Part shown: positions 1 through 59,020 of the stretch, piece by piece | Layout: each line of letters opens with the position of its first letter | Position numbering within the stretch: the first letter of the stretch is position 1 | DNA from: Deltaproteobacteria bacterium | Lineage (GTDB): Bacteria > Desulfobacterota > Binatia > UBA9968 > JAJDTQ01 | Direction: 5' to 3' | DNA: 59,020 nucleotides | NCBI GenBank assembly: GCA_028818755.1 | Contig: JAPPNF010000085.1 | Location: forward strand, 1 to 59,020 | The notes under the pieces: generated by a model | What the model was told of the DNA's origin: nothing | Seen by the model: only the letters and a program-made list of their open reading frames with translations | Database searches by the model: none | Made by a program: the position numbers and the translations under genes

Positions 1-120
1 CCCCTATTGGGCGCCTTTTTTGGGTGGGGGGGGGGGGGGGGGCGCCCCCTTGGGGGGCCGGGGGGGGGCCCGGGGGCCCCCCCCGGGGGTTTTGGGGGGC
101 CCCCCCCCCCCCCCCCCCAG
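1..120. other. G/C homopolymer low-complexity sequence
   Basis: The first 120 bases are long runs of G and then C with almost no other bases, unlike anything else in the window. The open frame through them would encode a Gly/Pro-only peptide. I read this as poor-quality or artefactual contig-end sequence, not a gene. Confidence 0.8.
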
Positions 121-197
121 TCCAGCGGCCCCCGGGCGAATGGCCGGACTGGAGAGGTAAGGACTCCTTCTAGCGTAAACGACGGAGAGGACGGCTG

Positions 198-950
198 ATG
201 GATTTCGAGGAATACGCGAACCGGCGGGTCTTGATCGTCGATGATCAGAGAGAGATACACGACGACTTTGCGGAGATGCTGAAGCCGCGACTTTCGGAAG
301 CGTGGGCGGATAACCTGGCGGCCGCGTTCGTTGCCGAGGAGGAGCAGTCCTTTTTGCCCGAGTTCGAACTGCTGCACGCCCGGAGCGGAGAGGAAGCCTT
401 TGAAATCGTGAGTGCTGGAAGGGAACGGAACGATCCCGTTGCGGTCGCCTACATCGACATCCGGATGCCGCCCGGCATCGACGGCATCGAAACGATCCGC
501 CGCGTAAGGGAGGTCGACCGCGACGTCGAGATCGTCCTCATGACCGCTTACACCGACAGGACTCTGCCCGAGATCATCCAGAACGTGGAGCCGCTTCACA
601 AGGTACTCTATATCCGGAAGCCTTTCGCGCGCGAGGAGATCCAGCAGATCACGCTGTCTCTGGTCGGCAAGTGGAACATCGAGCAGGCACTGGCGGAGAA
701 AAGGCGGCAACTTGCCGTCAACCATAAAAGGCTGGAAGCCGTGCTCGACGCCACTGGCGAGGCCATGGCCATGTACGACCTCACCGGGCGCCTGCTGTTC
801 GCCAATCGAGGCTACGAGAGGTTGACCGACCTGACGGAAAGCGAGTTGAGGAAGCTTTCGCCGGACGCGCTCACGGCGCAACTCGAGGAACGGTTCCGAG
901 AGCCGGATCTGCACGACGTCAAGGCTAGGTTCGTTTTCAAGGACGGCGGC
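198..950 (+). CDS. Response regulator receiver-PAS protein, 3' truncated at a chimeric junction
   Basis: Two-component signalling protein, about 251 native residues remaining. The receiver domain spans residues 10-150: acidic pair D15/D16, probable phospho-acceptor D87 in AYIDIRMP, switch Thr in MTAYT (116) and the conserved Lys141 in YIRKPF. An insertion of about 40 residues sits between the first strand and the phosphorylation site, as in regulators fused to sensor kinases. A coiled coil follows and a PAS domain starts near residue 178. A purine-rich RBS (GGAGAGGA) precedes the ATG at 198. Native coding stops near base 950, where the other strand becomes cpaB. The frame continues to 1364 only as antisense of cpaB. 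The lost C-terminus would normally carry the rest of the PAS domain and probably a histidine kinase. Confidence 0.75.
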
Positions 951-1276
951 GGCGTTCCCTTGTACACCGCCCTGCGCACCACGGCTCCGATCACGTTGGA
1001 GGGCTTGGTCTTGCCCTTGAGCATGTGCCCCGAGAGGATGGCGCCATTCGCGAGCGGCGACCACATGATGTCGTTCACGGTGATCAGGCTCCCGATCCCC
1101 AGGTCCTTGGAGGCGGTGAGAACCACCGGCAGGGGTTTCGGCGGAGGTACCACCGCTGCCGGTTTCGGTGGGGGCGGCGCGGGGGTCGGGCGCAGGTACC
1201 ACCAGGCCCCAACAATGCCGGCGAGGGGCACGATAGCCACAAGAACGGCGATGAGCGCTAAACGGGCTTTTTGCAT
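950..1276 (-). pseudogene. cpaB: Flp/Tad pilus assembly protein CpaB (RcpC), N-terminal fragment
   Basis: The first ~109 residues of a CpaB/RcpC-type periplasmic pilus protein. They comprise one N-terminal membrane anchor (residues 5-27), a Pro-rich stretch, then the start of the SAF-like domain (VVLTASKDLGIGSLI, ending GAVVRRAVYKGTP). After about base 950 the frame enters the antisense of the response regulator and has no CpaB character. The family normally has well over 200 residues, so more than half is missing. cpaA lies 12 bp upstream, so the gene belongs to a Tad locus. The truncation is either a real rearrangement or an assembly join. Confidence 0.75.
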
Positions 1277-1288
1277 TACGGACCGCCT

Positions 1289-1753
1289 TTACATGCTCCC
1301 GGTTGCGGCGAAGGCCCGCAGCGCCAGCAGCGCAATGGCCGGCGGCGCGATCGCCGCGGCGTAAGGAAGATCGTTGCGGAGCCGGCGAGTCGCATCGAAC
1401 GGCAGCAAGGAGAAGAGGCCGAGGCCGAGACCGAGCAACCCTACCGCGAACAGGAAGCTCCCGACGCCTGCCGGACCGATCCACAATGCCGCCGCGGCCA
1501 TGAGTTTCCCGTCGCCGGCGCCGAGCACGCCCATCAGGAAGAGCACGAAACCGACGACCAGCAGCACCGCACCGGTGAGGACGTGCGCCCAAAGCGACGC
1601 CATGTCCCGATGGCCGGTGACAACGGCGTGGAGCACGAACAGGCCGATCAGAACGACCGGAACGGTGTTCGGGATCCGACGGTGGAGGAGATCGAAAACG
1701 ACCGCCGCCGCCAGCAGCGCACAACAGACGATCAGCAGCAACAGTTCCGGCAT
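1289..1753 (-). CDS. cpaA: Prepilin peptidase CpaA (TadV), type IV leader peptidase A24 family
   Basis: Inner-membrane aspartic protease that cleaves and matures Flp-type prepilins. The 154-residue length and nearly all-hydrophobic sequence with about six membrane segments fit the short CpaA/TadV subfamily. The two catalytic Asp motifs are visible: FDLLHRRIPN near residue 20 and GAGDGKLM near residue 80. It sits between the cpaB fragment and a TPR lipoprotein on the same strand, with gaps of 12 and 28 bp, so it is part of a Tad pilus operon. The pilin, ATPase and secretin genes are not in this window. Confidence 0.9.
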   Translation of the reverse strand: MPELLLLIVCCALLAAAVVFDLLHRRIPNTVPVVLIGLFVLHAVVTGHRDMASLWAHVLTGAVLLVVGFVLFLMGVLGAGDGKLMAAAALWIGPAGVGSFLFAVGLLGLGLGLFSLLPFDATRRLRNDLPYAAAIAPPAIALLALRAFAATGSM

Positions 1754-1781
1754 GAGAGTCGTTTCCTCCGCCCGGGGCCGA

Positions 1782-3551
1782 TCATTTTTCTGCCGGGACG
1801 AAGCAGTCCCGGCCGCGGCCTTTGAGCAACCCGCATAGGCGCCTTGCCGCCGCCTTGTCCACCAGAGGACCCACCCGGAGGCGGTAGAACACTCCTCTGT
1901 TGGGAATTTCGGCCTTCACCACGCGGTGAGTCAAAGAGCCGAGCAGATCCTTTTCCTCCGAGGAGAGCCGGCCCCAGGCCGCCAGCGCCCGGGCGCGCGA
2001 GCGCGCCGAGTAAAGCTGGACCCTGGCGCCGGACGCCGCGGTCCCGTTGGCTTCAGGCACCCCTGCCATCACCGCTTGCGGCTGGGGCCGAACGGTCTCC
2101 TGGGTGTTGTCAGAGCCGGCATCCGTGTCCTTCGTTGCGATTCCGGACTGGTGCCCCCCGCCCGCGCCGTCGCCCGAGGTCCATGTCCCTGCCGGGACGA
2201 AGCAGTCCCGGCCGCGGCCTTTCAGCCACCCGCACAGGCGCCTCGCCGCCGCCCTGTTCGCCAGAGGACCCGCGCGGAGGCGGTAGAACACCCCTCTCTT
2301 GGGAATTTCCGCCTTCACCACGCGGTGGGCCAAGGAGCCGAGCAGGTCCTTTTCCTCCGAGGAGAGCCGGGTCCACGCGGCCAACGCCCGCTCGCGGGAG
2401 CGCGCGGAATAGAGCTGGACCTTGGCGCCCGCCGCCGCGTTTCCGCCGGCTTCGGTCGCCGCTACCCGCGGCTGGGAGCGCGCGGTCTCATGGTCGCCAG
2501 GAGAGGGAGGATCGGCGCTCTTGGTCGCCCTTCCGGTCCGGCTGCCCCCGCTGCTCCATTTCCCGGCCAGGACGAGGCAGTCCCGGCCGCGGCGTTTCAG
2601 TTGACCGCACAACCGCCTGGCGGCCGCCTTGTCGGCCAGAGGACCCGCGCGGAGGCGGTAGAACACCCCCCTTTTCGGAAACTCCACTTTCACCACGCGG
2701 TGGGCCAGGGAGCCAAGCAGATCCTTTTCCTTCGAGGAGAGCAGGGTCCAGGCGGCCAGCGCCCGCTCACGCGACCGCGCGGAGAAGAGCTGGACCTTGG
2801 CGCCCGCCGCCAAGGCTACCTTCTTTTTCTCCTTGTCCTTGAGCAAACGCGAAAGCACGGCCGCGTCCCCGTCCAACCAGTGGGAAGCGGGGTATTGGGC
2901 GTAGAGCCGCCGGGCTTCGTTTCCCTCCCCCGACTGCGCAAGAGCGCGCACCAGATTCGCCGTGATGAGCGGATGCGACGGTGAAGACTTGAGGGCCGCT
3001 TCGTAATGCGTCCGTGCCCGCGCATGATCACCCTCGATGGTGGCCACCACGCCAAGGCCGTTGGCCACCCAGGCTTCCGCCGGCGTGCCTTCGGCCAGCT
3101 TGGAAGCGGCGAGAAAATGGTTCTTGGCCGCTGCGGCGTCTCCCGTGCCAAGGCTCGCCCGGCCCGCGCCGAGCAGCGCCTCGGCCTTGGCGGCCGGCTT
3201 GACCGATCTTTCGTCGGCTTCGGCGAAGAGCTTGCCGGCGAGGGCGAAGTCGCGCGCCTCCAGCGCCAGGTACCCGAGCCCGAGCCGGGGCTCCGGCGCA
3301 CTCGGGAAATGACGGGAAAGTTGCGTATACAGCCGCTCCGCGGCCTCGAGCTGGCCGGCATCGGCCGACGCCGACGCCACCTTGAGACTGCTGTTCAACT
3401 GTTGCTGCTCCGCCGGCCCAAGCTTGCCCGTGCGTTGCCCCTCCACGCCTAGCCCGCTGCAGGCGCCGAGAGGCAAGGCGAGTCCCGCTGTCACGGCCAC
3501 CAGGCGTGCAATCCAGGAGAACGTCTTGATATCCGGCACCATCGTGCTCAT
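1782..3551 (-). CDS. TadD-like TPR lipoprotein with three tandem SPOR-like domains
   Basis: A 589-residue lipoprotein. Start chosen at ATG 3551: it gives a clean signal peptide ending in the lipobox LGAC, whereas the frame further upstream lies over the 3' end of the neighbouring sensor gene. Residues ~50-240 form TPR-like helical repeats as in TadD, the lipoprotein that aids Tad secretin assembly. The C-terminal half holds three near-identical ~80-residue blocks beginning VQL(F/Y)SARSR and containing RVVK-E-P-RGVFYRLR-GPL and AARRLCG-LK-RGRDC; this is a SPOR-type pattern (peptidoglycan binding). Pro/Gly/Ser linkers of ~45 residues separate them. Adjacent cpaA supports a pilus role. The triple repeat looks like recent internal duplication. 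Confidence 0.75.
   Translation of the reverse strand: MSTMVPDIKTFSWIARLVAVTAGLALPLGACSGLGVEGQRTGKLGPAEQQQLNSSLKVASASADAGQLEAAERLYTQLSRHFPSAPEPRLGLGYLALEARDFALAGKLFAEADERSVKPAAKAEALLGAGRASLGTGDAAAAKNHFLAASKLAEGTPAEAWVANGLGVVATIEGDHARARTHYEAALKSSPSHPLITANLVRALAQSGEGNEARRLYAQYPASHWLDGDAAVLSRLLKDKEKKKVALAAGAKVQLFSARSRERALAAWTLLSSKEKDLLGSLAHRVVKVEFPKRGVFYRLRAGPLADKAAARRLCGQLKRRGRDCLVLAGKWSSGGSRTGRATKSADPPSPGDHETARSQPRVAATEAGGNAAAGAKVQLYSARSRERALAAWTRLSSEEKDLLGSLAHRVVKAEIPKRGVFYRLRAGPLANRAAARRLCGWLKGRGRDCFVPAGTWTSGDGAGGGHQSGIATKDTDAGSDNTQETVRPQPQAVMAGVPEANGTAASGARVQLYSARSRARALAAWGRLSSEEKDLLGSLTHRVVKAEIPNRGVFYRLRVGPLVDKAAARRLCGLLKGRGRDCFVPAEK
1797..2805 (-). repeat. Three tandem ~235-bp intragenic repeats encoding SPOR-like domains
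   Basis: Copies lie at about 1797-2031, 2192-2431 and 2568-2805, spaced by ~380-395 bp, and are highly similar at DNA level (for example the shared string gcagtcccggccgcgg at the start of each). Similarity at synonymous positions suggests recent duplication or ongoing homogenisation. They lie within the TPR/SPOR lipoprotein gene. Confidence 0.85.
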
Positions 3552-3598
3552 CCGGGGGCAGGGAGAGCGGCCCCGGCCTGTCCCGGTTCCTCGCGGGG

Positions 3599-5050
3599 TC
3601 AGCGACTCGGATCGTCCTCGGGGGCGGTTGGTTGCGTCCGCCCCGGCGCCGTTCGCTGCAGCCGATCCGCCATCTTGGTGATCAGATTGCGGATTCGATC
3701 GAGAGCGGCGGCAAGCTCGGCGAACTCGCCTTTCGCCGACAGCGCGATCCTGCCGGTGATGTGGCCCTGCTCCATTCGTTGCACGCGACTGGTCAACGCG
3801 CGCACGGGCGAAAGCACCCACCTGCCGAACAGCCAGCACAACAGGATAGAGGACAACAGTAGTGCCGCACACAGCGCGGCGCCGATCCACAGGACATCGC
3901 GTAGCCAGCCCTGTTGATCATCCCCCCACTGCATGCCGGCGAGCTCCGGCAGAACGGTGTGGCTACTCAGATTGGGCGCCTCGACGATGATCATCCAGTC
4001 GAAACCGGCGAAGTTGTCCACGACCGGCGCGTAGTAGCTTGTGCTCGCCAAGCGCGCGAAGGCTACCAGATGACTCGGCGGAGCTGCGCCGTCCAGGCGA
4101 TTCTGAGGGTCCCTCCGGGCGGCTATGAAGGCTCCGGATCGCTCTCCCTCATAGGACAGGTTCAAGTGCGTAAGTGACTCATCCGTGAGCAGGTTGATGT
4201 CCGGCTGCATGATCCGCCCGCGTGCGTGCTGGGAACGTGTTTCCGCGATCAACAACCCGTTGCGAGTCACGACCAGGAACTGCGATCTCGGCGCGTCGCC
4301 GTCGAGCCTCGGGTTGGATAGCTGAGCATGCAATAGCTGGCCGGGCTCCGAAAGACGGCGCGCGACACGGTCGGTAAACAACTGGGCGAAACGGACCGAC
4401 AGAACCGCTTTCATCACGCCGATCGGGTTCCTGGTCCGCTCATCCTGAATTCGCACCGAAAGGTCCACCGCCCACACGTTGGCCGAGGAGTCGAACTCGA
4501 TTTCACCCACGTGAAATCCGGCCGACCAGGCCCGTTGCCACCAGGTCTCATCGGACTGGACGAAATCAGAGGTCGGGTTCGTCATCGCGACGTTGTAGCC
4601 CAGGTCGTCCGTGAAGAAGACCTCGGCGAAATGCGGGGACATCCTGACCTGCTCGCTCAGGTATGCGCGCGCGCCGGGCGCGAGTCCCAGGCTCTTTCTG
4701 GTCCGGAACCTGTTCTCGACCTGTTGAATCGTCAGGGTGTCCAACCCTTGCTTTGCGTGGGCGGCTCGCGCCTTCGGCACCGCCGATACCACCACCGGTG
4801 AAGTTGCCCAGGTCTGCACCTCGACGATGCGTTCGAGGAGGAACCTGTCCATCGACTCCGCCAGACCCGAAGCGGCTTCGGTGAGCTTCAATGCGTCACC
4901 GCGCAAGGCAAGCGACTGCAAAGCGGGCGACGGGCCGCCCTCCGCTCGCAGCCACAGCCAGTAGCCCCCCCACCCGGTCGCAACCAGCAGCGGAACCCAC
5001 ACGAGAAAGAACAACGCCAATGCGAAACGAACACCAAGAGAATGAGTCAT
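3599..5050 (-). CDS. Membrane sensor: periplasmic dCache-like domain plus HAMP, no output kinase
   Basis: A 483-residue protein with one N-terminal membrane helix (residues 8-30), a large extracytoplasmic region of about 350 residues resembling a double Cache sensor (VFFTDDLGYNVAMTNPTSDF, then a distal half with VDNFAGFDWMIIVEAP), a second membrane helix (~390-412) and a HAMP domain (GRWVLSPVRALTSRVQRMEQG). The protein ends soon after HAMP in a Pro-rich tail, so it lacks kinase, cyclase or methyl-accepting output. It would have to signal through a separate partner. It is followed after 47 bp by the TadD-like gene on the same strand and may be co-transcribed with it. The ligand cannot be told from sequence. 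Confidence 0.7.
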   Translation of the reverse strand: MTHSLGVRFALALFFLVWVPLLVATGWGGYWLWLRAEGGPSPALQSLALRGDALKLTEAASGLAESMDRFLLERIVEVQTWATSPVVVSAVPKARAAHAKQGLDTLTIQQVENRFRTRKSLGLAPGARAYLSEQVRMSPHFAEVFFTDDLGYNVAMTNPTSDFVQSDETWWQRAWSAGFHVGEIEFDSSANVWAVDLSVRIQDERTRNPIGVMKAVLSVRFAQLFTDRVARRLSEPGQLLHAQLSNPRLDGDAPRSQFLVVTRNGLLIAETRSQHARGRIMQPDINLLTDESLTHLNLSYEGERSGAFIAARRDPQNRLDGAAPPSHLVAFARLASTSYYAPVVDNFAGFDWMIIVEAPNLSSHTVLPELAGMQWGDDQQGWLRDVLWIGAALCAALLLSSILLCWLFGRWVLSPVRALTSRVQRMEQGHITGRIALSAKGEFAELAAALDRIRNLITKMADRLQRTAPGRTQPTAPEDDPSR

Positions 5051-5128
5051 CGGACGACATCCTGTTTGGTCAGCTCCAAACGCCCCAACCGCGCCGGTCG
5101 GAGTCGCCGGAACTGACTGATTTTCTCA

Positions 5129-5157
5129 TATTTTGTCAATATTATTCCGCTTGTCAA
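5129..5157 (-). promoter_or_regulatory. Possible sigma-70-type promoter for the dCache-HAMP gene
   Basis: In an unusually AT-rich stretch, the minus strand reads TTGACA (5152-5157), a 17-bp spacer, then AAAATA (5129-5134). A second TTGACAA lies 18 bp further on. The -35 is perfect and the -10 is poor, so this is a weak call. Confidence 0.3.
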
Positions 5158-7373
5158 TAAGATTTACGTCCTGTCACTCGCCGCACATCTTCCCGGTACT
5201 CCGCCGACCCGGCGCGGCTGAAGATCTCCTCCGCCCTCAGAAGCTTGGCGCGCGCGGCTTCCTGATCGCCGCTCTCGATTTGCGGCTGTCTCGCGGCTTC
5301 GCCGGCATCGTGGCCCAGTTCGCGGTCGATCTCCAAGGCGGCCTCGTAGAACCGTTGCGCCTCGTCGACGTCACCACGGGAGTCATGGATCTTCCCGATA
5401 TGGCTCAGGGTGGCCGCTTCACTCTGCCGGTTGCCCAGCTCGCGGTGGAGCGACAGGGCGCTTTCGAAATACGCGATGGCGCGTGTCAACTGGTCCTGGG
5501 CCATATAGGCGATGCCCAGTTCGTCCTGTACCAGCGCGGCGCCGGGCTTGTCCGCGGTTCTGAGGCAAATCCGTACTGCCTCTTCGAAGCTCCGGAGAGC
5601 GAGGTCGTGCAAGCCCGACTCGGTCAAGGACGAGCCAAGCGCTGCCAGAGACTGGACATGCCCGGCCTCGTCGCCCGAGTCCTTGAACAGCCGGACCGAG
5701 TCGGAATAGTGCAGGCGCGCCTTGTCCGCCTCGCCCACGCGGCGGTAAAGATGGCCGACGCGCAGATGCAACCGCGAGAGCCAGCGTGAATCCCCCTGCG
5801 CCTGCAGGCAGTCGATGGCGGTCTCGTACGCCTCGGTGGCCTGGGCGGCATCTCCCTGAAGATCGTAGAGATCTCCCAGGTTGGACGAAGCGGCCGCGCG
5901 GACGAAATCGTCTCCACCGGTCTCGCGGAGCGCCTCCTTGCAGTAGACGATGGCCGGAGCGACTCTTCCCCGCGCCAGGCTCGTGACGGCCAGCGCGTTC
6001 AGAACAGGCCCGAACCGTTCGCTGCGCGGCAGCGCCTCCTTGAGGTGGCCTTCGGCTTCCTCGTGAAGGCCCATGGCGTTCTCGACGACAGCCAACTGAA
6101 GATACTCGTTGGCATCTCCCGGGTTGCGCTCCGCCTGCCGCCGGTCCAGATCGTTCCGGAGCGCGGTCACGGCCGCGCCGGCCCATTCCGGCAGCGACGG
6201 TTGCGCCGTCCCCACCAGCAGCAGTTCGTCCGGACAGATGTCGGCGACTATCGAGCGGATCAGCTCGCCGGGCGACCCTTCGGGAAGCGCCTCCGTTGCC
6301 GCGGACAAGTCGGCCGGTGAAGCGGGACCGGCGGCAGCCACAGCCGGTTGGTCCGTTGACGTCGCGGCCGGCACAGCGAGGTCTGTCGGCTCAGCGTCGT
6401 CCAGTTCTTCGGGGGGCTGGGCCTCGGGTTCGGGAACGGAGTCGCCGAAATCCATTCCGCTGTACAGATAGGGCGCGCCGGCGTCTACGTCGCCGCTCTC
6501 GTCGTCCGGGCGTTCCTCGGCCACTGCCGCAGGCTTTGAACCTCTCTCCCACCAGGGGGATTCGACGACGGGTTCTCTCGCCGCACCTGCTTGCGCGGGA
6601 GGGACGGCCGGCCGGTCCTCCGGCAGCACGGCCGGCGCGGGCGTCTCTACCGGGTCATCGTCGTCCGGCTCCGTCGTCGGCTGGGACTGGATCTCGGGGT
6701 CGGTTTCGCCGTCCCCGGTGTCGGGCTCGTCCTCGGCGGTCTCTTCGGACCTTGAGCTACGCTCCCACCAGGCGGGCTCGGCGACGGGTTCTGCCGCTTC
6801 GCCGCCTTCGGCGGGAGGGAGGTCCGGCTGGTGGTCCGGCGTCACGGCGAGCGGGGAGGTGTCCACAGGGTCATCATCGTCGTCGGCCTCTTCAGGCCGT
6901 GGACCGCCTTCCCACCAGGCGGGCTCGGCGACGGGTTCTGCCGCTTCGCCGCCTTCGGCGGGAGAGACGGCCGGCTGGTCCTCCGACATCACGGCCAGCA
7001 CCGACAGGTCGACCGGGTCATCGTCGTCGTTCAGTTCTTCGGGCTCCCGAGGCTCGAGCTCGGTAACGGCCCCGCCGTACCGTACTCCCCTGTACATGTA
7101 ACCCGCCCTCCCGTGTGTGTCGGGCTCGTCCGCCGCGGCCTCTTCAGGCCGCGGACCGCCTTCCCACCAGGGAGAGCCGACGACTCTCTCGTCCGGCACA
7201 CCCTCGTTTCCGGGTGCCGCAGGCTGGCCGGACCGGCCGGGGGTCTCGGCGTCGGGAACGGCGAGTTTTTCCGCCCCGGCGCTTTGCGCGTCATCCGTAG
7301 CCGGAGCAGAGCCTCGTTCAGGTGAACCGAGTCCGGCTCGTTCTTCCTTGTCTTCCATCTCCTTGCGTTCCAT
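5154..7373 (-). CDS. TPR-repeat protein with acidic, WW-motif-repeat disordered N-terminal half
   Basis: About 739 residues, start taken at ATG 7373 (a TTG at 7412 is an in-frame alternative). Residues 1-350 are acidic and low in complexity. They repeat a short module, S/PAWWE(G/R)-(S/R)(P/S), followed by runs of Asp/Glu and phrases such as DDDPVD-S-LAV and MYRGVRYGG/LYSGMDFGD. At least five WW modules are present. The C-terminal ~390 residues are about eight Tetratricopeptide repeats of the NPHP3/kinesin-light-chain type (AYETAIDCL, YFESALSLHRELGN, FYEAALEIDRELG). No signal peptide or membrane segment, so probably a cytoplasmic scaffold. No enzymatic domain. I do not recognise a named family for the repeat half. 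Confidence 0.7.
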   Translation of the reverse strand: MERKEMEDKEERAGLGSPERGSAPATDDAQSAGAEKLAVPDAETPGRSGQPAAPGNEGVPDERVVGSPWWEGGPRPEEAAADEPDTHGRAGYMYRGVRYGGAVTELEPREPEELNDDDDPVDLSVLAVMSEDQPAVSPAEGGEAAEPVAEPAWWEGGPRPEEADDDDDPVDTSPLAVTPDHQPDLPPAEGGEAAEPVAEPAWWERSSRSEETAEDEPDTGDGETDPEIQSQPTTEPDDDDPVETPAPAVLPEDRPAVPPAQAGAAREPVVESPWWERGSKPAAVAEERPDDESGDVDAGAPYLYSGMDFGDSVPEPEAQPPEELDDAEPTDLAVPAATSTDQPAVAAAGPASPADLSAATEALPEGSPGELIRSIVADICPDELLLVGTAQPSLPEWAGAAVTALRNDLDRRQAERNPGDANEYLQLAVVENAMGLHEEAEGHLKEALPRSERFGPVLNALAVTSLARGRVAPAIVYCKEALRETGGDDFVRAAASSNLGDLYDLQGDAAQATEAYETAIDCLQAQGDSRWLSRLHLRVGHLYRRVGEADKARLHYSDSVRLFKDSGDEAGHVQSLAALGSSLTESGLHDLALRSFEEAVRICLRTADKPGAALVQDELGIAYMAQDQLTRAIAYFESALSLHRELGNRQSEAATLSHIGKIHDSRGDVDEAQRFYEAALEIDRELGHDAGEAARQPQIESGDQEAARAKLLRAEEIFSRAGSAEYREDVRRVTGRKSY

Positions 7374-7429
7374 AGAGGGTCCCCGAGTCGAAAGAGTAAA
7401 GCTTTTCAACAACCGGCGATATTAACAAA

Positions 7430-7438
7430 TTATCCACA
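7430..7438 (+). other. Single perfect DnaA-box-like nonamer
   Basis: TTATCCACA in the AT-rich divergent gap between the TPR gene and the haem lipoprotein gene. It is a lone copy with no dnaA, dnaN or gyrB nearby, so it may be chance or a regulatory DnaA site; it is not evidence of an origin. Confidence 0.25.
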
Positions 7439-7619
7439 ATATGGCTATCCTTACGCTAAACGGGAAAATCGGTTACATTCATCGAATCCAGGTTACCTGA
7501 AGGCAATGAACACCGATCCAAACGCAACCTCGCGGGTTCTTCGTGTCTGGAGCATCGACGCGGCGTTGTGACGGAAGAGAAATGATTCCGCCGCGCCGGA
7601 AAGAAGGGAGTACTGAGCC

Positions 7620-8219
7620 ATGAAACACGTGCCGTCCGGACAGACTCGTCTCATCCTTGCTGCCGCCGTCTTGTTTGCGGGATTGGCCTCCTGTGACAGC
7701 AAGCCCCCGGGCGGACCCGACCAATCGGCGGGAATTTCCCCGAGCAGGATGGCGGACGCGCTGTTCGCCGTCATGGCTGCCGACCGTACCGTCTATTCGA
7801 ACGAGGTGGTCTATCGCCTGCAGGACGTGGAGGAAGTGATCAAGGCCAGCGAGCACTGGAACAACCGGAAGGCCCTGCCGCTGCCGGCCCAGATGTTCCG
7901 CATGGGCGCCGGATTGGTGGCCAAGCAGACCGATGCTTTCAGCTATGCGCTGCTGTCCAAGTGGCCCATCAACCCGGAGAGCGTACCCAAGACCGAGGTG
8001 GAGATCGCCGGATTCGACAGCGTCGCCGAGAACCCGTCGAAGCCCTTCTATGGGCGGGAGAAGATCGACGACGTCGAGTATTTTACCGCCGTGTATGCCG
8101 ACGTCGCCGTCTCACCCTCTTGCGTGACCTGTCACAACGCCCACGAGGACAGTCCGCGGACCGACTTCAAACAAGGAGACGTCATGGGCGGTGTCGTCAT
8201 CCGCATTCCGTTGCGCTGA
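7620..8219 (+). CDS. DUF3365 (Tll0287-like) haem-binding lipoprotein
   Basis: A 199-residue exported protein. The N-terminus is a lipoprotein signal ending LASC (residues 21-24 region). The body matches the Tll0287-like/DUF3365 fold: an N-terminal helix with a regular polar pattern, the PLPAQMFRMGA and LLSKWPINPE segments, then one c-type haem motif CVTCHNAH near residue 164 and the terminal GVVIRIPL. Such domains are usually periplasmic haem sensors or single-haem electron carriers. It lies 67 bp upstream of an ammonium transporter gene on the same strand, so the two may be co-transcribed. A possible GGGAG RBS lies about 11 bases upstream of the ATG. Confidence 0.8.
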   Translation: MKHVPSGQTRLILAAAVLFAGLASCDSKPPGGPDQSAGISPSRMADALFAVMAADRTVYSNEVVYRLQDVEEVIKASEHWNNRKALPLPAQMFRMGAGLVAKQTDAFSYALLSKWPINPESVPKTEVEIAGFDSVAENPSKPFYGREKIDDVEYFTAVYADVAVSPSCVTCHNAHEDSPRTDFKQGDVMGGVVIRIPLR

Positions 8220-8286
8220 CGACGCGGAGGGACGGTTGATGGCAGCAGACTCCAGGAAGACCCTCGGAAAAGACAGGAGGATGAAT

Positions 8287-9651
8287 ATGCTGAGACGACG
8301 GGGGGTCTTTGTCGGCATGGGGCTCGCGTTGGTGTTCTTGCCCGCCGTCGCGTATGCGCTGGACGGCAGGGTCGACGGCAAGCCGGTACCGGAGTTGCAG
8401 GTAACGGTAGATACCATATGGACCGCCTTCGCCGCCGTGCTGGTGTTTCTCATGCAGGCGGGCTTTGCCATGGTCGAGGGCGGGTTTACCCGCGCCAAGA
8501 ACGTGGCCAACACCATGATGAAGAACTTCGGGGACTTCTCCATGGCCGCCCTGGGCTTCTGGATTCTGGGTTTCGGCATCATGTTCGGCAATGGCAACGC
8601 CTTCTTCGGGACCACGGGCTTCTTCGTTACGGCGGACACGGGAGACCTGTATCAGGCTCTGAGTTGGACATCGGTTCCGACCTTGGCGGCGTGGTTCTTC
8701 CAACTGATGTTCTGTGCCACGGCCGCCACCATCGTGGCCGGGGCCATGGCGGAGCGCACCCGATTCCTGAGCTACCTGATCTTCAGCTTCTTTATTTCGC
8801 TCTTCTTCTATCCCGTCGTGGGGCACTGGATCTGGGGCGGCGGATGGCTTGCGGAGCTGGGCATGATGGACTTTGCCGGTGCCACGGTCGTGCACTCCAC
8901 CGGCGCGTGGTTCGCCCTGGCGGGCGTGATCGTGCTGGGGCCCAGGCTCGGCAAATACAGCGATCTGGGGGTGCCTCGCGCACTCCCGGGTCACAACCTG
9001 ATGCTCGCTACGCTCGGGGTGTTCATCCTGTGGTTCGGTTGGTTCGGCTTCAACACCGGAAGCATCATGGCCGCCAGGGTAGCTGACATATCGACGATCG
9101 CCGCAAACACGAGCCTTGCGGCGGCCGCGGCAGCCATCGGCGCCACCATTGCGTCGTGGCTGCTGTTCGGCAAACCGGACGTCACGATGGCCCTCAACGG
9201 CGCCCTTGCCGGCCTGGTGGCCGTCACCGGTGGATGCGCCTGGGTGGAGCCCTGGGCCGCGGTCCTCTTCTTCGGCTTCCTTCCGGGTGTCGTCGTGGTC
9301 TTCTCCGTGCTGATGTTCGAACAGTTGCAGATCGACGACCCGGTGGGCGCGATATCCGTCCACGGGGTGTCCGGCGCCTTGGGGACGGTCCTGGTGGGGC
9401 TGTTTCACGCGGAGTCCGGGCTGCTCTACGGCGGCGGCGTCGATTTGCTCATGGCCCAGGTGGTGGGCGTAGTGGGTGTCTTCGCCTTTTGCATGTTGGG
9501 CGGTCTGGTGATGTTCAACGCCATCCGGATCGTGGTCGGCCTGCGCGTGTCGCCTGAAGCGGAAAGGGTCGGTCTGGACGTGGCGGAGCATGGCAACGAC
9601 GCCTACCCGGAATTCGGCGTGCCCGCGGGTGGCGGGGTCCGAAGAGCATAG
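8287..9651 (+). CDS. amt: Ammonium transporter (Amt/Rh family), signal-peptide type
   Basis: A 454-residue channel for ammonium/ammonia. Start set at ATG 8287 because AGGAGG ends at 8280, leaving six bases; the ATG at 8281 would abut it. A cleavable-looking signal peptide (MLRRRGVFVGMGLALVFLPAVAYA) precedes eleven membrane segments. Amt signatures are clear: AGFAMVEGGFTRAKN, TVVHSTGAWFALAGV with the first pore His, GVFILWFGWFGFNTGS, and ISVHGVSGALGT with the second pore His. The C-terminal tail has the AEHGNDAYPEF motif seen in P-II-responsive transporters. No glnK is adjacent; another amtB with glnK lies at 49-51 kb. The preceding haem lipoprotein is the unusual neighbour. Confidence 0.93.
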   Translation: MLRRRGVFVGMGLALVFLPAVAYALDGRVDGKPVPELQVTVDTIWTAFAAVLVFLMQAGFAMVEGGFTRAKNVANTMMKNFGDFSMAALGFWILGFGIMFGNGNAFFGTTGFFVTADTGDLYQALSWTSVPTLAAWFFQLMFCATAATIVAGAMAERTRFLSYLIFSFFISLFFYPVVGHWIWGGGWLAELGMMDFAGATVVHSTGAWFALAGVIVLGPRLGKYSDLGVPRALPGHNLMLATLGVFILWFGWFGFNTGSIMAARVADISTIAANTSLAAAAAAIGATIASWLLFGKPDVTMALNGALAGLVAVTGGCAWVEPWAAVLFFGFLPGVVVVFSVLMFEQLQIDDPVGAISVHGVSGALGTVLVGLFHAESGLLYGGGVDLLMAQVVGVVGVFAFCMLGGLVMFNAIRIVVGLRVSPEAERVGLDVAEHGNDAYPEFGVPAGGGVRRA

Positions 9652-9689
9652 TCCAGGTCGGGCGCCTGTTTTTGAGGAGATGCGGGAAC

Positions 9690-9715
9690 GGCCGCCGACG
9701 GAATCGCCGGCGGCC
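9690..9715. terminator. GC-rich stem-loop between convergent genes
   Basis: Perfect 8-bp arms GGCCGCCG (9690-9697) and CGGCGGCC (9708-9715) with a 10-base loop lie between the convergent amt and VOC-protein stop codons. No T-tract on either side, so it could be a weak bidirectional terminator or mRNA 3' stabiliser. Confidence 0.4.
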
Positions 9716-9727
9716 GGAGCGTGCGGA

Positions 9728-10768
9728 TTACCCTTGCGCGACGCGGGCCTTCTCGGCTTCCACGGCAACGTCGGTGAGGTAGTCTTCCTGCTCGACGATG
9801 GTGTAGAGGGCAAGCGAGCCGTCATCCTTCACGGGCCTGCCGCCGAAGAAGTGGAAGGCGTGGCCGTCCCAGTCGTAGAACTCGTCACCGCGCTCGAACA
9901 TGGCCTTCCAGCGGTATCCCACCGGGCTCCGGTGCAGGCCGGTGCGCGCCGGCAGCGCGTCCTCCTCCTCCAGGGTCAGGGTGTCGTCTTCCTTCGCCAT
10001 GGCTTCCTCGGGCAGGGTCTCCCACATGTGGCGGTAGTTGGGCATGAACTCCTCCGCCCGCACCGTCAGCGCCGTGTGCATGTCCCACCAAGGCCCGTGC
10101 CCGGCCACGCGCTCGTCCACCTTGTTCGTGAGCTTGTAGATGAGCCGGCCGCCGGCTTGCAGGCGGAGCACCAGGTTGCCCTCGGCGACGTTGGGGTTCA
10201 CCTCGGGTTCAAGTGCGCAGTACTTCGCGAAGAAGTCGGCCGTCCGGCCCAGGTCCCGGGAGCCGTACACGGCGTGGCTGATGCGGCCGACGCCCTCGGA
10301 CGTGCAGATTTCCATGGCGCCTTCCGGCATGTGCTCCGGCGCCCAGAACTCGAACTGGTTGCCGTCGGGGTCGGCAAAGTAGATCACCGTGCCCTCGTCG
10401 CCGCCGTCCGCCGTCCGCACCGGGTCGGTGTGCGGGATGTCGTGGCGCTCGAGCCGCTCGACGTGCCGGTCCACGTCCTCGGGCCGGATGTAGAATCCGC
10501 ACCGCGGCAACTCCTCGCCCAGGGGTTTGGCCTGCGGATAGACCTCGGGCTGGAGGAACGCGCCGATGCGGCAGGACTCGCCGTCCCACCACAGGAAGCA
10601 CATGATCGGGACATCCTTCTTGCGCGCGTTGGTGGTGATGCCGCGGATCGGCCGCCGGGTGATGCCGGTGGCGTTCACTGCCCAGTCGACCCAGCTCACC
10701 ATGTCGTTGGTGCCCACGATAAAGTGATCGATCCAATGCACGACGCCTCGCGGCTCTTTACTACCCAT
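9728..10768 (-). CDS. Two-domain VOC (glyoxalase/extradiol dioxygenase) family protein
   Basis: A 346-residue soluble protein with two vicinal-oxygen-chelate modules. The first (residues ~10-150) starts [12 protein letters not shown] and ends [14 protein letters not shown], where His and Glu would be metal ligands. The second (~165-330) starts [21 protein letters not shown] and contains [12 protein letters not shown]-like sequence near the end ([13 protein letters not shown]). This layout resembles extradiol dioxygenases and related enzymes, but the substrate cannot be inferred. It is flanked by convergent amt and a 280-bp gap containing an inverted-repeat element, so it looks monocistronic. 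Start ATG 10768. Confidence 0.75.
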
Positions 10769-10873
10769 CGGTCACCTCCCTCGGGCTGTCGAGCCCGGAA
10801 TACTGCGGAATGGACCCTTGCCGGGCCATGACACGCCGATACCAAACGGGTCTGACCGTGTCAACGCATGGCG

Positions 10874-11017
10874 TCCTTCGACTTCGCGCCGCTTCGCGTC
10901 GCTACGCTCAGGACGAACGGTTGCATTGACTATCTTCCGTCAGGACGAACGGTTTGGAAACCTTGTTTCCGTTCGTCCTGAGCCCTTCGACAAGCTCAGG
11001 ACAAGCGAAGTCGAAGG
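10874..11017. repeat. Nested inverted-repeat intergenic element
   Basis: Outer arms CCTTCGACTTCG (10874-10885) and CGAAGTCGAAGG (11006-11017) enclose inner arms CTCAGGACGAACGG (10907-10920) and CCGTTCGTCCTGAG (10969-10982). The right half itself contains CTTGTC/GACAAG-type symmetry. This family of palindromic intergenic elements (GTTCGTCCTGAGC type) is common in many high-GC genomes. It fills the gap between the VOC gene and the cytochrome gene, and no gene is visible in it. Confidence 0.7.
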
Positions 11018-11047
11018 GCCGTTCGATTACTCGGACAGGACATTAGC

Positions 11048-11458
11048 TCAGTTGCCGAGCGACTTCATGTACTCGATGACGTTACGCCGGTCCTTTTCCT
11101 TGAAGTATTTCATGGTCATGCGCGACTTGACCTTGGGATCCTTGAGGAACTTGCGGAGGAATTTCTTGGGGTGCCTGAGGTATTCGAACAGGGTCTTCTC
11201 GTTCCAGACCAGGCCTTGCTTGCCCGCCCGTACGTAAGCCGGTGAGTATTTGAACCCCTTGGCCTGTCCCGCGGGCCGGCCCAGGACCTTGTGGAGGGTG
11301 GGTCCTTGCTTGTGCTTGCCTTCGACGTCGGTATGGCACACAAGGCAGCGTTTGAAGACCTTCTTGCCGGCCGCCACGTCGCCCTGGGCCAAAGCCGTGC
11401 CGGCCCCCAAGGCCGCCCAGGCCAGGACCGCGGACAAAAGGAAAACCCCTCGTACCAT
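11048..11458 (-). CDS. Periplasmic monohaem cytochrome c
   Basis: A 136-residue class I cytochrome c. Start chosen at ATG 11458, preceded by GGAGGT with six bases spacing. A signal peptide (MVRGVFLLSAVLAWAALGAGTALA) is followed by GDVAAGKKVFKRCLVCH, the single haem-binding motif, and a distal Met candidate in SRMTMKYF; the C-terminal helix is DRRNVIEYMKSL. It is divergent from the dihaem peroxidase/Rieske/molybdopterin operon starting at 11712. A small periplasmic cytochrome here is a natural electron donor or acceptor for that oxidoreductase (inference from position). Confidence 0.88.
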   Translation of the reverse strand: MVRGVFLLSAVLAWAALGAGTALAQGDVAAGKKVFKRCLVCHTDVEGKHKQGPTLHKVLGRPAGQAKGFKYSPAYVRAGKQGLVWNEKTLFEYLRHPKKFLRKFLKDPKVKSRMTMKYFKEKDRRNVIEYMKSLGN

Positions 11459-11570
11459 GGTGGCACCTCCCGTGTTCACCGTGGCTGTGTTCGAGCCAAC
11501 CCCCTCCCCACAATTTAGGTACTGTTGGTGGGAATTGAAAGAGGAAGGGAAACCTCGGCAACGGAAATTC

Positions 11571-11600
11571 TTGTCTCGGGACCACTACCGGTGGTATGAT
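11571..11600 (+). promoter_or_regulatory. Candidate promoter and operator for the idr-type operon
   Basis: TTGTCT (11571-11576), an 18-bp spacer and TATGAT (11595-11600) form a plausible sigma-70 promoter. The spacer carries an interrupted palindrome, ACCAC-5-GTGGT (11581-11595), which could be an operator. The leader to the first gene would be about 105 nt. Confidence 0.45.
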
Positions 11601-11711
11601 CGGGTCGCGTAATGGACAGGATATAGGTCCGTCCTTGGGGGACCCCGGCACGGGCTGACTTGACTCGGTTGCGGACGGTCTTTGCAGCCGGCGGTTCGGC
11701 AGGTGGTGCTC

Positions 11712-12785
11712 ATGAGAATGACGTTCGGGTGGGTCCTCATGCTCCTGCTGGGGTTGGCCGCTCCGGCGGTGAGCGAGGGCTCCGGAGGTGACAAGAACGT
11801 TGCGGCGGCCCAGGCCGGGCTGGGCAAGAGGCTGTTCTACGACGAGCGGCTTTCCGGCGACGTGAATTTCGCCTGCGCGACCTGCCACCAGCCGGCCAAG
11901 GCGTTCAGCGACGGCAGGCCCCTGTCCGCCGCTTATACCGGCGCCGCCCATTTCCGCAACACTCCCACCCTTGCCAACGTCGGGCGCCGCGCCGCGTGGA
12001 TGCACGACGGTCGCCTGGGCACCAACCTCAACGACGTCACCCGCGAGATGATCACCGAGACCTACCTCATGAACATGGACATGAGGCTCATGCAGGAACG
12101 TCTCAAGCAGGATCCGGTGTACGTGAAGATGTTCCGCGCCGCCGGGCTGGGCGAGCCGTCCAACGGGGGCGCCCGCAAGGCCCTGGCCGTGTTCCTGGAC
12201 ACCATCGTCTCCCGGGGCGCGCCGGTCGACACGGGTAGGCTGTCCTCCGCCGCCCGCAGGGGGCAAGCGCTGTTCCAGGGCCGCGCGGGGTGTGCCGCGT
12301 GTCACTCGGGGGCGCGCTTCACCGACGACAAGCCGCACAACACCGGGGTTCCGGACAATCCGGAGATCTGGATCGACCCTCGGAGGCATTCGGCGTTCGT
12401 GGCCTACGCCAAGTTCATGGGGATCGAGAACTACATGAGTCTGCGCGAGGATCCCGGCGCCTACGTGCGCACCCACCGGCCGGAGACCCGCCGAAGCTTC
12501 CTCACCCCGACCCTGCGCGAGCTCAAGTGGACGGCGCCCTACATGCACAACGGCGTGTTCCGGTCACTGGAGGAGGTCGTGGATTTCTATGACGCCGGCG
12601 GCGGGGACGATCCGTTGAAGGCCCCACAGCTCAAGCCGCTCGGATTGACGCCTGAAGAGAAGGCCGATCTCCTGGCTTTTCTGGAGGCGCTGAGCGGCGA
12701 GACGTTCGATACCGACGAATTCGTCTGGCGCGCCGACGACTACGACTACAAGCTGGTCCGGAACTGGCGCAAGGCACCGAACTGA
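11712..12785 (+). CDS. Dihaem cytochrome c peroxidase/MauG-family protein (IdrP-type)
   Basis: A 357-residue periplasmic dihaem protein. A signal peptide (MRMTFGWVLMLLLGLAAPAVS) is followed by haem motif 1 at C55-C58-H59 (CATCH) and haem motif 2 at C194-C197-H198 (CAACH). The typical peroxidase/MauG segments are present: LFYDERLSGD, FRNTPTLANV, WMHDGRLG, and the late TPTLRELKWTAPYMHNGVF. Bacterial dihaem peroxidases reduce H2O2 with electrons from small cytochromes. It is first in a tight plus-strand operon (5 bp to the next peroxidase, then Rieske and molybdopterin subunits). Two such peroxidases beside AioAB-like subunits are the hallmark of idrABP1P2 clusters; which of P1/P2 this is cannot be said. 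ATG 11712 is preferred over an upstream TTG because it opens the signal peptide. Confidence 0.85.
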   Translation: MRMTFGWVLMLLLGLAAPAVSEGSGGDKNVAAAQAGLGKRLFYDERLSGDVNFACATCHQPAKAFSDGRPLSAAYTGAAHFRNTPTLANVGRRAAWMHDGRLGTNLNDVTREMITETYLMNMDMRLMQERLKQDPVYVKMFRAAGLGEPSNGGARKALAVFLDTIVSRGAPVDTGRLSSAARRGQALFQGRAGCAACHSGARFTDDKPHNTGVPDNPEIWIDPRRHSAFVAYAKFMGIENYMSLREDPGAYVRTHRPETRRSFLTPTLRELKWTAPYMHNGVFRSLEEVVDFYDAGGGDDPLKAPQLKPLGLTPEEKADLLAFLEALSGETFDTDEFVWRADDYDYKLVRNWRKAPN

Positions 12786-12790
12786 GGGAG

Positions 12791-13933
12791 ATGGCCGTGA
12801 ACCGCTTCCGAACGATTCTCGTCATCGTCGCAGCCGCTGTGCTGGCGGCGGCCGCGCCGGCGGGCGCGGAGCGACCGCCGGGGTTGGCTCCCCTGGGTCC
12901 GCCCCCGATCCCCGCTGACAACCCGATGTCGAAAGAGAAGGTCGAGCTCGGCAAGCTGCTGTTCTTCGATCCTATCCTCTCCGGGAACTACGCCATGCCG
13001 TGCGCCGTCTGCCACTTTCCCGAAGCCGGCTGGTCGGTCCCGGAATCGGTCAGCACGGGCTATCCGGGCACGATACACTGGCGCAACAGCCAGACCATTA
13101 TCAACGCCGCCTACTACGGCAAGCTCTTCTGGGCCGGGGCGTCCAGGTCGCTGGAGTCCCAGGCCCGCTCCGCCGCCCGCGGCGCGGTGGCCGGCAACGG
13201 CGAGGACGACATGATGGAGGCGCGGCTCGCCTTCGTCCCCGAGTACCGGCGGCGGTTCAAGGAAGTCTTCGGCGACGACTGGCCGAACATCCGTCACGCC
13301 TACATGGCCATCGCCGCGTTCGAACGCACCCTGGTGCAGACCGACACCCCCTTCGACCGCTACATGCGCGGCGACGCCGCCGCGCTGACCGCGTCGCAGA
13401 AACGGGGCCTCGCGCTCTTCGCCGGCAAGGCCAACTGCATCGCCTGCCACCACGGGCCGTTGCTGACGGACGAGAAGTACCACAACGTCGGCGTGCCCCC
13501 GTACAATGGCTGGGAGGACGACGCGGTGGCGCAGATCACCTTCCGCTTCGAGCTCTATGCCAAGGGCGTCACCGAAGAAATGTACCGCAAGACCAAGGAC
13601 GACCCGGGTCTCTACTTCCGCACCAAGGAGAAGAAGCACCTGGGCAAGTTCCGCACCCCGAGCCTGCGCTACACCCGGTACACGGCTCCCTACATGCACA
13701 ACGGCATGCTCGGGACCCTGCGCGACGTGGTGGAGTTCTACAACGGCGGCGGCGGGAAGAACGAGTTCGCCGTCACCAAGAGCCCGTTGATCCGGCCCCT
13801 GGGCCTCACGGATGCGGAGATGGGCGACCTCGTGGCTTTCCTCGAAAGCCTTTCGGGCAAGGAAATCCTGATGGAGACGCCGGATCTCCCGGTGATGCAG
13901 CCGCTGCCGCCTCCGGGCGGGAAGGGGTCGTAG
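12791..13933 (+). CDS. Second dihaem cytochrome c peroxidase/MauG-family protein (IdrP-type)
   Basis: A 380-residue paralogue of the preceding gene. It has a signal peptide (RTILVIVAAAVLAAAAPAGA), haem 1 at C71-C74-H75 (CAVCH), haem 2 at C216-C219-H220 (CIACH), the FDPILSGNY and AYMAIAAFERTL segments, and TPSLRYTRYTAPYMHNGML near the end. GAGGGAG directly abuts ATG 12791, so GTG 12797, six bases on, may be the true start. The two peroxidases differ substantially, so the pair is not a recent duplication. In characterised iodate reducers the paired peroxidases are proposed to clear H2O2 or reactive iodine intermediates formed by the reductase (family knowledge). Confidence 0.85.
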   Translation: MAVNRFRTILVIVAAAVLAAAAPAGAERPPGLAPLGPPPIPADNPMSKEKVELGKLLFFDPILSGNYAMPCAVCHFPEAGWSVPESVSTGYPGTIHWRNSQTIINAAYYGKLFWAGASRSLESQARSAARGAVAGNGEDDMMEARLAFVPEYRRRFKEVFGDDWPNIRHAYMAIAAFERTLVQTDTPFDRYMRGDAAALTASQKRGLALFAGKANCIACHHGPLLTDEKYHNVGVPPYNGWEDDAVAQITFRFELYAKGVTEEMYRKTKDDPGLYFRTKEKKHLGKFRTPSLRYTRYTAPYMHNGMLGTLRDVVEFYNGGGGKNEFAVTKSPLIRPLGLTDAEMGDLVAFLESLSGKEILMETPDLPVMQPLPPPGGKGS

Positions 13934-13969
13934 CGCGCGGATTCCACGCCGGCGCCGGAGGACTGTACC

Positions 13970-14545
13970 ATGACGATATCCTGCCGAAACCTCGCCGGGC
14001 CCGCGGATGGTGGTGAAAAGGAAGGCTCGGCGCCCTGCCTGGTGAGCCGGCGCAGTTTTCTCCTGTGGAGCGGCATCACCACCGCTGTAATCATGGTCGG
14101 CGTTCCCGGGCGTCCGGGGGCGCAGACGCCGGCGGTGGTGTCCACCTACCCGCGCAAGCTCATCGGCAAGCTGTCGTCCCTGGAGCTGGATGAGCCCGTC
14201 GACTTCGAATACCCGGACGAGGGAGACTACGCGGAGTCGATCCTGGTGAAGCTGGGCACCCCGGCGGGGGGCGGCATCGGCCCGGGCCGGGACGTGGTGG
14301 CGTTCAACTATACCTGCACCCACCAGGGCGGCCCGCTCCAGGGCACGTACCAGGCCGGCGACAAGGCGCTGGGGCCGTGCCCGCTTCACCTCACGACCTA
14401 CGATCTGACGCGCCACGGCATCTTCATCTCGGGCCAGGCGTACGAGTCGCTGCCCCAGGTGCTGCTGGAGCTGGACGGCGACGACATCTACGCCGTGGGC
14501 ATGTTCGGCCTGATCTACGGCCGGTTCGACAATCTTCGATCCTGA
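13970..14545 (+). CDS. idrB: Tat-exported Rieske [2Fe-2S] subunit, IdrB/AioB family
   Basis: A 191-residue small subunit of an arsenite-oxidase/iodate-reductase family enzyme. A Tat signal SRRSFLLWSG (residues 26-35) and hydrophobic stretch lead to the Rieske site: C116-x-H118 (CTHQGG) and C137-x2-H140 (CPLH). The Cys pair that forms a disulfide in bc1 Rieske proteins is absent. The C-terminus GQAYESLPQVLLELDGDDIY...LIYGRFDNL is strikingly AioB/IdrB-like. GGAGG lies seven bases before ATG 13970. The large subunit follows after 11 bp and has no signal of its own, so it is presumably exported with this subunit. Confidence 0.85.
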   Translation: MTISCRNLAGPADGGEKEGSAPCLVSRRSFLLWSGITTAVIMVGVPGRPGAQTPAVVSTYPRKLIGKLSSLELDEPVDFEYPDEGDYAESILVKLGTPAGGGIGPGRDVVAFNYTCTHQGGPLQGTYQAGDKALGPCPLHLTTYDLTRHGIFISGQAYESLPQVLLELDGDDIYAVGMFGLIYGRFDNLRS

Positions 14546-14556
14546 GGATGGGTCCC

Positions 14557-17238
14557 ATGTCTACCCCGTATCATCTCCCTGAGCAGAGCGTGCCGCTTCC
14601 ACCCCCGGACGCGGAGGTCATCTCCACCGCGTGCGACTACTGCGTGGTGGCGTGCGGTTACAAGGTCTACCGCTGGCCGGTGCGGCGCGGGAACAACGGC
14701 GGTCCGGGCGCCAACGAAAACGCCCTCGGCGCGGACTTTCCCGTGGAGCCCCTGGGCCCCTGGGTCGTCGCCGACCAGCACAACATCGTGATGCACGAGG
14801 GCAGGCCTCACCATGTGGTCATCATCCCCGACAAGGACACGGACTTCGTCAATCACAGCGGCAACTCCTCGGTCCGCGGCGGCCTGCTCGCACAGAAGGT
14901 CTACAACCCCGACAAGCCGACCCGCGACCGTCTCCGGTCGCCGCTGGTGCGGATCTTCGGGGTGCTGATGCCGGTGACCTGGGACTTCGCCCTCGACGTG
15001 GCGGCCGAGGTAGGAAACCATGTCCTGGCGAAACACGGCACCAATGCCTATGCCGTGAAGACCTTCTCCTACGGCTATCTCGAGAACACCTACGCCATCA
15101 CCAAGTACGCCCTGCGGAACGTGCGCACCGCTAACTTCACGTTCCACGACACGCCGTCCGACGTCACCTCCACTCCCGGTTTCCGCGACGCGGGGTTCGA
15201 CAACTTCGGGCCGTCCTACGAGGACTGGCGTGACGCCGAAGTGCTGCTGATCTGCGGCACCGACCCCTACGAGACCAAGACCATCCTGTTCACCGACTGG
15301 ATCATGCCCGGGATCCAGAACGGGCAAAGGACGATCTTCATGCTGCCGCGCCGCACCGCCGGCGTCGCCTATGCGGAAAGCCAGGGCGGCCTGTACATCG
15401 ACATCCAGCCGGGCACCGACCTGCCGGTGCTGATGGCCATCGCGCGGGTGATCGTGGAGAACGGGTGGGAGGACCGGGAGTGGATCCGCGACTGGGTCAA
15501 CTCCAAGTGGGAAAGCTCGTCCGGGTTCGGGCAGGGAACGCGCAACACGCCGTGGCAATGGCGCACCACTTGGGGCATGTTCCAGACCGACGGTTTCGAG
15601 GACTGGAAGAAGTGGCTGCTGGCCCAGGACTATTCGGTCCCGGAGAAGGCCGCCGCCATCGCCGGCATCGACGTCCAGAAGATCCACACCGCCGCCGAGT
15701 GGATGGCGAAGCCGCGCGCCGACGGCTCCCGGCCCAAGACCTCGATCATGATCGAGAAGGGCTGTTACTGGTCCAACAACACCGGCAACACCAACGCCAT
15801 CGCCTCCCTGGGCATCGTCTGCGGCGCCGGCGGGCGGCCCGGCCAGGTGGTGGGGCGGGCCGGCGGACACCAGCGCGGCGGCCTTCGGGGCGGCAGCTAC
15901 CCGCGCAACAAGAGCCCGGAAAAGCTGCCCGGCCGGCGCCGGCGGGCGCTGGATACCGACCGCTACCTGATGGCCGGCCACACCCGTCTCGCCCACGTCA
16001 TCGGCAACACCTGGGTGCAGGGCATGTGCGGCACCCAGTCCCTGCAGGAGAAGTTCGACGAGCTGACCACGCGCAACCCGCACCAGGTGCGTAGCTTCGA
16101 CCGCGAGGACGTGGTGGAGACGCTGAAGCGGCGGACGGACTCGGGCGGCATGGTGGTGTGGCACCAGGACATCTACCTGGTGGACCCCATCGGCGCGCGT
16201 TATGCGGACATCGTGTTCCCGGCCGCCGGCTGGGGCGAGGAGACCTTCACCCGGGCCAACGGCGAGCGCCGCATCCGCCTCTACCCCAAGTTCTACGATG
16301 CTCCCGGCGCTGCCCGGCCGGACTGGTGGATCATCGCGCAACTGGCCCGCAAGATGGGTTTCGAGGGCTTCGACTGGAAAGACTCCAACCAGGTGCTGGA
16401 AGAGGGCGCGCGCTTCTCCCGGGGCTCGCGCAAGGACTTCTTCGCGGTGAAGGTGGCCGCCCGGCGCGAGGGCAAGACGCTGCACGACAAGCTCCGCGAG
16501 TTCGGCACCAACGGCATCCAGGGCCCGGTGCTCATGCGCGCCGACGGCACCCTGGAGGAGACCAAGCGGCTCCACGACGTCAACCGGGTGCTGCCGGACG
16601 AGGGTCCGGCCGGCTCCACGGTCTTCAACAAGAAGCTGACGCACTTCAACACCCAGACCGGGAAACTGAACCTGCAGAAGGCGCCGTGGGAGCTTTTCTC
16701 CAGCTACTGGGAGTGGATGAAGCCGCGGGAAGGGGAGATCTGGATCACCTCCGGCCGCATCAACGAGCGCTGGCAGTCGGGTTACGACGACCGGCGGCGC
16801 CCGTACATCGAGCAGCGCTGGCCCGAGAACTGGATCGAGCTGCACCCCGACGACGCCGGCGCGCGCGGGTTGGAGTCGGGCGACTACGCGATGATCCATT
16901 CCGACCGCATCCCGGTACAGAAGGAAACCATCCTCGGCATCGAGCCCGACGACTTCGACTTCGCCGCGCTGCTTCGCAACGGCTACATCGAGCTGACCCG
17001 CGGCGCCATCACCGCGGTGGTGATCGTGACGCCGGCCATCAAGAAGGGCGTAGGCTTCATGGATTTCCTGCAGACCAGCCAGCCGGCCAATGCCCTCTCG
17101 GGCCGGGTGGTGGACTGGATCAGCGGCAACTACAACTACAAGATGGGCGTGGGACGGCTGCGGCGCATGGGCGAAAGCCCCTACAAGCGCCAGTTCCGCA
17201 GCATGTCGTTCGCCCGCCGCGACATAGCCCTGGAATAA
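14557..17238 (+). CDS. idrA: Molybdopterin oxidoreductase catalytic subunit, IdrA-like (arsenite oxidase superfamily)
   Basis: An 893-residue DMSO-reductase-superfamily subunit. The N-terminal cluster site is C26-x2-C29-x3-C33 with Ser104 where most relatives have the fourth Cys; this [3Fe-4S] pattern is characteristic of AioA and IdrA. The RPGQVVGRAGGHQRGG segment keeps an Arg434-x3-His438 pair matching AioA Arg419/His423. The loop that in AioA carries the arsenite-site His195 and Glu203 reads STPGFRDAGFDNFGPSYED, with Pro207 and Asp215/Asn216 instead. With two dihaem peroxidases and a Rieske gene immediately upstream, iodate reductase is a better call than arsenite oxidase. GAGG nine bases upstream favours ATG 14557 over 14548. 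Reaction predicted: reduction of an oxyanion such as iodate in the periplasm; activity is inferred. Confidence 0.75.
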   Translation: MSTPYHLPEQSVPLPPPDAEVISTACDYCVVACGYKVYRWPVRRGNNGGPGANENALGADFPVEPLGPWVVADQHNIVMHEGRPHHVVIIPDKDTDFVNHSGNSSVRGGLLAQKVYNPDKPTRDRLRSPLVRIFGVLMPVTWDFALDVAAEVGNHVLAKHGTNAYAVKTFSYGYLENTYAITKYALRNVRTANFTFHDTPSDVTSTPGFRDAGFDNFGPSYEDWRDAEVLLICGTDPYETKTILFTDWIMPGIQNGQRTIFMLPRRTAGVAYAESQGGLYIDIQPGTDLPVLMAIARVIVENGWEDREWIRDWVNSKWESSSGFGQGTRNTPWQWRTTWGMFQTDGFEDWKKWLLAQDYSVPEKAAAIAGIDVQKIHTAAEWMAKPRADGSRPKTSIMIEKGCYWSNNTGNTNAIASLGIVCGAGGRPGQVVGRAGGHQRGGLRGGSYPRNKSPEKLPGRRRRALDTDRYLMAGHTRLAHVIGNTWVQGMCGTQSLQEKFDELTTRNPHQVRSFDREDVVETLKRRTDSGGMVVWHQDIYLVDPIGARYADIVFPAAGWGEETFTRANGERRIRLYPKFYDAPGAARPDWWIIAQLARKMGFEGFDWKDSNQVLEEGARFSRGSRKDFFAVKVAARREGKTLHDKLREFGTNGIQGPVLMRADGTLEETKRLHDVNRVLPDEGPAGSTVFNKKLTHFNTQTGKLNLQKAPWELFSSYWEWMKPREGEIWITSGRINERWQSGYDDRRRPYIEQRWPENWIELHPDDAGARGLESGDYAMIHSDRIPVQKETILGIEPDDFDFAALLRNGYIELTRGAITAVVIVTPAIKKGVGFMDFLQTSQPANALSGRVVDWISGNYNYKMGVGRLRRMGESPYKRQFRSMSFARRDIALE

Positions 17239-17305
17239 TTTCCGATGGATGGCGCTGCCGGCCATCTCTCGTCATTGGCCGTGAAACCGCCCGCCCAGGC
17301 CTGTC

Positions 17306-17406
17306 CCCGTCATTCCGGTGAAAGCCGGAATCCAGAGACACCGCGGCCAAGCCCTGGATTCCGGCCCTGTATCGAGTACGGGGCAGGCTTTTCGCCGGAA
17401 TGACGG
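17306..17406. repeat. MITE-like element with nested inverted repeats
   Basis: About 100 bp with imperfect ~20-bp terminal inverted repeats, CCGTCATTCCGGTGAAAGCC at the left and the complement of CCGTCATTCCGGCGAAAAGCC-like sequence at the right. Inside lie CCGGAATCCAG (17324 region) and CTGGATTCCGG (17354-17364). It occupies the gap between idrA and the HEAT-repeat gene and ends just before the latter's start. Confidence 0.65.
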
Positions 17407-17416
17407 AACCCGGACC

Positions 17417-19570
17417 ATGGTTCCAGCAACCGACCCGGTAGAGATCATCACTCCCCATCTGAAAGCGCCGGAGGACTCGATCCGCTGCGCCGCCGCCCGC
17501 GCCCTCGGCGCGCTGGGCGACGAGGGCGCGGCGCCGGCCTTGGTGGACGCGCTGCTGGATCCGGACCCGGACGTGCGGGCCGATGCCATGGCGGCACTGG
17601 TGCGTTGCGCCCGGCCGCAGGACGCGCCGGCGATCCGGCGCTCGTTACAGGGCGATCCGGTGGGTGAGGTCAAGACCGCGGCGGTGCGGACCTTGGGCCG
17701 GCTCGAGGACGGGGCGTCCACGGAGTTGCTGCGGGCGCTGGCGCGGGATCGATGCGAGTCGGAGGTGGCATGGGAGGAGGGTTCGTGGGACGACTGGCTG
17801 GACGTGCAGGTGGCCGCAATCATGGCGTTGGGGGATTTGGGCGCCGAGTCCGCGGTGGACGATCTGATCCGGGCGCGGGCCGAAGAGGGCGGGCAGGAGC
17901 TCGACCACGTGGTCTTCGCCGCCCTGGCGAAGATGCCCGGGCGCGGCGTCGCGGCTCTCCTCGATTTCCTGAACGACGGCAACGGGCGGGTCCGGGAGCG
18001 TGCCTTGGCCGCGTTGTCGCGGGCCGGGCGGGATCGGCTGACGCCGCTCCGCGACCGCCTGGTCGCCGACCCGAGCCCGGGCGTTCGCCGGCTTGCCGCC
18101 GACTGCCTGGATGCGGGAGACACGGCATTGTCCGCCTTGGTCTTGAAGGATCCGGAGGCTTCGGTCCGCGCCGCCGCGGTGGGGCGCGTTGCCCCGGCGG
18201 CACCGGATCTGGCCCGCGCGGCGCTTGCCGATCCCGATCCCCATGTCCGCGCCACGGCTCTCGAAGGGCTGGCGCCGCACCTCTCCTCCGCTGACGGGCC
18301 GGCGCTCGCCGCAAAGCTCGCGGCCTGGCTTTGGGAGAGGGACACCCGGCTGGCTGTGGCGTGCGCGTCGGTGTTGCCCACGGTGATGGGGGCGGGGGCG
18401 GCGAGCGCGCTGCGAAACACGGCGGCAGACGGAGAACGGCTTGCCGAGGTGCGCATCGCCGCGCTCCAAGCACTGGGAGAGATCGGTACCCGAGAGGCTG
18501 TCGATTCGCTGCCTGAGGCCGTGTCCGCTCCGGTGCGACAGGTTCGGGTGGCCGCCCTGGCGGCAGCGGCGGCAATGACGCGCGGCGCGTCCGAGGAGGG
18601 CCGGAGGCCGGCGCGGGATCTTCTGATCGAGGCCATGCGCGGCGATCTCCGGTCCCGCCCGTCCGGCGGCACGGAAGCAAGCGATGACGCTCCGGGTCAC
18701 GCGGCGGCCGGTTCCGCCGGAAGCGTGCTCGCGATAACTCCCGAGGGCGGCATCGTGGCCGCCGACGCGCCTGAGCTGGAAGCATCCACTGCCGGCTCGG
18801 GCGGCGTTGCCGAAGCGCCGCTGTTCCCCCGCTCCACCCTCGAAGCGATTCAGGCAGCGGAGTCCGGGACGGCCGCACCGTCCCACGATCCTTCACCGTC
18901 TCCGCCTGGCGCGGGGCGAGTCCGGTCCCGCCGCGTGCGGGTGGAAGGCGTTGACGACTCAGACGCCGATATTCGTCTGGTGGCGGTCCGGCTTGCCGCG
19001 GACTGCGCCGTCGAGGGCATCGACGAGGCGCTGGCGCAAACCGCCCTGTCGACGGAGTCCGACCTGCGGGCGGGCGTCTTCGAAGCCATTGCCCAACGCG
19101 CGGCGGTCATGCCGCTGACGGCCGACCTGCGGGCTATCCTGATCCGGTCACTGGCCTCCGACGACGCCCGGGTGCGATGCGCCGCCGCACGCGGACTCGC
19201 CCACGCGGGCGGCGATGCCACTCCACACCTCATCGCGTTGATTGACGACGCCGACGCTTCGGTGCGGGCGGCGGCGGTGACGGCGGTTGGCGCCGTCCAT
19301 CCCGCGAGAGTCGCGGCGGGCTTCCGCGACTCCTCGCCCCTGGTCCGCCGGGCTGCGGTGGATGCCGTCACTACGGCTGGCGAGGATCGTCTTCTTGAAG
19401 ACGGTCTAGGGGTGCTGGTGGACAGCAGCCATGCCGACAGCCTCATGGATGCATGTGCGCGTCACATCGAGGTGACACGGACGTTGATCGGGATGCTCAG
19501 CGATCCCCAGGTCTCGAAGCCGAGGCTTCGGACGATGCTGGAAGCCCTGGGCGGTGCCGGGGGCGAATGA
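17417..19570 (+). CDS. HEAT-repeat protein
   Basis: About 717 residues built almost entirely from HEAT-like helical repeats (AARALGALGDEGAAPALVDALLDPDPDVRADAMAAL type, AAVRTLGRLEDG, AARGLAHAGGDATPHLIALI), of the PBS-lyase/HEAT class. A Pro/Ser/Gly-rich linker at residues ~420-515 divides a longer N-terminal solenoid from a shorter C-terminal one. No signal peptide or enzymatic motif, so it would act in the cytoplasm as a binding scaffold. ATG 17417 is preferred; the upstream frame runs through the MITE-like element. It follows idrA on the same strand. HEAT proteins are sometimes chaperones for metalloenzymes, and a role in maturing the Mo/FeS subunit before Tat export is possible but speculative. 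Confidence 0.75.
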   Translation: MVPATDPVEIITPHLKAPEDSIRCAAARALGALGDEGAAPALVDALLDPDPDVRADAMAALVRCARPQDAPAIRRSLQGDPVGEVKTAAVRTLGRLEDGASTELLRALARDRCESEVAWEEGSWDDWLDVQVAAIMALGDLGAESAVDDLIRARAEEGGQELDHVVFAALAKMPGRGVAALLDFLNDGNGRVRERALAALSRAGRDRLTPLRDRLVADPSPGVRRLAADCLDAGDTALSALVLKDPEASVRAAAVGRVAPAAPDLARAALADPDPHVRATALEGLAPHLSSADGPALAAKLAAWLWERDTRLAVACASVLPTVMGAGAASALRNTAADGERLAEVRIAALQALGEIGTREAVDSLPEAVSAPVRQVRVAALAAAAAMTRGASEEGRRPARDLLIEAMRGDLRSRPSGGTEASDDAPGHAAAGSAGSVLAITPEGGIVAADAPELEASTAGSGGVAEAPLFPRSTLEAIQAAESGTAAPSHDPSPSPPGAGRVRSRRVRVEGVDDSDADIRLVAVRLAADCAVEGIDEALAQTALSTESDLRAGVFEAIAQRAAVMPLTADLRAILIRSLASDDARVRCAAARGLAHAGGDATPHLIALIDDADASVRAAAVTAVGAVHPARVAAGFRDSSPLVRRAAVDAVTTAGEDRLLEDGLGVLVDSSHADSLMDACARHIEVTRTLIGMLSDPQVSKPRLRTMLEALGGAGGE

Positions 19571-19618
19571 ACCGGAAGCGACACCAGTCGAACCGTGAAG
19601 CGGCGGCGCGGGGCAGGC

Positions 19619-21217
19619 CTATTTCTCTTCAAACGTGATCCGGCCGCCCGTCATGGTGAGGACGGGCCGGATGGCGGCGATTTCGTCCGGCGGGACCGTC
19701 AAGTAGTCACGGTCGAGCACGACCAGGTCAGCCAGCTTCCCGGTCTCCAGTGAACCGAGGCTCTTTTCCTTGAACAGCAACTTGGCGTTGTTGATCGTAT
19801 GGGCGATGAGGGCGGCCTTGCGGGAGACGCGTTGATCCTCGCTCCAGGCCCTCTGCCCCGCGATATTGTGGCCCGTCACGGCCCAGCCGAGCGTCAGGAA
19901 CGGATTGACCGGCGCGACGATGGCGCCGTCAGAGCCCAACCCCCATAGGACTCCGGAACGCTCGATGCTGCCGAGAGGAGGACGGTTGCGCGACCGCGAG
20001 TTCATCATCGCCTGGGAGTGCACGGCAACTGCCACCCCCAACCTGCGAGCTCGATTCAGATCCGGTTCGGTGATCCCCAACGAATGCGCCAGCGTCCAGC
20101 GCAGCTCCTCGACATTGGGGATGTCGAACGCGATCTCTTCGACCAGGTCGATGAACTGGGAAATGGTAGGCCCGCTCATGGTGTGTTCGTGGATCGGCCA
20201 ACCATGCTTGGCGGCGGCGCGCGAAATGGTGCGTACGGGACCCCAGACAGATTCTTCCCAGCGTTCCCGGCGATTGGCCCGGTCGTGCATCGGCCCGTAT
20301 ATGTGTTCGCCCAGTCCGATCACGCCGAATTGATCCGTCGTGCTGAACGGCTTCGCGGCGCCACCCGTTATGAGTTCCAGGGCATCGTCCGTGCTTTGGG
20401 GATCGGTGGCGCGGTAGCGCAGCGTGTGGAAGACCCGCAGCGGCATCGGCCCGGCGGCGGCCAGGCTTGCAACCGGTGCCAGCTTGCCCTCGCTCGGCCG
20501 TCCGATATCGTAGACCGTCGTCAAACCCACTCGATTCAGCGCGGCCATGTAGGCGAGTATCGCTTCCTTGCTGGAACTCTTGTGGCGCCAGCCGATGAAG
20601 CGCCCGAAAGGCCGGAAGCTTTGCCGTCCGCGCATCCGGGCGCCTTCGGCGGGATCCCGGCCCACCGCCTTCAAGGCCGCGCTGTTGGCATAAGCCGTGC
20701 GGTAGCTTTGCTGGATGTAGACGGGATTGTCGGGTGCCGCCGCATCCAGCTCGGCGAGCGTGAAGCCGCCCGGCTCGTCCCGGAATTGGCTCGGCGACCA
20801 GCCGCCGATCACGGTGATCCACTGCTCCCTGGGCGCCGAAGCCGCTTTCGCGGCGATCATCGCCAAAGCCTTGGCCCGGCTCGTGACGCCATCGAGGCGA
20901 ACTTCGCGCTGATAATTCCAGACGCTGCGGATGAAATGAAAATGATTGTCGATCAAGCCGGGGATCACGGTCTTGCCCCCGAGTTCGATGATCCGGGTAT
21001 TCGGACCTTTGTGGCGGGCCACCGCCTGAGCTGAACCGACCGCGACGATCCGGCCGTTATCGACGGCCAGGCTATGGGCAACGGAGAAATCCGGATCGAC
21101 GGTCAATATCTTGCCGTTCGAGATGATGATGTCCGCCGATTGCGCCGTAGCCAAAGGCGCCGAAACAAGGGTCCACGTAAGAACCGTCAACGCGGTGAGA
21201 AAATATCGTAATGACAT
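19619..21217 (-). CDS. Exported amidohydrolase family 3 protein (YtcJ-like)
   Basis: A 532-residue metal-dependent hydrolase with an N-terminal signal peptide (RYFLTALTVLTWTLVSAPLATAQS). Amidohydrolase landmarks: the small beta domain ADIIISNGKILTVDPDFS...LAVDNGRIVAVG, the metal-binding NHFHF after GKTVIPGLID (residues ~85-98), PIHEHTMSG with a further His pair, LAHSLGITEPDL, and the terminal GKLADLVVLDRDYLTVP. YtcJ-type proteins hydrolyse N-substituted formamides or amides, but the substrate here is unknown. It converges on the HEAT gene and is divergent from the formyl-THF hydrolase-like gene. Confidence 0.85.
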   Translation of the reverse strand: MSLRYFLTALTVLTWTLVSAPLATAQSADIIISNGKILTVDPDFSVAHSLAVDNGRIVAVGSAQAVARHKGPNTRIIELGGKTVIPGLIDNHFHFIRSVWNYQREVRLDGVTSRAKALAMIAAKAASAPREQWITVIGGWSPSQFRDEPGGFTLAELDAAAPDNPVYIQQSYRTAYANSAALKAVGRDPAEGARMRGRQSFRPFGRFIGWRHKSSSKEAILAYMAALNRVGLTTVYDIGRPSEGKLAPVASLAAAGPMPLRVFHTLRYRATDPQSTDDALELITGGAAKPFSTTDQFGVIGLGEHIYGPMHDRANRRERWEESVWGPVRTISRAAAKHGWPIHEHTMSGPTISQFIDLVEEIAFDIPNVEELRWTLAHSLGITEPDLNRARRLGVAVAVHSQAMMNSRSRNRPPLGSIERSGVLWGLGSDGAIVAPVNPFLTLGWAVTGHNIAGQRAWSEDQRVSRKAALIAHTINNAKLLFKEKSLGSLETGKLADLVVLDRDYLTVPPDEIAAIRPVLTMTGGRITFEEK

Positions 21218-21385
21218 GTCGTACCTCGCTCAAGCAGACTACTTCACTCAGTTAGACGGTAGTGAGTTCCCGGTTCAAGCAGAGAAGGCGGGAAAACCTC
21301 ACCGGCGATACCGCCACTTCAGGTCTCGGTGGTGGATTCAGGCTTCCCTGCCTGCGCCGGATTCGGTATCCTTCCCGATGCTGGT

Positions 21386-22300
21386 ATGCGCATTCTGATC
21401 CACGGACAGCAGGCGTTCGGCAAGGCCGTGCTGGAACGGTTGATGGAGGGTCCTGACGAGGTGGTGGGCGTCCTCTGTCCGCCGGACCGGGAAGGCTCGC
21501 CCCCGGGTCCGCTCAAGGAGGCGGGATTGGAGCAGGGGCTTCCGGTCCACCAGCCCGAGACCTTCAAGACGGACGAGGCGCTGGAACTCGTGCGGAGCTT
21601 CCGGTCCGACCTGTGCGTCATGGCTTACGTGACGCTCCTGGTGCCTCGGCGGGTGCTGGACGCGCCGCGGCTGGGCACCATCCAGTACCATCCCTCGCTG
21701 TTGCCCTTGCATCGTGGACCCAGCTCCATCAACTGGGCGCGCATCCAGGGGGACGAGAAGACCGGCCTCACTATTTTCTGGCCCGACGAGGGTCTGGACG
21801 AGGGTCCGATCCTGCTCCAGAAGGAGGTGGAGATCGGCCAGGACGATACCGTCGGCAGCCTTTACTTCCAGAAGCTGTTTCCCATGGGCGTGGACGCCAT
21901 CGCCGAGGCCGTGGAGATGGTACGCGCCGGCACCGCGCCGCGCATCGAGCAGGATCACGGCCGGGCCACCTACGAAAGCTGGTGCCTCGAGGCTGACGCC
22001 GAGGTCGACTGGTCCAGGCCGGCGGAAGAGGTTCACCGCCTCATCTGCGGCACCGACCCCCAACCCGGCGCCTGGACCACCGTGGGCGGCAACAAGCTGA
22101 AGCTCTACGGCAGCCGCCTGGGGACGGGTTCGGGCGCGCCCGGAGAGGTCCTGGGCCTGTCCGACGCCGGCATGGCCGTGGCCGCCGGCGACGCGAGCGT
22201 GGTGGTGCAGCGGGTTAGGGCGCACGACTCCCGCACCAAGGTAGCCGCCGCCGAATACGCCGCCGGGGCCGGCATCCGTCCCGGCCAACGTCTGGGTTGA
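21386..22300 (+). CDS. Standalone formyltetrahydrofolate hydrolase-domain protein (10-FTHF dehydrogenase N-terminus type)
   Basis: A 304-residue folate-dependent formyl-transferase fold protein. Residues 1-200 form the Rossmann-like domain with IQYHPSLLPLHRGPSSINWA, TIFWPDEGLDEGPILLQKE, and DDTVGSLYFQKLFP. This is closer to the hydrolase domain of 10-formyl-THF dehydrogenase (ALDH1L1; YHPSLLP-RHRG pattern) than to methionyl-tRNA formyltransferase. The catalytic His (in HPSLLP) and the later Asp (WPDEGLDEG) are present. Residues 205-300 form the C-terminal OB-like domain (KLKLYGSRL). There is no aldehyde dehydrogenase partner domain, so it may hydrolyse 10-formyl-THF or formylate a small amine. 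ATG 21386 chosen because the region upstream lacks domain sequence. Confidence 0.78.
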   Translation: MRILIHGQQAFGKAVLERLMEGPDEVVGVLCPPDREGSPPGPLKEAGLEQGLPVHQPETFKTDEALELVRSFRSDLCVMAYVTLLVPRRVLDAPRLGTIQYHPSLLPLHRGPSSINWARIQGDEKTGLTIFWPDEGLDEGPILLQKEVEIGQDDTVGSLYFQKLFPMGVDAIAEAVEMVRAGTAPRIEQDHGRATYESWCLEADAEVDWSRPAEEVHRLICGTDPQPGAWTTVGGNKLKLYGSRLGTGSGAPGEVLGLSDAGMAVAAGDASVVVQRVRAHDSRTKVAAAEYAAGAGIRPGQRLG

Positions 22301-22312
22301 GCCGGGGCACTG

Positions 22313-22334
22313 ACGGGTTTGAAACCCGCCTGCG
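22313..22334. repeat. Short palindromic element (GGGTTTGAAACCCGCC type)
   Basis: One copy of a short repeat family centred on GGGTTT-AAACCC. Other copies lie near 32318-32336, 32359-32378, 40051-40070 and 57391-57415, all between genes. Confidence 0.6.
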
Positions 22335-22338
22335 TAGC

Positions 22339-22734
22339 CTACGAGGACGCGGTCCTTGAGGGCGTGCAGTGCACGCCCTCAAGGACCGCCCATGCCGCCG
22401 CTGCCGGCGGCCAGCGGGTGGTCCGCGACACCCACCGGGCACGCTCCCGCGGCGCCATCTCGCACAGCAGGTTGCGGACCTGTAAGGGGTCGGCGGCAAC
22501 GTCGCTCAGGCTCAGGCCATCGTCACGGCGCCACATGAGGCGGTAGTCGCCCTCGACTTCAAGAAAGCTCGGCCAGAACACCTGCCGCCACGGCATCAGG
22601 CCCCAGGCCTGCAAGCGGCGGGGTTCTTCGGGCGGCGGCTCGAAGAGGCTGAAGACTCCTCTGGCTGGGCTTCCCTCTCTCAGAAGGCGCATCAGCGTCC
22701 ACCCGAGGTCGGTGACCGACACCGCCCGGTCCTG
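22339..22734 (-). pseudogene. C-terminal part of the sulfatase-family protein, beyond an in-frame TAG
   Basis: This stretch is in the same frame as, and immediately downstream of, the sulfatase-family gene ending at 22735. It continues the family's C-terminus (VSVTDLGWTLMRLL, then LEVEGDYRLMWRRDDGLSLSDVAADPLQVRNLL). The only interruption is TAG at 22735-22737, followed by CAG. Without that codon the protein would be about 640 residues. It is therefore either a nonsense-mutated tail, a sequence error (CAG to TAG is one change) or a read-through product. The last ~15 residues lie over a perfect hairpin and may not be native. Confidence 0.7.
22351..22387. terminator. Perfect 18-bp inverted repeat
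   Basis: GGTCCTTGAGGGCGTGCA (22351-22368), one central base, and its exact complement (22370-22387). It sits between the convergent formyl-THF hydrolase and sulfatase genes. No T-tract follows on either strand, so bidirectional termination is possible but unproven. Confidence 0.5.
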
Positions 22735-24270
22735 CTAGGCGCCAAGCGCCGTTTTGGCAGCCTGCGGAAAATCTTCCGGTAGCGAGATGTAGGCGCTAAT
22801 GCCTACCACGCCCTCGTGGAGCGACGCGGTGCGGTAGCGCCTCGGCGGCCTGCCGTCCGGGCCGTACAGGACGCCGCCAAAGGCGTAAGCCGGGGTTTCG
22901 TCCTCGCCCTGGTCGCCGAAGCCTACGACTACGGTGCTGTCCAGGCGGCCGCTCTTGCGGAAGGCGTCGATCAGGACGCCCGCAGCGCGGTCGGCCACCA
23001 AGGCCGCGGCGGCGCAGCGCGACCGCTTGCGCTCTGGCGCGTCCATGCCCGTCTCGACGCACGGCGCGTGCAGGGCGCCACCGTAGAACAGCACGAAAGC
23101 GCGGTCGTCCGGGCCGAGTCCGTGGACCCAGCGGGCGGCCTTGGCTGCCGCTCGCTGGTCGTCGCCAAACAGGTCGTTGAGCCGCGGGCCGCCGCTCAGC
23201 GCCTGCTCCGCCAGTGGGTCGATCAGACCCTGCCACAGGGGGTCCATGTCTGAAAAGTCCCCTCTTGAAGAAGCCCACAGCGTTCGCAGGCCGCAGGCGC
23301 GGGCCTGCGACAGCAGCGTCGGCAGAGTCATCAGCTCGGGCCACGGCGTCCAGGAAGGATGGCGCCCGGCCATAAAGGCCGGCAGGCCCAACTCGGTGTA
23401 GTTGGAGACCGCAAAGGCACGCGTCAGGAAGACGCCGTGCCGGTCCGGCTCGGCCAGGAGAGCGGCCTGGCGCGGCGCCCGGCCGCTCTCCGGCCCTGCC
23501 CAGCGGCCCCACGAGTCATGCAGCACGACCAGGACGTCGTAGCGGTCGCAAGGCTTGGCAGTGACCTTGGCTGGTTGCCGCGGCGGCCAAGGCTTGGTCC
23601 CTCCCGAGCCGAGTCGTTTCCTCGCCTCCTTGCCGAGGTCCAGGGCCAGCCGTACTGAGGCCGTCTCCGGCGACGCCAGGACGACGCGGTGGTAGGAATC
23701 CTCGAAGAGGACCCAAGCGGGCAGCGCCGCGGCCAGCAGGACCGCCCCTGACAGCGTGAGCCAGCTTTTTGCGCCAGCGGGACCTGTGCCGGGCACGAAA
23801 GGCCTGCGACCCCAAACGAGGACGGCTGTCCAGGCCGCCGCAGCGCCAAGGGCGGCCAAGTGGCTGGCGAGGTCGGCCGATTGCAGGTACCCCCACCACC
23901 CTCCTCCTTTTCCGTAGAACAGGATTTGCGAGACCAGCAGCGGGTGGCCCGTGAACCGCATGGAAACGGCGTGGGCCCCGAACAGGTACGCGGCCGCCAG
24001 GGCGATGGGAAAAAGCAGAACCGCGGCCTGAAGTGGACGGCGGGTGCCGCCTCCGAGGGCGGCGGCTCCGGCCGTCCAGGCGAACAGTGGCAGCGTCAGG
24101 CCGAAGAAAAGGTCGCCGGACCAGGCGGCGCCGTCGGAGACGACAGTGCACAGCAGCCGCCCAACCGTGAGGCAGGCAACTCCCTGAACGACGGCCTGCA
24201 CCAGGCGCGTACGGATAAGGAACCGGAAGGTCAACGGGCGAAGACGAAGGTGTTCGTTTGAAACCCGCAT
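22735..24270 (-). CDS. Membrane-anchored sulfatase/phosphoglycerol-transferase-family protein, interrupted by in-frame stop
   Basis: A 511-residue N-terminal product. Residues 1-190 contain about five membrane segments, as in alkaline-phosphatase-superfamily transferases of the LtaS/OpgB type. The periplasmic catalytic region follows: DVLVVLHDSWGRW (first metal Asp), FAVSNYTELGLPAFMAGRHP (region of the Ser/Thr nucleophile), FVLFYGGALHAP, and VVVGFGDQGED (metal site; the usual His is Gln). The frame ends at a TAG (22735-22737), but the homologous C-terminus resumes in the same frame directly after it. It starts immediately after the Kef antiporter stop codon (24271), so the two form an operon. 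The acceptor or substrate is unknown. Confidence 0.75.
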   Translation of the reverse strand: MRVSNEHLRLRPLTFRFLIRTRLVQAVVQGVACLTVGRLLCTVVSDGAAWSGDLFFGLTLPLFAWTAGAAALGGGTRRPLQAAVLLFPIALAAAYLFGAHAVSMRFTGHPLLVSQILFYGKGGGWWGYLQSADLASHLAALGAAAAWTAVLVWGRRPFVPGTGPAGAKSWLTLSGAVLLAAALPAWVLFEDSYHRVVLASPETASVRLALDLGKEARKRLGSGGTKPWPPRQPAKVTAKPCDRYDVLVVLHDSWGRWAGPESGRAPRQAALLAEPDRHGVFLTRAFAVSNYTELGLPAFMAGRHPSWTPWPELMTLPTLLSQARACGLRTLWASSRGDFSDMDPLWQGLIDPLAEQALSGGPRLNDLFGDDQRAAAKAARWVHGLGPDDRAFVLFYGGALHAPCVETGMDAPERKRSRCAAAALVADRAAGVLIDAFRKSGRLDSTVVVGFGDQGEDETPAYAFGGVLYGPDGRPPRRYRTASLHEGVVGISAYISLPEDFPQAAKTALGA

Positions 24271-26235
24271 CTACGTGTCCGGTTCCTCCGGCGCGGTGAG
24301 AAGCTGGACGGCCCGGTCGAGGTCGGCGTGGCTGCCGAGCAGGACGAGGATGTCGTCCGGCCGCAGCCTGTAGTCCATGGGCGGACTCTCCACCGAGACC
24401 CCTTCCCGCACCAGCGCCAGCACGCTGGTCCTCCCCTCGAAGTGCTCCTTCAACTGGCCGATGGTGTAGTGGGCTCCGGGCGCATCCTCCTGCACCAGGA
24501 ACGTGTCGGCGGTGGCGCCGGTGAGAAACTGGCTGAACCGGGCCAGGCTCTGGCCCTCCAGCCGCAGCCCGCGCAGCATGCTGTAGCCTTCCCGGCGCAC
24601 CATCGCCACCTGCAGGGTGATGACGTTGCGCGGCACGTGGTACTCCTGCAGGACCCGCGCGAAGATCTCCACCGAGGTCTCGAACTCCTCCGGTATGACC
24701 TCGTTGGCGCCGAGCCGGGTAAGGCGCGGGATCTCGGCCACGTACCGCGTGCGCACGATGATGTAGAGGTCGGAGTTCAGCCGCCGCGCGTGCCAGACGA
24801 TACGAGCGGTCGCCATCGGATCGCTGATGGCCACCACCAGCACGCGCGCTCGCGCCACCCCCATGGCCGCGAGGACCGCCGGACGCGTGCCATCGCCGAA
24901 CTGGATCTCCTCGCCTTCGCTTCGCATCCGCCGCGCGACCTCCGGGTTCAGGTCCAGGATCCGGTGGGGGATGTCCACCTCCCGCAGGACCCGGGCCAGG
25001 TTCCGTCCGTTGAGCCCGGAGCCCACGATGATGACGTGCCCTTTCATGTCGCCCGCCGACGGCCCTTCGTCGCCATCGCCGCGGTGCAGCGCGAAACCCA
25101 GGCGCCCCCCGGCGACGATCAGCAGCGGGGTCGCCAGCATGCTGAGGATCGAGGTGGCGAGAAAGAGCTGCTCCTGTTCCGGCGAGAGGAGCGCGAACGC
25201 GCCGCCCATGCGCGCCAGTATGAGCGAGAACTCACCCACCTGGGCCAGCGCCAGCCCCAGCAACAGGCCGAGCCGGAACGAACGCTGAAGCGTGGAGAAA
25301 ATGGCGGTGATCAGGCCCCCCTTGATCAGCACCAGCAGCAGCCAGGCGCCGCCGATCAGCGAAATTTCCTCCCCCACGAAGGCAAGGTCCACCTGCATCC
25401 CGATGGAGATGAAGAAGATCCCCGCGAAGCTGTCCCGCAACGGCAGGATGTCGGAAACCACCTGATGGCTGTACTCGGAATCGGAGATCAGCAGCCCGGC
25501 GATGAAGGCCCCCAGCGCCAGGGAGATGCCGGACTGGAAGGCCACCCAGGCGGTGCCGAGGCAGATAAGCAGCACGAACAGGACGAAGATCTCCTGGTTG
25601 CGCAGCCGCGCCACCTGGTGGAGGAACCACGGCACGACGAAACGCGAGGCGATGAAGATGAGGGCCACCGCCAGCACCGATTTCCCCAGGGTGAGGCCCA
25701 CGACCTGAATGGACAGCGCGTCGGGCTCGCCCAGCACGGGCACCGTCAGCATCATCGGCACGGCGACGATGTCCTGGAGCAGGAGCGTACCCACCGCCAG
25801 CCGCCCGTGCAGGGCGGACAGCTCGTCGCGGTCGCTGTAGATCTTGAGCACGATGGCGGTGCTGCTGAGGGAGGCGAGCAGGCCGAAGAAGAAGCTGATG
25901 CGCAAGGGATAACCCAGGTGGACGCCCGCCGCCGTCACCGCCAGGACGGTCAGCGCCACCTGAAGGGAGCCGCCGATGATGATCGGCCCTTTCACGGCCA
26001 GGAAGCGCTCGAAGGAGAACTCCAGGCCGATGGAGAAGAGCAGCAGCACGATGCCGATCTCCGCCAGGACCTCGATCTCCTCGCCGTGGCCGATGACGCC
26101 GAAGCCGTGCGGCCCCATGGCGACGCCGACCGCGAGAAAACCGATCACCGTGGGCAACCGAAGCTTGTGGAAGGCGAAGACCGTGGCCACCGTAAGGGCC
26201 AGGACGGTCACCAGGCTTGTGAGTATGTTGAGCAT
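24271..26235 (-). CDS. Kef/CPA2-type monovalent cation:proton antiporter with TrkA-N domain
   Basis: About 654 residues. An N-terminal Na+/H+ exchanger domain of ~12 membrane segments (residues 1-380; LPTVIGFLAVGVAMGPHG, FSIGLEFSF) is followed by a cytoplasmic NAD-binding TrkA-N domain starting HVIIVGSGLNGRNLARVL (~400) and a TrkA-C domain at ~570-645 (ISRF-like LARFSQFL...LALVREG). It matches YbaL/KefB-type antiporters that expel K+ or Na+ in exchange for protons under nucleotide control. ATG 26235 is preferred to GTG 26271, which adds a non-hydrophobic leader. It is directly followed by the sulfatase-family gene with no spacing and is divergent from ppgK. Confidence 0.9.
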   Translation of the reverse strand: MLNILTSLVTVLALTVATVFAFHKLRLPTVIGFLAVGVAMGPHGFGVIGHGEEIEVLAEIGIVLLLFSIGLEFSFERFLAVKGPIIIGGSLQVALTVLAVTAAGVHLGYPLRISFFFGLLASLSSTAIVLKIYSDRDELSALHGRLAVGTLLLQDIVAVPMMLTVPVLGEPDALSIQVVGLTLGKSVLAVALIFIASRFVVPWFLHQVARLRNQEIFVLFVLLICLGTAWVAFQSGISLALGAFIAGLLISDSEYSHQVVSDILPLRDSFAGIFFISIGMQVDLAFVGEEISLIGGAWLLLVLIKGGLITAIFSTLQRSFRLGLLLGLALAQVGEFSLILARMGGAFALLSPEQEQLFLATSILSMLATPLLIVAGGRLGFALHRGDGDEGPSAGDMKGHVIIVGSGLNGRNLARVLREVDIPHRILDLNPEVARRMRSEGEEIQFGDGTRPAVLAAMGVARARVLVVAISDPMATARIVWHARRLNSDLYIIVRTRYVAEIPRLTRLGANEVIPEEFETSVEIFARVLQEYHVPRNVITLQVAMVRREGYSMLRGLRLEGQSLARFSQFLTGATADTFLVQEDAPGAHYTIGQLKEHFEGRTSVLALVREGVSVESPPMDYRLRPDDILVLLGSHADLDRAVQLLTAPEEPDT

Positions 26236-26346
26236 GCCGCGTGCCGACGGGGAACCGGCGTGGTGTTCCACGCGTGCTTCAATGATGATAGACGATTAAG
26301 AACTTCATGGATACATGAACGGGCGCATGCGGCAACCGAGGGGACA

Positions 26347-27096
26347 ATGAGCGAAGAAAACAGGGTCATGGGCATCGACATCGGCGGCACCGGCGTCAAG
26401 GCGGCGCTGGTGGACACCCAGAACGGCACGATGACGTCGGAAAGGGTACGGCTGCCCACGCCCCAACCGGCGACGCCGGCGGCCGTCATGGAGGCCATCA
26501 AGGAGTTGCAGCGCCAACTCCAATGGCAAGGGACGGTGGGTTGCGGTTTCCCGGGCCTGGTCAAGAGCGGCCGGGTGCAGCGGGCGCCGAATCTCGATTC
26601 ATCCTGGATCGGCTACGACCTGGCCGGCCAGCTCCAGGCACAACTGGGGGCGCCGCGGGTCGCCATCGGCAACGACGCCGACGCCGCCGGACTGGCCGAG
26701 TTCCGCTTCGGCGCCGGCCGGGGCGCGGGCGGAACCGTTCTGGTCATCACGCTGGGAACCGGCATCGGCTCGGCGATCTTCCGCGACGGCGTGCTCCTGC
26801 CGGACACCGAGCTGGGCCATCTCGCAATGCACGGCAAGGTGGCGGAAAAGTGGGCCGCCGCCAGCATCCGGACGAACAAGGACCTGAGCTGGAAGAAGTG
26901 GGCGAGGCGGCTCAACGACTACCTCGTTCACGTGGAGTACCTTCTCGGCGTCGACCTGTTCATTATCGGCGGAGGCGTCAGCAAGAAGCCCGCGAAGTTC
27001 TTCCCGTACCTTCAGGGCGTAGGTGGCCGGGTGGAAGCCGCGCGCCTCGGCAACGCCGCCGGCATCATCGGCGCCGCGCTGTTCCCTCTGCGTTAG
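26347..27096 (+). CDS. ppgK: Polyphosphate glucokinase (ROK family)
   Basis: A 249-residue sugar kinase that phosphorylates glucose using polyphosphate (and often ATP). It has the ROK phosphate motif [13 protein letters not shown] at residues 8-20 and the PpgK-diagnostic sequence: LTPQPATP-like [64 protein letters not shown], and [17 protein letters not shown]. It closely follows actinobacterial PpgK in layout and length. RBS GAGGGGA precedes ATG 26347. Its stop overlaps, tail to tail, the stop of the CHAD protein gene, and ppk1 is present at 46-48 kb, so the organism can both make and spend polyphosphate. Confidence 0.92.
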
Positions 27097-28664
27097 TCGT
27101 CCTGTATGCGGCGAAGCCAGGGCAACAGCATGACGTAGGGAGGCTCGGTTTCGCGAAGGCTTCGGCTGAACTGCGCAAACAGCTCCGGAACCCTTGCGCA
27201 TGCCAGTTCCCGCTGCACCCGCATGCGCGACACCAGCACCTCGGCGGCCGGCAGCGCGCGGCCGTCTCCGGCCGCGGACATGGCCTGGGCGAAGTCCTGG
27301 GTCCGGGCTTCGTGCACGGTAAGGTCCTGGATTCTGCCCAACGCGTCCTGGAGCTTCTTCAAGCGTTGCACCGCACCCTTGGCCTCGGGCATCAGATCCC
27401 CGAGGATCTCCATCAGGTAACGAAGCTGCTTGCACTCGATGCGGAGGGAATGAAAGGCGGCGGCGTCCTTCTGGTTCCGCAGCCGCGCCCCCTGCTCCAG
27501 CACCGCCCGGCACTTCCTTGCAACGCGCGCTCCGGCCAGCGACAGGGCGGGCTCCGCGCCCCGCCGTCCCGTTCCGAGGCCGCTGTCGTCCTCGACGGAT
27601 GAGCGCCAACGTTGCATCGCCGCATCGTAGTCCCCGGAACCCATGACTCCCGCCAACGCGCGATAAGCCGTTTCCCGCTCACGCGCGGCGAACTCGAACA
27701 GCGGCGTGATGTCCTCCGTCAAGGGTGCCGCGAGCAGGCTTCGGTAGTCGGCCTGATGCTCCAGGTACACGTCCAGATCCCTCAGCACGTTGGTGGACTT
27801 GCCCAGCCACGACAGGTTCTTCCTGAGCCGGGCGCCCGACTCGGCGGCAAAGACGTCCCGCAGTTGTCCCAGATATGACCTGGCGCGCCGGACGGCCACT
27901 CGGAAGTCGTGCAGGAATTCCGCGTCCGTATCGTTGAGGACACCCTCCTGGTTGGCCCGAGCCACCTGGTATTGGGCGCGGATCATGGCGCGCACGGCCT
28001 CGGCCGCGGTCATCGAGGCGTCAAGCTTCGCCCGGGAGACGGACGCCGCGCGCAAGGGGTCGAGACCCAACGCCTCGACCGCCTTCCGGTAACGTGAGCC
28101 GTCGCCGGCTTGAACACCGCGCTTCTCCCACCACTCGCAGACTTCCCTGAAAATCTTCTTGTAGCCCCGTACCTGCCGGACCACGACAAAGGAGCCCAGC
28201 CGCGCGGTCCGCTTTCCGTCTGACGCTTCGTCCTGACTCACCGAGACCCGCAGGACCGTTTTCCGGTCGCGATTCCAGCGGCTCCAGGTGCGTTCCCGCG
28301 ACCGGACCGAAAAGAGCTCGAGCAGGGCCCGGTTCCTGGTCAACGGCACCAGCTCGTCCCGCAGCCCGCCCGGGGGCAACCTGTCGGCAAACCCTGGAAG
28401 GCCGTCGAGATCGATGCGGGTGCGCGGGTCCGGCCGATCCAGGGATTCGAGTTGAAGCACGCCCTCGGAACTCCACAAGGCGCGCGATTGAGCATGGAGC
28501 CGCCCGTCGTGGGTGTCCAGGTACACGGCCTCACGGCTGAGCCGCGGCCCCTCGCGCAACTCGTACTGTTGGCGCAACTCGCGCAGCAAACGCTGCCCGG
28601 GCCGGCCCTGGGGAATCTCGAACGTCAACTCCGAGACCTCCGATGTGGTGGACGGCATCATCAT
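27093..28664 (-). CDS. CHAD-domain protein with degenerate CYTH-like N-terminus
   Basis: About 523 residues. Start taken at ATG 28664, which overlaps the TGA of the upstream ParA-like gene (ATGA), implying translational coupling. Residues 1-200 resemble a CYTH/triphosphate-tunnel domain (YLDTHDGRLHAQSRALW, ELVPLTRNRALLEL) but lack an intact ExExK signature. Residues ~215-510 form a CHAD helical domain rich in conserved His and basic residues: FLHDFRVAVRRARSYLGQLRDVF, LRDLDVYLEH, FHSLRIECKQLRYLMEILGDL, LQDALGRIQDL. CHAD domains bind polyphosphate and can be targeted to polyphosphate granules (family knowledge). The convergent neighbour is polyphosphate glucokinase, which fits that reading. Confidence 0.85.
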   Translation of the reverse strand: MMMPSTTSEVSELTFEIPQGRPGQRLLRELRQQYELREGPRLSREAVYLDTHDGRLHAQSRALWSSEGVLQLESLDRPDPRTRIDLDGLPGFADRLPPGGLRDELVPLTRNRALLELFSVRSRERTWSRWNRDRKTVLRVSVSQDEASDGKRTARLGSFVVVRQVRGYKKIFREVCEWWEKRGVQAGDGSRYRKAVEALGLDPLRAASVSRAKLDASMTAAEAVRAMIRAQYQVARANQEGVLNDTDAEFLHDFRVAVRRARSYLGQLRDVFAAESGARLRKNLSWLGKSTNVLRDLDVYLEHQADYRSLLAAPLTEDITPLFEFAARERETAYRALAGVMGSGDYDAAMQRWRSSVEDDSGLGTGRRGAEPALSLAGARVARKCRAVLEQGARLRNQKDAAAFHSLRIECKQLRYLMEILGDLMPEAKGAVQRLKKLQDALGRIQDLTVHEARTQDFAQAMSAAGDGRALPAAEVLVSRMRVQRELACARVPELFAQFSRSLRETEPPYVMLLPWLRRIQDD

Positions 28665-29455
28665 CCGCTCGCGGACGGGGAGGAAGGGGACGAGTGTAGC
28701 AGGGCGGCCAGCTCCTCCCAAAGCTCCCTGTAGCGCCCGGTCGCCGAGCCGGTTGGCAGGAAGGCCGGAAGCGGCGCCCGCGCCATCCCCATGCTCTCGA
28801 CGTCGGCGGCATAGGGGATCGCGGCCTCCAGCCATCTCGGAAATTCCTCCCTCATGGCGGCCATGGTCGTCCGGTGCATCTTCTTGCGCGCCTCCACCAT
28901 GGAAAAGAAGGGCCAGATCTTGTCTTCGTCATATCCCTTGCGCCGGATGAAGGAACGCAGGTTGGAATAGGCCCGGGCGGCCAGAGTCGAGGGCACCACC
29001 GGTATCAACAGCAGGTCCGCCGCCACGAAGATGCTCTCGGCCAGCAAGGCCGCGGTCGCGGGGCTGTCCAGGACGATCAGGTCGTACTCGCCACGGAACG
29101 GTTCGAAGATCTCATGCAAACGCTTCCGGGAGTGCTTGACGTGATCCAGCGCGGTAGCCAGATGCCGGTGTGACCAGTCGGCCGGCAACAGGTCGAGACC
29201 CTCGTAGTCCGTGCCCTTGATGTTGCCGGCGACCTTCGCCCGCCCCTTGAGAAAGACCTGTCTGGCCTTCTTGAGCCGGGGTTTGATACGGAAATAGTAG
29301 GTTGCCGAACTCTGCGGATCAAGATCGCAGACGAGCGTCCTGAGTCCGGATTCGGCGCTGAGGTAGGCCAGATTGACGGCGGTGGCTGTCTTGCCGACAC
29401 CACCCTTCAGGTGATAGACGGCCAGCACCTTGCCCTGTCCGGACTTGCCCGACAT
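28661..29455 (-). CDS. ParA/MinD-family ATPase (orphan, coupled to CHAD protein)
   Basis: A 264-residue deviant-Walker ATPase. Walker A KGGVGKTA with the signature Lys lies at residues 17-24; the next motif is LVCDLDPQSSATYYF and Walker B is YDLIVLDSPATAALL, followed by IPVVPSTLAARAYSNL. Such ATPases dimerise on nucleoid DNA and position plasmids, chromosomes or cell organelles. No ParB is adjacent. Its stop overlaps the start of the CHAD gene (ATGA), and HU lies 108 bp upstream on the same strand. This suggests a ParA-type positioning system whose cargo adaptor is the CHAD protein, not a plasmid partition locus; the function is inferred. Confidence 0.85.
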   Translation of the reverse strand: MSGKSGQGKVLAVYHLKGGVGKTATAVNLAYLSAESGLRTLVCDLDPQSSATYYFRIKPRLKKARQVFLKGRAKVAGNIKGTDYEGLDLLPADWSHRHLATALDHVKHSRKRLHEIFEPFRGEYDLIVLDSPATAALLAESIFVAADLLLIPVVPSTLAARAYSNLRSFIRRKGYDEDKIWPFFSMVEARKKMHRTTMAAMREEFPRWLEAAIPYAADVESMGMARAPLPAFLPTGSATGRYRELWEELAALLHSSPSSPSASG

Positions 29456-29472
29456 CTTTCAAACGTCAACTG

Positions 29473-29498
29473 GTGTCCTGTCCGGTTAGACAGGACAC
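29473..29498. promoter_or_regulatory. Perfect 10-bp inverted repeat upstream of parA-like gene
   Basis: GTGTCCTGTC (29473-29482), 6-base loop, GACAGGACAC (29489-29498), about 18-43 bases upstream of the ParA-like ATG and ~65 bases downstream of the HU stop. It could be an operator, an attenuator, or the HU terminator; there is no T-tract. Confidence 0.5.
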
Positions 29499-29563
29499 TG
29501 AGTCCGGCAGGCCGCCAGGGTAGTTGGAGGCCACTCCCCCCGTGGCCCCCAACCTTGCGCGCG

Positions 29564-29872
29564 TCAGGATCGGGGCTTCCTGGGAGGGACGATGGCGTCT
29601 TTGCAGGCTTTGGCAACGCGAAACTTGACGACCCTTTTCGCAGGGATCTTGATCGCTTGCCCGGTGGCGGGATTGCGCCCCATGCGGGCCTTCCTGCTGG
29701 TCTTCACGAGTCGGCCGATGCCCGGTACGATGAAAACCCCGCTCTTCTTGACCTCCTTGACGGCGAGCGCCGCCAGATTGTCGAGGAAATCTTTCGCGAC
29801 ACGTTTGTTCAGGTCGCACTTCGCCGCCAGATCGGTCACGATCTGTGCCTGAGTCATCTTCGTAGCTGCCAT
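29564..29872 (-). CDS. HU-family DNA-binding protein
   Basis: A 102-residue nucleoid protein. The N-terminal helices (MTQAQIVTDLAAKCDLNKRVAKDFLDNLAALAVKEV as a pattern), the IPGIGRL-like VPGIGRLVK and the DNA-binding arm RMGRNPATGQAIKIPAK with its conserved Pro are all present. The C-terminus is a short basic extension. It has a near-consensus promoter and an RBS GGGAGA five to six bases before the ATG. Downstream on the same strand are the ParA-like ATPase and CHAD genes. HU bends DNA non-specifically and compacts the nucleoid. Confidence 0.93.
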   Translation of the reverse strand: MAATKMTQAQIVTDLAAKCDLNKRVAKDFLDNLAALAVKEVKKSGVFIVPGIGRLVKTSRKARMGRNPATGQAIKIPAKRVVKFRVAKACKDAIVPPRKPRS

Positions 29873-29928
29873 GCCTCTCCCTTCTACGCCCGCTGGTCCA
29901 TGGGTCGTAAGTATCTTAAAGTCTCGAC

Positions 29929-29957
29929 ATTATACGTGCGCTTCACCAGATTGTAAA
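29929..29957 (-). promoter_or_regulatory. Near-consensus sigma-70 promoter for the HU gene
   Basis: On the minus strand, TTTACA (29952-29957), exactly 17 bp, TATAAT (29929-29934). It lies about 60 bases upstream of the HU ATG in a locally AT-rich gap and is the best housekeeping-type promoter seen in the window. Confidence 0.8.
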
Positions 29958-30004
29958 GAAAAATGCCGGGTGGCGGCCTCCCTGGGCCCGCCGGGCGCCC
30001 GCTT

Positions 30005-31468
30005 CTACGGATACTCTACCCGCCAATCCGGCAATCGCGGATGCGGCCGGCGAAACGCGTGAATGATATCGCTGTGGGTCAGATCGTCATACCGGAATGA
30101 GGGCAGGTCCGAGCTGATCCGCGAATGATAGCGCATGAGGACCAGGTAGCGTTTCACCAGTTCCGGGAGCAGGAAGTTCTGCCGCACGTGCTCCCGCCCC
30201 TGCCGGCCCAAGGCAGCCGCCGCCTCGCCGTCCTCCAGCACGGTCGCCATGTGCGAGGCAATGGCGTCGACGTCCAGCGGATCCACCAGATACCCGGTCA
30301 CGCCGTCGATCACTTGCCGCTTGATGCCGCCCACGCGGGAACCGATGACCGGCGCGCCCTGCCACAGGGCCTCGGTCACAACCAACCCGAACCCTTCCCG
30401 GGTGGACACGTGCACGAAGCCCCGGGCGATGCGCATCAAGGCCCCCACCACCCGGTCGTTGTCCTCGACGTTGACCCAGAACCGCACATCGGGATGGTCG
30501 TCGGCCTGGAGCCTCAGCTCGTTCAACACCTCGTCGCCCTCGGGGTCGTCGGAGGCGGTATTGCCGATGAACAGGAGGTAGGGCTTCGGATCCCAGCGCC
30601 GCGCTTCGGCCATGCGCTGGAAGGCCTTCAGAATCGTCCCCTGGTTCTTGTGGCGGTCGTAACGGGAAATGGCCGCGAATATGGGCCGTTCGGGATCCAC
30701 GTCATGGGCCTTGAACAGCGGTTGCAGGATGTCGAGCGCTTCGGCCCGGGTATAGTGCCTGTTCTTCTCCGCCAGCGGATCGATGCACGGCATGATCTCG
30801 TACACCGGAATCTTGAGCCCCGGGCCCACGAACTCCCGCATGGTGAAGACCGCGCCGTCGCAATGGTTCACGTACGGCAACAGGAAGCGCCACACGGTCT
30901 TGTCGGGGACCGACGTGTCGATGTGACAGCGCCAGATCACGTTCCCGAGGATCGGCGCGTTCATGATCATGGCGGCGGGCTGCGGATCGTGGATGACCGT
31001 GAGGTCGGATGCGATGAAGGTATTGCAGGCGTTCTCGTCGATGGTGTCGAGGTAGGCGCCGAAGATTTCCTCGAGGGAAATGGGCGAGCCTGCTCCCTGA
31101 AGCAGGTTGTGGAACTTCTTGGTGACCTGGAAGAACTCGCGGTTGCCGCGAATGGTGCACCAGCGGGCATCGACTCCCAGCGAGCGGGCGAAGGGAACCG
31201 CGCTGCGCAGCATTTCGGCCACCCCGCCGCCCATGGCGGTGGAATTGACGTTCACCCAGCCGTGGCCCGCCAACGGCTCCGCCAGCCGCCTGAGCTCGTC
31301 CATGCCCGGCCGGCCGATGACCGCCTCGTAGTCCGCGAGGCCGAAGGCTCCCTCCGGCCGAACCTCCTCCAGGCCGGCAACGGCCTCATCCCGGCCGTTC
31401 CCGTTGAGGGCCTCGGGCGGGGGCGGAGGAAATTCAAGAGCGTCCGTCGTATCGTTCAAGAAGGTCAA
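30005..31468 (-). CDS. treT: Trehalose synthase TreT-type glycosyltransferase (GT4)
   Basis: A 487-residue glycosyltransferase. Diagnostic TreT segments are HGWVNVNSTAMGGGVAEMLRSAVPFARSLGVD (as a pattern around residues 70-100), FFQVTKKFHNLLQG, HDPQP, and the GT4 C-terminal EGFGLVVTEALWQGAPVIGSRVGG with the donor-binding Glu. TreT makes trehalose from glucose and a nucleoside-diphosphate-glucose, reversibly. The start is TTG 31468, supported by a strong GGGAGG six bases upstream; no nearer ATG fits. It carries its own promoter. Trehalose suggests osmotic or desiccation protection or carbon storage, and glucose is shared with ppgK next door. Confidence 0.88.
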   Translation of the reverse strand: MTFLNDTTDALEFPPPPPEALNGNGRDEAVAGLEEVRPEGAFGLADYEAVIGRPGMDELRRLAEPLAGHGWVNVNSTAMGGGVAEMLRSAVPFARSLGVDARWCTIRGNREFFQVTKKFHNLLQGAGSPISLEEIFGAYLDTIDENACNTFIASDLTVIHDPQPAAMIMNAPILGNVIWRCHIDTSVPDKTVWRFLLPYVNHCDGAVFTMREFVGPGLKIPVYEIMPCIDPLAEKNRHYTRAEALDILQPLFKAHDVDPERPIFAAISRYDRHKNQGTILKAFQRMAEARRWDPKPYLLFIGNTASDDPEGDEVLNELRLQADDHPDVRFWVNVEDNDRVVGALMRIARGFVHVSTREGFGLVVTEALWQGAPVIGSRVGGIKRQVIDGVTGYLVDPLDVDAIASHMATVLEDGEAAAALGRQGREHVRQNFLLPELVKRYLVLMRYHSRISSDLPSFRYDDLTHSDIIHAFRRPHPRLPDWRVEYP

Positions 31469-31510
31469 GGCAGCCCTCCCATGCTGTGAAATTGTGCAGG
31501 AATTTTTCCG

Positions 31511-31540
31511 ATCCTAAAATGAGTTACACCAAAATGTCAA
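31511..31540 (-). promoter_or_regulatory. Sigma-70-type promoter for treT
   Basis: Minus strand: TTGACA (31535-31540), 18-bp spacer, TAGGAT (31511-31516), about 43 bases upstream of the TTG start codon. Confidence 0.6.
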
Positions 31541-31629
31541 CCACGTCGCCAGATCCCGGACAAGGCCGCTTGCCAGCGGCAAGGCGTTGGCGTATCCTCT
31601 GACCTCATCACCCGCGTCACCGGCCCAGC

Positions 31630-32325
31630 ATGCAAGCCAGGAAACCCCATTTTCTGCGAAATACGATGATCACCGGGATCCTGATCCTGATCCCCCTGTT
31701 CGTCACCTATATCCTCATCTCGTTCCTGTTCAACCTGTTGAGCGACGCGGGCACGCCGATCATCCGCGGCTTCCTGTCCTTTCTCGACCTGGACGAGATC
31801 GGCTGGCTGATGCCGCTGGTTCCGTTCATCAACCTGCTCATCGTCCTGTCGCTGATATTCTTTATCGGGCTGATCGGTACAAATATAGTCGGCCGCCGCA
31901 TCCTGGCGACGGTCAACCAACTGGTGATGCGTCTGCCGCTGGTCCGCACCGTCTACGGCGCCGTCAAGCAGGTGGTGGAGACGCTCCAGGGCCCCCAGGG
32001 AAGCTTCCAGCGCGTGGTGCTGCTGGAATACCCCAAGAAGGGAGTATGGATGATGGGGCTGGTGGCGACCCGCAGAATCGACACCTTCAACCTCTCCCCT
32101 TCAGATACATTGCTGTCCGTGTTCGTACCTACGACCCCGAACCCCACCTCCGGCTTTCTCGTCCTGATACCCGAGGAAGAGGTCATCGAAACCGACTACA
32201 GCGTCGAGGAAGCCTTCAAGTTCATCGTCTCGTCCGGCATCGTCGGCCGGCAGTTCGCCGCCCCGGCGGCGCTCGAACGGACGCTGCAGACCGCCGTGAA
32301 AACGACCTCGTTGGGGGGGGTTTAA
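31630..32325 (+). CDS. DUF502 family inner-membrane protein
   Basis: A 231-residue protein with two strong membrane segments (residues ~15-40, TGILILIPLFVTYILISFLF, and ~60-85, NLLIVLSLIFFIGLIG) and a soluble C-terminal region (YPKKGVWMMGLVA, VFVPTTPNPTSGFLVLIPEEEV, MSVEEAFKFIVSSG-like). These are the hallmark blocks of DUF502/COG2928. Function is unknown in bacteria; plant relatives are linked to membrane trafficking. It is divergent from treT, with a 160-bp shared upstream gap. Confidence 0.88.
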   Translation: MQARKPHFLRNTMITGILILIPLFVTYILISFLFNLLSDAGTPIIRGFLSFLDLDEIGWLMPLVPFINLLIVLSLIFFIGLIGTNIVGRRILATVNQLVMRLPLVRTVYGAVKQVVETLQGPQGSFQRVVLLEYPKKGVWMMGLVATRRIDTFNLSPSDTLLSVFVPTTPNPTSGFLVLIPEEEVIETDYSVEEAFKFIVSSGIVGRQFAAPAALERTLQTAVKTTSLGGV

Positions 32326-32378
32326 AACCCGCCCGTGACCGCATGGCGCAATCGGCGCGCGGGTTTCGAACCCGCCCC
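32318..32378. repeat. Two copies of the GGGTTT-AAACCC palindromic element
   Basis: GGGTTTAAAACCCGCCCGTG (32318-32337) and GCGGGTTTCGAACCCGCC (32359-32376) lie in the 92-bp gap between the convergent DUF502 and GTPase genes. They belong to the same family as the copies at 22313, 40051 and 57391. Confidence 0.7.
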
Positions 32379-32417
32379 CACGCGCCGGTCATCCGGAAAC
32401 CCGGGATACCGGCCGGT

Positions 32418-33911
32418 TCAGGCCGAGAGCTCGGCGGGCGGGTCATCCGCCGGCGGCGGGGTTTCCGGGCTCCCGCCGGGGTTGGCGAAGCGGTCGTTGA
32501 GGGCCTGGACGTAGCCGTTGGCCTCGGTGATCACCTGGGAGAGCTGCTGGCGCGTGCTCTGGTTCCAGCCGGCGGGACGGGCCGTGAACAGCGTCCGGAA
32601 GGGTCGCGTGTTCTTGCGAAAACCCCCCGTGAGGGCGGCCACCACGTCGTTGTCACGGGCGCCCCCCAGTTCCGCCGCGAGCCGCTTCAGGACCCGGTTG
32701 CCGGCGAGGCGCCGGAAGGTGTGATGGATATAGCCCGCCGCCCCGGCTGCAACCGCCAGGGCGACATACGCCCACCCCGACTCCGTCCACAGGGCGGACC
32801 AGAACGGATGCGAGAAACGCAACCCGTTCCATTCTCCGGTCCACAGGGTCCACACCAGCACGACGGCGAAGAGTACCGCGAAAGCGATTCCGTCCAACAC
32901 GCGGACCCGGCGCCGCCACTCCGTGATCATCTCCTGCAGCCGGGGGACCAGCCGCAGCTCGATGTCGCGGGCACCGTGCTCGAGAACGCCCATGACGCGG
33001 TAGGCGCGGTCCACCTCGACCTGCCGGAGGCGGCCGTGGATCTCGGCGAGGTCGACGTCCCGCTTCTGCTCGAAGCGCGCGCGCACGGCCTCATCCTCGA
33101 TGGCGATGGCCGCCCCGGGGCTGTAGATGCAGTAGAAACGCCCCGCGGTGAGCCCCTTCTGCGCCAGCGCCCGCTGCCAGGAGCCCACGATGTCTTCCGG
33201 GTTGTTCTCCCGGGCGGTGTTGTCCATCTGGTTCAACACGTAAAGGAACTTGCTCGAGTCGGTCCGGTGGATCGTCTCCTCCACCAAGTGCTGAAGGGTG
33301 TCCTGCATGGTGCCGGGCTCCGGATGCCTGGCGTCGAAGAACACCAGCACCAAGTCCGACAGGTCGATGATGCGGTCCGTGACCCGTAGTGTCGCGGTCC
33401 GCTGCTGGTCGGCGTCGAAGCCGGGCGAGTCGATGAAGATCTTGCCTCTCAACGCCTCGCTGGAGCAGGTCTTGAGCTGGAGGTAGGCGTCGATGCGGCT
33501 GCCCTCGCCGGCGCTGATCTCCTCGATGGCGCGGCTCATCTTGTAGAACGGGAAGCGCGGGTCGGCGTCCAGCGCCACCCCCGGCAACACGCGGACGTCC
33601 TGCTCCTTGCCGAAGCACAGGACGCTGAAGCGGTCGTCCACCGCCTGGTTGCCGGTGGGCTGCACCCCCTGCCCCAGGTAATCGTTGATGAAGGTGGACT
33701 TGCCGGACGAATAGGTTCCCAGGACGGCCACCAGCGGCCACCACGGAATGCGCGTGGCGTGGGACTCGTCGGCGGCCAGGAAACCCAACCGCCGCGAGAT
33801 GTCGTCGAGCTTGCGGAAGCTCTGGACCGCGCTCAGAAGAATCGGGTTCTCCGTACGCAGGTGGTTCTCCAGGCTCGCCAGCCTCGCTTCCAGTTCAGCG
33901 GGTACCGCCAT
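32418..33911 (-). CDS. Dynamin-like/EHD-type GTPase with C-terminal membrane segments
   Basis: About 497 residues; ATG 33911 begins MAVPAELEARL after GGGGAAG. The GTPase domain has P-loop GTYSSGKSTFIN (residues ~65-76), switch region PTGNQAVDDRFSVL, the DxPG motif as DSPGFDADQQRT, and NQMD as the guanine-specificity motif. A helical region follows, then two membrane segments (~310-330 and ~350-370) and a Pro-rich tail. This is the architecture of bacterial dynamin-like membrane-remodelling GTPases. It lies 20 bp after the end of the 4-HBCR-like operon on the same strand and may be transcribed with it; the link in function is unclear. Confidence 0.8.
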   Translation of the reverse strand: MAVPAELEARLASLENHLRTENPILLSAVQSFRKLDDISRRLGFLAADESHATRIPWWPLVAVLGTYSSGKSTFINDYLGQGVQPTGNQAVDDRFSVLCFGKEQDVRVLPGVALDADPRFPFYKMSRAIEEISAGEGSRIDAYLQLKTCSSEALRGKIFIDSPGFDADQQRTATLRVTDRIIDLSDLVLVFFDARHPEPGTMQDTLQHLVEETIHRTDSSKFLYVLNQMDNTARENNPEDIVGSWQRALAQKGLTAGRFYCIYSPGAAIAIEDEAVRARFEQKRDVDLAEIHGRLRQVEVDRAYRVMGVLEHGARDIELRLVPRLQEMITEWRRRVRVLDGIAFAVLFAVVLVWTLWTGEWNGLRFSHPFWSALWTESGWAYVALAVAAGAAGYIHHTFRRLAGNRVLKRLAAELGGARDNDVVAALTGGFRKNTRPFRTLFTARPAGWNQSTRQQLSQVITEANGYVQALNDRFANPGGSPETPPPADDPPAELSA

Positions 33912-33931
33912 GGCTTCCCCTCCCGTACCGC

Positions 33932-34960
33932 TCACGCGGTGGGCGCGTCCGCGCCGCCGGCCGTCTCGCCGGCTGCCGCCAGTTGCCGCAACGCGCGCGT
34001 GACATAGACGCGGGTCATGCGCTTTCGATACCAGTAATCCATGTCCGCGTTGTCCAGCGGATGGGACACGCGCATGGCCAGTTCCGCGGCCTCGTCGATG
34101 GCGCCCTCGTCCACCGGCCTGCCGCACAGGACCCCGGTGGCATCGGCCACCACCTTGGGCGCCGACGCGACCGCGGTGAGGACGATCTTGGCCCCCTCGC
34201 ACGTGCCCGACGCATCGATCCGCAAGGCCGCCGCCACCCCCAGCACCGGGAAGTCGAAGGACCCCCGGCGGCGCAGCTTGAGGTAGACGTTGCGCCATCC
34301 GAACGCTTCCTCCGGGATCCACACCCCCCGCAACAACTCGTCCGGTTGCTTGGCGAGGTAGTCGATGCCGTCGTCGCGGTAGAGGGAGTCCAGCGGAACC
34401 TCGCGGCTGCCGCCGGCGCCGACGAGAACGGCCTCGGCGCCCAGGCTGCTGAGCACCGGGGCGGTGTCCGAGGAGCAGATGGCAAGGCAGACGCGGCTCT
34501 TGGGCGCCACCAGGCAGATGTCCCCGTCCTTCTTGAGGCAGAAGCCCACGGCCTGGCGCCAGAAGAACGACTGGTCATAGTAGTTGCAGCGGGTATCCAC
34601 GAACAGGTTGCCGCCGATGGTGCCGGCGTTGCGGAGTTGAAGCGTGGACACCAGTCCGGCCGCGTCGGCCAGCGCCGGAAAGGCCCGGCGCACGGTTTCA
34701 TGGCCGGCGACGGCGCTCAGGGTCTCGCCCGCGCCGATCCACAACCCGCGCCCCTCCTCGCGACGGATGCCCCGGTGCTCTTCGATACGGCTCAACGAAA
34801 CCAGATAGCGGGGCGTGAATTGTCCGCGCTTCATCTTGGGGTAGACGTCGGTGCCCCCGGCCACGACCATCGCCTCCGCACCCAGCTCCTGAAGCGCGCC
34901 GGACGCCTCCGCCAGCGTGCGGGGCCGGACATAAGTGAAATCGGGAAGTCGCAGCATCAA
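33932..34960 (-). CDS. hcrB: 4-hydroxybenzoyl-CoA reductase beta-type subunit (FAD plus extra [4Fe-4S])
   Basis: A 342-residue FAD-binding subunit of the xanthine-dehydrogenase family. The FAD motifs VVAGGTDVYP (residues 32-41) and NAGTIGGNL (111-119) are present. What identifies it is the insertion DTRCNYYDQSFFWRQ...: Cys125, Cys141, Cys149 and Cys158 have exactly the spacing (16, 8, 9) of the four Cys that hold an additional [4Fe-4S] cluster in the 4-hydroxybenzoyl-CoA reductase beta subunit (Cys122/138/146/155). Ordinary xanthine or CO dehydrogenases lack this loop. It is the last of the three reductase subunits, 18 bp after the large subunit. Confidence 0.88.
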   Translation of the reverse strand: MMLRLPDFTYVRPRTLAEASGALQELGAEAMVVAGGTDVYPKMKRGQFTPRYLVSLSRIEEHRGIRREEGRGLWIGAGETLSAVAGHETVRRAFPALADAAGLVSTLQLRNAGTIGGNLFVDTRCNYYDQSFFWRQAVGFCLKKDGDICLVAPKSRVCLAICSSDTAPVLSSLGAEAVLVGAGGSREVPLDSLYRDDGIDYLAKQPDELLRGVWIPEEAFGWRNVYLKLRRRGSFDFPVLGVAAALRIDASGTCEGAKIVLTAVASAPKVVADATGVLCGRPVDEGAIDEAAELAMRVSHPLDNADMDYWYRKRMTRVYVTRALRQLAAAGETAGGADAPTA

Positions 34961-34978
34961 TCCGCCTCGTGACGATAC

Positions 34979-37348
34979 CTAGCTCTTTTGCGGCACCTCG
35001 ACGCCCTGGCCCGGGGCCCAGCGAATCGGCGTGGGAAACTCGAAGGCCGGCACGGTGGGATCCTTCAGCCGCTGGTCCAGCGCCCGCAGGATCTTGTCGG
35101 GGGTCACCGGTATCTCGCGGATGCGCACGCCCACGGCATCGTAGACGGCGTTGGACACCGCCGGTATCACGGGCAGCAGCGGACCCTGGCCGGCCTCCTT
35201 GGCGCCGAACGGGCCCTCGGGGTCGTCGGTCTCCACCAGGATGGTCTCGATGGGCGGCGTCTCCAGCGTGGTGGGGCTCTTGTATTCCAGGATCGACGGG
35301 ATCTTGTGCACGCCGGATTTCCGGAACACCTGCTCCTCCATCAGCACCTCGCCCAGGGCCATGTACACGCTCCCCTCCACCTGTCCCTGGACCCACAGCG
35401 GGTTGAAGGCGCGGCCGCAGTCGTGGGCGATCCACACCTTGTCGATGCGGATCTCGCCGGTGTCGCCGTCGCAGCGGAGCTCCACCACCGCGGCGGAGTA
35501 GCTGTAGGCCGGCGTGGGCCCGACCCCCGCCCCCTTGTAGTCTCCGGGATGCCGGGGCGGCCGGTAGCTGCCCGTGGCCCCCAGCGTGCCGAAGCGGGTT
35601 TCCGCCCGCTCGACGCACTCGGCGAAAGCGAGCCCGCGGTCCGGCAGGCTGCGGCTCCGGACCCGTCCATCCTCCATCTCCAGGTCGTCGGCGGGCACCT
35701 CCAGCACTTCCGCGGCCACCTCGAAGAGCCGCTCCTTGAGATTGCCGCAGGCCTGGATGGCGGCGTTGCCGGTCATTACCGTGACCCGGCTGGAATAGCT
35801 TCCCAGGTCCACCGGCGTGAGGTCGGTGTCCGCGGTCACCACGCGCACGTCCTCCGGCCGGAGCCCCAGCTCCTCGGCCACCGCGAAGGCCAGGATCGAA
35901 TCGGAGCCCTGGCCGATCTCCGTGGAGCCGCAGAAGACGGTGACGCCGCCGCCCCGGTCCGCGCGGAGCTGGACCCCCGAGTGGGGCATGTCGTTCCAGT
36001 AGATGGGGAGGCCGGCGCCGCTGATGTAGGAACTGGCGGCGAAGCCCACCCCGTGCCCCGGCGGCAGCAGGCGATGCTTCTCCTTCCAGCCGGAAGCCGC
36101 CGCGACCTTCTCGATGCACTCCCGCAGCCCGATGGTGCTGACCCGAAGGCCGTTCACGGTAACGGTATTGGGCTCCACCACCTGCTTGAGCCGCAGCTCC
36201 ACCGGGTCGAGGCCGAGCTTGTCGGCGATCTCGTCGAGCTGCACCTCCATGGCGAACCGGGGCTGGGGGGTGCCGTGGCCGCGCTTGGGGCCGCAGGGCG
36301 GCTTGTTGGTGAACACCCGCACGCCCTCGAACTTGTACGCCGGCAGATCGTAGGTCACCGTCTGCAACGCTCCGGTGTAGTAGACCGTGGCCAGACCGTA
36401 GCTGCTGTAGCCGCCGCCGTCGAGGAAGGAGCGGAACCACATGGCCTTGAGCGTGCCGTCGCGCTTGACCCCGGTGCGCATCCACATTTTCACCGGGTGG
36501 CGTCCCCGGTGCACGTAGAACGACTCCTCGCGGTTGAGCGTGATCTTCACCGGCCGCCCGGTGATCATCGCCAGCTTGGCCACCGCGATCTCGTGGGAGA
36601 AGGGGTCGCTCTTGCCGCCGAAGCCGCCGCCCACCGGCGTGGCGACGACCCGGATGTGTCCCATGGGCAGGTCCAGCACCCGGGAGAGGGCGCGGTGCAC
36701 GTAGTGGGGCGTCTGGGTCGACGACCACAGCGTCAGCTTCCCGTCCGGGGTGTAGGTCGCCAGCGCACAGTACTGTTCCATGGGCAGATGTGTGTTGCCC
36801 TGGAAAAAGTAGGTGCCCTCGAAGACCTCGTCCGCCTCCTCGAAACCGGCGTCCACCTCGCCGAACTCGAACGAGACCGCCTTCTGGATGTTGGCGCGCC
36901 GGTTCCAGGTATGGATGCGGTGGTCTTCGGCTTCCAGCGCGCCCTCGATGGAAAGGATGGGATCGAGCACCTGGTAGTCGACGTCGATGAGGCGCAACGC
37001 CTCCTCCGCCACGTCCTCGCTGACGGCCGCCACCGCCGCCACCGGGTCGCCGACGTAGCGGACCTTGTCCACCGCCAGCGCCTCCTCGTCCTGGGTGGAG
37101 GGCATGATGCCGAACTTCGTCGGCACGTCTTCGCCGGTGATGACGGCGTGGACGCCCGGAAGCTCCAGCGCCCGCCGGGCCGAGACGCCGTGGATCAGCG
37201 CATGCGGATGCGGGCTCCGCAGCAGCCGGGAGAACAGCATGCGCGGCATGACCATGTCGTCCGCGTAGCGGGTGTCGCCCGCGCACTTGGCCGGACCGTC
37301 GATGCGCGGCAACGGCTTGCCGATGACCGAGAACCCGTTCTTCTTCAT
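34979..37348 (-). CDS. hcrA: 4-hydroxybenzoyl-CoA reductase alpha-type molybdenum subunit
   Basis: A 789-residue molybdenum-cofactor subunit of the xanthine-oxidase family. ATG 37348 (MKKNGFSVIGKPLPRIDG) overlaps the TGA of a small membrane-protein gene (ATGA). Domain order is normal: the N-terminal KCAGDTRYADDM block, the cofactor motif PVGGGFGGKSDPFSHE (~260), GSTEIGQGSDSIL (~530), and the active-site Glu candidate in GAKEAGQGPLL near residue 725. With the beta subunit's extra cluster cysteines and an adjacent CoA ligase, the predicted reaction is reductive dehydroxylation of an aryl-CoA such as 4-hydroxybenzoyl-CoA. A different hydroxy-aryl-CoA substrate remains possible. Confidence 0.85.
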   Translation of the reverse strand: MKKNGFSVIGKPLPRIDGPAKCAGDTRYADDMVMPRMLFSRLLRSPHPHALIHGVSARRALELPGVHAVITGEDVPTKFGIMPSTQDEEALAVDKVRYVGDPVAAVAAVSEDVAEEALRLIDVDYQVLDPILSIEGALEAEDHRIHTWNRRANIQKAVSFEFGEVDAGFEEADEVFEGTYFFQGNTHLPMEQYCALATYTPDGKLTLWSSTQTPHYVHRALSRVLDLPMGHIRVVATPVGGGFGGKSDPFSHEIAVAKLAMITGRPVKITLNREESFYVHRGRHPVKMWMRTGVKRDGTLKAMWFRSFLDGGGYSSYGLATVYYTGALQTVTYDLPAYKFEGVRVFTNKPPCGPKRGHGTPQPRFAMEVQLDEIADKLGLDPVELRLKQVVEPNTVTVNGLRVSTIGLRECIEKVAAASGWKEKHRLLPPGHGVGFAASSYISGAGLPIYWNDMPHSGVQLRADRGGGVTVFCGSTEIGQGSDSILAFAVAEELGLRPEDVRVVTADTDLTPVDLGSYSSRVTVMTGNAAIQACGNLKERLFEVAAEVLEVPADDLEMEDGRVRSRSLPDRGLAFAECVERAETRFGTLGATGSYRPPRHPGDYKGAGVGPTPAYSYSAAVVELRCDGDTGEIRIDKVWIAHDCGRAFNPLWVQGQVEGSVYMALGEVLMEEQVFRKSGVHKIPSILEYKSPTTLETPPIETILVETDDPEGPFGAKEAGQGPLLPVIPAVSNAVYDAVGVRIREIPVTPDKILRALDQRLKDPTVPAFEFPTPIRWAPGQGVEVPQKS

Positions 37349-37551
37349 GCCTGGGTACCTTCGCCCCGGCTCCCCCCGGTTCGCTCTATGAGCACTTCCA
37401 GCGCCCGCATGGTTTCGCGATGCCGGGCATCCTCCCGTTTCTCGCGCTGGTCGCCAGCCCGTCGCATCTGCTGAATACCCTGCCACACGAGGATGACGCC
37501 CGCCGCTGCGACGGCCAGTTGCCCGGCTGCAATCCATTCTCCTGGTGTCAT
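37345..37551 (-). CDS. Small single-span membrane protein inside the 4-HBCR operon
   Basis: A 68-residue gene starting at ATG 37551 with a good RBS (GGGAGAT, five bases upstream). It has an N-terminal periplasmic or lumenal stub, one membrane helix (AAGQLAVAAAGVILVWQGIQQM, residues ~7-28), then a highly charged cytoplasmic helix (RRAGDQREKREDARHRETMRALEVLIERT as a pattern). Its stop codon overlaps the large-subunit start, so it is coupled to hcrA translation. I know of no counterpart in characterised hcrCAB operons. A membrane anchor or assembly aid for the reductase is a reasonable guess. Conservation in relatives would decide whether it is real. Confidence 0.65.
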   Translation of the reverse strand: MTPGEWIAAGQLAVAAAGVILVWQGIQQMRRAGDQREKREDARHRETMRALEVLIERTGGSRGEGTQA

Positions 37552-37580
37552 GTCGATCTCCCTTCCGCGCCGCGGATGCG

Positions 37581-38087
37581 TCAACCCTGCATTTCCCGGA
37601 CGGCCTGCTCCACCGACTCGATGATCTTGGTGTAGCCTGTGCAGCGGCACAGGTTGCCCGACAGCGCCTCCTCGATATCAGCGCGCGCCGGGTCGGGCTG
37701 CTTGTCCAGCAGCGCCTTGGCCGCCAGCAGGATGCCGGGAATGCAGTAGCCGCACTGGGCGGCGCTCAGGTCCGAGAACGCCCGCTGCAAGGGATGCGGC
37801 CGGCCTCCTTGCGCCAGCCCCTCGACCGTGGTGATCTCCGACCCCTCCGCCTCCACCGCCAGCATCAGGCACGAATAGACGGGCTCGCCGTCCACCAGCA
37901 CCGTGCAGGTGCCGCACTCTCCCAGCTCGCAGCCGTGCTTGGTGCCGGTGAGCCCCAGCTCCTCCCGAAGCACCTCCAGGAGGCTGTGGGTCACGTGGCC
38001 GGCCACCTCGTGCGATTCGCCGTTGACGAGCAGGCGCAGCAAGCGCTTGCCCGCGATGGTTTCGCTGTCGAGATTCGCGCTGCTCAA
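37581..38087 (-). CDS. hcrC: 4-hydroxybenzoyl-CoA reductase gamma-type [2Fe-2S] subunit
   Basis: A 168-residue iron-sulfur subunit with both clusters of the xanthine-oxidase family. The plant-ferredoxin-type set is C53-x4-C58-x2-C61-x11-C73 and the second set is C112-x2-C115-x31-C147-x-C149 (QCGYCIPG...GNLCRCTGYTKI). The start is an unusual TTG at 38087 that overlaps the ligase stop (TTGA), implying coupling; GGAG directly abuts it. It passes electrons between the beta subunit and the molybdenum site in the alpha subunit. The operon order is ligase, gamma, microprotein, alpha, beta. Confidence 0.88.
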   Translation of the reverse strand: MSSANLDSETIAGKRLLRLLVNGESHEVAGHVTHSLLEVLREELGLTGTKHGCELGECGTCTVLVDGEPVYSCLMLAVEAEGSEITTVEGLAQGGRPHPLQRAFSDLSAAQCGYCIPGILLAAKALLDKQPDPARADIEEALSGNLCRCTGYTKIIESVEQAVREMQG

Positions 38088-39328
38088 CTCCGAAAGAACC
38101 TCCTGGCCTTCAACTCGAAACGCGGCAAGGTCCCCGGCGCCACCACCTCCACCACCGGGCGGATGTGGAGGTTGTCCCGGATGGACTCGGTCACGCCCTC
38201 CCCGAGGCCCACGGAATTCCCCGCCGCGGCCGGCTCCAGGGTGACCTTAAGCTCCGCCAACCCGTCGGTCCGCAACACGTCGACGCGGAACTCCTCCACC
38301 TCGGGGAACTTCCGGACGATTCCTTCCACCGCGCTCGGGAAGACGTTGACTCCCCGCACCACCACCATGTCATCCACGCGTCCGAGGACGCCACCGTTAA
38401 GCACCAGCGAATCACGTCCGCACGCGCAGGGGCCGCGGCGGGGCTCCACCAGGTCGCCCGTGCGGTAACGGATGACGGGGCTTCCCACCCGGCCCAGGTT
38501 CGTCAGAACCAGCTCGCCCCGTTCCCCGTCCGGCAACGGTTCGCAGCTCTCCGGATCCACCACCTCGGCGATGAACTCGTCCTCGTTGACGTGGACCGCG
38601 CCCGAGGGCCCCTCGCAGGCGAAGCCGAAGGCGCCTATCTCGGTGGCTCCCGTGTGGTCGAAGCAGCGAGCGCCCCAGGCCTCCTCGATGCGCTGCTTCG
38701 TCGATGCGATGCTGGCGCCGGGCTCGCCCGCATGCACGGTCACCCGGACCGCCGAATCCCGGGCCAAGTCCATCCCGGCTCGTTGCGCCTCCGCCGCCAT
38801 GTGCAAGGCATAGGTCGGAGTGCACACCAGCACGGTGGCGCCGTAGTCCACGAGGCTTTTGAGCCGCTGCTGCGTCGTCTGTCCGCCGCCGGAGATAGCC
38901 AGGGCGCCGACCTTGCGGGCGCCTTCCCACCCGCTCCAGAACCCCACGAACGGCCCGAAGGAAAACGGGAAGAAGATCCGGTCTTCCGGACCCACCCCTG
39001 CGGCCTCGAGGACGGTCCGCCAGCACTCGCCCCACCAGTCCCACGATGCCTCGGTATCGAGCCAGTACATGGGCCGTCCCGTGGTGCCGGAGGTCTGGTG
39101 CACCCGCACGTACCGCTCCAGCGGATACGTCAGGTCGCTACCGAACGGCGGAGTCCGGAGCTGGTCGTCCACCAGCTCCTGCTTGGTGGTAAACGGCAGC
39201 CCGGACAACGGTTCCGGACCTCCCAGCGGCGAAGCGACGCGCCCTTCGAGCTTGCGTCGATAGAACCCGTTGGTCCGGAGCACCTCGTCCAGCATGCCGT
39301 TGAGCCTGTCCAGCCGGACGCGTTCCAT
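38084..39328 (-). CDS. Phenylacetate-CoA ligase-family (PaaK-like) acyl-CoA synthetase
   Basis: A 414-residue ATP-dependent CoA ligase of the adenylate-forming superfamily. Nucleotide-binding loop QTSGTTGRPMYW lies at residues ~78-89; HTGATEIGAFGF (~225) and IRYRTGDLVEP with GRVDDMVVVRGVNVFPSAVE follow. The C-terminal domain ends FELKARRFF, where a catalytic Lys is expected. It matches PaaK and the related short aryl-CoA ligases (benzoate or hydroxybenzoate type). As first gene of the operon and coupled to hcrC, it probably makes the aryl-CoA substrate of the reductase. The exact acid is not deducible. Confidence 0.85.
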   Translation of the reverse strand: MERVRLDRLNGMLDEVLRTNGFYRRKLEGRVASPLGGPEPLSGLPFTTKQELVDDQLRTPPFGSDLTYPLERYVRVHQTSGTTGRPMYWLDTEASWDWWGECWRTVLEAAGVGPEDRIFFPFSFGPFVGFWSGWEGARKVGALAISGGGQTTQQRLKSLVDYGATVLVCTPTYALHMAAEAQRAGMDLARDSAVRVTVHAGEPGASIASTKQRIEEAWGARCFDHTGATEIGAFGFACEGPSGAVHVNEDEFIAEVVDPESCEPLPDGERGELVLTNLGRVGSPVIRYRTGDLVEPRRGPCACGRDSLVLNGGVLGRVDDMVVVRGVNVFPSAVEGIVRKFPEVEEFRVDVLRTDGLAELKVTLEPAAAGNSVGLGEGVTESIRDNLHIRPVVEVVAPGTLPRFELKARRFFRS

Positions 39329-39470
39329 GGTTTCTCGTCAACTTTGACATGGAATGTCGAGGCGGCTCAAGCTTTGATCTGCTTCGGGATGCGGCGAAGG
39401 GTCGCCGAGACACGGTAGGGTTTGAGACTTGGCGTCTAGCGTGAGCGGGAAGACGGACATTTCCCTTAGT

Positions 39471-39488
39471 ACCAAGCTTTGGTATAAT
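39471..39488 (+). promoter_or_regulatory. parDE promoter with overlapping near-palindrome
   Basis: A consensus TATAAT (39483-39488) lies 20 bases before parD. Directly overlapping the -10/-35 spacer is ACCAAGCTTTGGT (39471-39483), a near-palindrome with ACCAA/TTGGT arms, a natural autorepression site for the ParD ribbon-helix-helix protein. No clear -35 is seen. Confidence 0.55.
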
Positions 39489-39507
39489 AGCCGCAAAGGA
39501 GTGCTCT

Positions 39508-39744
39508 ATGCCACGCAATACCTCGGTCTCACTCGGCGACCACTTCACGGGTTTCATCAACGAGCGTGTCGAATCCGGCCGTTACAGCTCGGCCAGCGAC
39601 GTGGTGCGCGCCGGGTTGCGGCTGCTGGAAGAACACGAAGCCAAGCTGCAAGCGCTGACCGAAGCTCTCATCGAAGGAGAACAATCCGGCCCGGCGACGC
39701 CGTTCGACTTCGATGCGTTCATCGCCCGCAAAAAATCCACCTGA
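39508..39744 (+). CDS. parD: ParD-family ribbon-helix-helix antitoxin
   Basis: A 78-residue antitoxin. The N-terminal ribbon-helix-helix has [40 protein letters not shown] as a pattern (residues 1-40), and an acidic/flexible tail (residues 55-78) binds the toxin. AAGGAG lies seven bases before the ATG. The toxin gene follows after 5 bp. It should bind its own promoter at the adjacent near-palindrome. Confidence 0.9.
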
Positions 39745-39749
39745 ACGGC

Positions 39750-40040
39750 ATGGCGGGGTATGTGCTGTCCCCGGCGGCCCGGGCTGATCTCGAAAGCATC
39801 TGGGACTACACGGTTACGAATTGGGGCGAGGTGCAAGCTGAAGAATACACGCGAAACATCCAGGTGGCGTGTGAGGCGTTGAGCACAGGCAAGCTGGTCA
39901 GTCAGTCGGCCGAGGACATCCGCGCAGGATATCGCAAGGTCAGGGTTGGATCACACGTAATGTTCTTCCGCATGCAGGCGGGTGTCGTTGAGATCATCCG
40001 CATTCTGCATCAGAGTATGGATGTCGGACGGCATCTGTAG
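39750..40040 (+). CDS. parE: ParE/RelE-family toxin
   Basis: A 96-residue toxin starting at ATG 39750, five bases after the parD stop. Typical ParE features: LSPAARADLESIWDYTVTNWG at the N-terminus, GYRKVRVGSHVMFFRM in the middle, and the C-terminal VEIIRILHQSMDVGRHL. ParE toxins poison DNA gyrase. The longer open frame upstream in the same phase lies over parD and is not the gene. It is an isolated TA pair between chromosomal genes. Confidence 0.9.
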   Translation: MAGYVLSPAARADLESIWDYTVTNWGEVQAEEYTRNIQVACEALSTGKLVSQSAEDIRAGYRKVRVGSHVMFFRMQAGVVEIIRILHQSMDVGRHL

Positions 40041-40050
40041 CCGTGACAGA

Positions 40051-40070
40051 CGGGTTTCAAACCCGCCCGC
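40051..40070. repeat. GGGTTTCAAACCC palindromic element copy
   Basis: CGGGTTTCAAACCCGCCCGC just after parE, between parE and the glnA stop. Same repeat family as the copies at 22313, 32318, 32359 and 57391. Confidence 0.7.
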
Positions 40071-40150
40071 GTTCGCATGATGCGATGCCGGGGTGCGGGC
40101 AGGGGCGACCGGCCGGTCGCCCCTGCGGGGATCTATCGAAATGCGGGTTC

Positions 40151-41566
40151 CTAGATGTCGTAGTAGAGGGCGAACTCGTAGGGGTGGGGCCTCAGCTTCA
40201 TGGGCTCCACTTCGGCGGACCGCTTGTAGTCCAGCCATGCCGTGATGACGTCCTTGGTGAAGACGTCGCCCTTGGTGAGGAAGGCGTTGTCCCGTTCCAG
40301 GGCGTCCAGCGACTCCTCCAGGCTGCCGGGCAGCGATTCCACCTTCGCCGCCTCCTCGGGCGCCAGGTCGTAGAGGTTCTTGTCGAGCGGCTTGGGCGGC
40401 TCGGTCTTGTTGGCGACCCCGTCGAGCCCGGCCATCAGCATGGCCGAGAAGGCGTAGTAGGGGTTGCAGCTCGGGTCGGGGCTGCGGAACTCGAGGCGCC
40501 GGGCCTTCTCGCTGGTGGAGTAGGTCGGGATGCGCACGGCCGCGCTCCGGTTGCGCTGGGAATACATGAGGTTGATGGGCGCCTCGTAGCCCGGCACCAG
40601 GCGGCGGTACGAGTTGGTGGTGGGGGCGATGAACGCGCACAGCGCCGCCGCGTGCTTCAGCAGCCCGCCGATGTAGTAGCGCGCGGTGTCGCTCAGCAAC
40701 GCGTAGTTCTTGGCGTTGTAGAACACGTTCTTCTTGTTCTTCCACAGGCTCTGATGGGTGTGCATGCCCGAGCCGTTGTCCTGGAAGATCGGCTTCGGCA
40801 TCATCGTGACGGTCTTGCCGTGGCGCATCCCCACGTTCTTGACGATGTACTTGTACTTCAGCACCTGGTCGGCCATGGCCGTCAGGGTGGTGAAGCGCAT
40901 GTCGATCTCCGACTGTCCGGCCGTTCCCACCTCGTGGTGATGGACCTCGCACACGATGCCGCAAGCCTCCAGCGTCTTCACCATCTCGGAACGGATGTCC
41001 TGCAGGCTGTCCATGGGGGGGACCGGGAAGTAGCCTTCCTTGTAGCGTGGCTTGTAGCCCAGGTTCGGCTTGTCGCCGTTGCCCGAGTTCCATGCCCCCT
41101 CGTCGGAGTCGATGTAGTAGAAACCATAGTTGTAGCTCTGGTCGAAGCGGACGTTGTCGAGGATGTAGAACTCGATCTCCGGGCCCCAGTAGCTCGTGTC
41201 CGCGAGGCCGGTGGACTTGAGGTACATCTCCGCCTTCAGCGCGACGTAACGCGGGTCCCTGGTATAGGGCTGGCCGGTCAGCGGATCCTTGATGTTGCAC
41301 ACGAGGTTCAACGTGGGCAGGGATGTGAAGGGGTCCATGAAGGCGGTGTCGGGATCCGGGAACAGCAGCATGTCCGACTCGTCGATGGTCTGGAAGCCGC
41401 GGATGCTCGAGCCGTCGAAGCCGATGCCGTTCTGGAACAGGCCGGTGTCGAACTCGTTGGTGGATATAGAGAAATGCTGCCACAGGCCGGGCAGGTCGGT
41501 AAACCGCAGGTCCACGATCTCCGCACCGTTCTTCTTGGCAAAGTCGATTACTTGTCTCGGTGTCAT
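40151..41566 (-). CDS. glnA: Glutamine synthetase type I (GlnA)
   Basis: A 471-residue ammonia-assimilating enzyme (glutamate + NH3 + ATP to glutamine). Signatures: GIGFDGSSIRGF, the metal/glutamate site WGPEIEFYILD, HHHEVGTAGQSEID, the ATP loop KPIFQDNGSGMHTHQS, and RRLEFRSPDPSCNPY. Tyr in DKNLYDLAPEE near residue 400 is the adenylylation site, so activity is probably controlled by GlnE-type modification. A correctly spaced sigma-54 promoter lies ~58 bases upstream, which predicts NtrC-dependent induction under nitrogen limitation. Confidence 0.97.
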   Translation of the reverse strand: MTPRQVIDFAKKNGAEIVDLRFTDLPGLWQHFSISTNEFDTGLFQNGIGFDGSSIRGFQTIDESDMLLFPDPDTAFMDPFTSLPTLNLVCNIKDPLTGQPYTRDPRYVALKAEMYLKSTGLADTSYWGPEIEFYILDNVRFDQSYNYGFYYIDSDEGAWNSGNGDKPNLGYKPRYKEGYFPVPPMDSLQDIRSEMVKTLEACGIVCEVHHHEVGTAGQSEIDMRFTTLTAMADQVLKYKYIVKNVGMRHGKTVTMMPKPIFQDNGSGMHTHQSLWKNKKNVFYNAKNYALLSDTARYYIGGLLKHAAALCAFIAPTTNSYRRLVPGYEAPINLMYSQRNRSAAVRIPTYSTSEKARRLEFRSPDPSCNPYYAFSAMLMAGLDGVANKTEPPKPLDKNLYDLAPEEAAKVESLPGSLEESLDALERDNAFLTKGDVFTKDVITAWLDYKRSAEVEPMKLRPHPYEFALYYDI

Positions 41567-41623
41567 GGCATTCTTCCTTTCGAGCCGTGAATTTCGGACA
41601 CGTTGATACAGTCGTGTAACAAG

Positions 41624-41638
41624 GCAAACTTTGTGCCA
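41624..41638 (-). promoter_or_regulatory. Sigma-54 (-24/-12) promoter of glnA
   Basis: Minus strand TGGCACAAAGTTTGC has the invariant GG and GC exactly 10 bp apart and an almost perfect match to TGGCAC-N5-TTGC. It lies 58-72 bases upstream of the glnA ATG. Confidence 0.85.
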
Positions 41639-41660
41639 GCCAACTCGGCCACGCCTCGAG

Positions 41661-41790
41661 CCCCTCTCCCTTTGGGAGAGGGTGGCCGAAGGCCGGGTGA
41701 GGGCGCTCCAACAGCCCTGTCCTTGGGTACTGAATGGGGTGCTTGCGCTCGGCGGACCCTCACCCCTGCCCTCTCCCGGAGGGAGAGGGG
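41661..41790. repeat. CCCTCTCCC-type palindromic element in the glnA upstream gap
   Basis: CCCCTCTCCCTTTGGGAGAG at the left and CCCTCTCCCGGAGGGAGAGG at the right form two small hairpins, with GGTGAGGG and CCCTCACCC between them making the whole an inverted repeat. The 350-bp gap between glnA and the ABC permease holds the glnA promoter and this element; nothing else is recognisable. Relatives lie at 49041-49075 and 50793-50930. Confidence 0.75.
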
Positions 41791-41917
41791 GACGTTTGGC
41801 CGCTTTGCGGCGACCTCATGTTTGCACAGATATTGTTCAGCCGATGCTCAATTATTGGGCATCGGTTGACATTCAGCCGTACCGCATGCCTGCGTTGGGG
41901 GGGTGCGTATCGTCGCT

Positions 41918-43651
41918 TCAGTGCACCTGATCCGCGGGTTGGGAGAACCGCCCGGACCCTGCAAAGCTCCGGCTGAGGGCGATGACCGGGGCGAGACCCG
42001 CGGCGACGATGATGAGGGCCGCGATCACGGCCTGGTCGAAGGCTTCGTAGGAGGCGTATTCGTAGACGTGGGTGGCCAGGGTGTTGAAGTTGAACGGGCG
42101 CAGCAGCAGCGTCATGGGCAACTCCTTCATGCCATCGACGAAGACCAGCATGGCGCCCGTCAGCAGGCTGCCCCGCAGCAGGGGGAAATGGATACGGGCC
42201 AGGACCCCGCCCGGGCGATGCCCGAGGGATCGGGCGGCGGCGTCCATGCTGGGGGTGATCTTGGTCAGGCCCGCTTCCAGTGACCCGAACGACAAAGCCA
42301 GGAACCGGACCGTGCAGGCGAACACCAGGGCGCACAGCGTGCCGCTCAGGATCAACCCGGTCGAGGTTTGGAATCGGGTCCTCATGAACCCGTCAACGGT
42401 GTTGTCCAGGGCCGCCGCGAATATGATGACCCCGACCGCCAGCACCACCCCCGGCACGGTGTAGCCGATGCTGGCGACCCGGGTGGCCCACTTGACCAGC
42501 GTGGTTCCGGACAGGCGGGCGCCATAGGCCAGAAAGAGCCCCGCGCACAGGCAGGCCAGCGCGGTAAGGGTGGCCACGGCAATGCTGTTGAAGGCCAGGG
42601 TCAGGGTGTCCACGCCGGTGGAAGAGCCGTAGCTGCCCGCCGCCGAGACGGCCATGAGCACGGCCGGCACCACGAATCCCAGGACCAACGGCGCGGCACA
42701 GGCGCAAAGCGCCAGCAGACCGCGGTAGCCCCGGAGCCTTGCCAGGGGGTGGCGCCGCGGCGCACTGTGGTTGAACTGATAGCGCCGCCGGCCGCGGGCA
42801 ATCCTCTCCAGGGTGGCCATCACCAGCACCAGCACCAGCACCATGGACGCAAGCTGCGCCGCGGCCGGCGGGTTGTTCATGCCGAACCACACCCGGTAGA
42901 CGCCGATGGTCAACGTCTGCACCGCGAAGTAGTCCACGGTGCCGAAATCGTTCAGCGTCTCCATCAGCGCCAGCAGCACGCCCACGGCAATGGCGGGTCG
43001 GGCCAGCGGCACGGCCACGCGCCAGAAGCATTCCCGGGTGCCGAGTCCGAGCCCGCGCGCCGCGTCCCACAGACTCTGTGACTGTTCGACGAAAGCGGCC
43101 CGGGCGAGCAGGTAGACGTAGGGATAGAGAACCAGCGACATGAAGGTCACGGCGCCGCCCAGGGAACGGACCTCGGGGAACCAATAGTCGCCCGGGCTCT
43201 GCCACCCGAACAGTTGGCGCAGCCCCGTTTGCACGGGACCGGCGAACTCGAGCACGTCGGTGTAGGTGTACGCCGCGATGTACGCGGGCATGGCCAGCGG
43301 CAGCAACAGCGCCCATTGCAGCACGGACCGACCGGGGAACTCGAACATGGTGACCAGCCAGGCCGTGGCGACGCCGATGATCAGGACTCCCGCGCCGACG
43401 CCGGCGATGAGCAGCAGCGTCTCTCTGATATAGGTGCCGAGAACGGTGGAGGCGAGGTGGGCCCAGGCATCGCCGCTGTTCTCCAGGGCGATTCCCAGCA
43501 CCGCAAGGAGCGGGCTGGTGAACAGCGCCGCCAGCGCCAGAGTACCGAGAGTCCAGCCGTCCACCCGGGGAAGCCACGAAAGGGCCGGGACTGCGGGGAT
43601 CGGCGACACCGCGGGCGCCGCGCTTGCCGGGCTCGTCTGCATGTCGTGCAT
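41918..43651 (-). CDS. Fe3+-type ABC transporter permease (FbpB/SfuB-like, fused double permease)
   Basis: A 577-residue inner-membrane permease with about twelve membrane segments in two homologous halves. Each half has an EAA loop that docks the ATPase: DAARGLGLGTRECFWRVAVP (~190) and DAAARSLGHRPGGVLARIHF (~465), plus LNDFGTVDYFAV and GMKELPMTLLLRPFNFNTLA after them. This is the FbpB/ThiP-like layout of ferric iron importers. The usual substrate-binding protein and ATPase genes are not adjacent, so it is an orphan here. ATG 43642 is a possible alternative start. Confidence 0.85.
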   Translation of the reverse strand: MHDMQTSPASAAPAVSPIPAVPALSWLPRVDGWTLGTLALAALFTSPLLAVLGIALENSGDAWAHLASTVLGTYIRETLLLIAGVGAGVLIIGVATAWLVTMFEFPGRSVLQWALLLPLAMPAYIAAYTYTDVLEFAGPVQTGLRQLFGWQSPGDYWFPEVRSLGGAVTFMSLVLYPYVYLLARAAFVEQSQSLWDAARGLGLGTRECFWRVAVPLARPAIAVGVLLALMETLNDFGTVDYFAVQTLTIGVYRVWFGMNNPPAAAQLASMVLVLVLVMATLERIARGRRRYQFNHSAPRRHPLARLRGYRGLLALCACAAPLVLGFVVPAVLMAVSAAGSYGSSTGVDTLTLAFNSIAVATLTALACLCAGLFLAYGARLSGTTLVKWATRVASIGYTVPGVVLAVGVIIFAAALDNTVDGFMRTRFQTSTGLILSGTLCALVFACTVRFLALSFGSLEAGLTKITPSMDAAARSLGHRPGGVLARIHFPLLRGSLLTGAMLVFVDGMKELPMTLLLRPFNFNTLATHVYEYASYEAFDQAVIAALIIVAAGLAPVIALSRSFAGSGRFSQPADQVH

Positions 43652-43788
43652 CTGCTGGTGGTTCCGGCGCGTGGCGCGCCACGCCCGGTACCGGCGGCGG
43701 ATTCGAGACCCGCCGCTACGTCAGATGCACGACCCTAGCACAGGAAATCCCGTTGCTCAAATCGTAAATCTTCGACTGTGGGAACTTT

Positions 43789-45798
43789 TCAGGAACCGCT
43801 TGCCGAACGCGCCCGCTTTGCTTCTCTGGCGACCCTTGGAGGGGTCCTCTGGGGGCCTTCCGCGGCCGTGTCGGCTTCTCCGGGGACGGCCTTCGCGGCC
43901 TCGGCGGGGTGCCGGTCCAGGTAGGTGCCGCCGGTGAGCACCCGGGTCATGACCCGCTCCAGACGGGCGGAAGGCGAGTCCGGCTGCACCGCGCGGGGGA
44001 CGGCGTGGATCTCTCCCCGAACATGGTGCTGCACGAGATCGCCGAAACCCCACCGTGCCAGCATGTCGGCGCAGGTGTCGGGCTCGCGCGCGTCGAGGAT
44101 CTCCATGCCGCCGTTGCCGTCGGTTTCGACCGTGACCTCCGCGGGCCGTCCGAAGAGATTGTGGTCGCTGCTGAGGGCTTCCTGGTAGGCGCCCAGGAAC
44201 AGGATCGCCAGGGTGTAGGAGTCATCCCAGGGCGGGGCGTGGAGCTCGAAGGTGGAGCGGGGCTCCTGGGGGTGCGAGAACTTGTTGATCACACCGTCCG
44301 AGTCGCACGTCAGGTCGGCGAGGATGGCCTTGACGGCGGGTTTTTCCTTGAGCCTGCAGGTGGGCATGATGGGGAAGAGCATGTCCAGTATCCAACTGTC
44401 CGGCAACGATCTGAAGATCGAAAAATTGAAGGCGTGCAGCCGCGCGGCGATGCGTTCCAGGGCTGCCTTGTCCTCGCCGTCGAAGCGTCCGTGGCGCGAG
44501 AAGCGGCTTGCCAGTTCCACGATTCGGGTGAACGCCGATTCCGCCTGGGCCCTCTGCTTCAGGGAAAGGAACCCCAGGGAGAAGGCCGAGAGCATCTCGT
44601 CCTTCTTCTGGTAGGCGTCGTGCAGGTACTCGCGCCAGTTCTTGCTGTTGATCTCCACCACCATGTCGTCGAGCTCGTTGACGGCGTCCACGTTGGATGC
44701 CCGGGCCCGGGCGCGGCCGGGTTTGGGCGTCAGCCTGGGTTGCTCGAGGGGGTCCACGAGCAAGGCCACATGGTGGGTCACCAGGAAGCGCCCGGCCTCG
44801 GTAATGATGCGCGGCTCCGCGATGCGCGCTCGGTCCAGTACTTCCTTGGTGGTGTAGATGATGTCGTTGGCGTATTCCTGAACATTGTAGTTCACGCTGG
44901 AATCGGCGGAGCTGTTGCTGCCGTCGTAGTCGACGCCCAGGCCGCCGCCCACGTCCAGCGTGTCCAGGGGAACCCCCAGCTCCTTGAGCTCGACGTAGAA
45001 TCGAAGCGCTTCCTGAAGCGCCTGCTTGAAGTTGCGGATGTTGGTGATCTGCGAGCCCAGGTGGAAGTGGAGCAGGCGCAGGCGGTCGAGCAGCCTGCAT
45101 TCCTTCAGCAGGCGGGTGGCGTCCAGCAGGTCGGATGCGGTGAGGCCGAACTTGGAAAGGTCCCCGGACGACTCCTCCCAGCGGCCCATGCCGCTGGCGT
45201 TGAGCTTCACCCGCGCGCCCAGCGCGGGGCACGACAACCCCTTGGCGCGAAGCTCGCTGACAAGCTCGTATTCTCGCGGCCGTTCCACCACCACGACGAC
45301 GTTGTAGCCCGCCTCGCTCGCCGCCGCCGCCAGCTCGATGTAAGCGGTGTCCTTGTAGCCGTTGCAGATAATGGGGCCGCCGCTGTCGCCGAGCATCGAC
45401 AGGGCGATGCACAGTTCCGCCTTGGTGCCCACCTCCAGGCCGGCGCCGTAGGGGCGGCCGGCCTCGCAGATGCGCTCCACCGTCGCCTTGCGGCTGTTGA
45501 CCTTGAGCGGGTACACGGAGGTGTAGGAGCCGCGGTAGTTGAAGGTCCTCGTGGCCGTCCTGAACGCCCGCTGGAGGGTTTCCATCTGCCGGTCGATGAG
45601 CTGCGGAAAGCGCACCAGCACCGGTGGATGCACCCCTTGCCGCCGCAACCGGTTTACGAGACCGTCCAGATCGACCTTGTCCCGAGTGGCCGGATTCGTG
45701 ACGATCTCCAGATGTCCGGCGGCGTTGACGTCGACGAACCCCTCGCCCCAGGAGCGCCACGCAAACGGCTCACCAGCGCCCAATGGCAGCTTCTTCAT
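43789..45798 (-). CDS. speA: Biosynthetic arginine decarboxylase
   Basis: A 669-residue PLP enzyme converting arginine to agmatine for polyamine synthesis. VYPLKVNSRKATVERI holds the PLP Lys (~101), HFHLGSQITNIRNFKQAL and DVGGGLGVDYDGSNSS are fold-III landmarks, and CDSDGVINKF (~500) carries the catalytic Cys contributed by the partner subunit. Length matches SpeA (about 650). The C-terminus has an extra basic/acidic tail of ~40 residues. The adjacent ppk1 is on the same strand, 119 bp upstream; no agmatinase or agmatine deiminase is in the window. Confidence 0.95.
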   Translation of the reverse strand: MKKLPLGAGEPFAWRSWGEGFVDVNAAGHLEIVTNPATRDKVDLDGLVNRLRRQGVHPPVLVRFPQLIDRQMETLQRAFRTATRTFNYRGSYTSVYPLKVNSRKATVERICEAGRPYGAGLEVGTKAELCIALSMLGDSGGPIICNGYKDTAYIELAAAASEAGYNVVVVVERPREYELVSELRAKGLSCPALGARVKLNASGMGRWEESSGDLSKFGLTASDLLDATRLLKECRLLDRLRLLHFHLGSQITNIRNFKQALQEALRFYVELKELGVPLDTLDVGGGLGVDYDGSNSSADSSVNYNVQEYANDIIYTTKEVLDRARIAEPRIITEAGRFLVTHHVALLVDPLEQPRLTPKPGRARARASNVDAVNELDDMVVEINSKNWREYLHDAYQKKDEMLSAFSLGFLSLKQRAQAESAFTRIVELASRFSRHGRFDGEDKAALERIAARLHAFNFSIFRSLPDSWILDMLFPIMPTCRLKEKPAVKAILADLTCDSDGVINKFSHPQEPRSTFELHAPPWDDSYTLAILFLGAYQEALSSDHNLFGRPAEVTVETDGNGGMEILDAREPDTCADMLARWGFGDLVQHHVRGEIHAVPRAVQPDSPSARLERVMTRVLTGGTYLDRHPAEAAKAVPGEADTAAEGPQRTPPRVAREAKRARSASGS

Positions 45799-45917
45799 CT
45801 TCCTGGCCTTGCCTCCCTTTCCGGTCGCGCCGGAGCGCTCGTTCGTATCGAATCCGCCGTTCGACGCCGGCTAAAGCTTATCACAAATCTGCTGCTGTTT
45901 GTGGGACCGGCGGCGGC

Positions 45918-48032
45918 CTATCGTGCCAGCCGCAGCGGCACGCCGGCCTCCGGCCTGGGCGTGTGCAGTTCGTTCAGGTAGGCGTGGATGGCTTCCTGGG
46001 CGCGTATTCGTTTGCCGCCCGCAACCGGCCTGTAGCGGTTCTTGAGGTCCTTGTCCAGCATTCTCGCCTTGACGTTGTCGTTCCACACGATGTCCAGCAC
46101 GTCGCGGAGCTGTTTCTTCAGGGACGGGTCGTAGATGGGACAGGCCACTTCCACGCGGTGGTCCACGTTGCGTTCCATCCAGTCGCCGGAAGCGATGAAC
46201 AGCTTCTCGGAGCCGCCGTTGGCGAACGCCATGACCCTGGAGTGCTCGAGGAAGCGGTCGAGAATGGCGGTGGCTTCGATGTCTTCGCTGACGTCCTTCA
46301 CGCCCGGGACCAGCGAGAACATTCCGCGCACCATGAGCCGCACCTCGACGCCGGCCTGGCTGGCCTCGTAGAGCTTTCGGATCAGGCCGCTGTCCTCGAG
46401 GTTGTTGACCTTGAGGATGATATGGGCGGGACGGCCCCTGCGGGCGTTCTTGATCTCGGTGTCGATGAGCTTCGTGAGCCTGCGCCGGGTGTCGTAGGGC
46501 GAAACCAGCAAATGCTTGAAGCTGGTCCGGCGGTAGTTGTTCTCGAGAAAGCCGAAGACACGGCTCACCTCGGAGGTGATGCGCTCGTCGGCGGTGAACA
46601 GGCTGTCGTCCGTGTAGATCCGCGCCGTGGTCTCGTTGAAGTTGCCGGTGCCGACGTTGGCATAGAGCACGGTCTTCCGATGCGACACGCGGGTGATGAG
46701 GATCAGCTTGGCATGCACCTTGAGTCCCGGCACGCCGTTGATGACGCGGACGCCTTCCTCCTGGAGCCGTTCCGACCAATAGACGTTGTCGGCCTCGTCG
46801 AAGCGGGCCTGCAGTTCCATGACCACGGTGACCCGCTTGCCGTTGCGGCTGGCGTTGATCAGGGCATTGACGATCTTCGAGTTGCGGGCCACCCGGTACA
46901 GCGTCATCTTGATGGAGCGGACCTTGGGGTCGATGGCCGCTTGGCGCAGGAACTCGATGAGGTAGTCGAAGGTCTGGTACGGGTAGTGCAGCAGGATGTC
47001 CCGGCGCCGGATCGCCTTGAAGAAGGTGGCCGCGGCGTCGATGTCCGGGTGCGACAGCGGCTCCAGCGGCGCCGCCGACAGCTTCTTCGGCCCGATGCGC
47101 GGGAAGCCCATGAAATCCTTGAAGTTGTGGTAGCGTCCGCCCGGGATGAACGGGCCGGACTCGGTGTCGAGGCCCATCTTGCCCTGGAGCAGCTTGAGCA
47201 GCCGCCGGGGGATCTGGTTGTCGTAGATGAAACGGACTGGCGCCCCGGACCTTCGCTGCTTGAGTCCCTTGGAGATCTTCTCGATGTAGCTCTCGTAGAG
47301 GTCGTCGTCGAGGTCGAGCTGCGCGTCGCGCGTGAGCTTGATGGTGAAGGCCTCGAACTGGTCGAAGGGGAAGATGGAGAAGATGTCCTTCAGGCAGTAG
47401 CGGATGACGTCGTCCAGCAGGATCACGTACTCCCGGTCGCCGACCTTGGGCAGGATGACGAAGCGCGACAGCACGTCGGTGGGGATCTCGATCAACGCGT
47501 ATTCCGAGCGCCGGGACTTGCTGCTGTAGAGGCTGATGGCCAGATAGATGGCCTGGTCCTTCAACTGCGGGAACTCGGTGAGGTGGTTGATCATCAAGGG
47601 GATCAGGGTGGGCCGTAGCTTCTGCTGGTAGAACTCCTTGATGTAGGCTTCCTGAGCGGGGTTGAGCTCGTTTTCCTTGATGATCGTAATGCCGTGCTCG
47701 TCCAGCTCCTGGAGGATGCTCCGATAGGTGCTTTCGAACTGCGCCTGCTGCTTCAGCACGACGGCGTGGATCTCCTTCAGCACCGCGGAAGGATCCTCGC
47801 GCATGAGACGCCGCGCGCCTGCGCCGAACTGCTCGAGACGCCGGAGGAGGGCCACCCGGACGCGAAAGAACTCGTCGAGATTGGACGAGAAGATGCCGAG
47901 GAAGCTCAGGCGTTCCAGCAGCGGCACCGAGGCGTCCGACGCCTCCTGGAGGACGCGCCCGTTGAACGCCAGCCAGCTGAGCTCCTTGTTGCGCAGCGGC
48001 AGCGCCGGCTTCTTTTTCGTGCGGGTCGGCAT
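45918..48032 (-). CDS. ppk1: Polyphosphate kinase 1
   Basis: About 704 residues. PPK1 polymerises the ATP gamma-phosphate into polyphosphate, reversibly. Start taken at ATG 48032 (MPTRTKKK); TTG 48077 is weaker. LRNKELSWLAFNGRVLQEA begins the N domain. In the catalytic C1/C2 domains, GLKVHAKLILI keeps the autophosphorylated His (E. coli His435), and DRFLEHSRV the second catalytic His. The position of E. coli His454 (YAHxxTGN) is Asn here (YANVGTGNFNE). The C-terminus NRYRPVAGGKRIRAQEAIHAYL is standard. It pairs metabolically with ppgK and the CHAD protein at 26-29 kb. Confidence 0.93.
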   Translation of the reverse strand: MPTRTKKKPALPLRNKELSWLAFNGRVLQEASDASVPLLERLSFLGIFSSNLDEFFRVRVALLRRLEQFGAGARRLMREDPSAVLKEIHAVVLKQQAQFESTYRSILQELDEHGITIIKENELNPAQEAYIKEFYQQKLRPTLIPLMINHLTEFPQLKDQAIYLAISLYSSKSRRSEYALIEIPTDVLSRFVILPKVGDREYVILLDDVIRYCLKDIFSIFPFDQFEAFTIKLTRDAQLDLDDDLYESYIEKISKGLKQRRSGAPVRFIYDNQIPRRLLKLLQGKMGLDTESGPFIPGGRYHNFKDFMGFPRIGPKKLSAAPLEPLSHPDIDAAATFFKAIRRRDILLHYPYQTFDYLIEFLRQAAIDPKVRSIKMTLYRVARNSKIVNALINASRNGKRVTVVMELQARFDEADNVYWSERLQEEGVRVINGVPGLKVHAKLILITRVSHRKTVLYANVGTGNFNETTARIYTDDSLFTADERITSEVSRVFGFLENNYRRTSFKHLLVSPYDTRRRLTKLIDTEIKNARRGRPAHIILKVNNLEDSGLIRKLYEASQAGVEVRLMVRGMFSLVPGVKDVSEDIEATAILDRFLEHSRVMAFANGGSEKLFIASGDWMERNVDHRVEVACPIYDPSLKKQLRDVLDIVWNDNVKARMLDKDLKNRYRPVAGGKRIRAQEAIHAYLNELHTPRPEAGVPLRLAR

Positions 48033-48153
48033 GGCGACAGGAACCGAGTAACTACTACAAATCCCCACACGCTTCAATCCGAAATCGGCTCGCGCGGCGG
48101 AGCTTCCCGGACGGCCCGCGCCGGACGCCGGGCGGAACCGCGGGCGGCGGACG

Positions 48154-49029
48154 TCAGGCCGCGGCTTCGGCGTGGTAGTGGAGATCGTAGTAGGCGGCCA
48201 GGTCCGTGCCCTTGCCCGGGGGCATGCCGAACGAAACCCGGAGATCCAACGGCACCTGCAGGCCGGTCAGGTTGAGATCGGTGGCCGGCGGCAGCGCGGC
48301 GAGCTCTTTTGCCGCGCGTTCGTCGTCGATTCCCTGTGCTTCCCGCAGAAGCCCCAGGGCGTCGGCTCGGTTGGCGGGATCGTTGCCCCAACCGGCAGCC
48401 TCCGTGAGGCACTTGAGGAAGGCGACGAGCTCGTCCCTGTGGGCGCCCGCCCAGCGGGTGGTGACGGCGAACACTCCGCCCGGGTAGTCGGGCAGCACTT
48501 CGCGGTAGTCCGCCATGCGTTTGAGGCCGGCCGCTTCGGCCTGCTTGTCCCAGGGAGGGTTGAGGATGCCGGCAAAGGTCTTGCCGCTCTTCATCGACTC
48601 GAAACGCGGTCCGGTGGCGCCGACCCCGTCGAGCCGGTAGTCGCCACGGTCGAGGTCCAGCCCGTGGGCCAGCAGGATTCTCCTCAGCACCAGGGCGTAG
48701 GCCGTGTCCACCGCGTCCACCGCCAGCGTCCGCCCGCGCAGGTCGTCCCAGTCGCCGATCTCGGGGCGAACGTACACCGGCAGGGACATCCGTTGGGACG
48801 CCTGTGCGACGGCGTGGATGTCGGCGCCTTCGCGCCCCGACCAGGCGAGCACGTTGTCGAAGGCGGTGGATGCGACGTCGTAGGTTCCGGCGCTCAGGCC
48901 GCGCATCTGCTCCGTGGAGCTGCGCGTGATGGTGGTCTCCACCTCCAGGCCGCGGGAGGCGAAGAGTCCCCGCCCACGCGCGATGACGACGGCAGGGTTC
49001 TCTCCGAAGGTGATGAAACGTACGAGCAT
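48154..49029 (-). CDS. NMT1/SsuA-type periplasmic-binding-fold protein without evident signal peptide
   Basis: A 291-residue protein with the type II periplasmic-binding fold of nitrate/sulfonate/thiamine-precursor binders: VIARGRGLFASRGLEVETTITRSSTEQMRGLSAG as a pattern at the N-terminus, TAFDNVLAW, LRGRTLAVDAVDTAYALVLRRIL, and WAGAHRDELVAFLKCL. The start MLVRFITFGENPAV enters the first beta strand directly, so there is no export signal. It may therefore work in the cytoplasm as a ligand-binding or enzymatic protein of the THI5/NMT1 class, or the true start is missed. No permease or ATPase lies beside it. Confidence 0.75.
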   Translation of the reverse strand: MLVRFITFGENPAVVIARGRGLFASRGLEVETTITRSSTEQMRGLSAGTYDVASTAFDNVLAWSGREGADIHAVAQASQRMSLPVYVRPEIGDWDDLRGRTLAVDAVDTAYALVLRRILLAHGLDLDRGDYRLDGVGATGPRFESMKSGKTFAGILNPPWDKQAEAAGLKRMADYREVLPDYPGGVFAVTTRWAGAHRDELVAFLKCLTEAAGWGNDPANRADALGLLREAQGIDDERAAKELAALPPATDLNLTGLQVPLDLRVSFGMPPGKGTDLAAYYDLHYHAEAAA

Positions 49030-49040
49030 GCAGCATCTGT

Positions 49041-49075
49041 CCCCCTCTCCCGCTGGGAGAGGGTTGGGGTGAGGG
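49041..49075. repeat. Half copy of the CCCTCTCCC-type element
   Basis: CCCCCTCTCCCGCTGGGAGA followed by GGGTTGGGGTGAGGG, overlapping the gap between the binding-protein gene start and the glnK stop codon. Confidence 0.65.
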
Positions 49076-49078
49076 TTC

Positions 49079-50678
<1,600 letters not shown>

Positions 50679-50751
50679 CGCCTTGTCCCCCGTCGAGAGT
50701 GATTTCCGTCCCGTCAGCGCCGTGCGCCGGGAAGGATGGAAGACGAATAGA

Positions 50752-50766
50752 GCAAATAGGGTGCCA
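50752..50766 (-). promoter_or_regulatory. Sigma-54 (-24/-12) promoter of amtB-glnK
   Basis: Minus strand TGGCACCCTATTTGC, followed by T, matches TGGCAC-N5-TTGCT perfectly, with GG and GC 10 bp apart. It is 74-88 bases upstream of the amtB start codon and supports the TTG start at 50678. Confidence 0.88.
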
Positions 50767-50792
50767 GCGTCGGCCGCGTACCCGCCCTCCGA

Positions 50793-50930
50793 CCCCCTCT
50801 CCCTTTGGGAGAGGGCCGGGGTGAGGGTGCACGGCGCAAGCAGGTTGGTGTCACCGCAAGGAGTCGGAGGGGCGGGGTTGCGGGCAGCCCTCACCCGGCC
50901 TTCGGCCACCCTCTCCCAGAGGGAGAGGGG
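50793..50930. repeat. CCCTCTCCC-type palindromic element in the amtB/pckG gap
   Basis: CCCCCTCTCCCTTTGGGAGA at the left, CCCTCTCCCAGAGGGAGAGG at the right, GGGGTGAGGG and CCCTCACCC inside, as in the copy at 41661-41790. The 331-bp gap between amtB and the pckG stop holds the amtB promoter and this element only. Confidence 0.75.
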
Positions 50931-51009
50931 TTGGATTTGGGACGGGTCGCTGGCTGGATCTGCCCAACAAACAGGCAGGTGCGTAACGAGTAGGCAGGCG
51001 GGGCCGCGG

Positions 51010-52758
51010 TTACCCGGCCCTGAGTCTTTGCCTCAAGCCGGCGTGCTGCTCCCGAATCCCGGACGGGAGCCGGTCTCCGAACTTCTCGAAGAACTCGGAC
51101 TGGCTTCGCAGGTTGGTGCGCCAGCCGTCACGGTCCACGTGCAGCAACCGGCGCATGGCGTCGCTCGATATGTCGGCGCCCTTGCGGTTGATGCCGGACG
51201 GCCTGGGCAGGTAGCCGATGGGGGTTTCGTCCGCCTTCCCGCCGTCCCGGGAACGCTCGATGATCCACTGGAGCACCCGCAGGTTCTCACCGAAGCCCGG
51301 CCACAGGAACCCGCCCTGGTCGTCCCGCTGAAACCAGTTGACCCGGAAGATCTTGGGCGGGTTGGTCAGCCGCTTGCCCATGGAGAGCCAGTGGTTCCAG
51401 TAATCGGCCATGTTGTAGCCGCAGAAGGGCAGCATCGCCATGGGGTCGCGCCGCACCACTCCCACGGCGCCGGTGGCGGCTGCGGTGGTCTCGGACGCCA
51501 GGGTGGCGCCGAGGAACGTGCCGTGGGCCCAGTCGAAGGCTTGGTAGACCAGCGGCACGAGCTTCTGCCGCCGGGCGCCGAACAGGATGGCGCTCACGGG
51601 AACGCCGTTGGGGTTCTCCCGCTCGGGGGAGATGGACGGGCACTCGCTGGCGGGCACCGTGAAGCGGCTGTTGGGATGGGCCACCGGCCCTTCCTTGTTC
51701 CACGCGCGCCCGCGCCAGTCGGTGACGCTTCTGGGCACGGGATCGTCGTGTCCCTCCCACCACACGCCGCCGTCGGGCTTGAGCCCGACGTTGGTGAAGA
51801 TGGTGTTCTTCTCGATCGTGCGCATGGCGTTGGGGTTGGTCTTCGAGTTGGTCCCCGGGACCACGCCGAAGAACCCGGCTTCGGGATTCACCGCCCACAG
51901 CCGCCCGTCGTCGCCCACCCGCAGCCAGGCGATGTCGTCTCCGACGGTGAACACCTTCCAGCCCTTCATCGACCTGGGCGGCACCAGCATGGCCAGGTTG
52001 GTCTTGCCGCAGGCGCTGGGCAGCGCGCCGCAGACGTAGGCGGTCTCGCCCTCCGGGCTCTCAATGCCGACGATCATCATGTGCTCGGCGAGCCAGCCTT
52101 CCCGGGCCCCCAGGGCGCTGGCCAGCCTGAGCGCCATGCACTTCTTCGCCAGCAACGCGTTGCCGCCGTAGCCGGAGCCCACGCTCCAGATGGTGTTGGC
52201 CTCGGGAAAGTGGCAGATGAACCGGCGGTCGATGTGCAGGTCCGCCTTGGAGTGGAGCCCGCGGGTGAAGTCGTCCGAGTCGCCGAGGTGTTTCAGGGCG
52301 ACGTTGCCCATGCGGGTCATGGCGCGCATGCTCAAGGCGACGTACACGCTGTCGGTGACCTCGATGCCGACCTTGCTGAAGGGAGAGCCCGCCGGCCCCA
52401 TGAGGAAGGGGATGACGTACATGATCCTGCCGGCCATGGAGCCGTCGTAGATCTTTCCGAGGCGGTCGTAGGCTTCGTCGGGCGCCATCCAGTTGTTGGA
52501 CGGACCGGCGTCGTCCTGCTCCCGGGAGCACACGAAGGTCAGGTGCTCGGTGCGCGCCACGTCGTTGGCGGCGCTGCGGTGCAGGTAGCAACCGGGCAGG
52601 CTCTGCTGGTCCAGCGGAATGAGGTCCCCGACCCGGATGGCCACCTGGGTCAGCCGCTCCTTCTCCTCTTCCGAACCGTCGCACCACACGACGTCGTCCG
52701 GGCGACACATGGCTGCCGCTTCCTTCACGAACTTCCGAACCGACTCATTCGCAACCAT
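51010..52758 (-). CDS. pckG: Phosphoenolpyruvate carboxykinase (GTP)
   Basis: A 582-residue gluconeogenic enzyme (oxaloacetate + GTP to PEP + CO2 + GDP). ATG 52758 follows AAGGGGA; the frame further upstream lies over the zinc-ribbon gene. Key motifs: the GTP-class P-loop with reactive Cys GALPSACGKTNLAML (~265-279), GDDIAWLRVGDDGRLWAVNPEAGFFGV, FGARRQKLVPLVYQAF and FRVNWFQRDDQGGFLWPGFGENLRVL. Length matches bacterial GTP-PEPCK (about 600). It is 10 bp after the zinc-ribbon gene on the same strand. Confidence 0.96.
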   Translation of the reverse strand: MVANESVRKFVKEAAAMCRPDDVVWCDGSEEEKERLTQVAIRVGDLIPLDQQSLPGCYLHRSAANDVARTEHLTFVCSREQDDAGPSNNWMAPDEAYDRLGKIYDGSMAGRIMYVIPFLMGPAGSPFSKVGIEVTDSVYVALSMRAMTRMGNVALKHLGDSDDFTRGLHSKADLHIDRRFICHFPEANTIWSVGSGYGGNALLAKKCMALRLASALGAREGWLAEHMMIVGIESPEGETAYVCGALPSACGKTNLAMLVPPRSMKGWKVFTVGDDIAWLRVGDDGRLWAVNPEAGFFGVVPGTNSKTNPNAMRTIEKNTIFTNVGLKPDGGVWWEGHDDPVPRSVTDWRGRAWNKEGPVAHPNSRFTVPASECPSISPERENPNGVPVSAILFGARRQKLVPLVYQAFDWAHGTFLGATLASETTAAATGAVGVVRRDPMAMLPFCGYNMADYWNHWLSMGKRLTNPPKIFRVNWFQRDDQGGFLWPGFGENLRVLQWIIERSRDGGKADETPIGYLPRPSGINRKGADISSDAMRRLLHVDRDGWRTNLRSQSEFFEKFGDRLPSGIREQHAGLRQRLRAG

Positions 52759-52768
52759 GCGTTCCCCT

Positions 52769-53113
52769 TTACTTCCCCCGTGTCTTCTTTTTCGCCGCGG
52801 CCCGGGCGGCATCCTGTTTGGCCGGCGTCCTGGCGGCGCGCTTCGAAGGCGCCGTCTTGGCGGCCTTCGGCTTGTCGGCGTCCTGTGCGGTGGCGGGCCT
52901 GGCCGGCTTCGGCGGCTTGCCCGTGGGATCGTTGGTGATGAAGTGCCCGCAGTTGATGCAATAGACGGTATAGGCCGGCTCACGGCGATGGTGAACCGTG
53001 TGGAAGTGCCCCTGGGAGCTGTTGATGCTGATGTCTACCTGGTAGAGTTGTATAACGACGTTGTGGTTGCAGTTCGGGCAGACTACCGTTTCAGGTACAT
53101 CCGTTTTCGCCAT
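52769..53113 (-). CDS. Small zinc-ribbon protein with Lys/Ala-rich tail
   Basis: A 114-residue protein. Two Cys pairs, CPNC (residues 12-15) and CINC (52-55), should hold one zinc. Between them lies a beta-rich region with HFHTVHHRREPAYTVY. The last 50 residues are a basic, Ala/Lys/Pro-rich tail like those of histone-H1-type or HU-extension tails, suggesting nucleic-acid binding. I do not recognise the family. It lies 10 bp upstream of pckG on the same strand, so the two are probably co-transcribed. Confidence 0.65.
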   Translation of the reverse strand: MAKTDVPETVVCPNCNHNVVIQLYQVDISINSSQGHFHTVHHRREPAYTVYCINCGHFITNDPTGKPPKPARPATAQDADKPKAAKTAPSKRAARTPAKQDAARAAAKKKTRGK

Positions 53114-53219
53114 CCGAACTCCTAGAAAGCCAACGAAATCTGCGAAGTTTCACGCTTGGCGGCCTGCGCCAGGGGTACGGGCCGCTGGTCAGGGCTTACC
53201 TTATAGCGGGGTATTCCGT

Positions 53220-54338
53220 TCACGTCCAGTAGTCTTCCCGGCCGCCCTGGACCCACCAGTTCTCGCGCGCACGGATGTCCAGTTCGAACCCCCTGCCGTG
53301 CTCCCGCGCCAGATCGTACAGCTTCTTGGCCAGGGCGATATCGACGATGCCCTGGCCCCCCTGGTTCTTGTACAGGATGATCTGGTCGTCGCTCGTACGC
53401 CCCGGCGCCTTCCCGGTCAGAATGTCAGCAATATCAACTACTTTGTCCCATGTAATGACGCCATCCTGGACCGGCCAGTAGATGTCGCCCTGCTGCGAGT
53501 CCACCGCCTGCTCCCGGGACAGGGCGACGATGAAATCGCACCGTCTGAGGGTGCCGTCGTCGATCTCCCGCCGGGGCTTGTCGAGGTTGCCGCTCTTGAC
53601 CAGCTCGATGTTGCTGCCGATCACCGAGATGATGTACTGGCCCGGCTCCAGCCACGAGCCGTCGATGACCGGGACGTTGGTGTTGGTCATGCACAGGACG
53701 ATGTCCACGCCCTGCGCGGCCCGGGGGGCTTCCTCCACCGGCTCGACCGGCACCCCGGTGATCTCCGTCATCTTGCGGGCGAAGGACTCCCGGTGTGACG
53801 GGGTCGGGCTGAAGACCTTGGCGCTCTCGATCTCCCTGAGCTCGGTCAGTCCCACGAACGTGGAGTAGGCCTGGTTGCCGGATCCGTAGATTCCCACCGT
53901 CCGGGCGCCCTCCCTGGCCAGCCGGTCCAGGCCCGCGAGGCTCGTGGCCGGCGTGCGCAGGTCGGCGACCCCCGCGGCGTGCTTGGGGCGGTGTGCCATG
54001 ATCCCCAGCAGCGTTCCGGAATCGGTGTCGTAGATCACCGCCAGCTCCGTCTGGTCGGGATTGTACGGCGGGCGCCGCTGCTGGTCGCCCACGATGGCCT
54101 TGCGGTGCAGCGCCACCTGCGCGCCTACCGCGCCGTAGGTCGCCGCCCCCCCAGCGTAGATGTTGAGCACGGTGTCGAACGGGGCCTCGCCCACATTCCT
54201 GTGTAAATTCAGGCGCTTGCGGGGTGCGTTGACGCCCTCGGAGGTGGCGATCTTTCTGAGTGCCGCCTCGGTGATGGAGACGGCTTCCGGGAAGGGAACC
54301 AGCTCATCCACGTCTTGCGAATGGAAAAACAGCGCCAT
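53220..54338 (-). CDS. Ornithine cyclodeaminase/mu-crystallin family protein
   Basis: A 372-residue NAD(P)-binding enzyme. The N-terminal dimerisation domain has APRKRLNLH and TYGAVGAQVALHRKAIV; VIYDTDSGTLLGIMA and DLRTPATSLAGLDRLAR lead into the Rossmann motif GIYGSGNQAYSTFVGL (~150-165). Later GSNIELVKSGNLDKPRREIDD is the conserved second-domain segment. The family includes ornithine and lysine cyclodeaminases, alanine dehydrogenases and ketimine reductases; the usual substrate Arg/Lys pattern is kept in part (APRKR), but substrate cannot be assigned. The gene stands alone. Confidence 0.82.
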   Translation of the reverse strand: MALFFHSQDVDELVPFPEAVSITEAALRKIATSEGVNAPRKRLNLHRNVGEAPFDTVLNIYAGGAATYGAVGAQVALHRKAIVGDQQRRPPYNPDQTELAVIYDTDSGTLLGIMAHRPKHAAGVADLRTPATSLAGLDRLAREGARTVGIYGSGNQAYSTFVGLTELREIESAKVFSPTPSHRESFARKMTEITGVPVEPVEEAPRAAQGVDIVLCMTNTNVPVIDGSWLEPGQYIISVIGSNIELVKSGNLDKPRREIDDGTLRRCDFIVALSREQAVDSQQGDIYWPVQDGVITWDKVVDIADILTGKAPGRTSDDQIILYKNQGGQGIVDIALAKKLYDLAREHGRGFELDIRARENWWVQGGREDYWT

Positions 54339-54532
54339 GATGCCTCCGGGTATGGTTGGCCGCGGGGGCGTCCCGTGGATGGACAGGGGGAACCCCGGGC
54401 GGTTGTCGATTCGAAGCTATCAGATAGCCCGCGCGCCGGGGAAACGCAAGGTGGCGAGGGTGCCCGTCAGCGCCCCTTGTCGCCCCGACGGAGAAGCGGC
54501 GCTGCTTCGTAAGGAATTATGTGGTCAGGAAA

Positions 54533-55363
54533 CTAGAAGACCATTTCGACCCTGGACGAGCAGCGAAAGCCGTAGTAGGCATGGCCCCTGGCCTGCCTGC
54601 CCGGGTCCACGCTGTGCCGCGAGGTGGCCGTCAGCCCTTCCGGGCCGCTGGAGGCATTGCCGCCCCGGGTGACCCGCGGATAGGGCGCCGACAGGTCCTC
54701 TCGCCCGTCCTTGGGGTCGTAGGGATAGGATGTCGAGGTGGAGCGCGTCCACTCCCACACCTGGCCGGCCATGTCCAGGACGCCGTAGGGACTGCGTCCC
54801 TTGGGGTAGCGGCCCACGGGCACGGACTCGCCGCGCCAGCCGCCGAAGAAGGCCAGCTCCGGCGTCGGCGGGCCGTTGCCCCACGGGTACAGCCTGCCGT
54901 CGGCGCCGCGGGCGGCCTTCTCCCATTCCGCCTCGCTGGGGAGCCGCTTCTCGAGCCATTTGCAGTACGCCACGGCGCCGGGCAACGCCAGTTCCGAGGC
55001 GGGGTGGTCCTCCCAGCCGGGCTCGACCTGCCACCTGTCGCCGATCAGGTGGATCCGATTGTCCTCGTCCGCCAAGTCCAGATACTGCTCGCCCCTGGGC
55101 CCCACCGGACCCTTGGCCTGGATGAACCTGGCGTATTCCTTCATCGTGACCAGGTTCCGGTCGATGTGGAACGCGGGCAGGAAGAGCTTATGGGCGGGCC
55201 CTTCCTCGCTCGGACCACCGTCGCGCCCCATGGTGAATTCCCCGGCGGGGATGAGCACCATGCCGGCATGTTTGCCGTCCGCGGCGCCGGCCGCGGTCGC
55301 GGAAAGGACGATACCCGCGGCGAGCGCCAACGACGCCGCGAGGGACCGTGGGGTAAGTGCCAT
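54533..55363 (-). CDS. FGE-sulfatase-domain protein lacking the FGE cysteine pair
   Basis: A 276-residue exported protein. ATG 55363 is preceded by GGAGGT eight bases upstream and opens a signal peptide (LAASLALAAGIVLSATAAGA). The FGE/EgtB/SUMF1 fold is clear: GMVLIPAGEFTMGRDGG, HKLFLPAFHIDRNLVTMKEYARFI, WLEKRLPSEAEWEKAARGADGRLYPWGN, VLDMAGQVWEWTRS, RVTRGGNASSG, and the terminal YYGFRCSS. The Cys-x4-Cys site of true formylglycine-generating enzymes (RYRC region) is absent; only the structural GFRC remains. It is therefore unlikely to activate sulfatases and more likely binds or modifies something else. Monocistronic. Confidence 0.8.
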   Translation of the reverse strand: MALTPRSLAASLALAAGIVLSATAAGAADGKHAGMVLIPAGEFTMGRDGGPSEEGPAHKLFLPAFHIDRNLVTMKEYARFIQAKGPVGPRGEQYLDLADEDNRIHLIGDRWQVEPGWEDHPASELALPGAVAYCKWLEKRLPSEAEWEKAARGADGRLYPWGNGPPTPELAFFGGWRGESVPVGRYPKGRSPYGVLDMAGQVWEWTRSTSTSYPYDPKDGREDLSAPYPRVTRGGNASSGPEGLTATSRHSVDPGRQARGHAYYGFRCSSRVEMVF

Positions 55364-55602
55364 GACCGTCACCTCCAGCAGGCCCGGGAACTCATCGAGC
55401 CTGCGGAACTCTAATACGAAACGGGCTGGCCGGTCCAGATGCGAGCGCTCGTTTCGAAACGGCCTTGCGTCCTCAAAACGCGCCGCGCCGGCAATGGAAA
55501 TGCTGACCGGACCCATCCGGCCCATCGGCGGCGCGGTCGGTGGCCCGCGTTCGGTGATCGTGCTACGACCAACGTTGAAACAACCCTTTCGGGAGAATCC
55601 TC

Positions 55603-57357
55603 ATGGATGCAGTGCAGATGGAGGTGGTCTACCGGGCCACCGCGCAGATCGCCAAGGAACTGGCCCTCAACATGCTCCGGACCGGCTACTCGAGCGTGAT
55701 CAAGGAGAGCCAGGACTTCACGTTCACGATCTTCGACCGCGACGGCCGCATGGTGACCCAGGGACTGCCGCAGCCGCTGCACATCGGCGGCATCTCGGCG
55801 CAGGTGGGGGAGGTGATTCGGGTGTTCGGCGAGGATAACGCCGAAGGCGACGTGTACATCCTCAACCACCCGTACTTCGCCTGCCAGAACCACGCCACCG
55901 ACGTGACCGTGGTCTCACCGGTTTTCCATGGAGGCCGGCGCGTGGCCTACATCGCCAACACGGCCCACAAGCCGGACCTGGGCGGCAAGGTGCCGGGCAC
56001 CAACTCGCCGGACGCCACCGACGTGATCCAGGAAGGGCTGCTGCTGCCGGCCCTCCGGCTCTACCGCGGCGGCAAGGTCAACGAGGACGTCAAGACCATC
56101 ATCATGGCCAACACCCGGACCCCGGAGATCACTTGGGGGGACGTCCAGGCGCAGGCCCTGACCAACTTCTACGGGCTCAGGAAGCTCGCGGAGCTGATGG
56201 ACCAGTACGGCTCGGACGAGGTCACCGCCTGCTGGAACGAGTGGATGGACATCTGCGAGGCGGAGGTGCGGAAGGCCATCGAGAAGATCGCGGACGGTGA
56301 CTACGGTCCCTGCGTGGACTTCGTCGACGACGACGGGCTGGACCAGGAGCGTTCCTATCGCATCGCGGCGTCCCTGCGGGTGGCCGGCGACGAGCTGCAC
56401 TTCACCCTGGAGTCGTCGGAGCAGGCCCGCGGTCCCATCAACCTCCGGCCCTGCGTCATCCGGAACTTCATCGACTGCCTCGTGGTGGCGGTGCTGTGCC
56501 CGGACCTGCCGGTGAACCAGGGCATTTCCCGGCCCATCCATGTCACCTTTCCGCCCGAGGGCTCGATCCTGAACCCCCGCTATCCCGCGCCGGTGAACAT
56601 GTACGTCCGTCCCGCCCAGATGGTCACCTCGGTGGTGCAGATGGCACTGGCCGAGGCCCTGCCCGAGGTGGTGCCGGCGCCGGACAGCGGGGCCGGCGGC
56701 TCGGTGTCCATCTCGGGGCAGGATGCCGGTCGCGGGCGGTGGTTCTCGCTCTACGACCTCAACTGCGGCGGCGGCGGCGCGCGCGCCGATGCAGACGGCC
56801 CGGCAGTGCTGAACTCGCTGGTCATCAACGTGATGAACACGCCGGTGGAGCCCCTGGAGACGGAGTTCCCCCTCCGCATCGAGCGCTACGAGCTCTTCGA
56901 GGAATCGGGCGGCGCCGGACTCTACCGTGGCGGCCTGGGCATGGTCCGGGACTGGAAGATGCTGGCGGACGAGGCCTACGTCAACCTGCGCAGCGACCGC
57001 TTCAAGCATTCCGCTCCGGGGCTCCACGGCGCCGGCGACGCGTTGCCGTCCTCGGCCTTTCTGAACCCGGGTACGGAGGGTGAGCGGGCGCTCCCTTCCA
57101 AGGTCAGCCGGCTGCAAATGGGAAAGGGCGACGTCTTCCGCATCCGGTACGCCGGCGGCGGCGGGCGGGGCGACCCCTTCGAGCGGGAGCCGTCCAAGGT
57201 GCTGGACGACGTCCGGGACGGCTACATCAGCGCCGAGACCGCCCGCGATTCCTATGGGGTCGCGGTGAGCGGCCAGCCCTCCGAGATCGACGAGGCCGAG
57301 ACCCGCCGCCTCCGAAGCGCGCCCCGGAACGGCGGCGGCGCGCCGGAACGGCCGTAG
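55603..57357 (+). CDS. hyuB: Hydantoinase B/oxoprolinase-family subunit
   Basis: A 584-residue HyuB subunit. Start MDAVQMEVVYRATAQIAKEL has GGGAGAA seven bases upstream. Family landmarks: SSVIKESQDFTFTIFDRDGRMV, LNHPYFACQNHATDVTVVSPVFH, GGKVPGTNSPDATDVIQEGLLLP, PVNQGISRPIHVTFPPEGSILNPRYPAPVNMYV, and YELFEESGGAGLYRGGLGMVRDW. HyuA/HyuB enzymes hydrolyse hydantoins, oxoproline or related cyclic amides with ATP. hyuA normally abuts hyuB, but here an MFS gene intervenes and hyuA is only a fragment at the window end. Confidence 0.9.
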   Translation: MDAVQMEVVYRATAQIAKELALNMLRTGYSSVIKESQDFTFTIFDRDGRMVTQGLPQPLHIGGISAQVGEVIRVFGEDNAEGDVYILNHPYFACQNHATDVTVVSPVFHGGRRVAYIANTAHKPDLGGKVPGTNSPDATDVIQEGLLLPALRLYRGGKVNEDVKTIIMANTRTPEITWGDVQAQALTNFYGLRKLAELMDQYGSDEVTACWNEWMDICEAEVRKAIEKIADGDYGPCVDFVDDDGLDQERSYRIAASLRVAGDELHFTLESSEQARGPINLRPCVIRNFIDCLVVAVLCPDLPVNQGISRPIHVTFPPEGSILNPRYPAPVNMYVRPAQMVTSVVQMALAEALPEVVPAPDSGAGGSVSISGQDAGRGRWFSLYDLNCGGGGARADADGPAVLNSLVINVMNTPVEPLETEFPLRIERYELFEESGGAGLYRGGLGMVRDWKMLADEAYVNLRSDRFKHSAPGLHGAGDALPSSAFLNPGTEGERALPSKVSRLQMGKGDVFRIRYAGGGGRGDPFEREPSKVLDDVRDGYISAETARDSYGVAVSGQPSEIDEAETRRLRSAPRNGGGAPERP

Positions 57358-57390
57358 TGTCCGGCCGGCAAGTCGCCACGACGACCCCTA

Positions 57391-57415
57391 GGGGCGGGTT
57401 TCAAACCCGCCCGTG
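57391..57415. repeat. GGCGGGTTTCAAACCCGCC palindromic element
   Basis: The most complete copy of the short repeat family, between hyuB and the MFS gene; the candidate GTG start of the MFS gene falls inside its right flank. Confidence 0.75.
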
Positions 57416-58630
57416 CCCGGGAACCCGCTAGACCCCGTGGAACCGCACACCGAAACGCCGAGGGCCTGGCTCCGGGACTTCCTCCTGACCTGCGGCGCCC
57501 GCTTCGGGCTCTTCTTCGCCATGTTCCTGATCGAGCCGGTGTTCCCCGTCTACCTCAAGAACATGGGGATGAGCTCGTTCATGATCGGCGTGGTCATGGC
57601 CGCGTTCCCCCTCGGCGCCACCTGGATCCGGCCGCTCGTTGGCGCCTACATCGATCGCCTGGGCAGCAAGGTCTTTCTCGTCGGCGGGCTGACCATCTTC
57701 ATCACCGCCGCCACCGGCTATATCTGGACCGGCTCGGTGCTGGTGGCGCTGCTGCTGCGTACCTACCACGGCTTCGGGTGGTCGGGATGCACCACGTCCA
57801 TAGGCACGCTGGTGGCGGACATCTCTCCGGATCACTTGCGCGGCACCCTCATCAGCTACTCCGGGGCGGTGAGCACCGTGGCTTACTCCATCGCGCCGGC
57901 CGTCGCCTTCAAAATCGTGGAGTGGTATGGATTCCCGACGGTGTTCGCCAGCGGGGCGGCGGCGGCGGGGTTCGGCCTGCTGTCGGCGGTCCTGATCCCC
58001 TCACCGGCCAAGGCCAAGCCCACGCCCCGGCGGCGGCGCTGGTTCGAGACCTTCATCCTGCCCGCATCCATCATGCCCGCGGTGAGCATGGGTCTTCTGG
58101 GGATCTCCCGCGGCAGCATCATCGCCTTCCTGTCGCTCTACGCCCTGGAGATGGGGGGCGATCCGGGCATCTGGTTCAGCGTCTTCGCGGTGGCGGTGGT
58201 GGTGGGCAGGCCTATCTTCGGGCCGCTCTCCGACCGCAAGGGCCGGCCGTTCGTGGTCATCCCGACCTACCTGCTGGCCCTGGTGGGCATGCTGGTGCTG
58301 GTGATGGCGCGCTCGCCCATGATGCTGCTGGTCTCCGCCGCCATCCTCGGGTTCGGCTATGGCTCCGTCCACGCGGCGCTCATGACCATGGCCGTGGACC
58401 TAGCGCCGCGCGACCGGTGGGGCCTCAGCATGGCCCAGTACCACCTGTTCTACGACCTCGCCATCGGCGGCGGCGGGGTGCTGGCAGGCATAATGCTCAA
58501 CTTTACCGGCAACAACTATCCCGCTATGTTCCTTGCCACGACGGTGGTGGGGCTCGGCGGGTTCGTGCTGTTCCTGGTGAAGCATCGGGCGGCCGGACGC
58601 GCCACGCTCACGCCAGGGAATCCACAGTGA
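57413..58630 (+). CDS. MFS transporter, 12 membrane segments
   Basis: A 405-residue major-facilitator protein. Twelve hydrophobic segments; the loop between segments 2 and 3 (GATWIRPLVGAYIDRLGSK) and the one between 8 and 9 (GRPIFGPLSDRKGRPFVV) carry the MFS A-motif pattern. YHGFGWSGCTTSIGTLVADISPDHLRGTLISY resembles bacterial multidrug or metabolite exporters. The start is GTG 57413 or, as likely, GTG 57437 (in frame, outside the repeat). Its position between hyuB and hyuA suggests uptake or export of a hydantoinase substrate or product (inference). Confidence 0.85.
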   Translation: MPGNPLDPVEPHTETPRAWLRDFLLTCGARFGLFFAMFLIEPVFPVYLKNMGMSSFMIGVVMAAFPLGATWIRPLVGAYIDRLGSKVFLVGGLTIFITAATGYIWTGSVLVALLLRTYHGFGWSGCTTSIGTLVADISPDHLRGTLISYSGAVSTVAYSIAPAVAFKIVEWYGFPTVFASGAAAAGFGLLSAVLIPSPAKAKPTPRRRRWFETFILPASIMPAVSMGLLGISRGSIIAFLSLYALEMGGDPGIWFSVFAVAVVVGRPIFGPLSDRKGRPFVVIPTYLLALVGMLVLVMARSPMMLLVSAAILGFGYGSVHAALMTMAVDLAPRDRWGLSMAQYHLFYDLAIGGGGVLAGIMLNFTGNNYPAMFLATTVVGLGGFVLFLVKHRAAGRATLTPGNPQ

Positions 58631-58696
58631 CAGGCCGCCCGTGTTGCGCCGCGGTTGTCTGCTGACTTCCGAAAGGTCCCGGTGAAGGCGAGGAAA

Positions 58697-59020
58697 ATGG
58701 AGGAATCCGGAACGGGATTGCGCATCGGCATCGATGTCGGCGGCACCTTCACAAACAGCTATTTCCGGAGATTTCGTCACACCCCGACACGAGACCTCAT
58801 CCGTAGACACCAGCCGACATCATGGGCTAACTATCCGTTATTGTGGTATGTTGAAATAACGGACGCCTCTTGCAAAGCGGACTTTAGTGCGCTTGAATGG
58901 ACAGGCGTTTCAAGCTGGTCGCTTGCGCTCCGCTTACGGTTTGCCGTGAGTTTTTCGGGGGTTTCGTTGTTTTCGTTCGTTCAGCGGGTGATGACGGACG
59001 CAGAGGGGAGACGGAGGAGC
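58697..59020 (+). pseudogene. hyuA: hyuA (hydantoinase A) N-terminal fragment running into unrelated sequence
   Basis: ATG 58697 begins MEESGTGLRIGIDVGGTFTN, the nucleotide-binding start of hydantoinase A/N-methylhydantoinase. From about base 58757 the frame stays open to the window end but no longer resembles HyuA, and the base composition turns AT-richer with inverted repeats. The native gene would need over 600 residues. So the gene is cut by an insertion or an assembly join after its first ~20 codons. Confidence 0.7.
58757..59020. other. Lower-GC right-end sequence with small inverted repeats
   Basis: Composition differs from the rest of the window. TCCGTTATT (58834-58842) pairs with AATAACGGA (58855-58863), and GCTTGAA (58891-58897) with TTCAAGC (58909-58915). 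No homology is recognisable; it may be the edge of a mobile element or chimeric sequence. Confidence 0.5.

Follow-up and report, generated by a model that had tools for sequence, protein, structure and literature searches.

The locus at positions 11048–17238 of the window (the whole stretch of DNA analysed, 59,020 bases with a GC content of 66%) is very probably an idrP2-P1-B-A iodate reductase operon of the marine alphaproteobacterial type, which was transferred into its present host, where a variable part of the chromosome carries it alongside a divergent cytochrome c gene. The operon is a further case of a known idr type, with a clear history of transfer and loss. Its predicted chemistry, with iodate as the presumed natural substrate, is proposed by homology.

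Organization of the locus

An earlier note on this DNA, made from the sequence alone, had listed two dihaem peroxidases, a Tat-exported Rieske protein and a molybdopterin subunit beside a divergent monohaem cytochrome c, and this gene set is borne out by the open reading frames, their translations and Pfam searches. The five genes, four of them on the plus strand, are given here together with two further genes of the variable segment.

11048..11479, minus strand: monohaem cytochrome c (Pfam Cytochrom_C; one CxxCH), starting at a GTG at 11479 or an internal ATG at 11458
11682..12785, plus strand: idrP2-type dihaem peroxidase, first of the cluster (CCP_MauG; Sec-like signal by eye), with an alternative ATG start at 11712
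12791..13933, plus strand: idrP1-type dihaem peroxidase, adjoining idrB (CCP_MauG; Sec-like signal by eye)
13970..14545, plus strand: idrB, Rieske subunit (TIGR02694, 117.8 bits against a cut-off of 95.65)
14557..17238, plus strand: idrA, molybdopterin catalytic subunit, 893 aa (tree, separating columns and identity to named loci)
17465..19570, plus strand: HEAT-repeat protein (Pfam HEAT_2), inside the variable segment
19619..21217, minus strand: amidohydrolase with a signal-like N-terminus (Amidohydro_3), forming the distal end of the variable segment

The four plus-strand genes are separated by only 5, 36 and 11 bases, and molybdenum-cofactor or regulatory genes were not found within the operon. 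Pfam domains detected in the operon proteins were CCP_MauG (twice), Rieske, and, in the large subunit, Rieske_3 with Molybdopterin and Molydop_binding. Each peroxidase carries two CxxCH sites in its translation. The P2-type protein is 67–76% identical, and the P1-type protein 72–80% identical, to their separate counterparts in loci L037–L059; the best solved relative of both is PDB 6e1c, a "Di-heme enzyme", and both score below the cut-offs of the NCBIfam MbnH and MauG models. The IdrB translation contains the twin-arginine motif SRRSFL (signal judged by eye) and the Rieske ligands CTH...CPLH. In IdrA the 3Fe-4S motif CxxCxxxC is formed by C26-x2-C29-x3-C33, and no signal peptide was seen by eye.

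The catalytic subunit is IdrA rather than AioA

With six aligned IdrA-like proteins as the query, named bacterial and archaeal genome contigs yielded 510 relatives; the 80 best were kept, and these are 73 to 96% identical to the window IdrA. Apart from L110 and L111, two contigs of one same-genus genome, the nearest among these best 80 of 510 lie at 83–86% identity and are labelled Alphaproteobacteria or Proteobacteria, the named ones including Afifella, Pelagibius, Kiloniellaceae and Sulfitobacter. Among the best 40 of 726 plasmid records, copies from Vibrio THAF190c, Azonexus hydrophilus and Thiothrix subterranea are 49–63% identical, and the remaining records are at 30% or below. Identity to the AioA proteins compared is 27–31%.

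The earlier note had read the gene as idr rather than as arsenite oxidase and had proposed a phylogeny of the catalytic subunit. In the tree of 78 rows, comprising the window and 77 of the 100 loci that have a frame for IdrA or AioA, the subunit does not fall inside AioA: a branch with SH-aLRT 100 separates 71 IdrA-like rows, the window included, from seven AioA rows. Nineteen near-duplicate alphaproteobacterial loci, L035 (short) and L110, L111 and L147 (duplicates) were left out, and putative idr bacteria serve as anchors in place of Pseudomonas sp. SCT and Denitromonas sp. IR-12. Within this tree, which came from a quick search, the window and four same-genus rows (two of them from genome G008) belong to a set of 31 rows, 25 labelled Alphaproteobacteria, also with SH-aLRT 100.

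Twenty alignment columns, picked post hoc, hold one residue in at least 95% of the IdrA rows and mostly another in AioA; the window, itself among the 71 rows, has the IdrA residue at 20/20. The clearest of these is Y172, a Tyr in 71/71 IdrA rows and a His in six of the seven AioA rows, the seventh, from a divergent Bosea, having Trp. The aligned His corresponds to His195 of A. faecalis, an arsenite-site residue. A nearby Glu is common to IdrA and 6/7 AioA rows, and an Arg and a His are common to all seven. By tree and residues alike, the subunit is thus placed in the IdrA clade, outside AioA. The NCBIfam model for the arsenite oxidase large subunit scores the window IdrA at 423.9 bits against a curated cut-off of 359.05; since the catalytic gene in the record of the Azonexus P-P-B-A cluster is also named arsenite oxidase large subunit, this label does not separate IdrA from AioA.

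Operon order and comparison with known systems

Among the 79 IdrA loci for which 3 kb or more of upstream DNA is available, 78 have the order P2-P1-B-A (77/78 when L032 and L110, which are one contig, are counted once; 13 loci with shorter upstream DNA are uncounted). The sole exception, L035, has idrB and one peroxidase, followed by ~1.3 kb in which no second peroxidase was recognised. One order of four genes at so many loci excludes a chance grouping. The P-P-B-A order reported in the earlier note is indeed present, but it is the standard idr arrangement rather than a variant: the same idrP2,P1,B,A order is described for SCT, IR-12 and Ca. Methylomirabilis iodofontis (PMC10989891). That arsenite oxidase operons normally lack two such peroxidases, as the note had stated, agrees with the seven AioA loci, none of which has a peroxidase match within 2.9–4.0 kb upstream.

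The closest likenesses are to Pelagibius litoralis (L040), Sulfitobacter algicola (L043) and Thalassovita taeanensis (L059), whose four genes match those of the window in kind, order and strand, with IdrA 81–85% identical to that of the window; they differ in that the stretches compared contain nothing homologous to the window's cytochrome c, and in belonging to another major group. The experimentally tested Pseudomonas sp. SCT, Denitromonas sp. IR-12 and Aromatoleum TC-10 have a like gene set and order, as described in PMC8692401, PMC8801600 and PMC10989891. If the Azonexus plasmid copy (~50% identity) typifies betaproteobacteria, the window IdrA probably falls in another subclade than those of these three. 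Unlike their clusters, the window's variable segment has no recognised moaA or two-component system. The AioBA enzymes of NT-26, Thermus and Acidiphilium share the architecture of a Rieske protein with a 3Fe-4S molybdopterin subunit, and the Glu, Arg and His of the aligned site region, but differ in their low identity, in the His at Y172 and in the absence of peroxidase genes from the flanks examined.

Host and horizontal transfer

The RpoB of the host is 81% identical to that of a genome of its own order and 66–68% to two of its own class, and only 57–59% to three named Alphaproteobacteria. A midpoint-rooted RpoB tree of 13 rows (frames chosen by motif; the truncated G005 copy is absent) splits the host group from the alphaproteobacterial rows with support 100/100. 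A search that scored 26 of 104 candidates reported no 16S rRNA in the window's genome, though it also overlooked the gene in near-complete relatives. The 16S rRNA of same-genus genome G004 matches a Deltaproteobacteria probe exactly and an Alphaproteobacteria probe with one mismatch. Judged by RpoB, the host is no alphaproteobacterium. The earlier note had described the lineage as one with 4-HBCR-like genes; those at 34979–38087 score below the curated equivalog cut-offs (866.6 against 994.55 and 182.3 against 257.8 bits), and a label drawn from genes under the 4-hydroxybenzoyl-CoA reductase cut-off is weak.

The IdrA proteins of the same three alphaproteobacteria are 81–85% identical to the window IdrA, while that of G056, from the host's own class, is only 56% identical and an IdrA fragment from G024, of the host's order, 57–58%. 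A tree of the joined P2, P1 and B proteins (60 rows) places the genus in a set of 28 rows, 23 labelled Alphaproteobacteria, with SH-aLRT 100; elsewhere in this tree the program flagged a possible joining of long branches, those of Azonexus and G056. The disparity between RpoB and IdrA, together with the P2+P1+B tree, indicates that the operon was transferred whole. Apparently a genus outside the Alphaproteobacteria acquired a marine alphaproteobacterial-type idr operon by horizontal transfer. Of 395 genomes sampled from the host phylum, five (the host's own included) had an IdrA match at E < 1e-60; the other four (G056, G073, G091 and G225) are 53–58% identical and branch outside the alphaproteobacterial group, so that the phylum also holds older IdrA types.

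Gain and loss at the chromosomal site

Nine genomes of the genus were compared: five with idr, three with an empty site, and G006 (76% complete), which is outside both counts. The operon is present in G000 (the window's genome), G004, G005 and G008; G002 has it as fragments located at the ends of contigs. In the three idr-less genomes the flanking genes of the window (9732–10866 and 21386–22300) lie ~210 (G001), ~260 (G007) and ~455 bases (G003) apart, without the operon; G003 is a single contig of 4.2 Mb and G001 is in 4 contigs. The HEAT-repeat gene stands beside idr in G002, G004 and G005 and is missing at the site in G001, G003 and G007. On the left, G003 retains part of the cytochrome c gene (~90 bases, from its 3' end), and on the right ~190 bases at the amidohydrolase start (~135 of the start and 55 upstream), with unrelated sequence between the two. 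This scar is what deletion of a ~10-kb segment would leave; G001 and G007 showed no recognisable scar of this kind. By RpoB phylogeny, the idr-less G003 (support 80/84) and G001 (99/98) sit among idr-bearing species, for which the simplest history is one gain before the species split and at least two losses. G008 has a second idrA copy (87%), whose downstream DNA has no match in the compared sequences.

The cytochrome c gene keeps its position and divergent orientation in all five members of the genus that carry idr (the window's genome, G002, G004, G005 and G008). At IdrA loci outside the genus, the only homologue in the stretches compared is a weak match (39%) in L055, and a c551-like cytochrome is described as a variable companion of idr (PMC8801600). 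The window's cytochrome is a possible electron donor to the idr enzyme. A tentative reading, to which we give somewhat less than even weight, is that the iodate-breathing set was taken whole from marine alphaproteobacteria and that the genus, labelled Deltaproteobacteria, added a dedicated cytochrome c donor of its own, which has since been inherited or deleted with the operon as one exchangeable module.

That idr moves between classes, and that other phyla hold deep-branching copies of it, is already described in PMC8692401, PMC8801600 and PMC10989891. What this case presents is one transfer to a non-alphaproteobacterial genus, retention of the operon in several of its species, and a loss that left a legible scar. 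Should the operon be active, its host would be one more predicted iodate reducer beside the groups listed in PMC8692401, which are Alpha-, Beta- and Gammaproteobacteria, Planctomycetaceae, Rokubacteria, Lindowbacteria and NC10. The terms Deltaproteobacteria, Myxococc- and Desulfobact- are absent from the main text of PMC8692401 and PMC8801600, and the first two from that of PMC12535851; PMC10100899 mentions Desulfobacterota twice, both times in a passage about transfers involving Asgard archaea rather than about IdrA. No other paper among the matches listed joined idr with any of the three terms, and supplementary tables may already list the host group. Iodate reduction is reported to supply seawater iodide and thereby to affect ozone chemistry at the sea surface (PMC11445184).

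Proposed function and alternative explanations

By homology to Denitromonas IR-12, electrons would pass from quinol through a bc1-type complex to a small cytochrome c and on to the Rieske cluster of IdrB, and then, in the periplasm, to IdrA with its 3Fe-4S cluster and Mo centre. There iodate would be reduced to hypoiodous acid, which would disproportionate to iodide and iodate; peroxide arising along the way would probably be cleared by the two dihaem proteins. In the published IR-12 model, cytochrome c551 feeds IdrAB, iodate is reduced to hypoiodous acid, whose disproportionation follows, and hydrogen peroxide formed incidentally is removed by the peroxidases (PMC8692401). The host genome encodes TatC, a COX1 haem-copper oxidase and a cytochrome-b-family protein. 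Three cultured marine alphaproteobacteria with idr are reported to have reduced 2 mM iodate almost fully in static cultures and much less in shaken ones, with no growth under nitrogen gas (PMC11445184), a pattern that points to use at low oxygen as the likeliest role of idr in this host.

An arsenite oxidase (AioBA) operon that merely stands beside two unrelated peroxidase genes would explain why the curated cut-offs of both TIGR02693 and TIGR02694 are passed and why the closest solved structures of the catalytic subunit are of AioA. It is nevertheless very improbable, given that identity is 27–31% to AioA against 83–86% to the nearest alphaproteobacterial IdrA, that the window lies across a fully supported branch, that Tyr replaces the AioA His in every IdrA row, and that the peroxidases occur in order at 78/79 IdrA loci and 0/7 AioA loci; the next best match in the genome reaches only E 6e-13. 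We regard as extremely unlikely, too, that the contig is alphaproteobacterial contamination of the bin and the host lacks idr. The alphaproteobacterial type of the IdrA would fit such an origin, as would a 16S fragment in the related bin G005 that matches an alphaproteobacterial probe exactly and the estimated contamination of the nine genus bins (1–7%; 5.57% for the window's genome), but the genes that flank the operon are neighbours in the idr-less G001, G007 and one-contig G003, the last of which retains both segment ends, and the arrangement recurs within the genus, on the left side in G002, G004, G005 and G008 and on the right in G002 and G005. This flanking synteny and the scars argue that the operon is no binning artefact.

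A weightier alternative, though still less likely than not, accepts a true Idr-family enzyme and assigns it another role, such as the removal of iodate or other halogen oxyanions when oxygen is low, with no contribution to growth. The haem-copper oxidase of the host is in keeping with such a role; against it, Denitromonas IR-12 is reported to need idrA for growth on iodate (PMC8692401), and nothing in the present analysis points to another substrate. Elsewhere the host genome encodes one chlorite-dismutase-family protein, which may be HemQ.

Rearrangement next to the idr region and its possible mobility

The stretch comprising the divergent cytochrome c gene and the idr operon is bordered near its two ends by sequences that recur in related genomes, and further genes of note lie to either side:

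950-6330, genes for TPR/SPOR, HAMP and TPR proteins, 5' of the idr operon
10868-11019, short dispersed repeat, many sites in related genomes
17354-17408, recurring stretch, few sites in related genomes
34979-38087, molybdenum hydroxylase genes, 4-hydroxybenzoyl-CoA reductase-like

The elements at 10868-11019 and 17354-17408 could possibly assist deletion of the cytochrome-idr stretch. The window from about 22320 to 39375 was compared with loci L139, L140, L141 and L036 of the same-genus genomes G001, G002, G003 and G007. In all four, the genes found at 37.6-39.4 kb in the window directly adjoin the formyltransferase gene in reversed orientation, which indicates an inversion or rearrangement adjoining the variable idr segment. 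The molybdenum hydroxylase genes score below the curated cut-offs for 4-hydroxybenzoyl-CoA reductase. The TPR/SPOR, HAMP and TPR proteins have matches on several different contigs of both G005 and G008, suggesting that their genes form repeated clusters within the genus.

Beyond the genus, idrA is present on plasmids of Vibrio, Azonexus and Thiothrix (L025, L026 and L027). Because these plasmids carry idrA, with the complete P-P-B-A set on those of Vibrio and Azonexus, they are possible vehicles for idr transfer.

Additional copies, bin composition and database names

Besides a 96% idrA copy, the G008 bin contains a second idrA, an 87% identical fragment on contig 922 (L033/L111) that is sister to the genus clade in the IdrA tree. 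The DNA downstream of it had no match among the sequences compared. This fragment may be either a paralogue or part of a contig from another species.

Loci L115 and L108 belong to a bin titled Anaerolineae bacterium IP29b_bin.19. Its IdrA is almost identical to one from an alphaproteobacterial MAG, and its RpoB fragment clusters with Pelagibius (76%), so the bin is judged to be mislabelled or mixed. A 16S fragment on G005 contig 203 (L129) matches an alphaproteobacterial probe exactly, whereas the G004 16S has one mismatch to it; this contig is therefore probably foreign to its same-genus bin.

Databases may also mislabel idr operons, since the curated NCBIfam models TIGR02693 and TIGR02694 label the window IdrA and IdrB (13970-17238) as arsenite oxidase subunits with scores above cut-offs, and the record for the Azonexus idr genes likewise names them arsenite oxidase.
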